NCBI GenBank assembly: GCA_029747585.1
Contig: JAPEVF010000045.1
Coordinates: forward strand, 1 to 64,000
From: Pleurotus djamor
Taxonomy: Eukaryota > Basidiomycota > Agaricomycetes > Agaricales > Pleurotaceae
DNA: 64,000 bases
Direction of reading: 5' to 3'
Shown: one piece after another, positions 1 through 64,000 of the stretch
Layout: each line of letters begins with the position of its first letter
How positions within the stretch are numbered: the stretch's first letter is position 1
Translations under genes and position numbers: made by a program
Notes under the pieces: generated by a model
Database searches by the model: none
Told to the model about the DNA's origin: nothing
The model's input: only the letters and a program-made list of their open reading frames with translations

Positions 1-3000
1 GGTTCATCAAGCTCGGGTGGTCCTAGTGGCCCGGGCGGCGGTAGCAGCCATTCCCCGCCGGGCTTGTCAGAGAGGAATTACGCATGTCTGAAAGTGCTGT
101 TGAACTGTGCCATGTTCCTGGCTGGTAGTTTGGGTGAGAGTTGGTTTTGGGTGCTGGAGGTCATGCAGAATGCGGAATATGTCATCACGGCGAAGGGGTC
201 TGCTGTTGGTGGCGCTGGTGGAGGCGGAGGTGGTGGTGGAAGTACTGGTATGGGGAGAAGTGCTTCGAAGCCAGGTAGTCGTGTCGTTTCAATGATCGGT
301 TCACCTCAACTTAGTGGTGGTCCTGGATCTGGAGGAGGGCAGCCCAAGCATCCGTTATTGGCTGATTTGGATGGAGAGAATCTTCATATCGCTATTCAGC
401 GACTATTTGAAGTGACGACGAAGACACTGGAGGATGAAGCTTTCGGGGACTTCGTGAGGGCGTTGTGTAAGCTTAGTTGGGAGATGATCGGGATGCAGTC
501 GAGCGGGGTGCCTCTTTCGAGGTCTGTCAATGCCTCTTCTGCGACGCTTGCTGTGAGCGCAGGTGCTCCTGCAGGGGTCACCGAGAGTTTGGAATCCCTC
601 AGTTTGTCCCCGGGCGCTGAAGCACCACATAGACGGAGGGTCAGTGGAATACATATTTCAAGGAGCTTGGTATGTTTTGTGTGCAATCATCGTTCTCTGT
701 GTCCTTGCTGATCGTCCTATTCTAGCGTACTGGAGATTTCGGCATCTCCAAGTTACTTACGGTTTCTCTCCTCAACATCCATCGTCTGATATATCGTTCC
801 CCATCAATCGCATGGGAGCCGACGACATCCCACCTCCTCTCAGTCATTCGAGATGAGAACGTCAAGGATAAGGAAAAGCTAGGCGCTCCACAGGGCGTTC
901 GTATTCAAGCGGCTAAAGCCCTAGATGAACTCTTGGTAGTGTCACTGAAGAATCTGGGCTCCGGAATTGGGATGGGGGAGAAGAAGAGCGAGGTTCAGAG
1001 ACAGGTCTTGGATGTTTTGGGAAAGCAGGTCATACTCATCTCTTCACCCTCGGAGACTGGCATAGGTGGTGGTTCCGGAGGTTCGACCATGGTCGAAGTG
1101 GAACTGAGGAAGATGGGGCTGCAGACGCTACATGAGATATTGCAGAATTCGGCGCATACACTGGTCGTTGGTTGGGAGCGGATATTCGAGATGTTGGGGA
1201 GCGTATGTTTGCCCAGTGCATCACAACAGTCGGGTGGCACCTCCAGCGTCCCTTCGTCGCCATTACTTTCGCGCTGGAAGTCCAATACGAACTCACCAGC
1301 GATTGGGCAAGGACACCCTTCGTCTCATTCAGAGAGAGGCTCGGCTTCTCTTGTGAAGATTGCGTTCCAGTCTCTTACTCTGGTTTGCGACTCTGTCGCA
1401 ACTCTTGAACCCGACCATCTTCGTTTGTGTATCATCACGTTGGGTCAGTTCGGCAGGCAGCCGGATACTAATATCGCGTTGACTGCTGCGACGTCCCTAC
1501 TATGGGCTGTCTCCGATGCTATACAGTCCAAACGCAAAACGCTCAAGGACGCTACGACCACGACGGACGTACCTACCATGTACAAGACATACAGTGACCT
1601 TTGGTTGTTCTTGCTCGGAGAAATCTTGGGGCTGTGTATTGGGATCGGGGATGAGAGGAGGGAAGTTAGAGATGGGGCTATACAGACGCTGTTCAGAGCT
1701 CTCATGTTCTATGGTGGGACACTCAGCCTTGGGGAATGGGAGGAGTGTGTTTGGGGTATCCTCGTGCCGCTGTTTGAGAAGCTGGGTGCCACGACTGTGT
1801 CGCACCATGACCACGACCATGAGGATTCCAGCCTGGCATCTGCACCTACATCACCTACTCTCACTACCACCTCGATTGCCCTATCGCTTGGTGGCGACCG
1901 GCAGCAAGATCATGGATGGGACGACTCCAAAATACTCGCGTTCCATTCCATCGGTTCTATCTTTCATGACTTCTTGGCATCGCGGCTGATTCACCTCGAG
2001 TCTTTCGCCAAAGTTTGGGATTTCTTGGTTTCGCGGGTGCAGGATGCCGTTTTGTATGATAGCAGACCGATCAGTTCGCCTGCCCTCCGTGCGCTGGAGA
2101 AGGCTATCAAAGCCGCCGGTCTTGCCGTTGGATCACCTGCTGATGCTGAAGATGCGACGTCTCTGAAGGATAAGATTGTAGAAGCCTGTGAACGAGCATG
2201 GAAGGCTTTTGAGGACATTGGTGATTTGGTTCTGAAGAAGCAGACTGAGCCTCCTCAGTCCCCTCGATCGTCTTCGGGTGGGTTCAGCTCAAATGTGAAG
2301 CGACAGGCGTTCACGCAAGAGAGTCTTGTCAGTTTCGTGGATGTCATCCAGCGAACGAGAGAAGTAGAGCGAAGTATCCTGGCTCGGGAGTGGGATCTAC
2401 AGAGGCTAGAGCGGCTTATGGCTATCCTCAAAGGTTAGTCAGTTGTCCTTTTAGTGCATGAACCCCAACCAATACGTCGTTGCAGGCATCCTCACCTACC
2501 CAAGCTCCCCGGATTACCGACCTGATATCGACTCTTTGTCGCCTGTTCAGGTACCTCCATCAACTCTTATACCCGAAATGTGTGGCTAATGTTCATCGCA
2601 GGCTGCGGTGCTGGATACTGTCAATGGCATTGATCTCTCTGCGGCCGGTGTCTCCTCCCTTGTTATCAGGGATATTTCCGAATACGCCACCCTGGCCTTC
2701 ATGTCTGGCTTTGACGTGCAAGCGGCCCCGCACAGTCAAGCTCCCCCCAAGCGTGTGTCGTATATTGCACTTGCGAAAAAGGCAATGCCTTTGCTCGTGG
2801 ATCTCTTCCTTCAATTCAAAGGCGTGGCAGACATATACTCTGATGGCACGATCGAGTCCATGATATTGGTGCGTACTCCCCGTGTTCCATATTTTGCTTC
2901 CGTTTTGCCCCAATGTAGCTTTGAACGATGTCTAACTCATGGAATCACACAGGCATATGCAATACCTATCAAAATGAAGTATGACTGTCCTGCGCCTTCG

Positions 3001-4322
3001 AAATTTGGGAAAGATTCGCCTCTTTGGAAGACTGCGACCACGAACTTTCTGCGCGTGGTCAAAGAATGCTTGCCACAACTCAATGTATTGAGAGAAGGTG
3101 GGTGTTCAGCTGCGTAGTGCAGTCCTCTTCTTCGCCCTCATCTGACTTTCCTCGTCATAGGCATAAGTCATGAAAGGGTCGAGGGTATTTGGCGCCAGAT
3201 CGTTGACGTTTTCCGTGGTGCAATCATCGCTGACTGGTATGTCATCTTTTCATCTTCAATATCCATGTTCGTGGGGTTTCTTACTCTATTTTCTCAGCTC
3301 AATAGCCGCCGAAACGTTCACGCTTGAAGAGCAGGAGGTCGAGGAGAATTTTGACTTGGCCTTAATTGCCTCCCTGGAAATAGATCTGTTACCGCACTTG
3401 GGTGATGCTCGGGTGCCAGACGATACTATATGCCAATTATCGAAAGTCCTTCATCAAGGCAGCTTGCTGTACGACGCTTCCGCGGGGGATTCCAGAAGTA
3501 GCTCCCCAATCACGGACTCCCTGCGTCAAGCAAGGGACTTCGGCATGGGCGGCGTTCCCGAGGGAAGCTACGGTTCCACCGACCAAGGATCCCCACGTCC
3601 TAGGGAACGGTTTTCCTACTGGTGCCTAGACCTGCTGTTCCTCATGTGCTCCGATTTCTGTAAAGGTATATTCCTTGCTTTGTCCACCTCGGCATTTTTG
3701 TCATATTTTTGTTTTGCAATAGATCAAGAACCACTGCGGAAGCGTGTTGCTGCCCTTAGCCTCTCATCGCTACTCGACCGCTGTCATAGCACTCTAGCTA
3801 GCTACGTCGCTGACGAGATGATACGAGGAGGTCTCCCTTTCCCTCGTGCCCGTGAGGAGGAGCTTCTATACATCATCCGTAAGCTACTGGATCTTTCTCT
3901 TTGGCCCGGTTCTTTATGGGCTGCCTTCTCCGATGATCCCTCCAAGTTTAGCAACGATCAACCAGGTACGACGTACCTTAATCTACCGCTGTGCCCCCTC
4001 ACTAATACATCCCCAACTAGTGATTGACACCAGCCTGTCGCCTGCAGCACTTGTAGCAGATGCTGTCAAACGGTCGTCCGTCGCGCATCTGTTCCATCTC
4101 TACTCCATACTATGTGAAATTGGATCATTACCACGCAAGCCGCCAACGACATGGGTTTCCTCCCCAAAGGGTCAACGTACACCTGTGCCTCCACCACGGA
4201 CCACAGTCCCCATTCCTCCACAGCGACAGCCTTCAACTGGGACGCCTGTGGAGATGGACGCTCGCTCTCTTGCCAGAGAGTGCTTGCGAACGATTGGCAG
4301 AGAACTTGGTGTTTCTCGGTGA
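1..4322 (+). CDS. MON2: MON2-like Golgi/endosome trafficking protein, 3' part (5' end outside the window)
   Basis: The C-terminal 1280 residues of a large HEAT/ARM-repeat protein resembling Mon2, the Sec7/BIG-related scaffold that acts without a GEF domain at the trans-Golgi and endosomes. Exons: 1-669, 726-2433, 2486-2550, 2602-2868, 2953-3097, 3161-3236, 3298-3665, 3723-3965, 4021-4322; introns are 50-84 nt with GT-AG ends and the joined length is a multiple of three. The frame is open from base 1, so the start lies upstream. Mon2-type signatures include GDFGISKLLTVSLLNIHR just after the first intron, then YRPDIDSLSPVQ, and near the end KECLPQLNVLREG. Gly/Ser-rich low-complexity stretches (residues about 1-20 and 65-110) and a second disordered stretch near 1170-1280 interrupt the helical repeats. 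Family assignment is from recalled family pattern, not a search. Confidence 0.82.
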
Positions 4323-5002
4323 ACCACCTCAAATAGACAGGGAACAGACTTGCATTTTCTATTATTGTTGTACTCGGACATTCTTCATATCCTTTCATTA
4401 TCTCTTCGGAATTTCATTGTTATTGAATTGTTTCCGCAGATTTTTTNCCCTAAGAGCTTCCTCATGTCTTGAATTTCCTCCTGACGTTGCGAGCATAGCC
4501 AAATTACGAATGCCTCGTATGTGTTTTGATATGTATTTCTCCCTTCTATTTAAACTAATTTCACGTTGCGTCAGGTCCAGTTTGTCTTCTTTCGCTGACC
4601 GACCGTTCTCCATACAGCTTCGAGTCGCTCACGACGATGCTTCTACCTTGTGTTTTTGTCATGAGACTTAGACGGCACACAGTTTATCCCGTTCTTATCC
4701 TCTCTAATGCCATTGTTCATGCAGTCAGGCTGCCATAATACTGGAACCTGCCCATTTCGTGAGATCTCCCTGCCCGAATTTGGTTTTGATAACCTCTCAC
4801 AGATGGTCCTCCCACAGATAGAAGAACTTCGTCGGTATCTTTTGTTTGTGCCCACAAAGCACTCAAGAAGGTCCATGTTTTAGGTGTCGCGCGATCCATA
4901 TGGTGCATTACGACAAGCTTTCAAAGACAGCTTGTATCCGTTATCCTTAAATGACAAGACGATATTCACCTTGGGATACCCTCTATCATCTATCCGCCGA
5001 AA
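4323..5002. other. Intergenic, MON2 3' flank to M28 peptidase
   Basis: AT-rich 3' flank with a T run interrupted by a lone N at 4447. No open frame with splice support or paralog was found. The last 150 bases should hold the promoter of the peptidase gene, but no clear TATA box was seen. Confidence 0.5.
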
Positions 5003-6527
5003 ATGCATCCCATCCTCGCATGGTTACCCTTGATGACTGCAGGGTTTGGTTTCGGTCTGTTTCTCTAGCATCTTGACCTTTCAGTTTCTGACCTCTCTGT
5101 AGCAACGGCACAAAAGCTCTCCACCCGGGTCCCCATACCACCTGAACAATGCGTAATCGCTGACGCCTGGCCGGCTGGTCCTGGTGTCAGTCTGGTCCCC
5201 CAATCACCTGACATTGAACTTCGCCAAATGCTAGCGCGTGTCGATCCCAAACGCATCCGTTCTACCATCGAAAAGCTAGTCTCTTTCGGCACACGCCACA
5301 CCCTTTCGAATCAGACGGACCCCGTTCGGGGCATTGGTGCCGCTCGTGATTGGATTGCTTCTGAAATGCGCTCCAATGCTAGAGCATCAAATGGTCGTAT
5401 GACGGTGACCGTTCCGAGTTACATCCAAGTACCAGCGAGCCGCATTCCGACCAACACCGTCATCAGTGACATCGTCGCAACCTTGCGGGGATCTTCCGAG
5501 CCCAATCGCGTCTATGTCATTTCAGGACATTACGACTCCCGAAACACAGATGTTATGAACTTCGTTGATGATGCGCCTGGTGCTAATGATGATGCGTCTG
5601 GCGTAGCGGTGGTTATTGAGTTGGCAAGGGTGATGGCTACGCACCGACCAGCTGCAACCATCGTGTTCGCTGCCGTGGCGGGAGAGGAGCAGGGTCTATT
5701 CGGCGCGAACTTCCTTGCGCAGACGCTGGTTGACTCCGGCGTTGAGGTTCAGGGAATGCTCAACAACGACATCGTCGGCAGCTCCACAGCTGATGATGGT
5801 ACTCGGGATCCATTCGTAGTTCGCATGTTTGCTCAAGGTCCTCAGACGACCGACCCCCAGCTTTCCCAAAGGTTATCCGTTGGCGGGGAGAACGATACCC
5901 CCGCAAGACAGTTGGGACGTTTTGTGTCTGAGGTGTCGACGAACAGCGCAATAGGGATGAAGAGTAAGCAAAATCATCTTGTGGTTGTCGCAATGAACTG
6001 ACAAGCAGTTTCCCTTTCTGCTAGTTGAGCTGATATACAGACAGGACCGGTTTCTACGGTCTGGAGACCATGTCCCCTTCCTCCAGAGAGGCATCCCTGC
6101 TGTCCGCTTTACTGAGCCGCACGAGAACTTCAATCACCAGCATCAGGATGTCCGCATCGAAAATGGAGTACAATTTGGCGACCTCATCGAGTTCGTCGAC
6201 TTTGATTTCATTGCCAGAGTTGCGAGGGTCAACGGAGCTGCTTTGTGGTCTTTAGCCAACGCTCCTGGAACTCCCAAAAACGTCACCATCAACACGACCG
6301 CCCTTGGCAACAATTCCACCCTCACATGGGCCCTCGACGAACACGCTTCTGCAGGCTACGAAGTGGTTTATCGAAACCCTCATGATGCGTTTTGGACGCA
6401 TGTTGTCCGAGTGGGTCGAACCAACACTGCCAGCCTCAAACTTTCTAAGGACAACGTAAACTTTGGCGTAAGGGCAGTGGGCTCGAACGGGTTCAAAAGC
6501 CCAGCCTCATTCCCTTTACCCGGCTAG
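5003..6527 (+). CDS. Secreted M28-family zinc metallopeptidase with C-terminal Fn3-like domain
   Basis: A zinc aminopeptidase or carboxypeptidase-like peptidase (MEROPS M28) that should cleave peptides outside the cell. Exons: 5003-5048, 5103-5963, 6025-6527, giving 469 aa; a donor at 5055 instead of 5049 would add two residues. The first exon codes a short hydrophobic signal peptide (MHPILAWLPLMTAG). The two-zinc site is complete by eye: His/Asp in SGHYDS, bridging Asp in GANDDASG, Glu pair in GEEQGL, Asp in NNDIVG, and a late His in FTEPHENF. The segment VPFLQRGIPAVRF sits where family members have the substrate-side loop. The last 90 residues (from about PGTPKNVTI) read as a beta-rich fibronectin-III-like domain with N-glycosylation sites, as in several fungal M28 enzymes. 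Family is secure; exact specificity is not visible. Confidence 0.85.
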
Positions 6528-6939
6528 CTAGTTGCGCGTTTCCGTGTTTCCATGGGCTATGAATGAAATGAAACTTTGCTAACATCACGCTCGCAGTGGG
6601 TGGTCAACCAACCCGTTTCATTGTGACTGAAAGAACTGTCTCCGGCTGTCACTAACTGCGAGGGATCTCGTTTCTCCCATAGCGCTCAGTGCTCTACGCA
6701 CTAGCGCCATCCTGACCACCAATTCTCTGCCTTGAACTGTCACTTGAGGCCTTGGCAAGTTGTTTCGTAGGCACGAGCCTTTGCGTCGTTGCAACTACGG
6801 GTTCGCATATTTCCATTCACTTCCGCGCTAGACATGGTTTGCAATATAAGTACCTATGTATCAAGCTCCCCTCATACCCATACTTTCCGCACACACACTC
6901 ACACTCCTCTTGCTTGACTTACAACATCAGCCTCACAAC
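6528..6939. other. Intergenic, upstream region of GTPase gene
   Basis: No gene seen. A TATA-like TATAAG lies near 6845, about 95 bases upstream of the next start codon, within a CT/CA-rich leader typical of fungal promoters. Confidence 0.45.
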
Positions 6940-7907
6940 ATGCTGTCCCGTTCCCCAAGCAAGCCCCAATTCCAATCCAAAGATATCATCATCGCGTATG
7001 TCGACCCTTCTTCTATGCGATTCCTGCTCATAATCATTCACTCTCGTTCTTATAGTTTGATGGGACCATCAGGGTCTGGAAAAAGCCTGGTAAGTGGGCA
7101 ATTCCCTTTCAAAGAACCCTTGACCAAACGGCTCCTCTGGTAGTTCATCAACACCGCTACTGGTCAAGGCACCACCGGTGTTGGCCATACCCTGCATTCA
7201 CAAACCACTGAGGTACAATCTGTGCGGTGTAGGCACCCGTTTGACCCCAGTCGATCCGTCGTTTTCGTCGATACGCCGAGTTTCAACAATACCGATCTCT
7301 CGGATACGAAAGTCCTCACCTTGATAGCTGAGTGGTTACAGAAAACGTGAGTACACACCAGGGAACACACGATCCATCCCTTGCCGCTGTATGTTAATGC
7401 CCCGATTTGACCGCTCGATTTCATAGATACAAGGAGAACATTAAGCTCTCTGGCATCATATACACTCACCGAATCACAGACAACCGAATGGCTGGCTCGC
7501 CGTTGCGTAATTTGCGGCTGTTCGAGAACCTCTGCGGTGAGGACGCGGTCAACAACGTCCTCCTCGCGACGACTATGTGGAACGATCGCCTGACTCCAAG
7601 CGTAGGCGAGGCTCGAGAGCAAGAGCTTATGGCAAAGTACTGGCGCTCCATGATCGAGCACGGTTCCAAGACAGCTCGTCACAATGGAACACACGAGTCT
7701 GCGTGGAAAATCGTTGATCAGATTCTAAGAAATTCCCGGCCGAGAAGCTTGCTTCTCCAGCAGGAGATGGTGGATGAGAAGAAGCCACTTCCAAAGACGA
7801 AGGCTGGACTAGCTTTGGAAGACGTTCAGTGGATGCTTTCGGACTTGCGGGAAATTGAGACATGGACCTCTCCGCCTGTCTTCAGCCTCAGAAGGATCTT
7901 CTTTTAG
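6940..7907 (+). CDS. AIG1/septin-like P-loop GTPase (G domain-containing protein)
   Basis: A small GTP-binding protein of 257 aa in four exons: 6940-6995, 7056-7089, 7144-7346, 7427-7907. Motifs in order: P-loop GPSGSGKS split by the second intron, a switch-I-like threonine-rich TGQGTTGVGH, G3-type DTPS (as DxxG variant), and a G4-like TTMWND in place of the usual NKxD. The order and the DTPS...TMWND style match the AIG1-like G-domain proteins that are expanded in mushrooms and often encoded singly. About 60 residues follow the G domain and contain a Lys-rich helix. The nucleotide is assumed to be GTP from family knowledge. Cellular role is unknown; no neighbouring gene suggests a pathway. 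Confidence 0.8.
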
Positions 7908-8449
7908 TCGTGGGTACCCCCGCTAGATCTGCTATTCAGCGCTTTCATAGAAAGTGAAGGATGTCTTTATTTATTCTCCAGGGATGCTATCATCGACGAG
8001 TTAGATGATTATTGACTCAGGATAGATTTATTCGTGTACTTTTTATAGCTTTTTATATCCTCTTTATTCCACCCCCAGCGAATCTTCGAAGTCTCGTCGA
8101 ATTGGTAGTGGACGGCGGGTACAAGGGTCAGAGATACAACCCCGCACGCAACCCGAGCCTCAACCTTCTGGGTTCGCCCCTGACTCTCTCCTGAGAGACT
8201 GACCTCCGAAAGGTGGAGATGAAAGGCAGTTCGAAAGCCAAAGCGCTAGTTCAAGGGTTTGGCGCGACCCTCCTTTAGACCTTTTCAGAAGAGAATCGAT
8301 AGAAGGGTGGTGACGAGGTACGTTCGCAGAAAGATGGTGATGGCCCCCCCTTTCGCCCCTTAATTGGCCATACTCTAGAGTATCGCCGTCTTCATACGGT
8401 TCCAGTAAGTTTCGCTATCAGCTGCAAAGAAGAGTTTACAGATATTCCA
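7908..8449. other. Intergenic between convergent genes
   Basis: Shared 3' flank of the GTPase and the minus-strand F-box gene. Only short unsupported frames; a C run lies at about 8345. Nothing else seen. Confidence 0.5.
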
Positions 8450-9759
8450 TCAGTTCAAGCTCCCAAATGAAACTCTAAAGAGGATTAACTCACTGGACGC
8501 TTCCTCGACATCTTCCCTGACCTCTTTGACCTCCCACCACGATTGAAAGAGCTGAGGATCCGAAATATGGACATTGATTACCTCGCCTGCGACATCTCCG
8601 ACTCTCACGTATCTTGCAACGCCGTCTCCACAGGCCAGTTCCATATCTATGATGACTAGATTGGCATGTTTACTGAAGAGTCGAGTCGCGATATGTGGAT
8701 GATTGTATTTGTCGGACTGTGGGGTTTCCATGTGGATGTATTTGACGGCTGTGGAAGGTATACCTAACAGTGGCGTTAGATAAATTTCTTCCGAAAACGA
8801 AGGCTGGGAAGATGGAGTAGAAGATGGTCAAAACGTCGTTGATGTACATGGTAGAAGACCACCGTTGAACGGAGCTGTACTTACAGACATCTCTTGTAGT
8901 AAAGCGTACAAAAGCTCAATACGATAAAGGCTTTGCAGGATGGACCCAATGACGCTGTTAGAGATACAAGTGACCCGAAGGGTCCGCAAGTGCTCGAAGA
9001 CCCCGTTATTCGCCGTGATTAACGGCCCTACAAATGAGCTCTGTGTGGAGAGATGTTCCAAGCGAGGGAATCGGGCGACATTGATAAAAGGGAGAAGATG
9101 GCGGCCACTATGAAGGGTAGTAACGTGAGGGAACTTGAGTTTGATCCTGGGCGAATCAAACGGAGCACCAGAATGTTCGAGGTGGCGTAAAGAAAGAAAC
9201 ACTAATGATTGACGGTTGAGCACCAGAAGTGTTTGGATCCATATCCTGTCTGCAGAGCACCCAATGATCAGAAGAGTTACTGCATTTGCGGAGATGGCTT
9301 GACGGAAGGAGGGAGTGCATGCGTGGGCCGATGAGATAACTAGTTGCTGGAGATTCACCAGGAAAGGGCAGATAATTTCGGTTCCGGGATCATGCATAGT
9401 GGAGGGAGAGATGATGAGGGTCTTTGTGTACTGTGCGAGCGTTGGGTTCATGGAGAAAACGACATTTAAATGAGGCAGATGACCTCGAGTGACGACTGTA
9501 TAGTGATAGTTTGGTGACTCATCGTCGCAGCCTTCCTCGATCAGGTAGAGGGATTCATAAAGAAAAGGTATGAGAGAGCGATAGAATTCGCGAGAGACAA
9601 GTAGGAGCGGCTTGATAGCGTTGCGTTTGACTAGAACTTTTCCAACGATCGTGGCGATCGGAGACAAGATTTCTGGCGGAAGCTAGACACCAAGACGGCT
9701 ACTTGAGTGCGTAAAACAAGGGAAAATTATACAGTTTTGGGCACCTTAGGGTACTCCAT
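8450..9759 (-). CDS. F-box-like protein, short class (LRR-like)
   Basis: Putative substrate receptor of an SCF ubiquitin ligase, 392 aa. Exons on the minus strand: 9759-9733 (27 nt), 9682-8885, 8803-8450. The first exon MEYPKVPKT joins in phase to LPPEILSPI, giving the F-box-like start, followed by the hallmark LLLVSREFYRSLIPFLYESL. The middle is a run of leucine-spaced segments like degenerate LRRs. The third exon carries LLGIPSTAVKYIHM and then the tryptophan motif LFQSWWEVKEVREDVE, which is shared with the F-box genes at 10018, 51260 and 53230. The acceptor at 8804 was chosen because it keeps the IPS..KYI block found in those paralogs. Binding target unknown; F-box assignment is moderate because the domain is divergent. 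Confidence 0.68.
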
Positions 9760-10017
9760 TGCGCGCTGTGGGCAAGCTGGAATGAGGAGGATGGTCAGAG
9801 TGGTAAGGGTGGGAGCGATCTCAGTGGATCACGTCAAGAGCGATAGGGGCCCCAGGAGCCCAGCGTTGGAAGCAGAGCCTAGTCTACGCTGAACTCTGGA
9901 ATATGAAGCATCGTTCATGAAACATTTTGTCTCAGATGTGGGTAGTGGACATCATAAGTCTTCGCTTTACTCGACCGCAGCCACTCTCAAAGTCTTCAAA
10001 TTTCTTTGATCAAATTT

Positions 10018-11363
10018 CTATAGTCGCATGACCTCCTCCAGCTGAGCGGTAGTGCGCTCTACATCTCCCACAACAAGCTCCCACCAAGATTGAAAGAAAT
10101 CTGGATACGCCGCGGCTATCTTAATTTCTTTGATATCTTCTCTTCTCCCTCCACCCTGTTTCTCGCGTATGAATCGACTAATAACACGCTCTCCTACCAG
10201 ATCTTCGAGACGTATCTCCAAGTCTACTATCACCAGCGCGGGAAATGCATTGAAGAGAGTTTTCACGGAAGAGCCATACGCGGAGGTTGGCAGATTTGAT
10301 TGGAAGTAGGCGTATCTTAGGGACTTCGGTGGCACTTTAAGGATCTCGCTCACGTCGCTCACATCCTAAGAAAGGAGGTTTCCATCACAGAGATGTGTAA
10401 AGTGGACGGATACTCACATGAGGGCTTCTCGTCGTCATACGTAGTAGTTCGATGGACAAAAGATGCGGCGCGACATTGGAACCGAAGGTAGAATCAGCAT
10501 AGTCAACCTGCAGGGTTTGGATTTGCTGGAGTATGGACGGCGGGTACGTGGGCACGGGGAACGCAGTCAATTCCACGCCGATGTGCTTGATGACGTTGTG
10601 CGACGAATGGGACGGGTCTCTGGCAGCCAACGCAGACCAGAGGTACGGAGCCCCTTCCAACGTGACCAAATTCGGGAAGTCAATACCAGCGGGATCAATA
10701 GACGAGAGGGATGGTACGGTATTAGTGAATGATTGCTGGAGACTGATAAATTCCAAAGAAGATTGATTTTCTAGGAGGAATCGATGGACGCCTTCTAGAT
10801 CCCACGAAGTTTTCACGCTCAGGTGCGTCAATCTCGGTAAACGAGGTAGCTTTTGAAGGGTTCCTGGAAGATTATCCCGATGCGGCGAGATGGAAAATCG
10901 TTCGAGATGCGCTAAATAAGGCAGAATCGCTTCGAGAGCCTTCCATCCACCGGCTTCCATGATAAAATGACAGAAAAATGGGTGAACGTTCAGAGTTTTC
11001 GTGTATGTCGCAAGATGGGGGTTAATTCTGTAGGTTTCGAGCAGATTGTTGAGACGTTTCGGAGGAATTGGCGTACAAGGGCTGCGGAGGGCGTACCCCA
11101 TGGACAGGGTACTGGGGAGAGGGACGAAGATGTGGTTGTAGACAGTCGGAGCCACTAGGTTGTAAACGCCCTTCGATACGAGGAGAAGAGGTACGAAGGT
11201 CTGCCTTCGATTCGGTGACCCGAGGTCAACCTTCCCGAGGATGAGCTTCCAAAGTTCGATGGGCAATACATCAGCTATGGAGTAAGGTATTTGAGTACGT
11301 TGACGCTATAGAGTAGGTAGAGTTTATGAGCAAGCAAGTCGTCTCACTTAAAGTTTCTTTCAT
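10018..11363 (-). CDS. F-box-like protein, short class (LRR-like)
   Basis: Tandem paralog of the gene at 8450, 406 aa. Exons on the minus strand: 11363-11348 (16 nt), 11274-10418, 10365-10018. The 16-nt first exon gives MKETL and is joined in phase 1 to DVLPIELWKLI, the F-box-like start seen in all four short-class copies. VPLLLVSKGVYNLVAPTVYN follows, then leucine-rich repeats. The last exon has ILKVPPKSLRYAYF and ends with DFFQSWWELVVGDVE, the class-specific Trp motif. Introns are 73 and 52 nt. Probably an SCF adaptor by family; the substrate is unknown. Confidence 0.7.
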
Positions 11364-12834
11364 TGGATATCACCGGTGTTATTCGACGAATGATGCAGAG
11401 GAGATGGAGCGAAGACGAAGACACAGATGCATCGATCCGATGATCAATATAGATCGATAGCCCCTGGGAAGGGTCACAGGGGATACTACTAGAGGGTCAT
11501 GAACTGTGGAGTTGTCAGGATGGAGCGGTGACAGGCGTTGATATAAGACTCACACAATGCGCATTGAAGGGATTCTATGCAAGATAATGTGGGTTTGGGA
11601 TAGTTTGAGGAGGAGCACAGCCAGTCTTGGTCGGATAGGGTAGGTGGCGGTCAGAGTTAGAGTTCGTCGAGCATGCTGGTGGCAAAGTATGAAGAGCGAC
11701 GAGTTCATTATTTAGATCGTCCTCGACCAGTTTCTGAGATTCTGGGAGAATACTGTGCAAATGGAGGTTGGAAACGCTGTGAAAGCATGTTCGGAAACCC
11801 GGTGACGGTGCGAGCTTGCTTCGGCGTGAAAATCCTTGTCGACACAGACGAGGCTCAGCCTATGACGCAAGCATATCCGCAGCCAAAGTATGGCGCTTGC
11901 TAGAGCCTTAGATTGATCCCTCAAAACATGTAGCCCCGAGATGACGAGTATTTGAAAAACAACATTTTCTTGAGCGAGTCAATGACCAGAACGCGCGGCA
12001 TGTAAGGAGGCTTCATTCCACCTGGGTGGCAAATATGAACCGCGGTTGCAGCGTAATAGCTTTCAACGTCGGCGGCGTGGAATTGATGGACTCAAAACAC
12101 CGGCACCAGGGGACATGCATGGGTCGTAGCGTTTGCAAAACTAACGCCGCCGCACGAGGTACGCTTGGCTTCGACCCAGCAAACGGCTTCTGTGACTGAG
12201 AAGGTCGAAATGAACGTTTTTCTCTCAGTTTCATTACACTCTACACCACTCACTTTGTAATCAGTGTCCCCTTGCGTCGTGAATCACGTAGTTATCGCCG
12301 CATTGGGCCGCCTGGAAGGCAGAAAAGGCTGGCTTTGGTATTCGCAGAGGGCAGATGATTCAGTTTGACTACCACGGAGTACTTTTACGAGAAATCTTGC
12401 ACTCGTTTAACAAAGCAAATACCCCACATGGGGGGGGGGGGCGGAGCAAGCGTAGAATTCAGCAGTATGGTAGCAATTTGGTTGTGTCGGAAGCTTGGAT
12501 GATTTATGATTTCTCTAGACTCGAAGTGTTTTGGGAGGTTTTTAAACGAAATTTCTGTAGAGAGGGTTCCATCAATGAGAAGACGAAATTGACGCTAAGC
12601 GTGCCGTTTGAGTTCAAGAAAATTGGTTGGAAGAATGAGGACTTGGTGGCTGCGTGATGCATTGACTTTTAGGAGAAAAAGGTTGAAGTTGTTTTTGGCG
12701 TGGGACCGAGTTCCGCATCCCTTTCCGCTACCACCATCTCCGACGCCACGACCGACGCCCTCCACGCCCTCTTCGTTGTCGTCGCCTCCATCCTTCAAGT
12801 ACCAGCCTCGTAAACATATTTCACCGGATTAATT
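11364..12834. other. Intergenic, about 1.5 kb
   Basis: No gene could be supported. A G run of 10 or more bases is at about 12431 and an unrecognised 100-codon frame spans 12355-12657 on the plus strand (see rejected items). The last 100 bases form the CT-rich leader of the next gene. Confidence 0.45.
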
Positions 12835-15800
12835 ATGAAATACCCTGTCGTTACGCCCGACCAACCTTTGAGCAAAGCCGAAGCCACGGTTCTGCGTAGA
12901 AAAACCAAATGGTGCGACCTAGCACACTTCGAGCGATGGAGGAATGACAACAACAAACACGTAAGCTTTTAGCCTTTCACATAATGCACATCACAGTTTA
13001 ACTGGACCGGGAACGCAGGTCTGTACCCTCTGCGAATCTTTCGGGATAGCGAAATGCGAATTTCGGACATCTCTCTGCACAATCTGTAACGAGCGACGGC
13101 GACCTTGCTCGCTCGCAGAGGGATATCGCAAGGAACTCTTCATGAAGTGGTGTCAGATTGATGGTGCGACGTACGACCAGTGGGATCAGGAATGGCAGCC
13201 GATGAGGAAAAGGGTGAAAAAGGCTGCACGGCGGGCTGCTGCTGCGAAGAAGGCGATGAAGAAGAACTTGGTCACGGCCACTGACTGGGAGAGGGAGAAG
13301 GATGATGGGGACGATGAGCGCGAGGCTTGGGACTCGGAGACGGATGATCCTGGTGTTCGGACTGGCGCAGTGAGTAATAGATCATGGTCCCCTTTGCACT
13401 CTGCTTTTACGTCGCCCTTCCCAGGTCACAGACGGGGACATGCCTGCCAGTTTGGCTGGCGCTGCTTTGAATGGCCCGCGTCCCTCATCTGCCTTGACCA
13501 TTACCCTCCCCCGACGCCCTTCCTCCTCAAGTAAACCCTCTAAGCCAAGCTCGCAGCCAGCTCCGACTTCTCATGATCCCCCACCGGTCCCCCCAGTGAA
13601 TGAAGCAGAGACCACCGCTGCTACTACCTCTGCTGCTGAACCACCTCCACCTCCGCCTAAGAAGCGTCGCAAAGGCTACGCTACCTCTGAATCCAGCGAC
13701 GGAGAATCAGACGGATCTGGCTTGAACGGCTCCTACTGGTCTGTTGGTGCCGAAGAGGCTGGTCGAAGACGCCGCAAACCCCCTCCTCCACCAAAACCCA
13801 GTGCCAACCCCAAGAAGCCGCAAGGGACTACTGCTCGTAGAGCAACCACGAAGTCCGCTCGTTCTAAGAATGCTGGTGCTCATGCGCGTCAATCCCGTCA
13901 CTCTGGTCACACCTCTGCCTCTGGGGCTAACAACCAATCCCACGATGAACCACGCTCTCGTTCACAGACACGTCCAAACACAACACGATTTACACTATTC
14001 ACCGATACCTCTGATCTGACTGATTCGGATGGCTCTGACTTTGTTGCATCTGCAAACACATCACCCCGGAAACCCGGTGCCGGGGTGCGCGCGTCCAGTC
14101 CTGGCTTAGACTCCCTACAGCTCGAATACCCTGCTGAGCAATCTTCCACCCCTGTACCACCTCCAACTGCTAAGGCAAAGGTGGACGGTACTGTCACCTC
14201 AGAGTCGCTTCTCGTCAACGTCAGCGACGCTACCTCCAAACCTACGTCTTCTCCTGTGCCAACACCAGCTGCAGTTTCTTTGCAGCCCTCAGCCGTTGAA
14301 ATCCCTGCCGCACACCCAGCTAAACCTCGCAAACCTCACCCAACATCTACCTCAAAACCAACAGCAGGGCGTACGTTACACGCCTCGAGCACCTCCAACA
14401 TCCCGAACGTCTCTGCCACAGTCTCTCAACTCGAACGTCTCATCTCTGATCGCGATCGCCTTCTTGCTGAGAATGCCGAAGTAAAGGCGGCTAGGAAGGA
14501 GATGCGAGGTATCGTCTTGGAAGGGGAGAAGAAGATCGCTGAGCTGGAAGAGAGGATTCAGGAGATGAAGGAAGAGATGGAGTTTACAAAAGATTTGTTG
14601 GAGTGGGAGAAGAAGAAGGTCAGGAAGATGAAGGAGGAGAACGACAGGGACGAGAGGGAGAGAGAAAGCAGAGAATCGGAGCGTGAGGTCAACAACGAGG
14701 CGCTGAATGAAGACAGGGATCAACAGGAGAACTCGACTGTGACCGCCTTGCAAGAAGAGCTCAAAGAATCGGAAAGAAGGAAGACTGTCTTGGAAGAGAG
14801 AGTCGCATACCTGGAAGATGCTCTGGATAGAGCGAATGATCAGGTTGTCGAGCTACAGAAGAGTCTGGAGAAAGAGATGAAGAAGGCCAGTCTTACCCCC
14901 GCACCCGTTGTCGCATCTTCATCGACGGCGACGCCAGAGCCACCAACTTCATCGTCACCAGTCATTGAACTTCCAGACCCTAATCCTACCCCTGAAGCTG
15001 ACAACCGAAGGCCTTCTCCCCCGAACGCTACTGCCACCGCAAGTAGCAATCCCCCCGCTTCGATTCAAGGTTAGCCATCATTTTATCTGTCCGACTCTAA
15101 CTCTTCTCTCATCGTTTCTATAACCGCTAGTTGCAAACGATCTAGCCCCTCAAACCGTGGGGAGTTTACTTCTTACTGAGGTAGCTTCATGGTCAGCTAT
15201 GTCGATGCTCCTTCAGCAGGCTAGTTCGTCCTCATCCATGACTCAGCCAGACGCTGCTTCTCGCAGTGCTGAAGCTTCTCGCCAAGCCGCAATCGACCAA
15301 ATGGTCCGACTGTGCAAGGAACGCGAAGCGTTCTTATTCAATATCTCAGGATTACTCTCATCAGTCTACCAACCGGCCTTCGAAGGGAGCTTGCTTAACC
15401 TCAGCGCTAATGGAACTGCTCCTAGCACTTCTCTACATAATGCTCAGCGCACAGGATACGTCGATGAGGATCCAAATGCGGCGTCCCTAGTTTGGGACGA
15501 AGACCAAGCAGAGGAAGTCAGCTATCGGAGAAACCGAGAGGGTATCGAAGAATTCGACGAAGAGTTAGACAGACAAACCCTGGAGGAAAGAATAAGCGTG
15601 ATAGAGGCAAGACTAAAGAAAACGGAGAGGCTCCGTTCTCAAGTCCTTGCGGATGTTTCTCATCGACGCGGAGAGTTGAAGAAACTGAAAAGCTCTTTGA
15701 GCGCGTCAGTATCTTCGCGATTTAATTCTCCGCCTTTCCGCCGCCCACGTTATGACGACGATTACGATGATGCCAGGGGTTGGAGGGGACGAGGTAATTG

Positions 15801-16140
15801 GGTTCGAGGCGGAGGAGAATGGATTTCGAGGGGCAGCACATCGGGTAAGCGAACTCAAAGGAGTCCGGTCACTTTTGAAGAACAGGGCGAATCGGCGTCT
15901 TCGTCTTCTTCCCCTGCTGCATCCAATGCTCTCGCAGCGGCGGACAAGCCAAGTTCGAAACGGCGCAGAAACGCTGGTGAAGTTGATACCCTGGATTCCG
16001 CGCCTACAGAGACCACAACGCTTTCGCTACCACCGCAGAAACGACGCGTGGCTCAAGTTCTTCTCAATGAAGGACTCGCAGGTGATGAAGATGTTGAGGA
16101 TGATAATGATGTGTATGTTAAACGACGGCGAGTCAATTAG
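12835..16140 (+). CDS. Unknown large protein: N-terminal Cys cluster, disordered middle, coiled coil
   Basis: Not recognised. Four exons, 12835-12960, 13019-13369, 13425-15069 and 15131-16140, give 1043 aa. Residues about 30-85 hold a dense cysteine cluster: one Cys in KWCDL, then CTLCESF, a lone Cys, CTICNERRRPC and a last Cys in KWCQI, suggesting a zinc-binding fold near the N-terminus. Next comes an Arg/Lys/Ala helix (KKAARRAAAAKKAMKK), then about 330 residues of Ser/Pro/Thr-rich disorder with several basic KKRRK-type stretches that could be nuclear signals. From about 490 to 650 is a strong Glu/Lys coiled coil (EEMEFTKDLLEWEKKKVRK). The last part has a second coiled coil, an RG-rich segment (GWRGRGNWVRGGGEW) and ends on KRRRVN. 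Features fit a nuclear DNA- or chromatin-associated protein, which is inference only. Confidence 0.72.
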
Positions 16141-16491
16141 ACTTCCCGTTTTACTGTATTTCCACATTCTCTAGGACCGTTTCGTGACTCTACTTCTCGT
16201 ATACTTATATCGATTACTTACTTTCAGCTTTTAGAAGACTCAAACTCTCGAGAATGAATTCCTATCGTTATCTCTTCTTCTACACCTGGGAAACCATCCG
16301 TGATCCACACCCAGAGTGCTCATCTCGAGTCTCCTGCAAGCTGACTTGCACTGAGCTTGAGTACGAAGTTACCCATCAAACTGAGTTCTCAGCAAATTTG
16401 CAATGGCCGCGGTTAGTGTGTACGTTTCTCGTATGGTTTTGATGGCTTACCCATGGCCAAAAAAANCAACAGGATCTCGATCAAATACAAT

Positions 16492-16603
16492 GGGCCTGAC
16501 CGGGAATTGAACCCGGGACCTCTTGCATCAACGTACCCTCCCCAAAGGGCGGGAGCCAACATGGCAACCCGAAGCAAGCATCGTACCACTAGACCATCAG
16601 GCC
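16492..16603 (-). tRNA. tRNA-Pro (anticodon CGG) with a 40-nt intron
   Basis: Read on the minus strand, the acceptor stem GGCCTGA pairs with TCAGGCC. The T arm contains GGTTCAATTCC and the D arm TCTAGTGGTA. The anticodon stem CTTGC/GCAAG closes a loop TTCGGG...T, so bases 34-36 are CGG. A 40-nt intron sits just after base 37, the canonical eukaryotic nuclear tRNA position. Mature length is 72 nt without CCA. Folding was done by eye. Confidence 0.93.
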
Positions 16604-17114
16604 GGCAACGCTCTTGGCGGACCTGACCTCCCTCGAATGGTTACTCACATAACAGAGTGACCTCTACCGCACCTTGGATTAGTCTCTATTAGACATGCTC
16701 GCTTAATTCTCAATTGGTAGAGCAGCATGGACTGGACGGAGGCGAAGTCAGAGTTCATTTTTTGCTATCCTTCTTACGGGGACACTCAAATCCAACTTCC
16801 CCAACAAGATATCTTGGGGTCATCAATCCTCTCGCTCATTGGATGGGGCAAGATGTCATACTTACGCGCAAGTGAAGTATGACCAAGTTCCGTTCGTCCC
16901 GAGTTCTAACTCTGCTACACAACGTACGATTTCCGGTGCTGATCGCATGTCCTATTTCTAGGACTCGGGACAGCGCCGCCGATAACTCAATCACCCCGCA
17001 ATCCAATGAAGCTAACTCCCCGACGGAACACTTCGAGGTATATATATCTGGGCTCAAGCGCTCCCTCGTAAACCACGCTTCCTTGAAACTTAACACAAAC
17101 CTATTGGTCTCACC
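16604..17114. other. Intergenic, upstream region of SDR1
   Basis: No gene seen. GTATATATATCTGGG near 17036-17050 is a plausible TATA box about 70 bases before the SDR1 start codon. Confidence 0.45.
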
Positions 17115-18501
17115 ATGGGAAACAAGTCACTCTTTACTTTCCTCAGGGAACAGTTCGAAGCAGTTCCAGCGATCGAACCGGTGGACCTCTCTGGAAAAGT
17201 CGTCCTAGTCATCGGAGCGAATTCGGGTATTGGGTACGAGACAGCAAAGCATTTTGCGAAAATGGGGGCGAAGAAAGTGGTCCTAGGTTGTCGCGATGAA
17301 GGCAGAGGGAACCAGGCATTACAACGTGCGTGACTTCAATGCACTCGATCCCATGAGTGATTGGTTCTGTAGTCGCTGACTCGAAAACACAGGAATGACA
17401 CAAGAAACCAACATGAACAACTTCGAGCTTCTGCTTGTCGACCTCGCTAGCTTCGCTTCAGTCAGGGCTTTCACTGATAGATTCAACGAAGCCTACGATC
17501 GACTAGATATCCTTGTCGCGAACGCGGGCATCATGACAGATGCCTACGCCGTAACTACCGACGGCTGGGAATATTCGTGAGCAAATTCGGCTGGAATTTT
17601 GGGAATTTAGAAACGTCAATGCTCATGACTTGCGATCGATAGACTCCAGGTTAATTACCTCTCAAAGGCCCTACTCATCTTGCGTCTTCTACCCAAGTTG
17701 TACTCTACAGCTGCCACCGCTTCGGAAATGAACCCCCCTAGGGTAGTCATCGTCACGAGTATGGCTCACCAAAGTGCTGTCCTTCCACCAACGATTTGTG
17801 ATACACCACTGGTTCTGGAACGCTTGTGTGACACCGCGAAGTCTTCATCCTATAACGCTCTCAACACATATCGCATTGCGAAATGTATGTATTCAATTCA
17901 TCGGATCTAGATGTGTCGGATTGCTCACCTGTTCGCAGTACTTGATATACTCTTGACGCAAAGTCTCGCATCGCATCTCTCTGCCTCATCAGCAGTCATT
18001 TTCACCTGCGTGAATCCCGGGCTCTGTCACTCGGAATTGACCCGTCGGAAATCGGCTTCCAATCCAGGTTTTCGCCTGATGATGAGCGCACTCGCGCGAA
18101 CTGCAGAGGAAGGTGCCCGCCAGGTTGTTCACGCTGGACTCATTACACAAGGACACCCTTCTCTCCTTTCCCCGGGGAATACGACTGGAGCTAAGGACGT
18201 CAACGAGGGTCGTATTCCAGGTGAAAACGGAGTGACAGAAATCAGTGGGTTGTATTTTGGCTCACTCGGGACAATGGAAGAGCCTGGTGATCTTGTTACG
18301 ACTCCGAAGGGGAGAGTTTTCGAGCGACTACTCTGGGTGAGTGATTCAACATCTTCACCGTAGTCCACAAGGTGTTTATTGACGCCCCTCGTCCAGGAGG
18401 ACACTCTACGGGTGCTGTCCGTGGAAGATTCATTTGAAACCATCATTGGACATTTAACCGATGTAGCCGTTGTAGGAACACGGGGCGTTCCAAGAATGTA
18501 G
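17115..18501 (+). CDS. Short-chain dehydrogenase/reductase SDR1 (retinol dehydrogenase-like)
   Basis: NAD(P)-dependent oxidoreductase of the classical SDR superfamily, 379 aa. Exons: 17115-17325, 17393-17576, 17643-17884, 17939-18336, 18397-18501. The exon lengths and phases of the first four junctions match the other SDRs in this window; the first exon is exactly 211 nt here, in SDR2 and in SDR4. The protein begins MGNKSLFTFLREQF. The Rossmann motif reads IGANSGIG, with Ile where the family has Thr. Later come VANAGIM (NNAG position), the catalytic YRIAK (YxxxK) and the C-terminal signature CVNPGLCHSEL. The tail past LWEDTL is longer than in its paralogs, ending VGTRGVPRM. The substrate is unknown; these enzymes often act on hydrophobic alcohols or ketones. 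Confidence 0.85.
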
Positions 18502-18586
18502 ATTATCTGAGATGTAATTTGAGTATTTCTTGTCTGTAGCCTCGTAGTAGCTTACATAGCCCGGCTAGGCGTTACCATAATAACAG

Positions 18587-20263
18587 CTACTGCATAGTTC
18601 CTGCCTCCGTGGTCACTTCCACGTCAGTAATCTCCCCAAGCTCTGAAAGCTGCTCCGTGGTTATTGCGCAATTCATAAGTGTGACCCGTCGAATTGGGTG
18701 CCCGATGCCTCGCCTGTATCTCAGGGCGACCAGCAGATCAAGGAAAGCATTACTTGATCTCCCACCAGGACGATGCATGTTTCGATTCTCGATCTCCATC
18801 TCCGTTAGGTTCGGGAAGACTAAGTTATTGTTGGACGTTTCTGCAGGTGCAAGAAAGAGTGGAATTAACTCGCATTCACGAGAAGCGACTTTCAGTGAGG
18901 AGACGTTCGGTAGGTGATGGAAGAATTCGATCATGCAGTCTGGAAAGATTAATCCCTCGATGGTGAGACTCGTGACGGCCGTGTTGGACATGGATCTGCA
19001 GAGTTCGATGTATGAGGATTCCTCGCCGCGGAGCCAAGAGAGAGTCAGACGAAATTCTGCCTCAGTCCCCAATCCTTTGGAACTGGCGAGGATAGTGAAC
19101 ATATCCAAGAGCTCCAAGCCATGAGTACCGGGACCAAATCCAATGCGGAGATCATTGAGGCTGGACTTGACGTTGTCTTTGTATTTTCGGTAGAGGTCAT
19201 TGGCAAAGATAAGGTCAGGTCGGTCCTCAGTCATACAAAAGCTGTCGTTGAGGATAGTGACGGAGGATTTGATCAAATGAGGAAGTTCAATGCGACGAAA
19301 CAGTTCCCGTACCTCAACGACTACTCCGGTCGTCAAGGAGAGGTCTTCTGGGAAGGTTGTGGAGGTACGATGAGTATCGGACGTGACGTTGTCGGGTTCC
19401 ACGCCAAGAGGTGAAACGATCAAGGACTCCAGGAGGGGTGTATGGTATATGAACTGGATAAGCCATAAACTTGGCACGTCCATCTCAATGGAAGGGTGAG
19501 ATAATTCCAAGTGAGTGAGCCGGGGAAGAATAAACTGGGTTCCGTAAAGAAGGGTTGTGTCTCGTAATGTTAAGATGCGGAGGAAGGGCATCACTGACAC
19601 TTGCGTCGGCGTTGGTATGAAGGGTCTGCGCTTTACAGGCGTGACGGAAGTGATTTCCACTGTCTTAAGTTGGGTAGGTACCTCCTCTCTACCGAGTAAT
19701 TCTTTGCAGAGATTGGAAGCGACAGTGCGTGAGTCCTTTTCGAGAGTGCAATAGGTGATGTCGATTTCTTCGATGCGATCACAGAGGCTCGTCAATGTTG
19801 GAAATGATGAAGGAAGGTGAGAGGAGTCGGAGTGAACTAGTGGAAAGGTTATGGATAAGGGTAAGTTTCCGGATTTTGCAATGCACTCTGAGGCAAGATT
19901 GCCGTTGTGAGAAGAGATCATCGACCAAAAGCGAGGTGTATTCATGGCGACTTCGCGCCATTGGTGGCAGACAGAGATGATATCCAAAGGAGACACAGGA
20001 AGGAATGCCTGATGAGCGGCGGAATATGAAGTCTGCCTTCGAGCTATGACGAATATGTGCGCAAGGACTTCGTTGGGGAGATTATTGACGGGGCTGAGAG
20101 AGTTCCGGCGAGACGACAGAGCCAAAATGGCTTTCTTGAGCTTCGAAATTTCTTCGTCGATCAACAGCATTTCTGGTTTATCCGAGGAGAAACGCTACGT
20201 GGTCTGAGATTATGACCATTGGAGGATCGAATATTGACTTACAGAAGTTATGGTGGGCAACAT
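18587..20263 (-). CDS. F-box protein, long class
   Basis: Putative SCF adaptor, 542 aa. Minus-strand exons: 20263-20243 (21 nt, MLPTITS) and 20194-18587. The short first exon and 48-nt intron were inferred because the second exon then starts RFSSDKPEMLLIDEEISKLK, matching the coiled-coil start of the other long-class genes; translation from the internal ATG at 20170 would give 527 aa. The F-box follows at about residues 45-100: NNLPNEVLAHIF, then ISVCHQWREVAMNTPRFWS. The remainder is a series of leucine-rich strands in which conserved bits are LLESL and NVSSLKV. Substrate unknown. It lies tail-to-tail with SDR1. Confidence 0.8.
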
Positions 20264-21233
20264 GATCGCCGTGCCCCAGCGCTTGTGTAACCCGCCAAAT
20301 TTTTGCAGGCGAATTTCAGCTGCCAGTCAACGAAATTAGGGACCTCCTTTCTCCTCATTATCAAGGCCAGAGACGTACCTTAAAGAAGGGGCTCTCGTCC
20401 CCACAATGCTGTAGAGTTTGGGGTACACCAACGGGTCTGTCAACGCCTTACGCGATTCGGATGCACACACTGTGAGCGTGTTGACTCTTGTAGGAGAGAC
20501 CGCAAATCCATGGAACTTCCGACAAAAGTATACATGACGGAGAAGTTCTTTAGCTGAGAGTTAGACTCAGAGCAAGAAGAAGGCGTCGACGGCGTCATCA
20601 TCAGTATCAAAGTCGTCATAGAAATCGTGTGTGAGGGGGTGTCGCGAGTACTTGTATCGGCGTCAGAGAGGATGTAACGGGGATAAATCGCGTCCCAGGC
20701 GTCAGATAGGCGAACGTTGACGCAGTATTTCTCGATAACTCAAGGGTGTGATTGTGAGACTCAACGACATGGAGCGGGATGCTCTCTGAGATGGACATGT
20801 GTGCCGGAAGCAATTCTGACATTGATGAATCGATGACGTTCCAGTGGGGTTTGAATAGCAACATGTTTCGGATAGAGCCTGTTAGAGGCTGAGGAAGCCC
20901 CGAGTTGAGTAGATTACGCGATGGTCAACACCATCTTCTCAACTGATTTATTTTTGATGGCGTGTTCTCTTTGATCACTGCTTGAATGAAGATCCTTCGT
21001 TAGGATGCTACATCTGTGAGAACGGCCGGAAAGCTGATGAGACAATCGTCTGAGCAGAAAATAGAGATAGTTGACGGATTGCATGGTGGGTGGAGGGGAG
21101 AAGAGATCGTGGGCGCTCTCGCCACGCTCAAAGCTCGAACCTTAGATAGAGCTAGATATAATCTCTTCGTGAAGGAAGTGGTTGATGAACAAGGATTAGA
21201 CAATTAAATACAGTCGCACGAAAATGTGTAAAA
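20264..21233. other. Intergenic with unassigned exon-like fragments on the minus strand
   Basis: Two minus-strand frames look protein-like but could not be joined to a gene. One (about 20560-20379) reads FCRKFHGFAVSPTRVN and later LVYPKLYSIVGTRAPSLR before a GTACGT donor. The other (20864-20616) begins MLLFKPHWNVIDSS. They may be exons of a small gene or a remnant; no start-to-stop model holds. Nothing convincing lies on the plus strand. Confidence 0.3.
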
Positions 21234-22528
21234 TCAATTCTTCAGATATTTCTCGATGATCGGTTGGATGCGGTCATCCAACTTGCTTAAAATGCGAAGC
21301 GTATCAGACTATTAGACCCCCAAAATCAGTCTAGTCAAAGAAAAGGATACGAAAAAAGAAAACGTACCCAGAGACGGGATTCAAACTCCTTGCCCCTCTC
21401 ACTTATAACGAAATTACTCGGTTCTTCGATCTTTACAAAACTGACGTAGGCACCCCTCATCGCGTCTTCACCGACCTTACCAGTAGGCGACTTCTTCGGG
21501 ACACCAATACTCGCCCATACCAATTGACGTGCTCCTTCTTCGGCGGTGCGAGCGAGGAGAGCCGTCATGATGCGGAAGAAGAGGGGTATGGGTCCGCCAC
21601 GAGCCAGTTCCGAGCGGCATAGCCCAGGGTTCACGCAATCAACGACTGGAGTCGTAGGCGAAGAGGGTAGGTGAGCGGCGAAAGCTCGAGTGAAACAGAC
21701 ATTGAGGACTAGGGTGATACGACCAATGTGTAAGCAGGATGACAGCGAAAGCAGGGAAGCAGGAGAGACATACGCTTCGCTGTCTGGTATTTCAGCATTG
21801 GGTCATAAGGCAAGCTAACCTCCTTGCTGCTCAGGCTCTCAAGGACAGACGATGATTCGTATACTTTTTGAGGAATCACAGCTTCTTGGTGGACCTCGCT
21901 AGCAACGATGACGATACGGGGGCGAGATCGCTCTTTGGACTCGCCCTCGGCGGTTTTCACAACGAGCGGGAGGAGGAGAAGAATTAGCAGAGCCTGCGCA
22001 AGATGGTTGACCTGCAGTCTGGAACAGCGGTGGGCACTGTAAGCACGGACGGAGCAAAAATAAAGCAACCATAGGCACGTACGACTTCTCCCATCCATCA
22101 TCTGTTTCTTCAAACTCACGAGTCACGACACCGGCGTTTGCGACCAGCAAGTCGAGTCGAGAGTAGTCCTTCTCGAAGTTTTCAACGAATGCTTTGACCG
22201 ACGCGAAGTTGGCGAGGTCAATAAGGCGAAGTTCAGCGTTCGTGCATTTTGTTTCTTCCTTTAGGCCTGAAAACGCGTCAGGAGAGAACCTGAAGGTCTT
22301 TTGGCAGAGAAACTTACGTCGGAGTGCGTCCTCACCCCTGCTTTGACTTCTACATCCCATGATGACCTTCTCCGCACCCATTTTCGCGTAATGCTTTGCT
22401 GCTTCATAGCCAATGCCCGTGTTCGCGCCTATGACCACCACGACCTTGCCGGATAAATCGGCGACTTCGACAGGAGGAACGGTGGAAAGTTGCTCTCTGA
22501 TGAAGGTAAAAAAAGATTTGTTCCCCAT
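21234..22528 (-). CDS. Short-chain dehydrogenase/reductase SDR2
   Basis: Paralog of SDR1 on the opposite strand, 351 aa. Minus-strand exons: 22528-22318, 22266-22083, 22018-21774, 21708-21368, 21308-21234. Protein starts [14 protein letters not shown]. The cofactor motif reads IGANTGIG (Ile for Thr, as in SDR1), then VANAGVV, catalytic YQTAK and the C-terminal block [11 protein letters not shown]. The end, VSFVKIEEPSNFV then DTLRILSKLDDRI, is shared with SDR4. It is divergently oriented to SDR3, with 307 bases between start codons. Confidence 0.86.
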
Positions 22529-22835
22529 TTGTGGTCAGACGAGGTTGATGAAGAAGAAGCTTACTTTGATGGATATTTAACTCGGTGAAATCGCTGCAAA
22601 ACACCTGTTGCCGTCTGGACGACGCGTACAGGGTTGCTGAGTAAGATGAGTCGGCATGAAGTCGGGTTGCCCGACGGACAGGTTTCTGGGCCCCTTTCTA
22701 CTCACGTGCCAACAGGGGCTGCGACCATGAGTCATTTCGAGTCCAGACGTTACTTACAACACACAGTATGGCCAATCCAGCCCGCCATCATCCAATTCAT
22801 TTCTGCCTCTGGTCCCCTTGATTTCTAGCAACTCT
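22529..22835. promoter_or_regulatory. Bidirectional promoter region between SDR2 and SDR3
   Basis: The start codons of two divergently transcribed SDR paralogs are 307 bases apart, so both promoters must lie here or overlap. An AT-rich GATATTTAACT at about 22570 is a TATA-like candidate for SDR2. No other site could be assigned. Confidence 0.5.
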
Positions 22836-24198
22836 ATGCAGATAGCTCGTTATGCTCGCCCTTGCCTTCAACGATCAAGTCACCAGAGCAATCAGGTTCA
22901 AAATCGTGGCTTCTACACATTTCTGAAGGAGCAACTTGCGACCGTGCCCCCCGTCTGTACCAAGGACCTTTCAGGGAAAGTTGTCTTGGTCACCGGCGCG
23001 AACTCAGGCATTGGATATGAAACTGCGAAGCATTTTGCCTCGATGGGGGCGGAGAAAGTCATTCTGGGTTGTAGGAATAAAGCAAGGGGAGAAGATGCGG
23101 TTCGCCGTGAGTATTTTGTTCAAACTTGTGTCATACAGCTACCAGGCTTACCTCTTACGTTCACCTTCCCCAGGCCTGACTGTAGAGACAGGGCGGACCA
23201 ACGCTGAGCTTCAGCTGGTGGATCTAGCTAGCTTCACCTCGATACGGGCGTTTGTCGATCAGTTTGACTCTGAGAAACTGGACTTTCTCGTGTCTAACGC
23301 TGGTATTGTGACCGGAAAGTATAAGGAAACAGAGGATGGCTGGGAACAATCGTACGTCGCGTGAAAATCCTCGCCTTCGATGAAATTTTTGACCAAGGGG
23401 CTGTAGCCTGCAAGTGAACCACCTAGGCCCAGCTCTTCTCACCACGCTCCTTCTACCCAAACTCTACGCCGCTGCCTCTACTCAATCCACTTCTCCTAGA
23501 GTTGTGTTCGTGAGTAGTGATGCCCACAGAGATGCTGCTCTGCCCCGCAAGACGCTTGAGGCGTCTTCAGTGCTCCGCCACATTAGCAGTCGGGAGGGGT
23601 CGTTACCCTACAATCTAATCCACAAATACCGCTTAGCAAAACGTACGTTCGCTAGCTGAATTTACTTTACGAAAGACTGATCTGTCCTTTGCCCAGTAAT
23701 CAATGTCCTCTTCGCCAGGGCACTTTCAGCTCATCTTGCCCCACCTCCATCTTCACCCACGTCTCAACCTCCGATCGTCAATTCCGTCGATCCTGGTCTC
23801 TGCTACTCCGAGATGACGCGGGGTGCCACAGCATATCTTGTTTTCCGGATGGCTATGTCCGTGTTGGCTCGCACGGCGGAGGAAGGTGCCCGACAATTGA
23901 TATGGGCTAGTATCGGTTCTCCTGGTGCATCGACCGCACTTCCTAGTGACCCAAGCGATTTAGACGGGGAAGCGGCTCTGAGAGGAGCGTTCATCAGCTC
24001 GATGAAGATTCGTAAACCTGGCGGTTTGGCATCACGCGAGAAGGGAAGAGAGTTCGAACAGCTCCTTTGGGTAAGAGTAGCTTTCCGCTTCTAGCGCAAT
24101 CGCGTATTTACTCTTCATTTGCACAGGATGATACCTTGAAGATTTTGGCTGCGGTGGATGAGAGGGTGCCGTTGATTATCAAGGACTACTTATCTTGA
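22836..24198 (+). CDS. Short-chain dehydrogenase/reductase SDR3 with extended basic N-terminus
   Basis: Paralog of SDR1/2/4, 376 aa. Exons: 22836-23106, 23174-23351, 23407-23642, 23697-24070, 24127-24198. It keeps the full cofactor motif TGANSGIG, then VSNAGIV, catalytic YRLAK and [10 protein letters not shown]. The N-terminus differs: [20 protein letters not shown] replaces the MGNKS start of the others and adds about 20 residues rich in Arg, Gln and Ser with no acidic residue, which could be a mitochondrial presequence. The start is the first ATG of the frame. Confidence 0.85.
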
Positions 24199-24613
24199 CA
24201 ACTATTTTCGCTGTTAAGTTTCGTTTCGTGATGCATCAGCTACCTTGACCCCATCTCATAACTGTATCCCCAATTCAATACCCAGTCTAGACCATCGACT
24301 ACCGATAGCTCTCACCACCATCATATAGTGGCCCTTGTGACCCTTGAAGCTTTGAAGCTTGACGCGTGACGCCCGAAGGCGCAGCTTCATTTGAGCACGT
24401 CAAAAGCAAGATCAGCAGTAGGCGGACTCTTCAATCCGTTACATATTCCACGAGTAATTACTCAACATTTAAATGATACGACCAACTAACAATCTTTATA
24501 CGGTTACCATTACAAGCGACAGTAATCTCAGCATTATCGTTTCCGAGGAGTTTGTTGTAATTTTCTCTTTGCGTGCGCTCCGTTAGGGGGCCGCGCTGAT
24601 CATCGATCAGTCC
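24199..24613. other. Intergenic between convergent genes
   Basis: 3' flanks of SDR3 and small protein A. A short direct repeat of TTGAAGCTT is at about 24342-24360. No gene seen. Confidence 0.45.
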
Positions 24614-24910
24614 TTATGCATTATGCGAGAGTTCAGACGTTTGAAAAGCGCACCATGAGCAGAGCATCTGCCATCCTCTCCCCAATGCCTCTTGGACTTG
24701 CCGATAGAATCTACTGGCGGCCGTGTCGTTTGGGGGGACAGCGACATCAGCACCATTTGTGTTATTTCTCCCGCCAAGATTGTTGCAATCGATAGGACCG
24801 TAGTATTCATCTCCGTGGAATGTAACGTAGGAGATGCACATATTGTAGACGGTCCCGGACGCGTGTGACTGGGATTGCTCTGGTGCTGTCTTGTGTCGTG
24901 TAGATTCCAT
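24614..24910 (-). CDS. Small Gly-rich-motif protein A
   Basis: A 98-aa single-exon protein, not recognised as a known family. After a polar 20-residue start comes an alternating beta-like stretch (VYNMCISYVTF) and the motif GDEYYGPIDCNNLGGR at residues 33-48, then NNTNG. The rest is a predicted amphipathic helix (SRFYRQVQEALGRGWQML). The same module order is seen in protein C (28233) and at the C-terminus of the large proteins D, E and F. The frame is supported by this conservation rather than by length. Confidence 0.6.
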   Translation of the reverse strand: MESTRHKTAPEQSQSHASGTVYNMCISYVTFHGDEYYGPIDCNNLGGRNNTNGADVAVPPNDTAASRFYRQVQEALGRGWQMLCSWCAFQTSELSHNA

Positions 24911-25646
24911 GGGCTGAGGGTTGGGGGGAGCTAAGGGNAAAGCTGGGGAAGCCTGGGAATCGTGGAGGTGATGTTCTTATACCGAGGAAAAGAGATACAT
25001 ATGGAGCAGGTTCAGCCGCGTTACCTGCAAGGAGAACTCTCAGGGCCAGGGTCATATCTCTTTTGAACATCAATGGATGGGCCAAAAATCGCCTAAAGTA
25101 AGAGAGGAAGGGAAAGAGGAGGATCGAGGAACGAAGGCCAGTATTCATAAGGAAGAGGTCACGCGGTGGCGAAGGTCTAGAATATCATAAGAAGTATACT
25201 ATGGGCGGCGGCTGGGAGCACTTTGTTTAATAACAGACAGTCTAGCAGTGTCGAGTTTGAGTATCCCTTATCACGAAGTGGTCGGTTATGGTAGCCTTTT
25301 CTGTAGCAACGCGAGAGTTATTTATTTTCATAGCTTCTTTTGCGATGACCGTCACGTCCATAAGGAAGGGGTGCATCGGGAACAAGAGCAACGACAACCA
25401 CTCCTATCCCCCTGAACCGCGTTCAGGCGTCTCCAGCGCCTGCGTTCCTCTGTTTCTCATATCTCGCCGTCAGCCCGTTTGGGCATCTTCAGCACTTCCG
25501 CATGAGCCCTTCTGATTACCCAAGATTTATCTCTCGGCCATGCCTTGGGGAGCGTCGAGAGGTACATCTGCTCGCCGTGTGATCATCCACCAGTCGTCAC
25601 ATGTACTTGGTAACGGAAACTTGTTGCTCTGGGCAAGCTCTGGGGA
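24911..25646. other. Intergenic between small proteins A and B
   Basis: Includes a lone N at 24938 just upstream of gene A. Only unsupported frames. Nothing else recognised. Confidence 0.45.
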
Positions 25647-26081
25647 TCACGTTCGGCCATTCAAGAGTGACGCGTACTCATTGATGGTCTTTAGCACTTC
25701 GTGATAAGTATCAGGTACCACTGGCTTGACCTCTACAACAACCAAAGACTTACCTCGAACTCTAGGTTTTAAAATGTTCCATACCCGTTCCATCATGTCT
25801 TTTAAAGTGATTTCGGGAGCTTTCATCCTCATCCTCTTCTTCGTCTCCTCTTTATGGGACCCACGAGGCATGTACGTGGTAGCGTTGGCGTAAGTATTTC
25901 CCCTTCCCCCGACGTTCCCTCCCGAGATATCGCCGTGGTAGGTGTCGCCAGCATTCGAAGCGTTGATAATGGTGATGTTAAGATTGATCGCGGAAGCCTT
26001 GCAGTCAGGGACGATGATTATGATTAGAGGTAACGTCGCAGCCATTTGGAGGGAGTCGAAGCTGACTTTGAGAGAAGGCAA
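25647..26081 (-). CDS. Small Gly-rich-motif protein B
   Basis: A 144-aa single-exon protein of unknown family. A second ATG at residue 13 would give MAATLPLIIIIVPDC, a hydrophobic stretch that may be a signal or membrane segment. Next comes an alternating NLNITIIN strand and the motif GDTYHGDISGGNVGGR at residues 45-60, a version with Asp in place of the usual Pro. A basic linker (EETKKRMRMK) leads to a helix (LKDMMERVWNILK) and a further conserved-looking C-terminal part ending NEYASLLNGRT. It is the most divergent of the three small motif proteins. Confidence 0.5.
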   Translation of the reverse strand: MPSLKVSFDSLQMAATLPLIIIIVPDCKASAINLNITIINASNAGDTYHGDISGGNVGGRGNTYANATTYMPRGSHKEETKKRMRMKAPEITLKDMMERVWNILKPRVRGKSLVVVEVKPVVPDTYHEVLKTINEYASLLNGRT

Positions 26082-28232
26082 GGTGAAGGGTACTCAGGAT
26101 GAACCGATGAAGGCCCCCCGAGGACAAGATACCTGCCTATATCCCTCTTCCAACTTCGCGAAGCGCGCAAGCTGCAGCGGGCAGTCAGGAAATGAGAGAA
26201 CACATCTCATTGTGTGGCGGGTTCCAAACATAGCAAGCTAATGCATAGAACATCGTGCTGCTAACGTCGATCCCGACATCAAAGGATCAGCACATTAACA
26301 TAATTGACGCAAATCCTCCTCGGGCACGCATGGAGGAATTGTTATAATTATGGATAGCTTTCTTCCGCCCAAGCGGAATGAGGGGTACTCGAAGGCCGAC
26401 CGAACCTGGACGTCTGGACCCTTGACTTCTTGGAAGTAAATAATAATGTGAGCTAGTTCGACTGGTCACATGACATTGAGGTCCCGACAACGCGTGCATA
26501 ATCCAGTTATGATGCCTCGAGTGACGCTGTCCTTGAAACTTGATGTTTTCGTGCCTGAAGTCAAAGCTCGAGGGCTCGACTGAAGACGATGGGGCGAAAC
26601 GCTGAAGAAGATCAGCGCTTCGAGGGGATGTTTGCGACAGGCTTGTTCTTTGTCAACCCTCAGCCCATAATTGATTCCCGCATCAGTCGCTAATTATCCG
26701 CACCTCACAGTCAAGGCGAGGATCTATATGACATTCCGCTGGGATTCTAAACTCATGTGAAGCACCACAAAGCGCCTCAATGTCGAAGGCGCTAACCGTG
26801 CCACGACTCACCGTGTGTGTCCAGTTTCCTAACTGGCGACCTGTCAATATCTTCTCTCACTTCACGCACACAGGTCCCAGAACTCCACGGAATGTTCGCG
26901 CTAGTCTGTAATAGGTGTTGATCGCGAGGGACCACAACCTGCAGGACGTGACACCGCCGTCTAGCTGAGTCGTGCCTGCGAAAGCTTCACACGTTCTTAA
27001 CGCATTGATATGCGCATCAATCCAGCTTTGTCCCATAACAGCATCTACTGGAGGTTCGCACTCGTTACACACGCAATATCAAACTGGATGCAACGAGGCG
27101 GTTTCCTATTTTGTGTCTGATACAATACAGTCGATGCAGACGAGTGGGCAGTTGATCTGGACTTCTACGTGCGGCGGGCGGGCCTAAGATATGAAACGCT
27201 ACATGTTTTCAGCTCTCATGGCTCGAAGAAAAGTGGGCAGGCAGGTGTAGTTCGACACCATTCACCACCGTTGCGGACATAGGGGCGATAGGGGTGAGAG
27301 TCGAAGTCCCTTGGGAGCAGCTTAGAAACTCCAATGCTTCGGTCTCACACCTGTATACCCATCTTATTGTGCGAAGCGTTGAAGAACGTCGATGGATCGA
27401 ACGAGTCCCAAGTACATATATCATGCAAAATCAATTCTTCTACACAAATAGATGGGCAAGAAGTGGTGAGGGAGAAGAGGAAAAAGGTGAACGGGATGTC
27501 AAAGAAGTCCAACCGGTAGATCTCTCTATAGAGTATACGGAAGACGATACAACATGGGTTTATGCACATGATCCATGATCATGGATAGAACAGTCAATCT
27601 AGATGGAGTCATTGGTTTTGGAAAGGTGAAAGGTGGAGATAGATACGTAGACAGGAAGCGGGGGCCCAAAGCGACGAGTGGGAATGAAGATGATGTCAGG
27701 GCAAGGGTCTACCATAGGAAAGAAGGTGGAGGTATATAGCACTGCGCCGCAACCCTGCAATGTATGCCTATAACAGGCGTTGGACGATTATAGTAGCCTA
27801 TGTTCTCGGTGACACCGTGGGTCATTCGGGCGCTCGGACATCTTGTTCGTTAGCGTGCGGGAACGAGGCTTGCTTCCGTTGATCATGATTCATTTGATTC
27901 AGAAGAGGAAAAGGATACCTCCTTAACGGTTAACAAAGGACTTCGTCAACCTGGAGACGGGCGAAAGGTTTCGGGGAAAGAGTCTCTGGGAAGGGGAATG
28001 GGTACAAGGATGTTGGGTGAACTGTCGGGTGTATATCAAGTGCGGTGAGCTCGAGGACGCGGGATTTGTTTGAGTGATGCTATGTCTAGGTGAGGAGACT
28101 ATTTGGTGGGAGAGGGAAGCTTGAGAGCGAGATCGAGTTTGACCGGGACCAGTGACCAATGGTATTCTTATGTGTTCATGCCAATTCAAGGTGAGCTGCT
28201 CACGTCGCTCAGCTACACGTCCAGAGCAACGG
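26082..28232. other. Intergenic, about 2.1 kb
   Basis: No gene could be supported on either strand. Several 60-100 codon frames exist, none with splice logic, recognisable motifs or a paralog in this window. A frame at 27294-27578 is listed under rejected items. Confidence 0.4.
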
Positions 28233-28538
28233 TCAGCACGCGGAATCATCAACGAAAGTGGGAGGGCTTTTGATGTACAATATTCCAAGTGTATTCCACC
28301 ATCGTTGCAAGGTCTCCTTCACCTTACGGTAAATCCGTTCGATGAGAGACTCCGGAGCGATGCCAACGGCGGTACCATTTGCATTGTGCCTGCCGCCCAC
28401 ACACTCGCATTGTATGGGTCCGTAATACTCGTCGCCGTGGATGGTTGAGTACGAGATGATTGGATTGTAGACGGCGACATGTATACTTGAAGGAGATGGA
28501 GTTGGAGTCGTGGGCGGGGTAGTTGTGTGTTGTGACAT
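28233..28538 (-). CDS. Small Gly-rich-motif protein C
   Basis: A 101-aa single-exon protein closely parallel to protein A. A Thr/Pro/Ser-rich start precedes VYNPIISYSTI, the motif GDEYYGPIQCECVGGR (residues 35-50) and HNANG, then an amphipathic helix ERIYRKVKETLQRWWNTL. A TTTAAATA element (minus strand, about 28564-28571) lies about 30 bases upstream of the start codon and may be a TATA box. Function unknown. Confidence 0.6.
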   Translation of the reverse strand: MSQHTTTPPTTPTPSPSSIHVAVYNPIISYSTIHGDEYYGPIQCECVGGRHNANGTAVGIAPESLIERIYRKVKETLQRWWNTLGILYIKSPPTFVDDSAC

Positions 28539-29548
28539 GGAGCGAAGGGTATTATGCCTTGCTATTTAAAGGGATAGGGATGGGTGACTGGTCGAACAGG
28601 GCTGATGGTACGCCGGTGCATGAGGGACGCAGAGTTTGAAATAGTCACGGCCGTAGTAGAGTTATCCTGAAAACTCGAAAGGATTTCAGGGACTCTTGAG
28701 ATCCGTTTTGTTTATCTAAGTCAAGATAAGCTGAGCAGACGCGAGCCGGCCTTGACGGTTCGGCGAACGCACCTTGCTTTTGTTCACGATGAACGGTCCA
28801 AAATGATGGTGGGAGACTTAGCCCATACGAGTAGTACTAGATCATCTCTACTTTCTTGAGACAGGGCGTGAAAACTGATGTACGAGGATGGCGGGCTGGA
28901 GCGATACTTACTCTGGATTGCTGGGTCGGCTCAAATTGGCTATTGTTTGTTTCGGGTTATCTAGTTTCTTGAGAAAGGATTAACGTCTCCTGTTCGTACT
29001 TAGGATGTTTAAGTTTGTGCATAACACATATGTTTCTGGCCAAATCCCTGATACATATGGGAGCCAGGAAGAGCAAATTAGTCGCTCGAAATATCTACAT
29101 GAAAAAGGGTCGGCTTAACTCATTCGAGCTCGATATAGCTGTCTCCTTTTTAAAACAGCAATGAGGGTTTGATTCGAGCTCTTTTAAGGCGAATCAAGCC
29201 TATTCTGAGAGGATAACGTCCGTTCCAAGTCCATTCTGTCGGGCGCTAAAGGAAAGGAAAGGCCAAGGAAAGCGACTGGATCCAATAAAGCTGTACAACC
29301 GCGACGCTTAGTACCATGGAGGTTCGGCATGGCAGGAAAGGTCAGGGACTTGGGGGAATTGAGGACGGTGGCGACACACAAAGCCTTCCAAGAACGGCCG
29401 ACCAAGACGTAGACGGGAAACCAGACCCTGGGCGCTTGGAGAGACAGATATTCACACGCATATCCCCCAGATCTCACGGTCCCTCACAAGGATCATTGAA
29501 CATCATGATCCTGGACCATAACATCAACTCACAAACTCTAGTGTCACC
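28539..29548. other. Intergenic, about 1 kb
   Basis: No supported gene. Contains only short frames in low-information sequence. Confidence 0.45.
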
Positions 29549-31368
29549 ATGAACGACTACGACTCACTCGACCCATCTAGCTCAAGGCTATCCGAACGAT
29601 GTACGCGAGCGCTTGATACTCTTTTATGTCCATGCTCGACCAGCGCCATGACTGACGAAAACCATCCACCGCAGTCGACGCCGCAGACTCAGATATCACC
29701 CTCCGTTCGTGTGATGGCGTTCTTTTCAAAGTACATCGAATAAACTTGAAGATGCACTCGGACATCTTTGCTGATGCTGAGGACATTTCGTCGTCGTCGT
29801 CACTGGGGCCATCGTGAGTCGCTCAGAGTCATATTTACTCCCAAGATTCTCATGCTGTAGCACTGCCCTTTGTTCCATAGTATGCGGGATAGTCCTCCGT
29901 CATCAGCGCCCTCGCCCTCAGAATCATCTTCAACGTCGACCGAAACAATAAGGTCACCCCCCTCGCCGCCTTCTGGATCGAAACAGCATCCCGAACAAGT
30001 TCAACTTTCCGAGTCTTCAGAAGTCCTGAATGTCCTGTTACAATACATGTATCGTCAACCGCCACCGGACCTGTACGAGCTGGAATTTGAGGTGCTGGAG
30101 CAGGTAGCAGAAGCTGCGGACAAGTACAGAGTCTTCTTCGCCATTGATGCGTGCAAGCGCGCGATGAGGTCCGTTTGCTTCCCCCCCNAGCTCCTCGGCT
30201 ATCCTGTTGACCTATAATGTATTTCTTCAGAGACGCCATTCCTTCATATTCGTTTCAAGTCCTCAACTGGGCCGTCAAGCACAAGCATACGCAGCTCATC
30301 GATGAGGCTGCCGAATACACAATACACATGTCGTCGGACAACATGAAGGACGCGTTGGCGATGAGTATCCAAGGCGCTTGGGTGAGTACTTTACAGTCCA
30401 AATGTTCTGCTTTTCCCTCTTTCCCTTTTCCCCCTTCCCCTTTTCCCCCTCGCCTGCCGCCGATGGTACAGTGGCTTTGGCACTGATTGACGCTTCGGAG
30501 TCGTCACACGTGCAAGTGGGACTGCGTGGTCCTTTCGCGTTTGCTTCCCCTCTCATACACTTGCGCCAACCCCAATATCCTCTTCTGTCGCGCCCACCAT
30601 GGTTGCCATGTTTACTTCGCCTTGGGGCTTGACCTCCTCCGGCATGCGTCCACGTCGAAACCACGTGTGAAGCTCTGTCGCTTGCTACTGTCACTGTCTC
30701 TTCCGTCGTTTTCTACATCGCCCGACAGGTCTTCCTTCCACCGCCACGATCATAAACACTCGTCTATCCATCGGACGCGTCATCGCTCCCTGTGGCTGTG
30801 ACCATTCCTTTCATTCCCTCCCAGTTCAAACTTCAATTGCATCGTTCGCCTCTATTCCATTGGCTACCACTAACCACTCTCTCCCCGTTTCTAGATTACC
30901 TACCACAAGTACTTCCTCGACACTCTCAACGTTCAATACACGCGATACCTCCCAACAGCTTCCCACTGGAACTCAGCAACGCGTGATGTCGATCTTCCAT
31001 GTGAAGCTTGGACGCATGCGTATGCGCTTGTGGCTCATGCGCTTGGTGCGAGGCCGTGGATGATGTTGCCAGAGAGGAAGTGGGGGAATGCTGGTGCTTG
31101 GGCGGGCGATGGTGAAGGTGTTTCGGTGTTTGGTGCAGGCGGCGGTGGTGGAGGTGTTGGGGGAGGAGGAGCGTCGGATTCCTCTGTCAATGGTGGACCG
31201 TCAACGGGTGTTGATACGTTCATGGATGGAAACATTGTGCGGCTGTTTGCACAGCCGGAAGAGTATCTGAAATCGAAGTGTGGGGAATGTAGAGAGACGC
31301 TGGGGATGTGGAGGAAGGAGATGGAGAGAGAGGTCGAAAGAATACCAAGATTTAGTACGCTGATATAG
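29549..31368 (+). CDS. BTB/POZ domain protein
   Basis: A 367-aa protein with an N-terminal BTB/POZ dimerisation domain, a class often serving as CUL3 ubiquitin-ligase adaptors; mushrooms encode many. Exons: 29549-29600, 29675-29813, 29881-30168, 30231-30381, 30895-31368. BTB signature: DAADSDITLRSCDG then LFKVHRINLKMHS, and after a Ser/Pro insert VLNVLLQYMYRQ, then VAEAADKYRVFFAIDACK. The last exon gives ITYHKYFLDTL, CEAWTHAYALVAHALG, a Gly-rich loop, and ends CGECRETLGMWRKEMEREVE, as in family members. The fourth intron is 513 nt, far longer than the local norm; it was chosen because the flanking exons join in phase as IQGAW-ITYHKYF. A lone N at 30188 lies in the third intron. Confidence 0.72.
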
Positions 31369-31536
31369 AGTTCGCGTTGAATTCAGGTCGTTGCGATTAT
31401 TACGCTTCGTTGGTTTTTGCATATCGGAGATTTATGGAGGTCGCTGAATGCCAAAGCTGAGTGTTTTGGTCCCCTGTCTCTTCCATGAGCAAATGAATAA
31501 AACGGAAGTCCAAAACGATCTCGATCTGTATGTCAT

Positions 31537-31608
31537 TGCCTCGACCCCGGATCGAACGAGGGATCTTCGCATTACGAGTGCGACGCTTTACCACTGAGCC
31601 ACCGAGGC
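31537..31608 (-). tRNA. tRNA-Thr (anticodon CGT)
   Basis: On the minus strand GCCTCGG pairs with TCGAGGC with one G-T, discriminator A. D arm GCTCAGTGGTAAAGC, anticodon stem TCGCA/TGCGA with loop CTCGTAA (34-36 CGT), T arm with GTTCGATC. Length 72 nt, no intron. Folding by eye. Confidence 0.93.
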
Positions 31609-31690
31609 GTTAGGGTCCCTACGAATATTTGGCTGATACCCTTGCAAGTTTCCAAAATTGCGCGGTTTCAGATAACTCAAGCCTGAACCA

Positions 31691-31736
31691 GTACTATGGT
31701 TGAGGGGTAGTGCGTAAGGTGCCCTTCGTGCGTAAT
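31691..31736 (+). repeat. Left terminal inverted repeat of the MITE-like element
   Basis: Partner of 31984-32029 in inverted orientation. Confidence 0.78.
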
Positions 31737-31983
31737 CACCCGAAAAGCATACCTTCCTCCCAGTTTCTTGCCACAGAAAATTGATAGTAGCCTCCGATAA
31801 TGTCTCCCTTCGCCCTCCAGCTTTTATAATGGGCGTACGTTAGCTGGACGCTGAGTTGACTTTCGAGGAAGGTGTCACGGTGGCCGAGCAGCCGGTGCGG
31901 AGAGTGAAAGAAATTAGGGGTTTTTGCAGACATTCTGCTAGCGTGGGAGGATGGCTTCCAAAATTTGATGTGACATTGTGTGA

Positions 31984-32029
31984 CATTACGCACTAAGGGC
32001 ACCTTACGCACTACCCCTCAACCATAGTA
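31984..32029 (-). repeat. Right terminal inverted repeat of the MITE-like element
   Basis: Partner of 31691-31736 in inverted orientation. Confidence 0.78.
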
Positions 32030-32815
32030 CCTGAACTACGTAAACCCTCGACGCTCATCGGCGACCCCAAGTCATACATTGCGCGAGGGTATGATCACCC
32101 TGATTCCACGTCGAACAGTGGGTCCGCAGTCGATGAATCAATAGTCACTGATGCATCCAAAAAGATGATCTATCCGCAGAACCAGCTGTATTCGTGATGC
32201 TTGCGGATCAGGCTCATCGCTTTCTCGACTATATATCTTCAGCGCCCTGCTCCAAATACAGTGAATCGCCTCCTATCCTTTGCCAACGCCTATCAACCGA
32301 GGGCTCTTCCCAGCTGCGCATCATATGAATTGTGGGTTAACACATTGGTCAATCCTGTTGCTCTCCCAACCACCACCCAACCATTCCTATCTCAACATCA
32401 ACAACATACTAGTTATCAACGCCACTTACAGCCTCCTTATCCAAATTGTATCCAAAGATCATGGTCGTCGTGGAAGACCAACTCCTTCGATTTCCGCAAG
32501 GAGCTTGCAGGGAGGCTCGTGCACTGGATATCTGGATATCCCAGTCTTTGATGTATGATGCGTTCCTCAGCGGTCATCTGTTATCTGCCCGCGAAAAGTC
32601 CTTTCGATCACTTTCCAAGTCGTCCATTTCCCCGATATGGAGTCCCTATCTCAATTGATTGATTCAGAACTGCCCTTGACACCTCCCAATGATCTCCATC
32701 GACTGTCACCCTCCGCGTCGGTGAGTGACTCTGGAACATTTATAAGCACCGAAACCCATTATTGACCACTTCGTTACCTCCCTCCGTCCCCCCCCCCCGC
32801 CGTCTGTGACTGTGA
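32030..32815. other. Region upstream of large paralog D
   Basis: CTATATATC near 32230 is a possible TATA box. The interval to the D start codon may hold leader exons: a frame around 32650-32720 beginning MESLSQLIDSELPLTPP ends at a GTGAGT donor. No coding join to D was established because TGA directly precedes the D start codon. A C run is at about 32788. Confidence 0.35.
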
Positions 32816-34985
32816 ATGTCCTACCCGCCTCACTTCTTTCATAACGATGAGCCGATAGCGTTGTCCATATGCATGAAGCTTTTTCTGATGATAACTTCAA
32901 TGCGTAGGACAGTGGAAGAGCCATGCATCCCCTCGGTGGTTGATCGGACTGTACGTTTCCCTCTAGCCACCTTCATATGATCCTAATGGCCCTATAGTTC
33001 AATGTTGAACACCCTATCCCTTGCCGACTCGATACGCTGCGTTCGGAGAAGCTGCAGCCTATCCACGGCGCCTCAATCAACTCTAACCGACTCCTAGAGC
33101 CTACGAAACTTCTCCCCACCGCTGACGCACCCCTGCGCATCGATACTATTCTCGTCCTCCCTTCTCAGATCTCGGACCCACAGTTCATCTCCAAGATATC
33201 GAAAGGCCCCGATCTCTCGACGCGTTGCAGGAACTTACAACTTGACTTCACCAAGCGGTGCATCATCCTTGAAACTTTCACTCTCCACCGCTCTCAGACA
33301 ATGTCCCCGAGATCGCCGAAACTTAATGAAGACAGGGCATGGGTGTCTTTCTTTGAATCATTATCGTCGCTTCTCGCCACATTACCATGTCAGAAACTAT
33401 GTGAAGACCTCAGGACTGTCTTTGACAGCGGCATGAGGATCGTCGTCAGCGTCGATGCCCCCTCTAGGCAAGACGTTCAATCTCCATGTGTGTTTGATGC
33501 TTCTTTGGAGTTTGTCAAGAACCATACTGATCTTGGATTTTTTCATATTCACAATAGTTTGCGGCGTCTCCTCGTCTGACTACAAGTTCGATTGTCCATC
33601 CCACAGTTCTTCGTCACACTACTCGCTTTCTATCCAGCATTTGACACCATCCGCGTCGCTCTCACTCATTTCTAACCTCCGTTCATTACTCGCGAAATTG
33701 CCTCGGACGGCACTTCGCACCAGCCCCCCTCCTTTCCTTGACATTGCATTCCTTCGATGGCCGCTTTTATATCACCCCAAGCAGTCTTCTCTGTCGACGT
33801 CACGCTCGACCTCTCGGGTGTTCAAGCGACACATTCTAAAGCTTTCCGCACTCTTTGAGTTGCGATCTCCATCACCCACCCTATATCAGTCGTTTTCTAC
33901 TTCTCAACAATCTCTTCTCCCTCGACGTCTCAGTAATGAGACTCTGGAGCAACCCTCCAAACCGTCCTTTATCTCGGAAGCTATCCCTCCCGCCGTTGAA
34001 GGGATACCAACTGTCCAAGCGGGTTGGCTCACCGAGCCCCCACATCGCCCTCCTCATTCCACGTCCTCTGTACCTTTTCAATTTGTCACTCAATCGTCAC
34101 TTACCGCAAGCTTGGTCTTCGATATTCGGAGGGTATCCTATGCCCGCGACTCTATGGAACTCCAAACGTGGTTTCCTCGATCCCCAATTCTTCCGCCGTT
34201 GGATTCGACCGAAAGCAAGGTTATCAATACCAATACTTCACATGACGGCGTCATGAACTGTCTCTCAAAAAANTGGCTACATGCTACACATGCTTGATCT
34301 ACGTGAGCCCTCCACCAACGATTGGGATGAGGATCCTCCCTGGATCCGCAAACCTTCACCTCCTCCTTCTAGCTCTGCGACTCTCCTCGAAACGAAGTTT
34401 GCCCTCGGTCCAGCGTCCGGAAACAGTACCGACTGTGCCTTTCACACCGATCTTCAAGGTGCATACCGAGAATCTTCGACTTCCCTATCCTTCTCGTGCC
34501 TTTCGCCCGTCTTCAATAACACCAACAACACAACCCTTCGCGCGTCATGCGACCTTATCGGCCTCACACAGTCCTTCTACCCTGCTATTGATTTTCAACA
34601 TCTCGCCACCACTGCCCTTGATGATGCTGACAATACCCACTCAAATGATATCGGCACAAATACACATACCCGCGAATACGCGTATACCACCCATGAATCC
34701 GAATATACCAACGATAACTTATTCGAACCCGAAGAGTCTCGCTGCTTTATCCAGCGAAACACCCATAATAGTACATACCATATCCATTTTCATTATCACG
34801 GAGACAACTACAATGGTCCTATTCATGGTGGCATCATCGGCGGTCGCAGCAACTCTAACAGTACGCATTTGTCTCCGATGCATACGAGACTCCTAACTCC
34901 TTTCCCCCTAGTCATCAACCCGGTTTCGGACATCGAGACTATCCTACGATTGATTCGTAGCTACGGCAAGGAAGATCTCCCTTAA
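32816..34985 (+). CDS. Large tandem paralog D: HORMA-like N-terminus and C-terminal Gly-rich motif
   Basis: 666 aa from four exons: 32816-32950, 32998-33487, 33558-34860 (containing the N at 34273, treated as a spurious base) and 34912-34985. Exons 1 and 2 are 135 and 490 nt, identical in length to E. N-terminal helix SICMKLFLMITSMRRTVEE is followed by RTFNVEHPIPCRLD, PTADAPLRIDTILVLP, CIILETFTLH and a helix SLSSLLATLPCQKL; this order loosely recalls an ATG13-type HORMA domain. The middle is a long Ser/Pro/Thr-rich disordered region. Near the end TYHIHFHYH leads to the motif GDNYNGPIHGGIIGGR (34800-34847), an Asn/Ser patch and, after the last intron, SDIETILRLIRSYG. Function unknown. Reading the N literally would truncate the protein in mid-domain. 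Confidence 0.68.
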
Positions 34986-36342
34986 TATCACCCTCCACGA
35001 GAGCTGGCCTCAAGCTTAATGGCCTCTCGGGAACGCAGTCTATGGAATAAGGAGGCTGAAGTTCAGCCCGAGAAAGAGCCGTCGAGCCATCCACGGCTCT
35101 GGCACCTTAATAACACAGAGTATATCATCTTTCCAACCATTGAAGTTTCCCTTTTGTCTGTTCAGTGGCAATCTATCTACGTCCGCGATGGAAATACTTT
35201 AGATGGTCGAACTCGCTTCGTTTGCATGGTCTGATGGACCGCGTTTGTCAATTCCCCTTCAACGCTAAGAGGAACTCAGTAACACTTGTAAACTTGGGTT
35301 GATATTTCAAGTGCACGCTAGTCAACACTTCCAATCACGAAATGTTCAAGGCAAGGTGGAAGCCAGGTGGAAGACCAAAGAATGGTCGGGCGCTAATCTT
35401 AAATATAGCCTCGGACCGTTTGCGGACCGATAATCTTTCCATCTTCCAATTCAAACTTGGTTCAAACTTGGGTCCCTCGTTCTCCCATTTGGACTCTGCC
35501 AGACTTCCGCAGCTCACAATTGGCGTGTAAACCGCTCTCTTTGACCTTGAGCTTGAATAGTCTTAGCCTCGTGCTTGCTGAGTAATCTCCCGCCTTGTCC
35601 CGCTGGCTTTCCGGGCTGTTCAATCTTGTACTTGAAAAGGCGTACAGCTCAGCGAAAGTGCACCTAAGGCTTCACCTAGGTCAGTCAGCTATTAGTGAAG
35701 TCTCTTACTTTGAGTTGCTTACTGACCATGGCTAGCAGACCGACACTGTAACTTGATCTTCATGATAATTCCCGATGACATGTGTCTACCACGATCTTCT
35801 CGAACCGACCTTGACGTCTCCCAAATCTCGCTATGCCGCTTCGTAAGAGGGTCTGGGGAAAATGTACTGCTTGGGCTTACGCGAAGCATCTCGCATGCCG
35901 GCATGATCAATGCCACCCCGAGTTCTCCTCTTCATGATAGCAACAAACCCTGAATCACTGTCACCGCCCGCGCAAAAAANCTGACACTCTATCGAAAGAG
36001 TGCTCGAGGTTCGTCATCCAAATGTCCTCGAGGCCTCCCACCCCAAACATTCACTACTGGGGCATATCCCAGGAAATCAACCGTCTAATTTAATTCCAAC
36101 CCCTTCCCACATTTACACGCCTAAAGATAGCATTGAGTCATTTGACTTTTAGGTCCGCGTTGATTCAGCGTCTTTCATGACATCGTCGTGTTTGAGTTTC
36201 TGCGACCCTTTCCTCACAACTCCTTGTAAGATATCCATATGGCGTTAATGGATGGCTCGGTTGCGATGCGTTCCTCATAAGCACCGCATCCTACTTCTCG
36301 CCACTCCATTGCCTCCCTCTTCCCCTCCCTCGCCGGCTTTGA
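34986..36342. other. Intergenic between D and E, about 1.36 kb
   Basis: No gene seen. Contains a lone N at 35980 after an A run. The part from about 36200 corresponds to the leader region before E and may contain non-coding 5' exons. Confidence 0.4.
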
Positions 36343-38573
36343 ATGGCCAGTCCATCTCACTCTCCTCGCAAAGATGAAATGACCGCGCTGTCGGTTTGCT
36401 TGAAACTTCTTTTGATGATTACTGCGATGCGCAGGACGATGGAGGAAATTCATATCCCCGAGGTGGTTGATCGGACCGTGAGCTTTTTTTNCGTCCGTTT
36501 GGTATGAACCCAATGATCTCACCCCACAACTAGTTCAATGTTGAGCACCCCATACCTTGCCGACTGGATCGAATGCGCTCGGAGAAGCTGAAGTTTGTTC
36601 ACGGTTCTGCGACCAATACTACCCGCCTTATGGATCCTATGCAGCTACTCCCTACCGCCGATGAGCCACTCCGCATCGAAACTATCCTCATTCTTCCACC
36701 CCAGATCTCCGACCCACAATTTATCTGTAAGATACTGGAAGATCCTTCCTTATCAACATGCTACATGAACACGCGACTCGACTATAGCAAGCATTGTATT
36801 GTCCTGGAAACCTTCAATCTGCACCTCTCCCAGATCACCCCCTCAAAAGCGTTGAAGACTGATAAAGAGAAGGCTTGGGCGTCGTTCTTTCATTCGGTCT
36901 CGTCGCTTTTAGTCGCTTTGCCATCTCAAAAGCTTTTTGAAGGCCTCAAGGGGGTTCGGGATGATGGTATGCAAGTCATCGTTAGCGTCGGGGCAACCTC
37001 TAGGGACGATATCCTCCCTCTTGGTACGTTGTTAGTCTCCTTAGTACTTCCTTCAATTACCGACTCAGATCTTTCGTGCTCGACAGCTAGTGGTTCTTCC
37101 GTTTCCAACTACATGTTTGATTCTCCACCCCACAGCTCTTCCTCAAATTACACGCTCTCTATTCAACACCTGATTCCGTCGGCCTCGCTCTCACTTATCC
37201 GTAATCTCCGCTCTCTTCTCAGGAAATTACCTTCTACAACCGCTCGGACCAGTCCCCCTCCTTGTCTTGACATTTCCTTCCTTCAATGGCCTCTTTTATA
37301 TCACCCCACACCAGCTTCTCCGCCACCAAGCGGCCCTTCTTCTCGGGGGTTCAAGCTTCCCATCCTGAAGCTTCCCACTCTCTTTGAATCACGTCCTCCA
37401 TCACCCACCCCATCCCAATCATCTCTCCCTGCTCAACAAGAACAACGCTTTCTCCGCAGACGTCCCAGTACGGATACCTTGAAACAAGCATTCAAAGCTC
37501 GCTTTGGTCCAGGGACGATCCATCCTGCTGTTGAAGAGATCCCTCCCGTTCGTACAGACCGTCTCACGAATACTCAGCATCAATACCATCATTCCATGTC
37601 CTCCGTGTCAGCGTCAATCGTCACTCGTTCATCGCTCGACTTTCATGCCTCGAGAGGCTCGACTCTTTCGGCAAGTCTGGTTTTCGACATCAGGAGGACC
37701 TCGTTTGATTCTTCTGGTCGGTTCTCTGTGGAATCCCATTCGTGGCTTACGCGCTCTTCGATATCTTCCCTTCCTCCAAGGTTGTCTTCGTCGACAGAAG
37801 CCGTTGGCATTAATACATCCCACCTCGATATCATGAGTTGTCTCTCTAAGAATGGGTACATGCTTCATATGCAAAGTTCGGACGAGCCTGTTGCGACCGA
37901 TTGGGACGAGAATCCCCCGTGGGTCTCCCAGGATTCATCTTCGCACTCAACTTCCATACCCCACTTCAAACATGACTCCGCCTTCATCCGTCCATCAATG
38001 TCTTCTGAAAATAGCCAGCTTTCCTTTCACACCGCTCTGGGTGAGCTGTATCGGGAGTCCACGATTTCCTTAGCTTCATCTTACCTTGCGCCGACCTCTA
38101 ATGACATCAACACGAACCCTCGCGCATCGTGTTCCACCATCAGCCTGACACAGTCTTTCTATTCTGCTATTCTGTTTGAAGATACTACAACTGGCTTCTA
38201 CAATACCAACGATATCCGCTCCAGCGATACCAATATAAATCCAAATACCCACGAACACATTTATCTCAACGATGAATCTGAACGCAATGGCCTTTCCGAC
38301 CCCGATGCCCGTCACTTAATCCAGCAACGTACAAGTAATCATACATATCATATCCATCTACATTATTACGGAGATACCTACCATGGCCCTATTCATGGCG
38401 GTATTGTCGGCGGTCGCAGAAACTCGAATGGTAAGAGTTGGTTTCGTTCATATGTATCAGGCTCCTAACTCCTCTTATCCTCCTAGTTATCGCTCCTCCA
38501 CCGACCTTGGTCTCGGATATCGAGACTATTCTACGGGTAATTCGCAGCTACGGTCAAGCTGAGACTGCCNTGA
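36343..38573 (+). CDS. Large tandem paralog E: HORMA-like N-terminus and C-terminal Gly-rich motif
   Basis: 684 aa; exons 36343-36477, 36534-37023, 37087-38430, 38487-38573. The start MASPSHSPRKDEMTALSV was set by alignment to D and by an in-frame TGA directly upstream in both. Conserved blocks: CLKLLLMITAMRRTMEE, FNVEHPIPCRLD, TADEPLRIETILILPP, HCIVLETFNLHL, FFHSVSSLLVALPSQKL, then a YTLSIQHL block and about 330 disordered residues with repeated short blocks shared with D and F (for example LVFDIRRTSFD and IRPSMSS). The Gly-rich motif GDTYHGPIHGGIVGGR is at 38370-38417. The last exon encodes SDIETILRVIRSYGQ. The N at 38570 hides the stop: without it the frame ends TGA at 38571-38573; with it translation would run on 130 bases. 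Introns 1 and 2 align with those of D. Confidence 0.7.
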
Positions 38574-39254
38574 TACCCTACGCATGTATTCGCCTCGTCT
38601 ACCGTTATTCCTGTTGCTTGGGCTCTGCTTCTCATAAACCCAGTGTTTCCATCGCATATGCCCACTATCCTAAGTACCTCCACCTCTTATATCATTTGTT
38701 TTCATAGCTTGGTAAGCCATTGTACGTTGTTTAGTTGACTTCATTAATACCAGCCGGTTCCGCAGCCCTGCTGGAGTCAGTCGGCAACCATTTGTCGTGT
38801 CTTTGCTAATGACTGCCTATAAAACTTCCTGAACGGGACCCATCTTGTCTTCGAACCAAGGCTCGGTCGCCTTCTACGCGCTCAAACTTATTATTTCAGC
38901 TCAAACTACTGTTTGCTTTTCCTACCCCCAATCTTGGGACACAATTATTTCATCACTCATTGACCGCCTCGACGAGCTTATCTGGAACACGCGAAGAGTA
39001 ACAGCTATCCCGCATCCGATCCAGCCCAGGGTCATTTCATCAAAGTTTGACAATGAACTCCTCTCTCACACGCTGATCCCCAATGAGTGAGTGCCTCCGC
39101 GTTCACCGCCTTACCCGCCAAGCTGATGTCTGAATCATTCTCATCATTCAGAGAGGTAACCCCATATGTCCCCGACGCGGTTCGGCTGTGGAGAATGTTC
39201 ATGGTTCATGTTGATCCCTTCCCTCCCCCACCCTCCGTCACTGAATGGTCCCGA
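38574..39254. other. Region upstream of F
   Basis: Holds the TATA box described separately and a possible leader exon. A frame from 38845 ending at a GTGAGT donor (39087) joins in phase to a frame that runs into F (NEEVTPYVPDAVRLW), but it has no start codon, so it is treated as leader. An in-frame ATG at 39195 could add 20 residues to F. Confidence 0.4.
38818..38825 (+). promoter_or_regulatory. TATA box, probable promoter of paralog F
   Basis: TATAAAAC, about 430 bases before the F start codon, implying a long or spliced leader. Confidence 0.4.
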
Positions 39255-41427
39255 ATGTTCCCCGCTAGACCTCAGCCACCCGTGAAGGATGGGCTCCTGG
39301 TTCTCTCTGTCTGTGTCAAGCTCTTCTTGATGGTTTCCCTCGCACGGCGGACAGTGGAAGAACCTTGCGTTCCGGGGCTGGTAGATCAATCCGTGAGTCA
39401 TCTGCTTGCTGGCATTTTCTCTCCATTCGCTCTGAAGTCGCAATTTACATCCTTTTAGTTCAATATTGAAAGCCGTGTTCCGTGTCGGTTGGATAAAACT
39501 CGCTCGATGAAGCTCAATCTCATTCCGGATCGCGTCATTCGTTCTACCAAGGTCATCGAACCCATGCAGCTCATTCCTACCGCTGACGCGCCGCTCTGCA
39601 TCGAGACTGTTCTTGTGCTGCCCGAGAGGGTGTTCTCCGATGAGTTTATGCGCGAAGTTCTTCATGACCCATTCCTATGGCAGCTATACATGGACACAAG
39701 GCTTGACGCCATGAAGCGTTGTATTGTGCTTGAAACTCACACCCTCCGCGTCAATCATGCTGTCCTTCCGCGATCAACCCGAAGAACCAAGGATAAGGCA
39801 TGGGCGTCCTGGTTCCGTTCGGTTTCATCGTTTCTATCTTCCTTTCCATCTAGCAAGGAGTTCGACGCGCTGAAGGATCTTTGCGGAAGAGGGCTACGAG
39901 TTCTAGTTACCGTCGGCGCGAGCTCCAGAGACGATGTTCTGCCTCTAGGTGAGTTCCTTCGTGTCCAATTTGTCACGTCGTCAAACCTCTTACTCATCTT
40001 TTCTTCCAACTGACGTGACCTCCATATCCGAGCACATCTTTCCCTGTCCACCCCATCACCTATCCTCACACTACTCCCTGGTTATCCAACGTCTCACAGC
40101 ATCTACCTTGCACACACTCATTCACATCCTATGTTCTATACTCTCCAGAATCCCACCGACACGCCTCTCTGAACGCCCTCCTTTCCTCGAAATTTCATTC
40201 CGTCGTTGGCCCCTTGTATACTACCCACAACGCTGGGCTCCGTCTCGACGAACGCCACTGTATGACCGTGTATTTCAGCTCCCTCAATTGAAATTCCCCA
40301 ATCCGTTTGTATCAAATTCAGGCTCGCCCACTTCGTCCCAGGAATCCCTCTTTACCTATCAAATTATGCAATTTCGTCGACAACTGGCCGCAGCAAACCT
40401 TCGACAAGCCTTCACACTGTCCTTCGGCGCAAGGAAGAGAAGTCTGAATATCAAACCAAACATCGAACTCACGCCAGTCATCGATGGCATACCCCAACAC
40501 ACCGACTTCGCCAAATATCCCTCGGATATAACAAACTCGTCTATGGAGGTCTTTGCTTCTGCGAGCTCGTCTTTTACACCGAGTTTAGTCTTTGATATCC
40601 AGAGATCATCCTATGATTTCACTGGTCGCACCTATCTTGGAGCGGTTTCGGTATTGATGTCCACGTCCACTCCATCTTCGATCCCATCAACCCCTCGAAG
40701 GCTATCTGAGATATCTTTTAGAACTTATAATGTCAACATGTACCACAATTCCTCTCCATCCGCTTCAAATGGAGGTTCTCGCGCACCATCTCCACTCCAG
40801 GGTGCTACCCCTATGTTCAAAGGGAGGTCTGCTCTCATCCGACCATCCATGTCCTCCGACGTCACACAGCTCACATATTACACTACGCCCGAATATCCGC
40901 ACCAAGGATCTACATCAACGACGTCTGTATTATCATCTGGGTATTTAACGCCAGCCAGCACGGCCAACGCTCGCATCTCGCATTCTGCCATCAGCATTGC
41001 GCAATCATTCCATTCTGCCGTTGATAATCAAGGCCTTCCCGTCAGTGGTTTCCGTGTCGACGCTCACGATGCTTCCAATACCCATGACCACATATATACC
41101 AACAACAATCATGCCACACAATCTATACTAAACACCGAAGCGTCGCGCCACTCTACTGACCAACCAAACCATGTCCCGAACACCTATCATATCCACCTAC
41201 ACCTGTACGGAGATACTTACCACGGCCCTATTTATGGAGGTAACATCGGCGGACGCAGTAACTCTTATGGTACGTCGGATTTTCCCCTTGTCCGGCTATG
41301 TCTTATACCTCTCCTTGTAGTCCGTGATTCCTCCCCTTCCTTGGTCTCAGACATCGACACCATCGTTCAGATTATTCGCAGTTATGGACAAACGTCCGCG
41401 GAACACCCTGTCTCTCCAGCCTCATGA
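39255..41427 (+). CDS. Large tandem paralog F: HORMA-like N-terminus, C-terminal Gly-rich motif, defective splice acceptor
   Basis: About 664 aa if spliced like its sisters: exons 39255-39392, 39459-39948 (490 nt, same as D and E), 40010-41269, 41321-41427. Conserved blocks: SVCVKLFLMVSLARRTVEE, FNIESRVPCRLD, TADAPLCIETVLVLP, CIVLETHTLRV, WFRSVSSFLSSFPSS, YSLVIQRL, a Ser/Pro-rich middle with LVFDIQRSSYD, then YHIHLHLY and the motif GDTYHGPIYGGNIGGR (41209-41256), and VSDIDTIVQIIRSYGQ. The acceptor of intron 2 should be AG at 40008-40009 but reads AA. The only nearby AG (40031-40032) is in frame only with a weak donor at 39936. F may therefore be mis-spliced, recently damaged or locally mis-sequenced; the two flanking exons are otherwise open. 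Confidence 0.6.
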
Positions 41428-42254
41428 ACTGCGAGCTTGAACCCAGCTCAGCCGTGTACTACCTCTACACTCGTTTGTCGTTATTTGCAATCCGTAGCCG
41501 GCTTTTTATAGCGTCAGTGAATTATTTATTTCGTAGGCTTGCATCAAATCATCCTTGATGGATTCGCTTCATATTTCTCAATGAGGAGACCCACGAGTAT
41601 GAATGCACCCAGAAACGTTGGCCTATCGGCTCCAGGTCCCAGCCTCTAGCTGCCTTTCTGAGTCTCCATCATAAGGCGAATGCATGATCTTGTTCACTCT
41701 AACACTCTGAGGGAGTCTGAGAATCATGACTGTTGGTGACAGTTGAGTCCATTGATTCGAGGTTCCAGCATGAGTCTATAATGCCAAGACATAAGAAAAT
41801 GGTCGCACCTGGCTCAGTTGACTTCCTGTACGAAGAGAGCTCGACAATTGCGGATGGACTTGCTTTGTTCGATGCCCTGGATTACACAGGGGACCGCCCC
41901 TCCACCCCTGGTATCAGGGTACCTAGTTCGACTGATCGGTAACCGGCTTGCCTCTTTGACGCGTTTTTATTGCATCCGTTCCTCCTCACAACTTTTTCTG
42001 TCAAGCGTATGGGCATTGGCCAAGCACGCAACTGGCTCCAGGAGAACCAAGTTTGTATGTGCGAATGGGAACGGCCTAAGCCCCGTACCCAGGATCACTT
42101 CTGCCTCCCACCTCGTCTTCTCAGCGCGGAACTGCGTTTGTACGCTGCGAGGTGATACGGTGCGTAATTTGCCTTTTGACTTTGATAACGCCAACCCTCA
42201 CACGTATCTAACAGGGCAACAAATCAGGTGCTAGCCTCATCGCAGTACTGAGTA
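41428..42254. other. Intergenic between F and the DUF6699 gene
   Basis: No supported gene; only short frames. Confidence 0.45.
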
Positions 42255-43070
42255 ATGACGACGAGAAACCCCAGGCGTGTGCGGTTTGCTGCGAAAAGCA
42301 CCATTCACGAATGGCCTTCACGCATTTCATTCCCAGAACGACCTTCACCGTCGCCAGCGTTATCTTCGCCGCAATCCTCTGCGACTTCCGAGGAGTCTTT
42401 GACGGTCCAGTGGAGACGACCCCCGAGAGTCCTTCAACCTCCAACAATACACGAAATTATCGTTCCAATCCCACACGCTACCAGCCATACCTCGTTCCCC
42501 ATTCCATTTAGAGACGTATACACCATCCCCCTCCAACTTCATTCCGCGCTTTTGAACCCTTCTTCCCGCTGGAAATACAACTGTGCTCGGCATCCCACGA
42601 CGTTGACCCTTACCGCCCCGGATCTATCGCCCCATTTTCCATCCGAACCAGCGACGAGCCTACCTATTTCCTCGTTGACCATCCAGTCTCCCCATTTACC
42701 TTGGAGAATAACAGTTAAGGCCTCGCGTCATGGCATGGTAACCAAATCCGACGTCCTCCATGCCATTTACAAGACCCTTCGGGAATGTATCCACTTGGCT
42801 GACTTCGAAATGCTTTCGCCGAATGATAAGAAGCGCGTGCGGAAGTCGTACAAGGAGAGATATCGAGGGTTGAGAAGCTCGAAACTCGGCGTGGTATCCA
42901 AGAGCGATATCGGAGGCGCTGGTAGTCCCAAGATGAGGAGGAGGATTGAGGAGGCTTTAGAGGAGAAAAGACAAGGAGTGAAGGAAATTGACTTTTTCAT
43001 GGGTAAGACTCGTTTTATGGGTCTTTCGGCTACCTCTAGCCCTGTCGTGTGGTCTCTTAACACTTCGTAG
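42255..43070 (+). CDS. DUF6699 domain protein
   Basis: A 271-aa single-exon protein. The first 90 residues are Ser/Pro-rich. From about residue 95 it reads like the fungal DUF6699 domain: LHSALLNPSSRWKYNC, then the hallmark HLPWRITVKASRHGMVTKSD leading into VLHAIYKTLRECI, and near the end KEIDFFMGKTRFMGLS. This domain is abundant in Agaricomycetes and has no assigned biochemical role. The start is the first ATG of the frame. No intron is needed; the GGTAAG inside GKT belongs to the conserved domain. Confidence 0.8.
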   Translation: MTTRNPRRVRFAAKSTIHEWPSRISFPERPSPSPALSSPQSSATSEESLTVQWRRPPRVLQPPTIHEIIVPIPHATSHTSFPIPFRDVYTIPLQLHSALLNPSSRWKYNCARHPTTLTLTAPDLSPHFPSEPATSLPISSLTIQSPHLPWRITVKASRHGMVTKSDVLHAIYKTLRECIHLADFEMLSPNDKKRVRKSYKERYRGLRSSKLGVVSKSDIGGAGSPKMRRRIEEALEEKRQGVKEIDFFMGKTRFMGLSATSSPVVWSLNTS

Positions 43071-43728
43071 CGGGCTCCTAACCTCACACGTCTATGTTTC
43101 CATTTCAACAGCCACTAAAGATCAATTTGTAACTCGTACCTTTGTATCCCCTAGACGCTCACCTATTCCCTGGAATTCGAAGACAAATGTAGCCTCACAA
43201 CCATATGCCGCCTCATGCTCCCCACGTTGCTTGCACTCGAGGGTTGCCTCGATTGAGCCTGTCGAAATGCTCGCTTAGATCGGAGATCTCGCACTCTAGT
43301 TGATCAGGTCGAGGTAGCTATCGTTTTTCACCTCGTGCTTTTCACCAGGACCAAGAGAAGTGGTGCGGTGGATTCGATAGGAGCGCCCCTTAGAGGAAGG
43401 TCATGCGTTGTGCTGTCACGTCGTGTCACGCTTTGCCTGTTCCGCTGCGCTCACTTGATGCTCACCCGCCCGCTTCTTGGAGGTTGCCCTCGACCGTCGA
43501 CGTTCTCGCAGCAGCGAACATCTTTGCGTTGCCATGGCTCTTTGTACACACGGCGTCTCGACTCCCGTAAGCCTCTAACATGAGTCCACCAAATCCCGAA
43601 TTGACTGGAAAATTACTCAGTTCAAATCAACCTGTGCTGCGTGACGCAGTCAAGTCAATATTAGACAGTCCTCTCCTGTTTCTCGATGAATATAAAAGCC
43701 CCTCTTGAGTAGCTCTCCCCGCAAACCA
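43071..43728. other. Intergenic, upstream region of SDR4
   Basis: No gene seen. Contains the TATA box listed separately. Confidence 0.5.
43691..43698 (+). promoter_or_regulatory. TATA box of SDR4
   Basis: TATAAAAG, 30 bases before the ATG at 43729, so the leader must be very short or initiation occurs just ahead of the start codon. Confidence 0.6.
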
Positions 43729-45048
43729 ATGGGAAACAAGTCATTCTTCACGTTCCTCCGCAAACAACTCACCACGGTTCCACCAGTCGTGACGGAGGAC
43801 CTCACAGGCAAGGTCGTAATTGTCACTGGAGCGAATACGGGGATTGGTTATGAAACGGCGAAGCATCTTGCGAAGATGGGTGCGGAGAAGGTTGTGCTAG
43901 GTTGTCGCAGTCGTAGTAAAGGCGAGGATGCTGTTCGTCGTGAGTGGTCTGCGGCTGAGAACCGGGCTATGGAAATCCTGACCTAGTCCGTACTCTTCTA
44001 GGGTTGAAAGAGGAGACCAGCCGCAATGTATTCGAGCTAGGAATCGTTGATCTGTCTAGCTTCGATGCAGTGAAGATTTTCGTGGATAACTTGAATATCG
44101 AGAGGCTCGACATTTTGGTAGCCAACGCAGGTGCCGTCCCGAAGACGTATGAGGAGACACGGGATGGTTGGGAACAATCGTACGTCGAGTTTGCTTGTCT
44201 TTGCCTTCGTTTTTTGCTCACTCTCCCTCGCTTGACCGTAGACTCCAAGTCAATTACATTTCTCAAGTCCTCCTCATATTCCTCCTTCTCCCAAAGCTCA
44301 TGCAAGCCGCGGAATCTCGTCAACAAGCAACGGATCTTTTACCAAGGATCGTCATCCTTGCGAGTGAAGCTCATCAGTTCGTCGACATGCCGAAGCCAGT
44401 CTTCAATGCGACCTCTGTACTCGAAAGCCTGAGCAGCCGCGAGCTTTCCTTGCAATATCAGTCCCTACCAAAGTACCGTATCGCCAAAGGTGAGTCTCAT
44501 ACCACACCTTTTCCCCTTGTGCTCTTCTTTCTCATCAACGGTCGTCTTAGCTCTGAATGTGATATTCACGCGCGCTTTATCTGCTCACCTCTCTTCAACG
44601 CCCAACTCCCCCATCGTCGCTTGTGTCAACCCTGGTTTATGCCGCTCGGACATGACCGCTAACGAAGACTCTGCCGTCTTCCGTTTCCTGCTTTCCATCC
44701 TTGGACGCACAGCGGAAGAAGGGTCTCGTCAGGTCGTTTGGGCTAGCATCGGCGGTCCGATCAAGTCGTCCTCTGGCCAGCTGGATGGACAAGGGAAGGG
44801 AACAGTGGATGAAGATGCTATGAGGGGCGCGTATGTCAGCTTTGCAAAAATTGAGGAACCAGGGGATTTTGTGATCGGCGAGCAAGGCCGGGGTTTTGAG
44901 AAACTTCTTTGGGTGAGTGGACATCGCATTGCGCCCATCTGTGATGGCCTGACGTGAAGTTCCCTGGTAGGATGATACCCTGCGCGTCGTTTCCAAGCTG
45001 GATGAGCGAATCGGACCTCTCGTTGAAAGGTACTCCCTCCGCGATTGA
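43729..45048 (+). CDS. Short-chain dehydrogenase/reductase SDR4
   Basis: 358 aa; exons 43729-43939 (211 nt), 44002-44179, 44242-44489, 44551-44912, 44971-45048. It starts [14 protein letters not shown] and has the full cofactor motif [17 protein letters not shown], catalytic YRIAK and [11 protein letters not shown]. The end reads [14 protein letters not shown]. Closest in the window to SDR2 by eye. It lies about 20 kb from the SDR1-3 cluster and sits directly upstream of a 7TM gene; a copy of its last exon occurs again at 49121 upstream of the second 7TM gene, so SDR4 and the 7TM gene were duplicated together. Confidence 0.86.
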
Positions 45049-45487
45049 ACTGCTTTCATCGCCATTTGTACTCCGGTAATCCCTTATTCCGTACTTCATT
45101 GATGTCTCCGTTAAACCTACCACCACTGCAATTCGATGGCATCAACCATCTTGAGTCGTTGTCGCTGCCTTCTCTGTCTTTTCTCCTCTTTTCGCCCGCC
45201 GCTGTCCAGCGCATTGCATCTCTGACGTCTTAGTCCGCGTTCGCCGTGCTTCAATTGTTTTTGGTACCGAAGGTTAATGCCCTCAGTGCCTCCTGCTTAA
45301 GGCCCGTCAGGTTCAAAGTGGTGGCTATCCCAGATCATGCCGTCAGAGAGGCGATCAACGCTCGCTCTATTCCTCCGGGGTCATCAATAGCGCTCGCAGC
45401 GGCATCGATGATATCTCAGTTCAACTCACTGGCTCCCCACTCTATAAAATCTCAAGCTCTCTGTGTAATCCACACAAACTCTCCTTC
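45049..45487. other. Intergenic, SDR4 to first 7TM gene
   Basis: 3' flank of SDR4 and promoter of the 7TM gene. Short unsupported frames only. Confidence 0.5.
45454..45461 (+). promoter_or_regulatory. TATA box of the first 7TM gene
   Basis: TATAAAAT, 27 bases before the start codon region at 45488; the same element and spacing occur before the second 7TM gene at 49613. Confidence 0.58.
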
Positions 45488-46883
45488 ATGGATCAAGCAC
45501 CTCTTCGAACTGCTCTTCAACCACTAGATTTTGGCCAGCTGGTAGCGACCTGTCTGGCCTATTGTACGTTTTCCCATGCCCCACCCTTGCTTCTATACTC
45601 TTTAATGATATCCTTAATCAGCGACCTATACATTTGCGTTCTGCCGCTCGGTTCAAAGCTTGGTCTTCATACTAAAGGACATACCACATCGAATCCCCCT
45701 TCTCGTTATTGCCATTCTCTTATTCGTACTGACAACCCTCGTTCGCTACATGTTTCCTCTCGAATCCATGACACCGTCGACTGATGACCTTGTTCAAGGA
45801 TTTTACTCTATCCATTTGGACGCTTCGTATACTTATCTTCACGAACTTATACAATGCGCCTGCACACAGTCACGTCTTCAGAGTTGCTGGCCCCATAAGG
45901 GGGTGGTCTTTCATCACATCCATCTGTACAGCAGACGCCGTCTTCGTAGGTTGTACTTCTGTGCCTCCCCTTCAACACTGACACACATAACCGTCTTTTC
46001 AGCTATTCCGTTTGTATCACACATGGGGCCGGAGCCGAAAGGTCATCATCTTTCCTTTTATCTGCATACTCCTTCCACCTAGTACGTACTCCAATGACCC
46101 GTGTTTATTTCTTTCTGATGAGCTTCAAGTTGGCTTGCTTGTTGCCTTCGTATCTCCATTCTTGACGAGTATGTCAACAGGGCTTGTGATTGGGCTAGCT
46201 GCTCCTTTCGCGAGTTTTCTGTATGCGAATTGCTCTACCTCTTATTTCGTCTTTGTACTAACTCCAACGTGATCAGTGCTAATCTCTACATCACAAGTAC
46301 TTAATTCTTAAATGCATCTTCGCATACCGTTGCTGACATTTCAACTCCTCCTAGTTATGATAACCTACAGGGTATGGCGGAACAACAGGTCGTTGCGCCT
46401 GTGGCAAGATTCACGATTCAACGTAAGCCGAGTACTTACTTGAAGTGTCTTATTCTCAGCAACCTCGCTAGTACGTTGTCTTAACCATCTTGGAAAGTGC
46501 AGGTCTTTATACGTGAGTCGTCGACGTCGTTGTTCTTCTGAACTTATGGCTTCAACTCATCGATCCGTTCAGAGGATGTGCATTATTTGTCACCATTACG
46601 CCAATTTTCGCGGGCTTATTTGTCCGTATGATGCTGATTGAGTCCAGCACTATTGTAAGTCTAACTTTTCCCTGAGCACGAACACCATCCTTATCCAGGT
46701 CACAGCTTTCCGCAGTTATCGTGAGTTTTTTNGACCGCCCTTCTCTCGAGAACATCTGATGTTCACACTTACGACAACTAGGGCATTTCGTACTCCCTTA
46801 TGATCATCCTAGTCGCTCGAAATCGGACTCGCGACATTAGGTATCCATCGACTCATCATATTGGAGGTCTTTCATCTACCTAA
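45488..46883 (+). CDS. Fungal seven-transmembrane protein, copy 1
   Basis: 279 aa, about seven hydrophobic helices, of a small uncharacterised fungal integral-membrane family. Eleven exons: 45488-45563, 45622-45740, 45799-45945, 46003-46081, 46130-46220, 46277-46296, 46355-46422, 46472-46512, 46573-46654, 46706-46720, 46782-46883. Exons 6 and 10 are only 20 and 15 nt. The model is supported by copy 2, where nearly every exon has the same length and phase. Notable segments: LLVIAILLFVLTT, the loop FRLYHTWGRSRK before the next helix, ANLYITIMITYRVW, ILESAGLY and GISYSLMIILVARNRTRD at the end. Intron 2 has an unusual GTTCGC donor and AAG acceptor. The N at 46732 is intronic. Ligand or transport role unknown. 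Confidence 0.72.
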
Positions 46884-49120
46884 AGTGTCCATCTACCTAA
46901 AGTGTCGGACATATCTCTGGCTTGCACTACTCGTGCGGCGTATGTCATGGCATCTTCCTCCCGGAGTAGAACTCGCGGTGTTTCTAACGTCACGGTTAGT
47001 ACATACGGGACGGTGAACGTTGGACTTGCACCAGATACAAATTCCTATGCTTACTCGCGCCCCTCATCAGTTTAAGTAGAGTAGTGGACTTGGGTGGACC
47101 TTATAAGGCATAAATCATAATCTGTTTTAGTGCGGCGGCGTCCGACGTCCCCCCGCCGACTCAACGTGATGCTAAATCTCCCATATAGTGCCCTGCAACA
47201 ACTGCTGCGATCTCTCCATCGGACGTGAAAGACCAAATACGACAGGAGGAACGGGGTGCACTCAACTTTCGAGAATGTTTAGATCGCAGGCCACGGAGTC
47301 AAGTATAGAGCAGATTGAAGCTGAGCATCGGCCACTGATGTATACTGACTAAATATTGAGATGTAGAAGTAGTTTCGCAAGGGACTTCACCTCTCCCGAA
47401 ACTATCCGCAAGAAAATGAACAAATTCTCCTAACCACGTACCCTGTTCTCCTAAAACGCGTCGTTTACTGTCACGTGCCCACGTCTTGAGATTCGCCTTG
47501 AGCTTGGGCGCTTACTTACCCACTTCCCTCCAACAACTCTATCAGTCTGTCGCCTTGCAGTGGCCGACGCAGCAGCTTTGCTCTGGCATTTGAAAGTACG
47601 TGGCGCCGACTCTTTGGGGCTGCGCATCAAATCCTTTGCTTCGCTGTGGCGTCGTTCACTGTCAGACCTGCTCGCCGTCATGAGCTTCACGGATGTGGGC
47701 ACTGGGCAGGTACTCTTCTTTCGGATTTGCGGTCCCGTCGATATGAAATAACACTCTTTCTCATAGATTGTCCTCAAACCCGCATGCCGCGCCCTTGAAC
47801 TATCTTCCGAGATTCCCGGCAAATAAGGAAGGCCGCTTAGACACGGGTGCCCCCTTGATTCAAAAGCTGCCGCGAAAGCTGTCCTCGAAGACACATTCGC
47901 CCGATTTCAAGTCGATTAGAGACGCTCTGATCATTTCAACATAGCCATCTGGGATTTTGAGGTCGTGATCGGGTGCGTGTCGCTTCTGGAGTTACGCGAT
48001 ATGGGTGGACCTAACGTGCTAGATAGTAGCTTACAGAACCATTTGGCCCGTCGACTTGGACCGGCTACTGGAAGTCAGTCCGATATGCTTCGTCTCTGTG
48101 CGTGACCCATATTGCTTACTGGCTCCCCCGACCTGTAATCTCAAATTTCTCTTTTCCTCTTCTAGGTTCTATCCCCTTCTGCGTCGATGACCGGTTTACT
48201 TACTCACTGAGAACTAGCTCTTCACGCACTCTATCACCGTAAGCTGACCCTTGACTTCAACTCATGTTACCAGTTCGCTGACTCATTAGGCACATCCAGG
48301 TCTGGATTTGGCCTCGCGCTTGCCCTCCCCATTCGAATCGCAAGTGGTTGGATTGTAGCTCTTTCTCAAGATACCAATGCGCTACGGGAGGTCCACGACC
48401 GGGACTCACGACTGGATGTCATTATCACAGCGAGGTCATGAGGCATTGCTGCCTCCGTGGTTCTACGTGATCAAATGCAGCGACGCTACGAGGCGCTACG
48501 ACCAACCATCCCAAATGATCTCGTTAAATGATCGCGTTGTTGGCTCTGCTTAAAGAGCTGTTTACGCAGACACGGCGTGGGGCATAGATCGGGCAAGTGG
48601 CTGAGGGCTTCATGGACGCGTCAGTAGAACAAAGCGAAAGAGACTGTTCCCTTGGCACGTTCGTTGCTCTTCCTTGTACACGCCATCCCTGCTCATATAT
48701 CTGTACAAAGAAACCGAATTCGCTTATGTTGTCAAGAACTCCGGGCTATGCAAGTAGTCTTCCACGTTTACCAACGTACTAGCCAACAAAGTTCTGTAAA
48801 AGGTCTGAGCATTGTGGCTGCCACCACCCCCATGTCATTAGCTCCGGGTCCTCTCTTAGCCAGGCCCGAAAACGAAATTCTTAGAAGAGTACCCGCGACG
48901 TATGCTGGCGGTTGGGATGGAACATATCGCAAGTCATTCGTCGGAGTAAATGATGTGGTCTCGTTGTGGAATGGCTGTCAGATGAATTGAGCAGGTCGCT
49001 GCGTTGGGTGTAGACGATGGCCATGGACAGTCATAGCGACCCTCGAAGCTGGAAGTCTCAACGAGTAAATCGGCGTCGTGATGCGCCTATCTGTGATACT
49101 GACCGATTGCTTTCTTGTAG
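46884..49120. other. Long gene-poor interval, about 2.2 kb
   Basis: No gene could be supported. A 17-base direct repeat of CATCTACCTAAAGTGTC lies just past the 7TM stop (about 46873-46906). The last 300 bases may contain more degenerate SDR4-like sequence: the stretch before 49121 resembles the last SDR4 intron (GCGCCTATCTGTGAT). The rest may be decayed duplicate sequence. Confidence 0.4.
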
Positions 49121-49198
49121 GATGATACGTTGCACGTTGTTTCAAAGCTTGACCAGCGGATTGGATCCGTTCCTGGGGGCCACTCTCTTCGCGGTTGA
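49121..49198 (+). pseudogene. Orphan last exon of an SDR4-like gene
   Basis: After a TTCTTGTAG acceptor, 26 codons reading DDTLHVVSKLDQRIG and ending SLRG-stop match the last exon of SDR4 ([15 protein letters not shown]...SLRD-stop) in length and phase. No catalytic exons precede it, so it is a remnant of a duplicated gene. Confidence 0.78.
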
Positions 49199-49642
49199 GC
49201 CATGCTCTGTACTCTGGTATTTGATCCCAGCTTGATGAACGTCTTGATAAATTCTATCATTGTTTCACTTCAATGGCATCATCATTCCCTCGGATCGATC
49301 AGATCCTCCTAGGTGGGTTTACTCTCCGAACTTCTTTCACAGCCTACAGCCTAATATATCTCTTCATTTGTAGCCCCATAATGTCATTGTCCTACAGGCA
49401 GCCTACCAGTATTGGCCACCCGAGCTGGGTATCATTCTAGGCGATAGCCGCGCTCATTGGCCGCGCCCGTCATAACGTATCAACAACACTCGTTTTATCA
49501 ACTTCCTTAGATCATCAACAACCACGGTAAGGTTACTGTGACTCAACCTTGACACTCGCGGCAACAACTCTGATACCATAACAACTCGTTAATCTAGTGG
49601 AGTATAAAATCTCCAATTTGCCGCCTTGAGGAACTTTCTTAC
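49199..49642. other. Intergenic, SDR remnant to second 7TM gene
   Basis: Parallel to the 45049-45487 spacer and of nearly equal length. No gene. Confidence 0.5.
49613..49620 (+). promoter_or_regulatory. TATA box of the second 7TM gene
   Basis: TATAAAAT, 23 bases before the ATG at 49643, in the same context as at 45454. Confidence 0.58.
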
Positions 49643-51054
49643 ATGGCTGAGACCCCTCGAATCGCTTTAGTCCCACTAGATGTGGGACAATTGATAGCCA
49701 CTTGTCTGGCCTATTGTACGTGCCCTTCCGGCTTTCCGCTATACTTTTGCTGACATCCTCCTCCGCATCAGCGTTCTATATGTCAACATTTTGTGGTTCA
49801 GTCCGTAGTCTCATCACCATATTGAAGGACGTGCCACACCGCGTGCTCCTGATGGTGGTGGCCATTATCTTGTTCGTTTTAACAACAACGGTAAGCCCGA
49901 TATTATTTCAGTCCTTTTGGTATAGCGTTTAGCCTACTGATTTCAGGTCCCATATTGATTCAGCAATTTATCATATCCATCTCGATGATTATGATTATCC
50001 TTTTTTCACCCTTGATAATCTTTCAAGACACTCGCCTTTTGATGGTACTTGGCAACATAAAGTTCACTTTTTTCATTGCAACCATCTGCCTAGCGGATGG
50101 CATTTTTGTGAGTGTCGTATTCATCCCCTCCTTTCAGAACTGAGGGTTCGCTCACTTCTTTTGCAGATATTCCGCTTGTATCATACCTACGGCCAAAGTC
50201 GAACGGTCATCCTTTTCCCGATCATCTGCATATTGGTGCCACCCCGTACGTATCCCTTCACATGTTACGCGCGAGAGAATCCTTCTAATATGCGTCAAGT
50301 CAGTTTCATTGTCCTACGATCATATGTTGCAATGTATTCCGGCGTTGTAATCACCGTGGTTACCCCCTTCGCAAGCTTTCTGTCTGTCACTCTTTTCCAT
50401 ATTCCTCTAGCTCGTGCTAACAACATAACCACCGTCCAGTGCCAATCTCTACATAACATGTAACCCGTGAATGATCTTGGCTTGACCGATTGCTTATATT
50501 CACGTTCTTCATAGGCATGATAACTTACAAAGTATGGCAACATAACCGGTCAACGCGCCTATGGAAGAAATCTTATCGTAATGTAAACCCAGCTGTAACG
50601 GCGTCTGTCGTGGCTTACTCACCAATCAACCCAGCCTGTCATCTCGACCATCTTGGAAAGCGCGGGCCCTTATACGTCTGTCGCCAAGTTTCCCTTCCCT
50701 TCCACTCCTTGACTCATCTGCCTAAGTATCTAGAGGGTTTGCATTGGTTGTATCCGCCATGCCGTTTATCGGATTCCTTGTTCAACAAGCACAAGTAGTG
50801 GATCCTAGCACCGCGGTAGGTCTGAGATTTGCCTAAGTTGTCACAGCAACCTGATCTTGTACTTGTAGCTCTCTGCAGTCATTGTGAGTCCCCTGACTTG
50901 TCTGCTCTCCGCCGCGCCATGTTATGCTCATGCCTTCCTTGGATAGGGCATCTCATACACCCTCATGATTATCCTGGTCGCCCGGGGCCGAACTCGCGAT
51001 GTAAGGTATCCATCCCTGTCGACAATTCACCTCGAGCGCCCTTCGACTATCTAG
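49643..51054 (+). CDS. Fungal seven-transmembrane protein, copy 2
   Basis: 276 aa; exons 49643-49715, 49772-49890, 49964-50107, 50167-50245, 50300-50381, 50440-50459, 50515-50582, 50635-50675, 50735-50816, 50869-50883, 50947-51054. Exon lengths 119, 79, 20, 68, 41, 82 and 15 nt recur in copy 1, strong support for both models. Segments: TLKD-type loop before VPHRVLLMVVAIILFVLTT, FRLYHTYGQSRTVILFP, MITYKVWQHNRSTRLWKKSY, TILESAGPYT and GISYTLMIILVARGRTRD. No frame damage was found. The choice of acceptor at 49963 rather than 49946 is needed to keep frame and matches copy 1. Confidence 0.74.
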
Positions 51055-51259
51055 TATCTATTTCTTGGGTACCCTTGGATCGCGCCAGCAGTTGGCTCAC
51101 CATCGTTCGCTCGGATTGAAACTCGCGATGTGACGGCTGGTCATTTCACCGTCCCGCGCGCATTGATCATACAGACGCAGAGTAGTACAATCATTGCTCT
51201 GTTACTTTATGTTCATGAACTAGTTTTGCGTGTCCAGTACACTGCGCTGGCACCCGACG

Positions 51260-52568
51260 TCACCCCTTCAGACGTGCGGTTTCCTGTTCAACATCATCCG
51301 CGACCAGCTCCCACCAAGATTCGAAAAGACGTGGAAGAGTCGGTTTGAGCTCAACCGGTGCTCCGCTGTGAGTCTGTCCTTCGGAACTCCGTATGAACCG
51401 TGCGACCACAGGTATCTCGAATATCTCGTCCGGGATATGCTCAAAATCGACGACCACCAAACGAGGATATGCCTTGAAAAATGAGTGAGCGGAAGAGGCG
51501 AAGAGAGCTTTATGCAGAGTGGATCGGATGTAGATATATTTCAGATAAGGCGACGGGATATCGAGCAGCTCGTCGACTGTGATTCTCTAAAACAAACCGA
51601 CCGTAGGTTAGATGAATTGATACTCTAGAAATGAGCTGAAGGAAACAGTGTCTGCTCACATGTGGTCTCTGCGCGTTTATATGCAGGAGTTCTACTTTAA
51701 AAAGCTGACGGCTGATTTTCTCGATAGCGTCAAACATTTCCAACCTGATCTTGAGGGTTCTGAGGTTCCGAAATATGAGACCTTCGAACATAAGACCCAA
51801 GTCCATCCGGGAATCGATTTCGACATGCATAAGCTGGGTGTAAATCCGAGCATGAGAGGTCGGTCTGGTGATCAAGGCAACCCAGAAGTATGGACATCCT
51901 TCCAGGGTTGTGAGCTTTGGCAAGAGGACGTTGTCGGGGATTGAAGGCGACACCATGTAGTTGTAGTTATTACATGGCTGAACGCGAAGATGTTGGATGG
52001 TCGGGTGGTCTGCGAGGAATTGATGGAATTTCGGCAGATCTGTGCATCCATCCATGTGGAAATGCGTCAGCGTGCTGCGAATAGACTTTGAAAGTTCTTG
52101 AAGTATCCCTGACCCACAGACAGGGTGAGGAGTCAACGAAAGCCGTTTGAGATGCGTGAAGTAAGGGAGTATGTCTCCCACAGTGCCCCAGTCCAAGACA
52201 TTAAATCGATAGAAGGCCGCATTGAATATAAGCGTTTCCGTATGAGCAGCAAGCTTCGGGTTCGCGGTGAACGTTTCGTAGAGTTGAGGTAGGGAATTGG
52301 GAGGCACGGGCGTGCAGGGGAATGCGTATTGATGATTGTTGGGGAGTTTTGGAAGAGGGACGATGATGCAGTTGTAGATCTTCGGAGTCGCTATGGCGTA
52401 TGCATTCCGACACACGAGCTGCAGAGGAAGGAGATCTCTGCGGTTTCGCACATCTTGGTCGACACGGCTGATGATGTCTTCCCAAAGTTCAATCGGCAAT
52501 GCGTGGGCTGTGAATTGGGTTTTAGGCGAGTATATTTGTTTCTGTGGGAGAAGGAGAAGATTACCCAT
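51260..52568 (-). CDS. F-box-like protein, short class, duplicated copy K
   Basis: 392 aa; minus-strand exons 52568-52565 (ATGG), 52507-51660, 51586-51260. The 4-nt first exon gives M plus one base, then AHALPIELWEDIIS, the F-box-like start, and LLPLQLVCRNAYAIATPKIYN. A 57-nt intron was preferred over an open read-through because the sister gene at 53230 has a stop in the same stretch. Leucine-rich middle with LTHFHMDGCTDL. The last exon starts VDELLDIPSPYLKYIYIRST and ends with LPRLFESWWELVADDVEQE, the short-class Trp motif. Part of a duplicated block with the 7TM gene to its left. Confidence 0.73.
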
Positions 52569-52735
52569 GGTATACTGTTAATTATAGTACGCCCAAGGAT
52601 CGAGGCTGAGTGCAAGATCAGGAAAAGTCCGTTATCAGATCTCAGATCTCAACCGCGCCGATAGGGACTCTCCCTTCCATCCTACAGCGCCCCTGTCACT
52701 CAGTCTGAAGCCTCTTGCCATATGGTAGAGTACAG

Positions 52736-53071
52736 ACGACCATCACCGTCCTCAAGAGCCCAGGATTTTGCGCTTTTTTCACGCCCATCAAGCACGCTTT
52801 CTTACTGAAGCCTGTTGTCAGGTTGTGTGCGATGGTTTCAACCGTATTTTTCACGGCAAGGATCGACTTAAGTGAAGTAGTACGTCTCCTTCGCCATCGG
52901 CTCCCTGTGTCAAGATACTTGTTTATCTCTCCATCTCCGGCTCTCCTCAGCTATCGCACGTATCAACCGCCCTCCTTCCTGCGAAGCATTTCAATGACTT
53001 CCTTCTCTTAGGGGATTTCGTACTCCCTCATGATTATCCTAGTCGCTCGGAGTCGATCTCCCAATATATGA
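52736..53071 (+). pseudogene. Third 7TM copy, 3' remnant
   Basis: Three exon-like pieces match the 3' half of the 7TM genes: TTITVLKSPGF (about 52736-52772, cf. VVLTILESAGL), a following MVSTVFFTARIDLSE segment (52821-52880), and GISYSLMIILVARSRSPN followed by a stop (53012-53071, cf. the last exon of copy 1). No 5' exons exist; the space upstream is the promoter of F-box gene K. It marks a third tandem copy of the 7TM to F-box unit. Confidence 0.7.
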
Positions 53072-53229
53072 TACCCATCAATGTCTATCCTCAGCATAGA
53101 AGAAACAACCCCAGGTTCTAGCCCCACGCAACCGGTGCAGGCGTGACATTGACGTGAAGATTTGAATAAAATTGTTACCGCCCACAGCTTGACCTCTGCT
53201 CATGTATAGTATGCAACGCGACGGCTACG

Positions 53230-54514
53230 CTATGGACGTGCCGTTTCCCGCTCAACATCATCTACGACCAGCTCCCACCAAGATTCGAAAAGACGTGGAA
53301 GAGTCGGTTTAAACGGAATCGGTGCTTCACGATTCGCCTGTCCTTCGGAGCTTCGTGTAAATCGGATGACCCCACGGACCGCGTAGATATCGTCCGAGAT
53401 GTGATCAAAATCAACGATCACCAAATGAGGATATGCCTGAAAAAATGAGTGAGCGGAGGAGGGGAAGTGAACCTTGTCAAGAGTGGATCGAAGGTAGATA
53501 GATTTCAAGTCGGGCGACGGGATAATGAGCAACTGGTTGATCGAGATTATCTGCAAGGAACGAGAGAGGTCGATCGTAGATTAGGTGAGTGGATACTCGA
53601 GAAATGAGATGAAGGCGACAGCCTCTGCTCACATATGATGCCTGCACGTTGATATGCACGAATTCTACTTTGAAAAGCTGACGGCTGATTTTCGCAATCT
53701 CGTCGAGCGCGTCCAACTTTATCTTGAGGGTTCTAAGGTTCCGAAATGCGAGATCCTCGAACTTGAGACCCAAGTCCATTTGGGGATTGATTTCAACATG
53801 CACAAGCTGGGTGGAAATTTGAGCATGAGAGGTCGGTCCTGTGGTCAATGCCACCCAGAAGTAAGGGCATCCTTCCAGCGTCGTTAGCTTTGGCAAGAGG
53901 ACGTTGTCAGGGATTGAAGACGATGTCAAGTAGTCATGATGTGGCTGAACACGAAGGTATTCGATGGATGGATGGTCTACAAGGAATTGATGGAATTTCC
54001 GGAGGTCGGTGCATCCCTCCATGTGGAAATGCGTCAGCGTATTGCGGATAGACTTCGAGAGGCCTTTAAGCAATCCTGACCCAGAGGAAGGAAGAGGAGT
54101 CAACGAAAGCCGTTTGAGATGGGGGAAGCAGGGCCAGTCCAAGAGATTATATCGATAGAAGGATGGCCTGAATATCAGTGTTTCCGTATGAGCAGCGAGC
54201 TTCGGGTTCGTGGCGAACGTTGCGAAAAGTTGAGGTAGGCAATTGGGAGGCACAGGCGTGCAGGGGAGCTCGTATCGATCAGTGTAGTAGAGCTTTGGAA
54301 TAGGCACGATGATGGAGTTGTAGACCAATTGAGTGGCCATGGCGTATGCATTCCGACACACAAACTGCAGAGGAAGGAGATCTCTGCGGTTTCGCACATC
54401 TTGGTCAACGTGGCTGATGATTTCCCCCCAAAGCTCGATTGGCAATTCATGAGCTTTGAGTCGGGGTCAAGGTGAGTAAATTCGTCTCTGAGGGAGCAGG
54501 AGACGATTACCCAT
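53230..54514 (-). CDS. F-box-like protein, short class, duplicated copy L
   Basis: 381 aa; minus-strand exons 54514-54511 (ATGG), 54453-53633, 53550-53230. Starts M-AHELPIELWGEIISHVDQ across the first intron of 57 nt, the same length as in copy K. Reading straight through the intron hits TGA, which shows the intron is real. Continues LLPLQFVCRNAYAMATQLVYN and LTHFHMEGCTDL. The last exon has LLIIPSPDLKSIYLRSTLD and ends LPRLFESWWELVVDDVERE. Closest to K; an internal deletion of about 10 residues is seen near LDWPCFPHLKRLSL. The region between K and L contains the 7TM remnant. Confidence 0.75.
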
Positions 54515-54894
54515 GGTAATTGTAGGACGCCCGAGGATCAAGCTAAGGTTGGGTGCAAGATCAGGACAGGTCCGTTATCAGATCTCAGCAGCGCTGATAG
54601 GGTCTCTCCTTTCCCTCCTACTGCCCCCCTGTCACTCAGTCTGAATCGTTTTGCCCCTTGTGGTACGAACGTACTACCGGCGCCAGGAAGTAGTCATCCA
54701 TTGCCAACCTTCTCAGTCCTTTGTAAGAAGCACCTTTATCCTTAGTAATCTATCTGCTTCAAATTCCGTCGAGTCGGGGAATGAGTGTGTCTACTGCAGA
54801 TCTTTCCGAAGCATCTTGGTAATCATAGTTCTTCTTGCTGGTGGATCTACTTCTTAGTATAAAAGGACCTTCGAGGCTCAAGTCTATCATACTC
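54515..54894. other. Intergenic, divergent promoters of F-box L and GST
   Basis: The first 130 bases upstream of L resemble those upstream of K (shared GTCCGTTATCAGATCTCA), so the duplication includes the promoter. The right part holds the GST TATA box. Confidence 0.55.
54858..54866 (+). promoter_or_regulatory. TATA box of the GST gene
   Basis: TATAAAAGG, 29 bases before the ATG at 54895. Confidence 0.62.
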
Positions 54895-55763
54895 ATGATG
54901 TCGACCGACCAAATCACACTCTACACAAATCGGGTACGGTGGGCTCCTGACTTCCTCACCTACACACGTTAATTACAACAATGTCTTGATTTCTCTATTT
55001 ACAGGGTTCTCCCTTCAGCCACTTCGTCGAAATCGCACTCCACGAGTCCGGTCTTCCATTTACACGCTACGAAGTCGACCTTCTGAGTAAACCATCTTGG
55101 TTCGCCACCGAGATCAATCATCTCGGCAAAGTCCCTGCGTTCACATACGGCGGACCATCAACGACACCCGAGAAACCTGCGAAGGAGTCAGTCAAGCTGG
55201 CTGAATCAGTTGCTCTCCTTGAGTTCATCAATGAACTCGCACCCGAAGCAAAGCTTCTGCCTTCGAACCCGGTTGAACGCGCAAGAGTCAGGTTTTGCTT
55301 GATGTTTGTGGTGACGAAGTTGCAACCGGTTGTATTTCTGGCGATGGCACAGAGAGGATCGTTAGCGGAGGTCGTGCAAGTCGTGAGGGACTTGCAGCAC
55401 TTCTTGCCGGATGGTGAATCCTCACGGAACAAGCAGTTTATCGGAGGGGACGACTTTTCGCTGGCTGATGCTGCCGCCGCTGCGATCGTCGTCCGTTTGA
55501 ACTTGTTCTTAGGAAACGACCTCGGTTCGTATCCGGTCGGTGAAGGGTTGAAAGTGCACAAAGAGCTTCAGGTCTCGGCGGAATTCTCCAAGTATCGAGC
55601 GTACTTAAAGGCGATCTTGGGTCGAAAGTCGGTCAATGAGACCTTCCCGGAGGTAATGGCATCTCAACCTCTGGGAGTTCACGTTCATGTATTGATGCAG
55701 TGAATTCAGGACTTTCATTTATCAGTGGTTGGGGCGTATCTTTCGTCACTTCGAGCAAAATAG
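54895..55763 (+). CDS. Glutathione S-transferase
   Basis: Cytosolic GST that should conjugate glutathione to electrophiles. Exons 54895-54933, 55005-55652 and probably 55710-55763 (246 aa). The N-terminal thioredoxin fold begins ITLYTNRGSPFSHFVEIALH, continues LGKVPAFTYGG with the cis-Pro VPAF, and LAESVALLEFINEL, the ESxA glutathione-binding signature. The helical C-domain holds GGDDFSLADAAAAAIV, the N-capping and hydrophobic staple region. The end is uncertain: without the last intron the frame stops at 55703 with VMASQPLGVHV; with it, it ends FHLSVVGAYLSSLRAK, more like a GST C-terminal helix. The class appears Ure2/GTT-like, but this was not tested. Confidence 0.84.
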
Positions 55764-57356
55764 TAAGTATGAAGTAGTAGAGGAAGCAGGTCAGGAGTCA
55801 CCTTGGACGTATACATCGGCTATGCTCTCTGAAAGCTGGAGAAAGTCTACCCTTGTGCGTAGAAAATTGAGTAGGTCGTTGCGTCCGCACGCCGCGTGAT
55901 CTTTATGAATAGGCTTAGAAAGCTTGAAAGTGAGGAATAGGCTACATCTTAGAGTGCTAAGTTACCCCGCAAATACCCTGCAAGTCCCTTGTCGCGAGTC
56001 TTCATGCGTTCAGGAGCCTCCCTATGCTCCTGTCGGGCGATTAATATACTTAAGCGCCCATGGTGTCAACCTCATTTTTTCGTGTGCTCGACAACTCTGT
56101 CGTTGCGGAGGAGGGCTCCTTCGTGGTGCCTTGTATCATATCAAAGGACCAAAGAGGTACCTGGTGAGCTGGCTAGCTTTCTCTCTCCATTGAATGGCGT
56201 CTCATGCCTCTACAGCCCGGGAATGCATTTTGTTTACTCAATAGTCGCTGTGTCGCAGCTAGACAACGAAAATGATTTGGTTGGGGGCTATAACATATGT
56301 CTTCAAGGCTCCTATACGCGTCGTCGGCAGTCGACATAGACAATACGTGTCCCAGAGAAAGAAGAGAAAGGAAACCCTGGCGCAGAGGACCCAGGAGCAC
56401 AATCACGGTTGCATCTGCAAAGCCAAACACGATGACTGATGGGCTCGCCGCCTCAATTTCCCCTTGAACGCGAGGGCCGGACATGCTGGCTATGGCGACG
56501 CAGGAGCGGGATTGGTGGTGGAAGGGGGGGGAGGGACTTTGACTCTGAACTGAGGCTCTCCGTTTTTCCATGTGGCTTACGGTCGGTGAGTAATGCCAGC
56601 ACTCATGGCACATCTTCGTGTTTATTTTGTTTTAGGCTGGAATTCTCCCCAACAGCTGCGACAGCTAAATAACTATGGCCATTTCCCTCTCCTTCCGTCC
56701 ACAGTCTCTGGTGGGGACTAGAACGAGAACGTCAACACCGATGTCGAAATTTTTNACCCCCGTCAACGCCAGATTGTTCATCTGGACCATTTCGTCCTGG
56801 GAACCAGTGCCGTGAACAAACTGGAACACAAAACAAGTGCCCACCGGCTCCCTCAAATACGTCAGGATTTGGTATCGTTGATATGTTCTAGCCAGCGTGT
56901 ATGATGTATGCTTGCTGCTTTCTTTGTATATCACTCTGAACTTATTGGAATTCCCCAGGAGTTACATAGCGAGGACGACACGCGGCGTAGCCTTCCTCGT
57001 TTCCTGTCTGCGGGCGACGCGACGCGTCGCGAACGTGGCCGTATACTGGGGTACAGGCAGCGTTCTGTAACCCCAAAGATCTCTGCTTCATCAATTCCCC
57101 CGCCAACCGTTGCCATCTATGAGGCTTTTGGAATGTCTTACCAGAGACCCATTCCCGATCAGGAAGTCGCTTCATGACGCAACATCGACTCGAACAAGGA
57201 CAAAGCAACAACGTCTTTGCTCGGTTCCTGTCGTGACCCTGACCGTCACTATTGTTTCTCACTTTGGATGTTATCAAGTCACGAGACACGCGGATATGTG
57301 GTGGCAAAACTCGGTGCCTAGGCCACATCCCTTCTTTACCACACACCACCATCATC
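55764..57356. other. Intergenic, about 1.6 kb
   Basis: No gene could be supported on either strand. A lone N at 56755 follows a T run. A G run is at about 56525. The last 60 bases form a CA-rich leader of the next F-box gene. Confidence 0.42.
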
Positions 57357-59016
57357 ATGTCCTCCGTAGGTGGTTCTCTCAATGTTAACGTTCACGCTGA
57401 TGAAATGAACCTTGCACAGCTTGCTCAAATTGACGCAGATGTCGCGAGACAAAGGGCCTCCCTTTTGGCTCTGTTACTGCAACGCAACTCGCTTGCTCCC
57501 ATCAACAAACTCCCCGTCGAAATCCTCTCGATGATTTTCGAAGTGACCAGGGAGATGCTTCACACCTCTGCCAGGGACATTTATTCCGCTCGTTTTTCTT
57601 GGTCGACGATCGCATCAGTATGCCACCGTTGGCGCGTAATTGCAATGGACAATCCTCGATTTTGGTCCCACATCTCTCTGCATGACCCAGCCTTCGCGTC
57701 CGAATTGGCTAGACGTGCGCGTAACCTGCCGCTCAGTCTCACTTGCCCCTTTGATCCCTTTTGGGCCCCGAAGGCGTTGCCCCCAGCATTCATGGGCTTC
57801 AGCGATCGCTTCGAGCGCCTGTACCTCGGCTATTCCGAGGTTGTAGCGCCCGAAATATCTGCACACAATCTCAGCCTCTTGTTCAACGATGCGTACCGCC
57901 TACCTCGCCTCCGAGAGCTGACCATCGAGTCGATGGTCCCCTCGAGCTTCGGCGGCCTCCTACAGGCTTCAAGTTATATCCTACCCGCCCTCAAATCACT
58001 GGAACTTCGCAACGTTGTCGTGCCCTACCAACCATTCATTACTCCGCAGCTTACCAGCCTCTCCCTCGTCCTTACCTGGGTTGCTGTTCCGCATCAATGG
58101 ATCACACAGCTCTTGCGGAACACCCCACTCCTGGAATTGCTTCAAGTTTCGGCTTTACTGCAATATGATCCAACTGTCGTTGGAAACCAAGCACCCCTTT
58201 CGCTTCCAAACCTCAAGTCCGTTTCATTTCAGACTTCCTCGACGTCTGATATCGGCGAGTTCTTTACCTACATCCCACTGCGGTCCCAGACCTCGGTGCA
58301 TTTCACCACAAACGCTCGGATGGGGTTCAACCCGCTTGACCTTTCGCCCATCCACACTTTGTGGCTTCGGCATACAAACAAGGCGGTGTTTTCCCCTCGG
58401 GAAATCCAAATCGCATTCGCCTTTCACCTTCACGCACCCGTCTTCCGTGTTTCGGCTCACGCTCGCTCATCCAAGTTTACCTTTGCCATTCCCTGGGTCA
58501 ACGGGGACGATGCGTCGTATGTCGCCCTTTTCGAGCAGCAAATGGCGGGTGTCGTCAAACTCGTTGTTGGTGCGAGTGGTGTCCCTCGGACATCGCGCCA
58601 CTTGGCTAATCTCTTCCCCCACTGTCCGAACGTCAAACATCTGGTGTTGTCAAGGTGTCATGGAGCCATTCTCCCTGCGCTCGCCGTAGACGCTGATGGC
58701 AGCTTGTACCTGCCCGAGTTAAAGAGGGTCGACCTTCATACATGCAAGTTACAAATCGGCGAAAACCCCTCGACTGTGTTTAAGAACATGATTGTTCTGC
58801 TGAAAGAGAGACGCAGGCTTCAGCGCCGTATTCGAACCGTTCGAATCCACCAATGTGAGGTGACCACTGCTCAGATTGAGCGCTTGAGCAAATATGTCAA
58901 TGTCATCTGGGATGAGTACGTTTCCCTTCATTCCACCTTGCCTCTACAACCACTAACTGCGCCTAATTCGTAGGTACACTGGGAATCCTCCAAATGGGAC
59001 TCAGCCAGCCGTGTAA
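57357..59016 (+). CDS. F-box protein, long class, plus strand
   Basis: Putative SCF adaptor. Exons 57357-58915 and 58974-59016 (533 aa), or with a further 54-nt intron 57366-57419 that leaves a 9-nt first exon ATGTCCTCC (515 aa); both are open, and the sister gene at 59613 begins with the same 9-nt exon design. Start of the domain: QIDADVARQRASLLALL coiled coil, then INKLPVEILSMIFEVTREM and ASVCHRWRVIAMDNPRFWS with HISLHD. The rest is leucine-rich with LLELLQV and PNVKHLVLSRC. The end reads NVIWDEYTGNPPNGTQPAV; the conserved W-D/N-G/E is followed by the terminal intron in all three genes of this group. Confidence 0.82.
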
Positions 59017-59612
59017 ACCTTAATGAATACTTGCACCAGTGTATCACTACCATTGCTCCCTTATCCGTCCTCTTTCGTTGTATCTTCATTTTCTCATTGG
59101 TCATTTATCTTCTCATTGGACGTTTCTTTCTGTATTCCTTCTACCTACCCTTTCTTCTCCCCATTGTATGATCAGACGTCCTTGATATAGGACTTAGTTC
59201 ATTATCTTGCAAATGATATGTACGTGCGCTTAGCAGTTGCGGAGACAGGAAGAGGTTTGCTGGCGGGGAACAACTTCCTCTTTGCGATGCATTGTTTCCA
59301 AATCAGTGGTTTGTATGACCTTCGTGGGCGACGATATCGGTTCATGGCCGGAGGGCAATGGTGTGAAACTCCTGGAAGAAATCCTTAGCTCGGAGGAGCC
59401 TGTCAAGTGCCAATCGTGTTGAAAGACCTGGCCTACTCCTCACAGGTTCGTCTTCCCTAGCCTCACTTTCTGGAAGGAGCTTTGATTGATGTTTTCCTTA
59501 GGAATTTCATCTGACGACCATGAAAGCAAGCGTGCTTTCGACTCGCGCTCCGACGTAGTGAACAAAGGCGCATAGAGTAATTCCGTCTCCCCCTGTACAG
59601 AGTAGTACAATA
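59017..59612. other. Intergenic between convergent F-box genes
   Basis: 3' flanks only. An 61-codon unsupported frame at 59237-59422 includes VTFVGDDIGSWPEGNG, faintly like the GST segment NDLGSYPVGEG, too short to call. Confidence 0.45.
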
Positions 59613-61352
59613 TTAAGTATTACTAGGGCCTTCTTGTGATCGCTTGAGATTCCTAGAAGTATTGTTCCCTCAGCAACAAAACTCAAAAAGTTCAAGGCAA
59701 ATGGACGTACCCATCCCATCGCATCACGGCCACAAACTCTGATAGACAATTCACTTGATCCGAAGTGATGGTACAGTCTCCAATTTCCATCTTCTGGACG
59801 GGAACACCCATCCTTTTCCTACCCCGTAGAAGATCTATCAACTTCAGGTGGAATGCCGTTGCCTGCAGATGAGAATCGCAAAAGTCGCACATCGAGATCG
59901 CGATACTCCGAAGATTGGGCAGCAATGAAGGCTTGTCGGATGAGGTGGAGTCCATGGATAGTGGAGATAACGATTCTTCCACACAACTCATTATTGCTAG
60001 TTGAAAGACGTTTGGGAAGTAAGGATAAGTCGTGGGTATACCCGCCGACGCCGTATGTGACATAGGCGAAACGATAGTGAGGGCAATCACGTCTTGTGTA
60101 GGAAGATGACTGCAAAGCTTCAGGCATGATACCTCGCCTCCTGAGACACACGGGATTTGGAACGAGAAGGTGGTCGACGATGTGCTGTCAGGGCAGGCGA
60201 AGACGATGAAGGACTTCTGCACGTCGAATTCAAGATACAGGTTTCGTACAGGGAAATGGTTTGAATCCCGGAATCGACGACAAATGGGATCAAAATCCGA
60301 AGCGCTGAAAGGCTCGTCGCCATTCTGTAAATCGCCCTCAGAAACCTCCAGATGAGTTTCTTGGAGGATATCTGGCAAAGAGACGCAGTTGTGGAAGATA
60401 ATTAGACTTTGGGCCGACCGCGTCTCCAGATGAAGTTCTCTAAGCTTTGGAAGTGATGCGTCTGCGGTATTCAATCGTGTTGCATTAGAATCGGCTTCAG
60501 TAAGGTTCGAAGCATTCAAATATTCCAGATTGGGGGTATTTGCGAGAAGTTGGGTGAGCCATGTGAGGGGTACTCTCAAGAATTTGCAGTTGACTTGAAT
60601 ACGTGTGAGGTGAGGTAGCGCCAAAGGTAGTCTGAGTGGTATTAGGACTTCCGTCAGCTCCAAAGAACAGAGATGAGGTAATGACTCCAATGCAAACGTT
60701 TCAAGGATGAGGCCATAGACGGGGTAATAGAAGCCGATGGCGATATCAGCAATTTTCAGGTGTCGAAGCCGAGATGGTAGAGGCTTTTTGGCGAATAATG
60801 CATGAATTAGAGTCTCTAGTCGCGGGGGGNAATCCGCCTCCTTGATACGTTATGTTGACTTCCTCCAAGCGTTCATTGAAAGGGTGGAGGGAAGATGCGG
60901 CGGCGGCGAGGGGTTCGACTTCGGTGTAGTACTCTAGCGGATAGTCTACCCTCAAGGGCAGACTGCCTGAGCGCTTGGCCATATCAAAAGCGAAATCACG
61001 GTCATACAAAGAGATGTGCGACCATAATTTGGGAGTACGCAGTGCGATTTGCCGCCAATGATGACAAACTGCTATGATAGGTGCCCAAGAGAAGCGAGCG
61101 GATTTCTTGTTGTTGACGGACTCGGAAAGGGTCGCCCTGAAAGTCACAAAGATAAGGGAAAGAACCTCGTCGGGGAACTTGTTGATGGCGATGTGAGCGT
61201 TTCGTTCCAGGGATAAGGCAAGGCTCGCGGCGTCAAGCTCAGAAATCGCTTTGTCGAAGGAGCTCAGCACTGTTTGATCAGCACGGAATATCTGGAATTT
61301 AAATGAGTCAGAGAGGTACGTCGATGGGAGGGGAAAGAGCTTACCGAGGACA
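59613..61352 (-). CDS. F-box protein, long class
   Basis: 542 aa; minus-strand exons 61352-61344 (ATGTCCTCG), 61291-59711, 59652-59613. The N at 60830 lies in exon 2; read literally it splits the gene into two frames, but if it is ignored the frame runs unbroken (NITYQGGGFPPRLETLIHA) and the exon sum is a multiple of three. Coiled-coil start SSFDKAISELDAASLALSLE, then F-box INKFPDEVLSLIFVTFRATL and AVCHHWRQIALRTPKLWSH with ISLYD. Leucine-rich repeats follow, with CDFCDSHL and MEIGDCTITSDQVN near the end. The last exon (NLKRSQEGPSNT) is inferred from the terminal-intron pattern shared with its neighbours; without it the frame stops as DGYVHLP. Confidence 0.78.
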
Positions 61353-61681
61353 TGGTGGTGGTCGTTGTCAGAGTGCTCGGACGAGCGCCAATCGCTGTCT
61401 CACTGAAACAATACCTCATAATGTTGTGTTGTTTCAGTCCAAGTTTGTAGGCAAAGAAAGGGTGGGTTAGAATCATTGGAAATTTAGTGCGGTTCGCGGA
61501 TGGCATGGTGGCCGCTACCAAACTGCAAGATGTCTCACAGTCACAGGTACAAGAGGCGGTGGCAGATACTGAGCTAATCGAGCAGGAAATAAGATATAAG
61601 TTGGTGATTCGTGTTTCCATTCTCATCTCCTTTCTATACGCTATCTGGGGATTTTACCCGTCCATTACGTCCGTCAGCAAC

Positions 61682-63527
61682 TCAGACTGCTGGAAATGAA
61701 CATTCAGTCATGTGAAGGAAGCGAATAGAAAGGACATACCCAGACCATTCCAATTGACGACGCAATAATCCTTGAGTTCCTCCATCTGACCTGCCTCCAT
61801 GGTACAATCTGAAATTTCCACCTTCTCAACAGGGGTACCCAGCGTACGCCTCGCTTTGAGGAACGCCAACAAAGCTCGAGCAAGCGTTCGTTGGCGCGGC
61901 GAAGCGTCGTCTGCCTTGCAAGAAATGAGGGAAAGCGTCTTAATCTTCGGGAATAAGATGACTGTATCATCGGCGGAAGCAAGGGTATCTAAAAGAGGTA
62001 TGAGCGAGGTTTCGCAGCATTTCTCGACCGTCAAATGGCTGACGCCGTGAAAGCATTCGTCTAGAGACGCAAGGTCAGGCGAAGCCTTCGGGGTGAAAGA
62101 TCCGCCAAGGACGAGGTGGTTGACATGTTGAGTGGGTAGTAAGTCACAGAGTCCAAGGTACTTAGCATCGTCGCCCTCGACCCAAGGGATGGAGAGAGAA
62201 AACAGGGAGAGAGTTCCACTACGAAGGTTGATATTGAAGGTGCGTGAGACAGAGGGACCAAAGAGTATGTCGGCAAGATCAGAATGGGAGAGGCCGAAGC
62301 GTAGGTTACTTGACCGGTGACTTTCAAGGCCAAGATAGACGTCGCAGACAGGGTAGTGTTCTGACACTTGAAACTGATGACAAAGGTTGCGGAAAATGGA
62401 GAGATCCATATCCACATCATCCTCTTCCTCTTCCTCATCATGATCCCAGATCCCAAGATGATATGTCTTTAATGCGGAGGGGAGAGAGACATATTTGTAG
62501 AACTCCATGGCGTCGAAGATTTGGGACGTGACTAGATGGAAATCCTCGAGATGAGGAAGGGATGCGGGTACGGGTATGGCTTTCATGGAATCGCGGGCGA
62601 CAAGTTTAGCGACTCGCAGGTGTCTCAGGAGTGGAGTCGTGCTCAGAAGAATTGTGAGCCATGCGAGTCGTACTGTGTTATTGGGCGCATCAATTTGGAG
62701 AGAGGTGAGTTGAGGGAGGGCGAAGGGAGTGACGTATGGGACTATAGCTTCTTGTAGCTTCAATGAACGTAGTTTGGGTAAAGCATCAAACGTCGGATCT
62801 GGTAAGATCGCGCCAGAGTTTGACGGGTTGATGATGTTAAGCCGCTGAATGGTTGTGACAAACTCCTCCTGGTGAAACAATATCCGGGCGAGAGCCCACG
62901 CACCGTCCCGAGAGGCATCATTGTCATAGAAGATGTTGACTTCTTCAAGCCTATGAGAGGCTAAGCTGAGGAGGATCATTAAGGGGAGGTACTGACCCCC
63001 CTTAGAGAGGAATTCAATGGGATAGGTGATGGACGAAGGCCTAGTCCCCGAGCGCTGAAGTAGCTCCAAAGCGAAATCGGGGTCATACAAAGAAATGGTC
63101 GACCAGTAGGAAGGTGTATTCATCGCAATCTGTCGCCAGTGGTGGCAGACGGAAGGGATGATAGACCAGGAGCGACGAGCGGTTCCCTGGCTGTTGATAG
63201 ATTCCACCAGGTTCATCCTCACGATGACGAATATCATTGAAAGAACTTCCTCGGGAAGTTTGTTGACCGCGGTGTGAGTATTCCTCTGTAAAGAGAGGCA
63301 AGCGGCCGCACTCTCATGTTCATAAATCTCTTTTTCAATACGACTGGGGCTCTGAAGCTTGGTGGTCGAGGTCCGGGTGACCCGTTGCTTCGATAACAGG
63401 ACGATGGCAGCTCGATGTTTGGCTATTTCCTTGTCGATGCGGCGTCGCGTGAGGGATTCTGCAGAAGAGAGCTAGTCATTTCAGCTGAGAAGAAGCGGCC
63501 GGAAGGGAGAGATGACGGTCTCACCAT
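61682..63527 (-). CDS. F-box protein, long class
   Basis: 580 aa; minus-strand exons 63527-63525 (ATG alone), 63471-61740, 61689-61682. The first exon is only the start codon, followed by a GTGAGA donor and a 53-nt intron; this is the only arrangement found that enters the open frame LSSAESLTRRRIDKEIAKHR. A second coiled-coil segment (IEKEIYEHESAAACLSLQRN) leads to the F-box: VNKLPEEVLSMIFVIVRMNL and PSVCHHWRQIAMNTPSYWS with TISLYD. Leucine-rich repeats and an acidic loop (EEEEEDDVDMDLS) follow; the end is MEAGQMEELKDYCVVNWNGL and a tiny last exon AV-stop. Tandem with the gene at 59613. Confidence 0.76.
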
Positions 63528-64000
63528 TGTGGACAAAGTGGAATGGTAGCAAGATGGTAGAACAAAGGCGAAAACGCGCTGGTGTGCCTTAAAAGGGGAC
63601 AAGCTCGAGGCTTAGGAGTCGAGGGGTAAGTCTGCCTCCAAGTCGTTTGGAGCCACTCTAATCAAGGCATCTCTCAAAGCCTCTGTGGAGCCGACGTGCT
63701 GCATATTAAGGTATTTCATGGAAGGCTCACGGAAACCCGACACCAGCCCAGGTCCATGGCGCGAACCAGGACCCGTCATCGATGTATCATGGTCCTGTGA
63801 CGACGCAGTGAGCTCCTAGCCAGGAATGTGAGCAACGAAGATCATACAAGACGAACAATACTCTGGCGACGAATGCCATTCGTGACTGTAAAAAANGGTA
63901 AAAGAAATTATGTACGAAGCCTGTAATTCGAGCTGACTTGTGGCTGACCTGGCTAAGCAATCAGGACGTTTTTCGCGGCTCTCAAGCAAGGAAACGTCGT
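63528..64000. other. Window end, upstream of the last F-box gene
   Basis: No gene seen. A lone N at 63896 follows an A run. Confidence 0.45.

What the first reader, a model, noticed from the sequence alone, without database searches (positions are those of the whole stretch)
24614..41427. A shared Gly-rich motif links three tiny proteins and three large tandem paralogs
Seen directly: GD-x-Y-x-G-P-I-x-G-G-x-x-G-G-R occurs once in each of six proteins: A (24767-24814), B (25902-25949), C (28389-28436), D (34800-34847), E (38370-38417) and F (41209-41256). In all but the divergent B it is preceded by an alternating polar/hydrophobic strand (YHIHLHYY in E, NPIISYST in C) and followed by an Asn-rich patch. 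No other protein in the window has it. One motif carried both by small single-module proteins and at the end of large multidomain proteins in the same neighbourhood is the arrangement known for fungal amyloid or RHIM-like signalling pairs such as HET-s/NWD2. That this motif is such a homotypic module is inference; I do not recognise it as any named family.
Basis: partly seen in the sequence, partly recalled or inferred. Interest (0 to 1): 0.85.

Follow-up and report, generated by a model that had tools for sequence, protein, structure and literature searches.

The report
Shared sticky-looking tag on ATG13-like proteins
In what is almost certainly the pink oyster mushroom, one short glycine-rich tag is found on many small proteins, some of them apparently membrane-bound, and at the tail end of three side-by-side relatives of the autophagy protein ATG13, which suggests (but does not prove) a self-assembly tag that calls an autophagy-type scaffold to membranes.

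Summary
The genome is taken to be Pleurotus djamor. A 17-copy profile finds exactly these six in the window and 57 sites on 30 contigs in the loci fetched (haplotype copies counted), so this is a genome-wide module. It is under strong purifying selection (pooled omega 0.06), while disordered regions upstream of it in E and F evolve at 0.35-0.43. D, E and F are divergent tandem paralogs of the autophagy scaffold ATG13 (below Pfam's cut-off, but profile-profile E 6.7e-8 and a first intron placed as in the genome's own ATG13 genes), with the module at the C-terminus. Some small carriers end in an amphipathic helix (A, C) or a transmembrane-like segment (nine sites elsewhere); others have neither. 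No module was seen upstream of 12 of 27 NACHT places, so the HET-s/NWD2 arrangement proper was not found. Best reading: a homotypic, possibly amyloid-like module linking membrane-associated small proteins to an ATG13-type HORMA scaffold. Homology and selection are shown; self-assembly is inferred. Occurrence in other species could not be shown.

The parts
24614..24910 (-). Small protein A (98 aa from an ATG): module plus amphipathic C-terminal helix
   Evidence: helix moment 0.70; 49% identical to C in the aligned part
24767..24814 (-). Module copy A
   Evidence: 59.6 bits with the 17-copy HMM
25647..26045 (-). Small protein B (132 aa from an ATG), the most divergent copy
25902..25949 (-). Module copy B
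   Evidence: 49.9 bits
28233..28538 (-). Small protein C (101 aa from an ATG): module plus Trp/Arg-rich amphipathic helix
   Evidence: helix moment 0.79
28389..28436 (-). Module copy C
   Evidence: 63.4 bits
32816..34985 (+). Gene D: ATG13-like paralog with C-terminal module; its frame changes near an N at 34273, the C847 copy reads through in one frame there
   Evidence: Pfam ATG13 22.0 bits on exons 1+2
34800..34847 (+). Module copy D
   Evidence: 56.2 bits
36343..38569 (+). Gene E: ATG13-like paralog (about 690 aa); model exons 36343-36477, 36534-37023, 37069-38430, 38487-38569 or beyond (N at 38570)
   Evidence: gene model; deposited protein ONZ45_g12298 of the other haplotype; Pfam ATG13 22.0 bits
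38370..38417 (+). Module copy E
   Evidence: 59.9 bits
39195..41427 (+). Gene F: ATG13-like paralog; start codon and second intron uncertain
   Evidence: match to D exon 2 at E 7.3e-37; no Pfam hit of its own
41209..41256 (+). Module copy F
   Evidence: 57.5 bits

Best explanation
The motif is a short module of about 35 residues (hydrophobic or alternating strand, then GDxYxGxIxGGxxGGRxNxN) of a multi-copy family in this Pleurotus genome. It is kept by strong purifying selection in two kinds of carrier: small proteins, some of whose C-termini look membrane-active (amphipathic helix) or membrane-anchored (one hydrophobic segment), and three tandem divergent ATG13-like proteins that carry it at the C-terminal end of a long disordered tail. 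Shown: the recurrence, the selection, the ATG13 kinship. Predicted from hydropathy only: the membrane-type tails. Inferred: the module is unstructured alone and assembles with other copies of itself (beta-arch or amyloid-like stack), so that small membrane-associated proteins gather the ATG13-like scaffolds on a membrane and start an autophagy-initiation-like or cell-death response, without an NLR.
For: Six copies in the window, 0 in 60 shuffles; HMM gap 49.9 to 4.9 bits; 20 of 20 further genome sites, picked from the hit tables, match the profile; 57 sites on 30 contigs. Selection: 30 codons in 10 allele-like pairs, 26 synonymous and 6 non-synonymous changes, omega 0.06; disordered regions omega 0.35 (E) and 0.43 (F), HORMA-exon 0.21-0.34. 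ATG13 kinship: the only Pfam family found for D/E/F, in 4 of 6 exon-2 copies at 13.8-20.7 bits, and 22.0 bits for spliced E and D, collinear from profile position 6-7; profile-profile probability 94.6%, E 6.7e-8, with this genome's own ATG13, 0 of 100 column shuffles reach the score; inferred phase-0 intron directly before FN(V/I/L) in D, E, F, in ATG13 (C746, C1028) and in a further paralog (C974). Tails: A, C and C1113 helix moments 0.70-0.79 and four carriers with KD 1.9-2.5, five more sites KD 1.75-2.37. AF2 gives the module no structure as a monomer (pLDDT 53), which fits a motif that folds only on assembly but proves nothing.
Against: No assembly or amyloid data. No match to RHIM, HET-s or any named motif in Pfam, NCBIfam or PDB sequences. 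Of ten small carriers checked for tails, B is intermediate and C545 and C289 have neither type, and E's own N-terminal part reaches a moment of 0.69, so the helix figures for A and C are weak evidence. HORMA fold not recovered: AF2 pLDDT 45.7, no Foldseek hit at E 0.001; the D/E/F-only profile finds no Atg13 chain in the PDB; a genome search with the Pfam ATG13 family listed five places, none of them D, E or F. F has no Pfam hit and no clear acceptor for its second intron. D's disordered part has omega 0.18, so the contrast with the module is seen in E and F only. No carrier outside P. djamor was found, and A-C have no long allele in the assembly.
Confidence: 0.42

Rival explanations
1. The module is a short linear docking motif: both small proteins and ATG13-like proteins bind the same third partner (for instance a kinase, coat or Atg17/Atg11-type scaffold). 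It does not stick to itself.
For: Short, no structure alone, strongly conserved at a few positions (six invariant columns in 17 copies); ATG13 tails hold, by recall, several short binding motifs.
Against: More than 50 sites in one assembly, haplotype copies counted, many in clusters of small genes with no other domain recognised, are easier to see as an assembly tag; the Gly/Asn pattern with alternating strands is of beta-stack type (inference).
Confidence: 0.27
2. True HET-s/NWD2-type amyloid signalling: NLRs in this genome carry a diverged copy that the profile misses, and A, B, C or the membrane-type proteins are the executioners.
For: Agaricomycete NLRs carry amyloid-like motifs (PMC9815663, sections read); membrane-type tails on some small carriers.
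Against: 0 of 12 NACHT upstream stretches has it (12 of 27 places); no contig overlap; no HeLo-type domain in the ORFs scanned.
Confidence: 0.1
3. The module is a small structural piece in a lineage-specific gene family without signalling role; D, E, F picked it up by exon shuffling.
For: An intron follows the module in D, E, F; F and the other-haplotype copy of E share ungapped DNA identity of 82% over 94 bases across it.
Against: In E and F it is conserved more strongly than the sequence before it; it occurs with quite different tails.
Confidence: 0.14
4. Chance low-complexity similarity or decaying gene copies.
For: D has a frame change at an N; some genome sites have stops in the aligned stretch.
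Against: omega 0.06 in the module, 0.21-0.34 in the HORMA exon; 0 in 60 shuffles.
Confidence: 0.03

Closest known systems
ATG13 (Pfam PF10033), HORMA-domain scaffold of the Atg1 autophagy-initiation complex (role recalled)
   Same: Collinear profile match, profile-profile match to the genome's own ATG13, same inferred phase-0 intron before FN(L/V/I), N-terminal part of that kind plus a long Ser/Thr/Pro-rich tail.
   Different: Below Pfam's cut-off; the true ATG13 genes are elsewhere (C746/C1028) and show no module in the fetched stretches, C746 including 2.5 kb further downstream (best 9.3 bits, on the other strand); evolves faster (omega 0.21-0.34 against 0.04).
Fungal amyloid signalling pairs (HET-s/NWD2, HRAM, sigma, PP; recalled, and PMC9815663)
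   Same: One short Gly/Asn-rich motif in small proteins and at the end of large neighbours in a cluster; membrane-type tails on some small ones.
   Different: No NLR and no HeLo domain found, motif C-terminal on the large partner, dozens of sites per genome, no amyloid data.
Agaricomycete NLR05/08/22/29/44 amyloid-like motif group (PMC9815663)
   Same: Same class of fungi, dozens of copies per strain.
   Different: Those sit in NLR N-termini; the logos are figures and could not be read here, so identity or difference of sequence is untested.

Membership tests
ATG13 | Pfam ATG13 profile over its curated cut-off (25 bits) | tested here: not met
   22.0 bits for spliced E and D, none for F; 13.8-20.7 bits for 4 of 6 exon-2 copies; not listed in the genome search with the family
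ATG13 | Homology to the genome's own ATG13 beyond chance | tested here: met
   hhalign 94.6%, E 6.7e-8; 0 of 100 column shuffles; shared inferred intron position and phase
ATG13 | HORMA fold | tested here: inconclusive
   AF2 pLDDT 45.7 from a 7-row alignment; no fold match
ATG13 | Binding to Atg1 and Atg17 or Atg101 | not testable with these tools
   none
HET-s/NWD2-type amyloid signalling | Same motif in small proteins and in neighbouring large proteins | tested here: met
HET-s/NWD2-type amyloid signalling | NLR carrying the motif at its N-terminus | tested here: not met
   0 of 12 NACHT upstream stretches, 12 of 27 places; no shared contig
HET-s/NWD2-type amyloid signalling | HeLo-type pore-forming domain on the effector | tested here: not met
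   No Pfam family in A and B, one chance hit (Lambda_CIII, 0.032) in C; none in 75 of 150 listed ORFs at 20 other motif loci
HET-s/NWD2-type amyloid signalling | Amyloid formation and cross-seeding | not testable with these tools
   none
Named motif families in Pfam, NCBIfam or solved structures (RHIM and others) | Profile match of the module | tested here: not met
   Pfam 0 of 17 copies at E 1; NCBIfam one chance hit at 0.14; PDB sequences best E 1.7
Agaricomycete NLR05/08/22/29/44 motifs | Match to the published motif profile | not tested
   Logos are in figures and supplements, not available here

The most novel reading that the evidence does not exclude
An NLR-free prion-like switch into autophagy: small membrane-anchored or membrane-active proteins polymerise through this module and cross-nucleate the same module on ATG13-like HORMA paralogs, building an alternative autophagy-initiation platform used in defence or in self/nonself recognition of a dikaryotic mushroom.
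Probability: 0.18. Interest if true: 0.87.

Novelty: new variant of a known kind. Interest (0 to 1): 0.62.

Why it matters
Fungal amyloid signalling is known to link NLRs to cell-killing domains. A motif family shared between membrane-type small proteins and ATG13-like scaffolds would tie the same logic directly to autophagy initiation, and would give basidiomycetes, where effector-side motifs seem less frequent than NLR-side ones (PMC9815663, section read), a large new set of candidates. It also documents tandem, selected paralogs of a core autophagy scaffold; three searches of the paper library (Atg13 with HORMA and basidiomycete; HORMA with fungal, incompatibility, autophagy and amyloid; Atg13 with HORMA domain, paralog and fungi) listed no paper whose title or abstract start reports this. 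Most subscription papers, and preprints, are not in that library.

Tried and rejected
Kinase partner: the motif gene on C47/C302 lies about 1 kb upstream of a strong protein kinase hit, but the kinase reads as a separate PKA-type gene (the PKA label is my reading of its sequence, not a family call), so I take it for an accidental neighbour. NLR partner: not found in the 12 NACHT stretches read. Haplotype divergence as a recognition signature: F is 88% identical between haplotypes; of seven other pairs compared, six aligned, with main stretches of 92.6-98.8% and shorter ones of 69.8-92.2%, so F is low but not clearly exceptional. HORMA by structure: one model and one fold search, uninformative. 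The protein collection searched with F gave nothing at E 1; with the small carriers and with E's N-terminal part one protein each, both P. djamor's own. A motif-only relative would probably fall under the E-value limit of a 5.8-billion-sequence collection, so this is not evidence of absence. AF2 of the module as a monomer: no structure.
Full report
Where it is. The window is contig C807 of a 55.9-Mb, 1413-contig assembly. I therefore take the genome to be that mushroom. C847 carries counterparts of D, E and F (96, 93 and 88% at DNA level over the stretches holding them) and behaves as the other haplotype. The stretch holding A, B and C (window 23000 to 29494) has no long counterpart in the assembly, only patches of at most about 145 bases; the C847 match begins at 29495. 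Either A-C are present on one haplotype only or the other copy is unassembled.

Observation. Only D, E and F fit the written pattern; A, B and C, on the minus strand, fit a looser one. The looser pattern is absent from 60 shuffles of the window. An HMM of 17 copies separates the six (49.9 to 63.4 bits) from everything else in the window (at most 4.9 bits). Six of the 17 training copies are the window's own, so this is separation, not independent detection. Twenty further genome sites, none used in training but picked from the hit tables of single-protein searches, all scored 18.8 to 39.6 bits (20 of 20).

Genome-wide family. Single-protein searches and the profile give 57 distinct sites of 17 bits or more on 30 contigs among the loci fetched, haplotype copies counted. 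Many are clustered (C544, C564, C1064, C718, C739). Some have stops in the aligned stretch, so not every site need be a working gene. In 17 aligned copies six columns are invariant (G16 D17 G21 I23 G29 G30), and R31 and N33 nearly so. Neither Pfam (0 of 17) nor NCBIfam (one chance hit at 0.14) nor PDB sequences (best E 1.7) know the motif.

Selection. In 30 codons around the motif, over ten allele-like pairs, there are 26 synonymous and 6 non-synonymous differences, omega 0.06. Two of the ten pairs (C545/C1250 and C718/C1064) may be paralogs rather than alleles, and two pairs have no difference at all. In E and F the disordered region has omega 0.35 and 0.43 and the module region 0.09 and 0.02. 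D has too few differences to say (module 0 changes; its disordered part 0.18). This is the strongest evidence that the module itself does something.

What D, E and F are. Exon 2 of D matches Pfam ATG13 weakly; of the six exon-2 copies of both haplotypes four match it (13.8 to 20.7 bits) and nothing else, while the window's E and F have no hit. With exon 1 spliced on, E rises from no hit to 22.0 bits and D from 19.7 to 22.0, aligned from profile position 6 or 7 onward; F still has none. All are below Pfam's cut-off of 25, and a genome search with the family lists five other places but not D, E or F: ATG13 on C746 (101.9 bits) and C1028 (92.0), a paralog on C974 (59.9) and two weak ones. A profile-profile comparison of D/E/F with the three stronger ones gives 94.6% and E 6.7e-8; in my own run the score was 48.5 against a maximum of 25.5 in 100 column shuffles. 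The first intron, inferred from the sequence, is phase 0 and lies directly before the FN(V/I/L) start of exon 2 in D, E, F, in C746, C1028 and C974. The deposited model of the other-haplotype E uses the same first intron and the same intron after the module, but a different second acceptor and a different C-terminal end. Against: the D/E/F-only profile finds no Atg13 chain in the PDB, whereas a profile that includes one real ATG13 does (4yk8, E 0.0016), which is partly built in; AlphaFold2 with seven rows gave pLDDT 45.7, and Foldseek found no match at E 0.001. I therefore call them divergent ATG13-like paralogs, HORMA by homology, and not ATG13. A search with D's exon 2 found no further paralog apart from the two sets on C807 and C847 and two chance-level hits. 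The module was not seen in the fetched stretches of the true ATG13 genes or of C974, including 2.5 and 2 kb further downstream on C746 and C974 (best 9.3 bits, wrong strand).

What the small carriers are. A and C are 49% identical in the aligned part and have, after the module, a strongly amphipathic helix (moments 0.70 and 0.79; a relative on C1113 0.78); B has a weaker one (0.53). As a caution, E's N-terminal part reaches 0.69 as well. Four others (C1064 three copies, C718:134013) are about 190-220 aa ORFs with the module early and a hydrophobic segment near the C-terminus (KD 1.9 to 2.5). C545 and C289 have neither (all). A similar hydrophobic tail lies close downstream of the module at five more sites (1.75 to 2.37); in four of these it is a separate alignment and its splicing to the module is inferred. 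Some of the nine sites are near-identical pairs. D and F themselves end, after the module, in a short helix-like tail (SDIETILRLIRSYG in D). A Pfam scan of 75 of the 150 listed ORFs (95 aa or longer) at 20 other motif loci gave five families only (a cation ATPase part, CRAL/TRIO, F-box-like, a 2OG-Fe(II) oxygenase and Wbp11), with no effector domain.

Mechanism. The anatomy is a shared module on small proteins, some of membrane type, and on scaffold proteins of autophagy type. The step from there to homotypic assembly rests on analogy: Gly/Asn-rich pattern with alternating strands, many copies per genome, no monomer structure predicted. I put 0.42 on an assembly module that brings the ATG13-like scaffold to membranes and 0.27 on a docking motif for a shared third partner.

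Compared with what is known. PMC9815663 (passages, sections 20 and 28) reports 16 amyloid-like motifs in short NLR N-termini, a group of them (05/08/22/29/44) in Agaricomycetes, and says that effector-side copies are seemingly less frequent there. Its logos are figures and could not be compared. In this genome 27 NACHT places are listed (23 over the cut-off); I read about 1.5 kb upstream of 12 of them and found no module (best 3.8 bits); an N-terminus further off or a diverged copy would have been missed. Of the other papers I saw search listings only (one search listed none). HET-s, NWD2, RHIM and the roles of Atg13 are from recall.

Noticed in passing
window 31692-32030: MITE-like element of about 338 bases with about 46-base terminal inverted repeats; seven copies of 93-99% identity listed elsewhere, absent from the C847 haplotype just upstream of D.
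   Followed up: partly
window 42252-43067: DUF6699 gene (E 4.7e-24) between F and the next gene; the C847 locus has no match for window 41579-43364, so the gene looks present or absent between haplotypes.
   Followed up: partly
window 21902-22534 and about 43364-43994: Short-chain dehydrogenase sequence at 21902-22534, and what reads as another on the far side of the cluster (my reading of the C847 copy); stretches near 23007-23362 match C847:12775-13126 at 71-80%, suggesting paralogs that flank the cluster.
   Followed up: no
L019 (C974:14420-14917): A second ATG13 paralog (59.9 bits) distinct from the ATG13 on C746/C1028, no module seen in the fetched stretches.
   Followed up: partly
window 34273 and 38570: Single N bases: one lies at a frame change inside D, the other at the end of E; 12 single Ns in the window.
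   Followed up: no
L041 (C289), residues before the module: A GGTFNDIRGHQHNYD stretch precedes the module; from recall it resembles the N-terminal motif of many Agaricomycete NACHT proteins (not tested).
   Followed up: no
L081, L083-L085, L088-L090, L092 (C604, C739, C718, C52, C497): A subfamily with a conserved end of the form ETC or TCK after the module that looks like a splice donor, so a second exon probably holds the tail (my reading).
   Followed up: no
window 18590-20194 (-), 57243-58970 (+), 61711-63471 (-): F-box-like proteins on both sides of the cluster, only the second over Pfam's cut-off.
   Followed up: no
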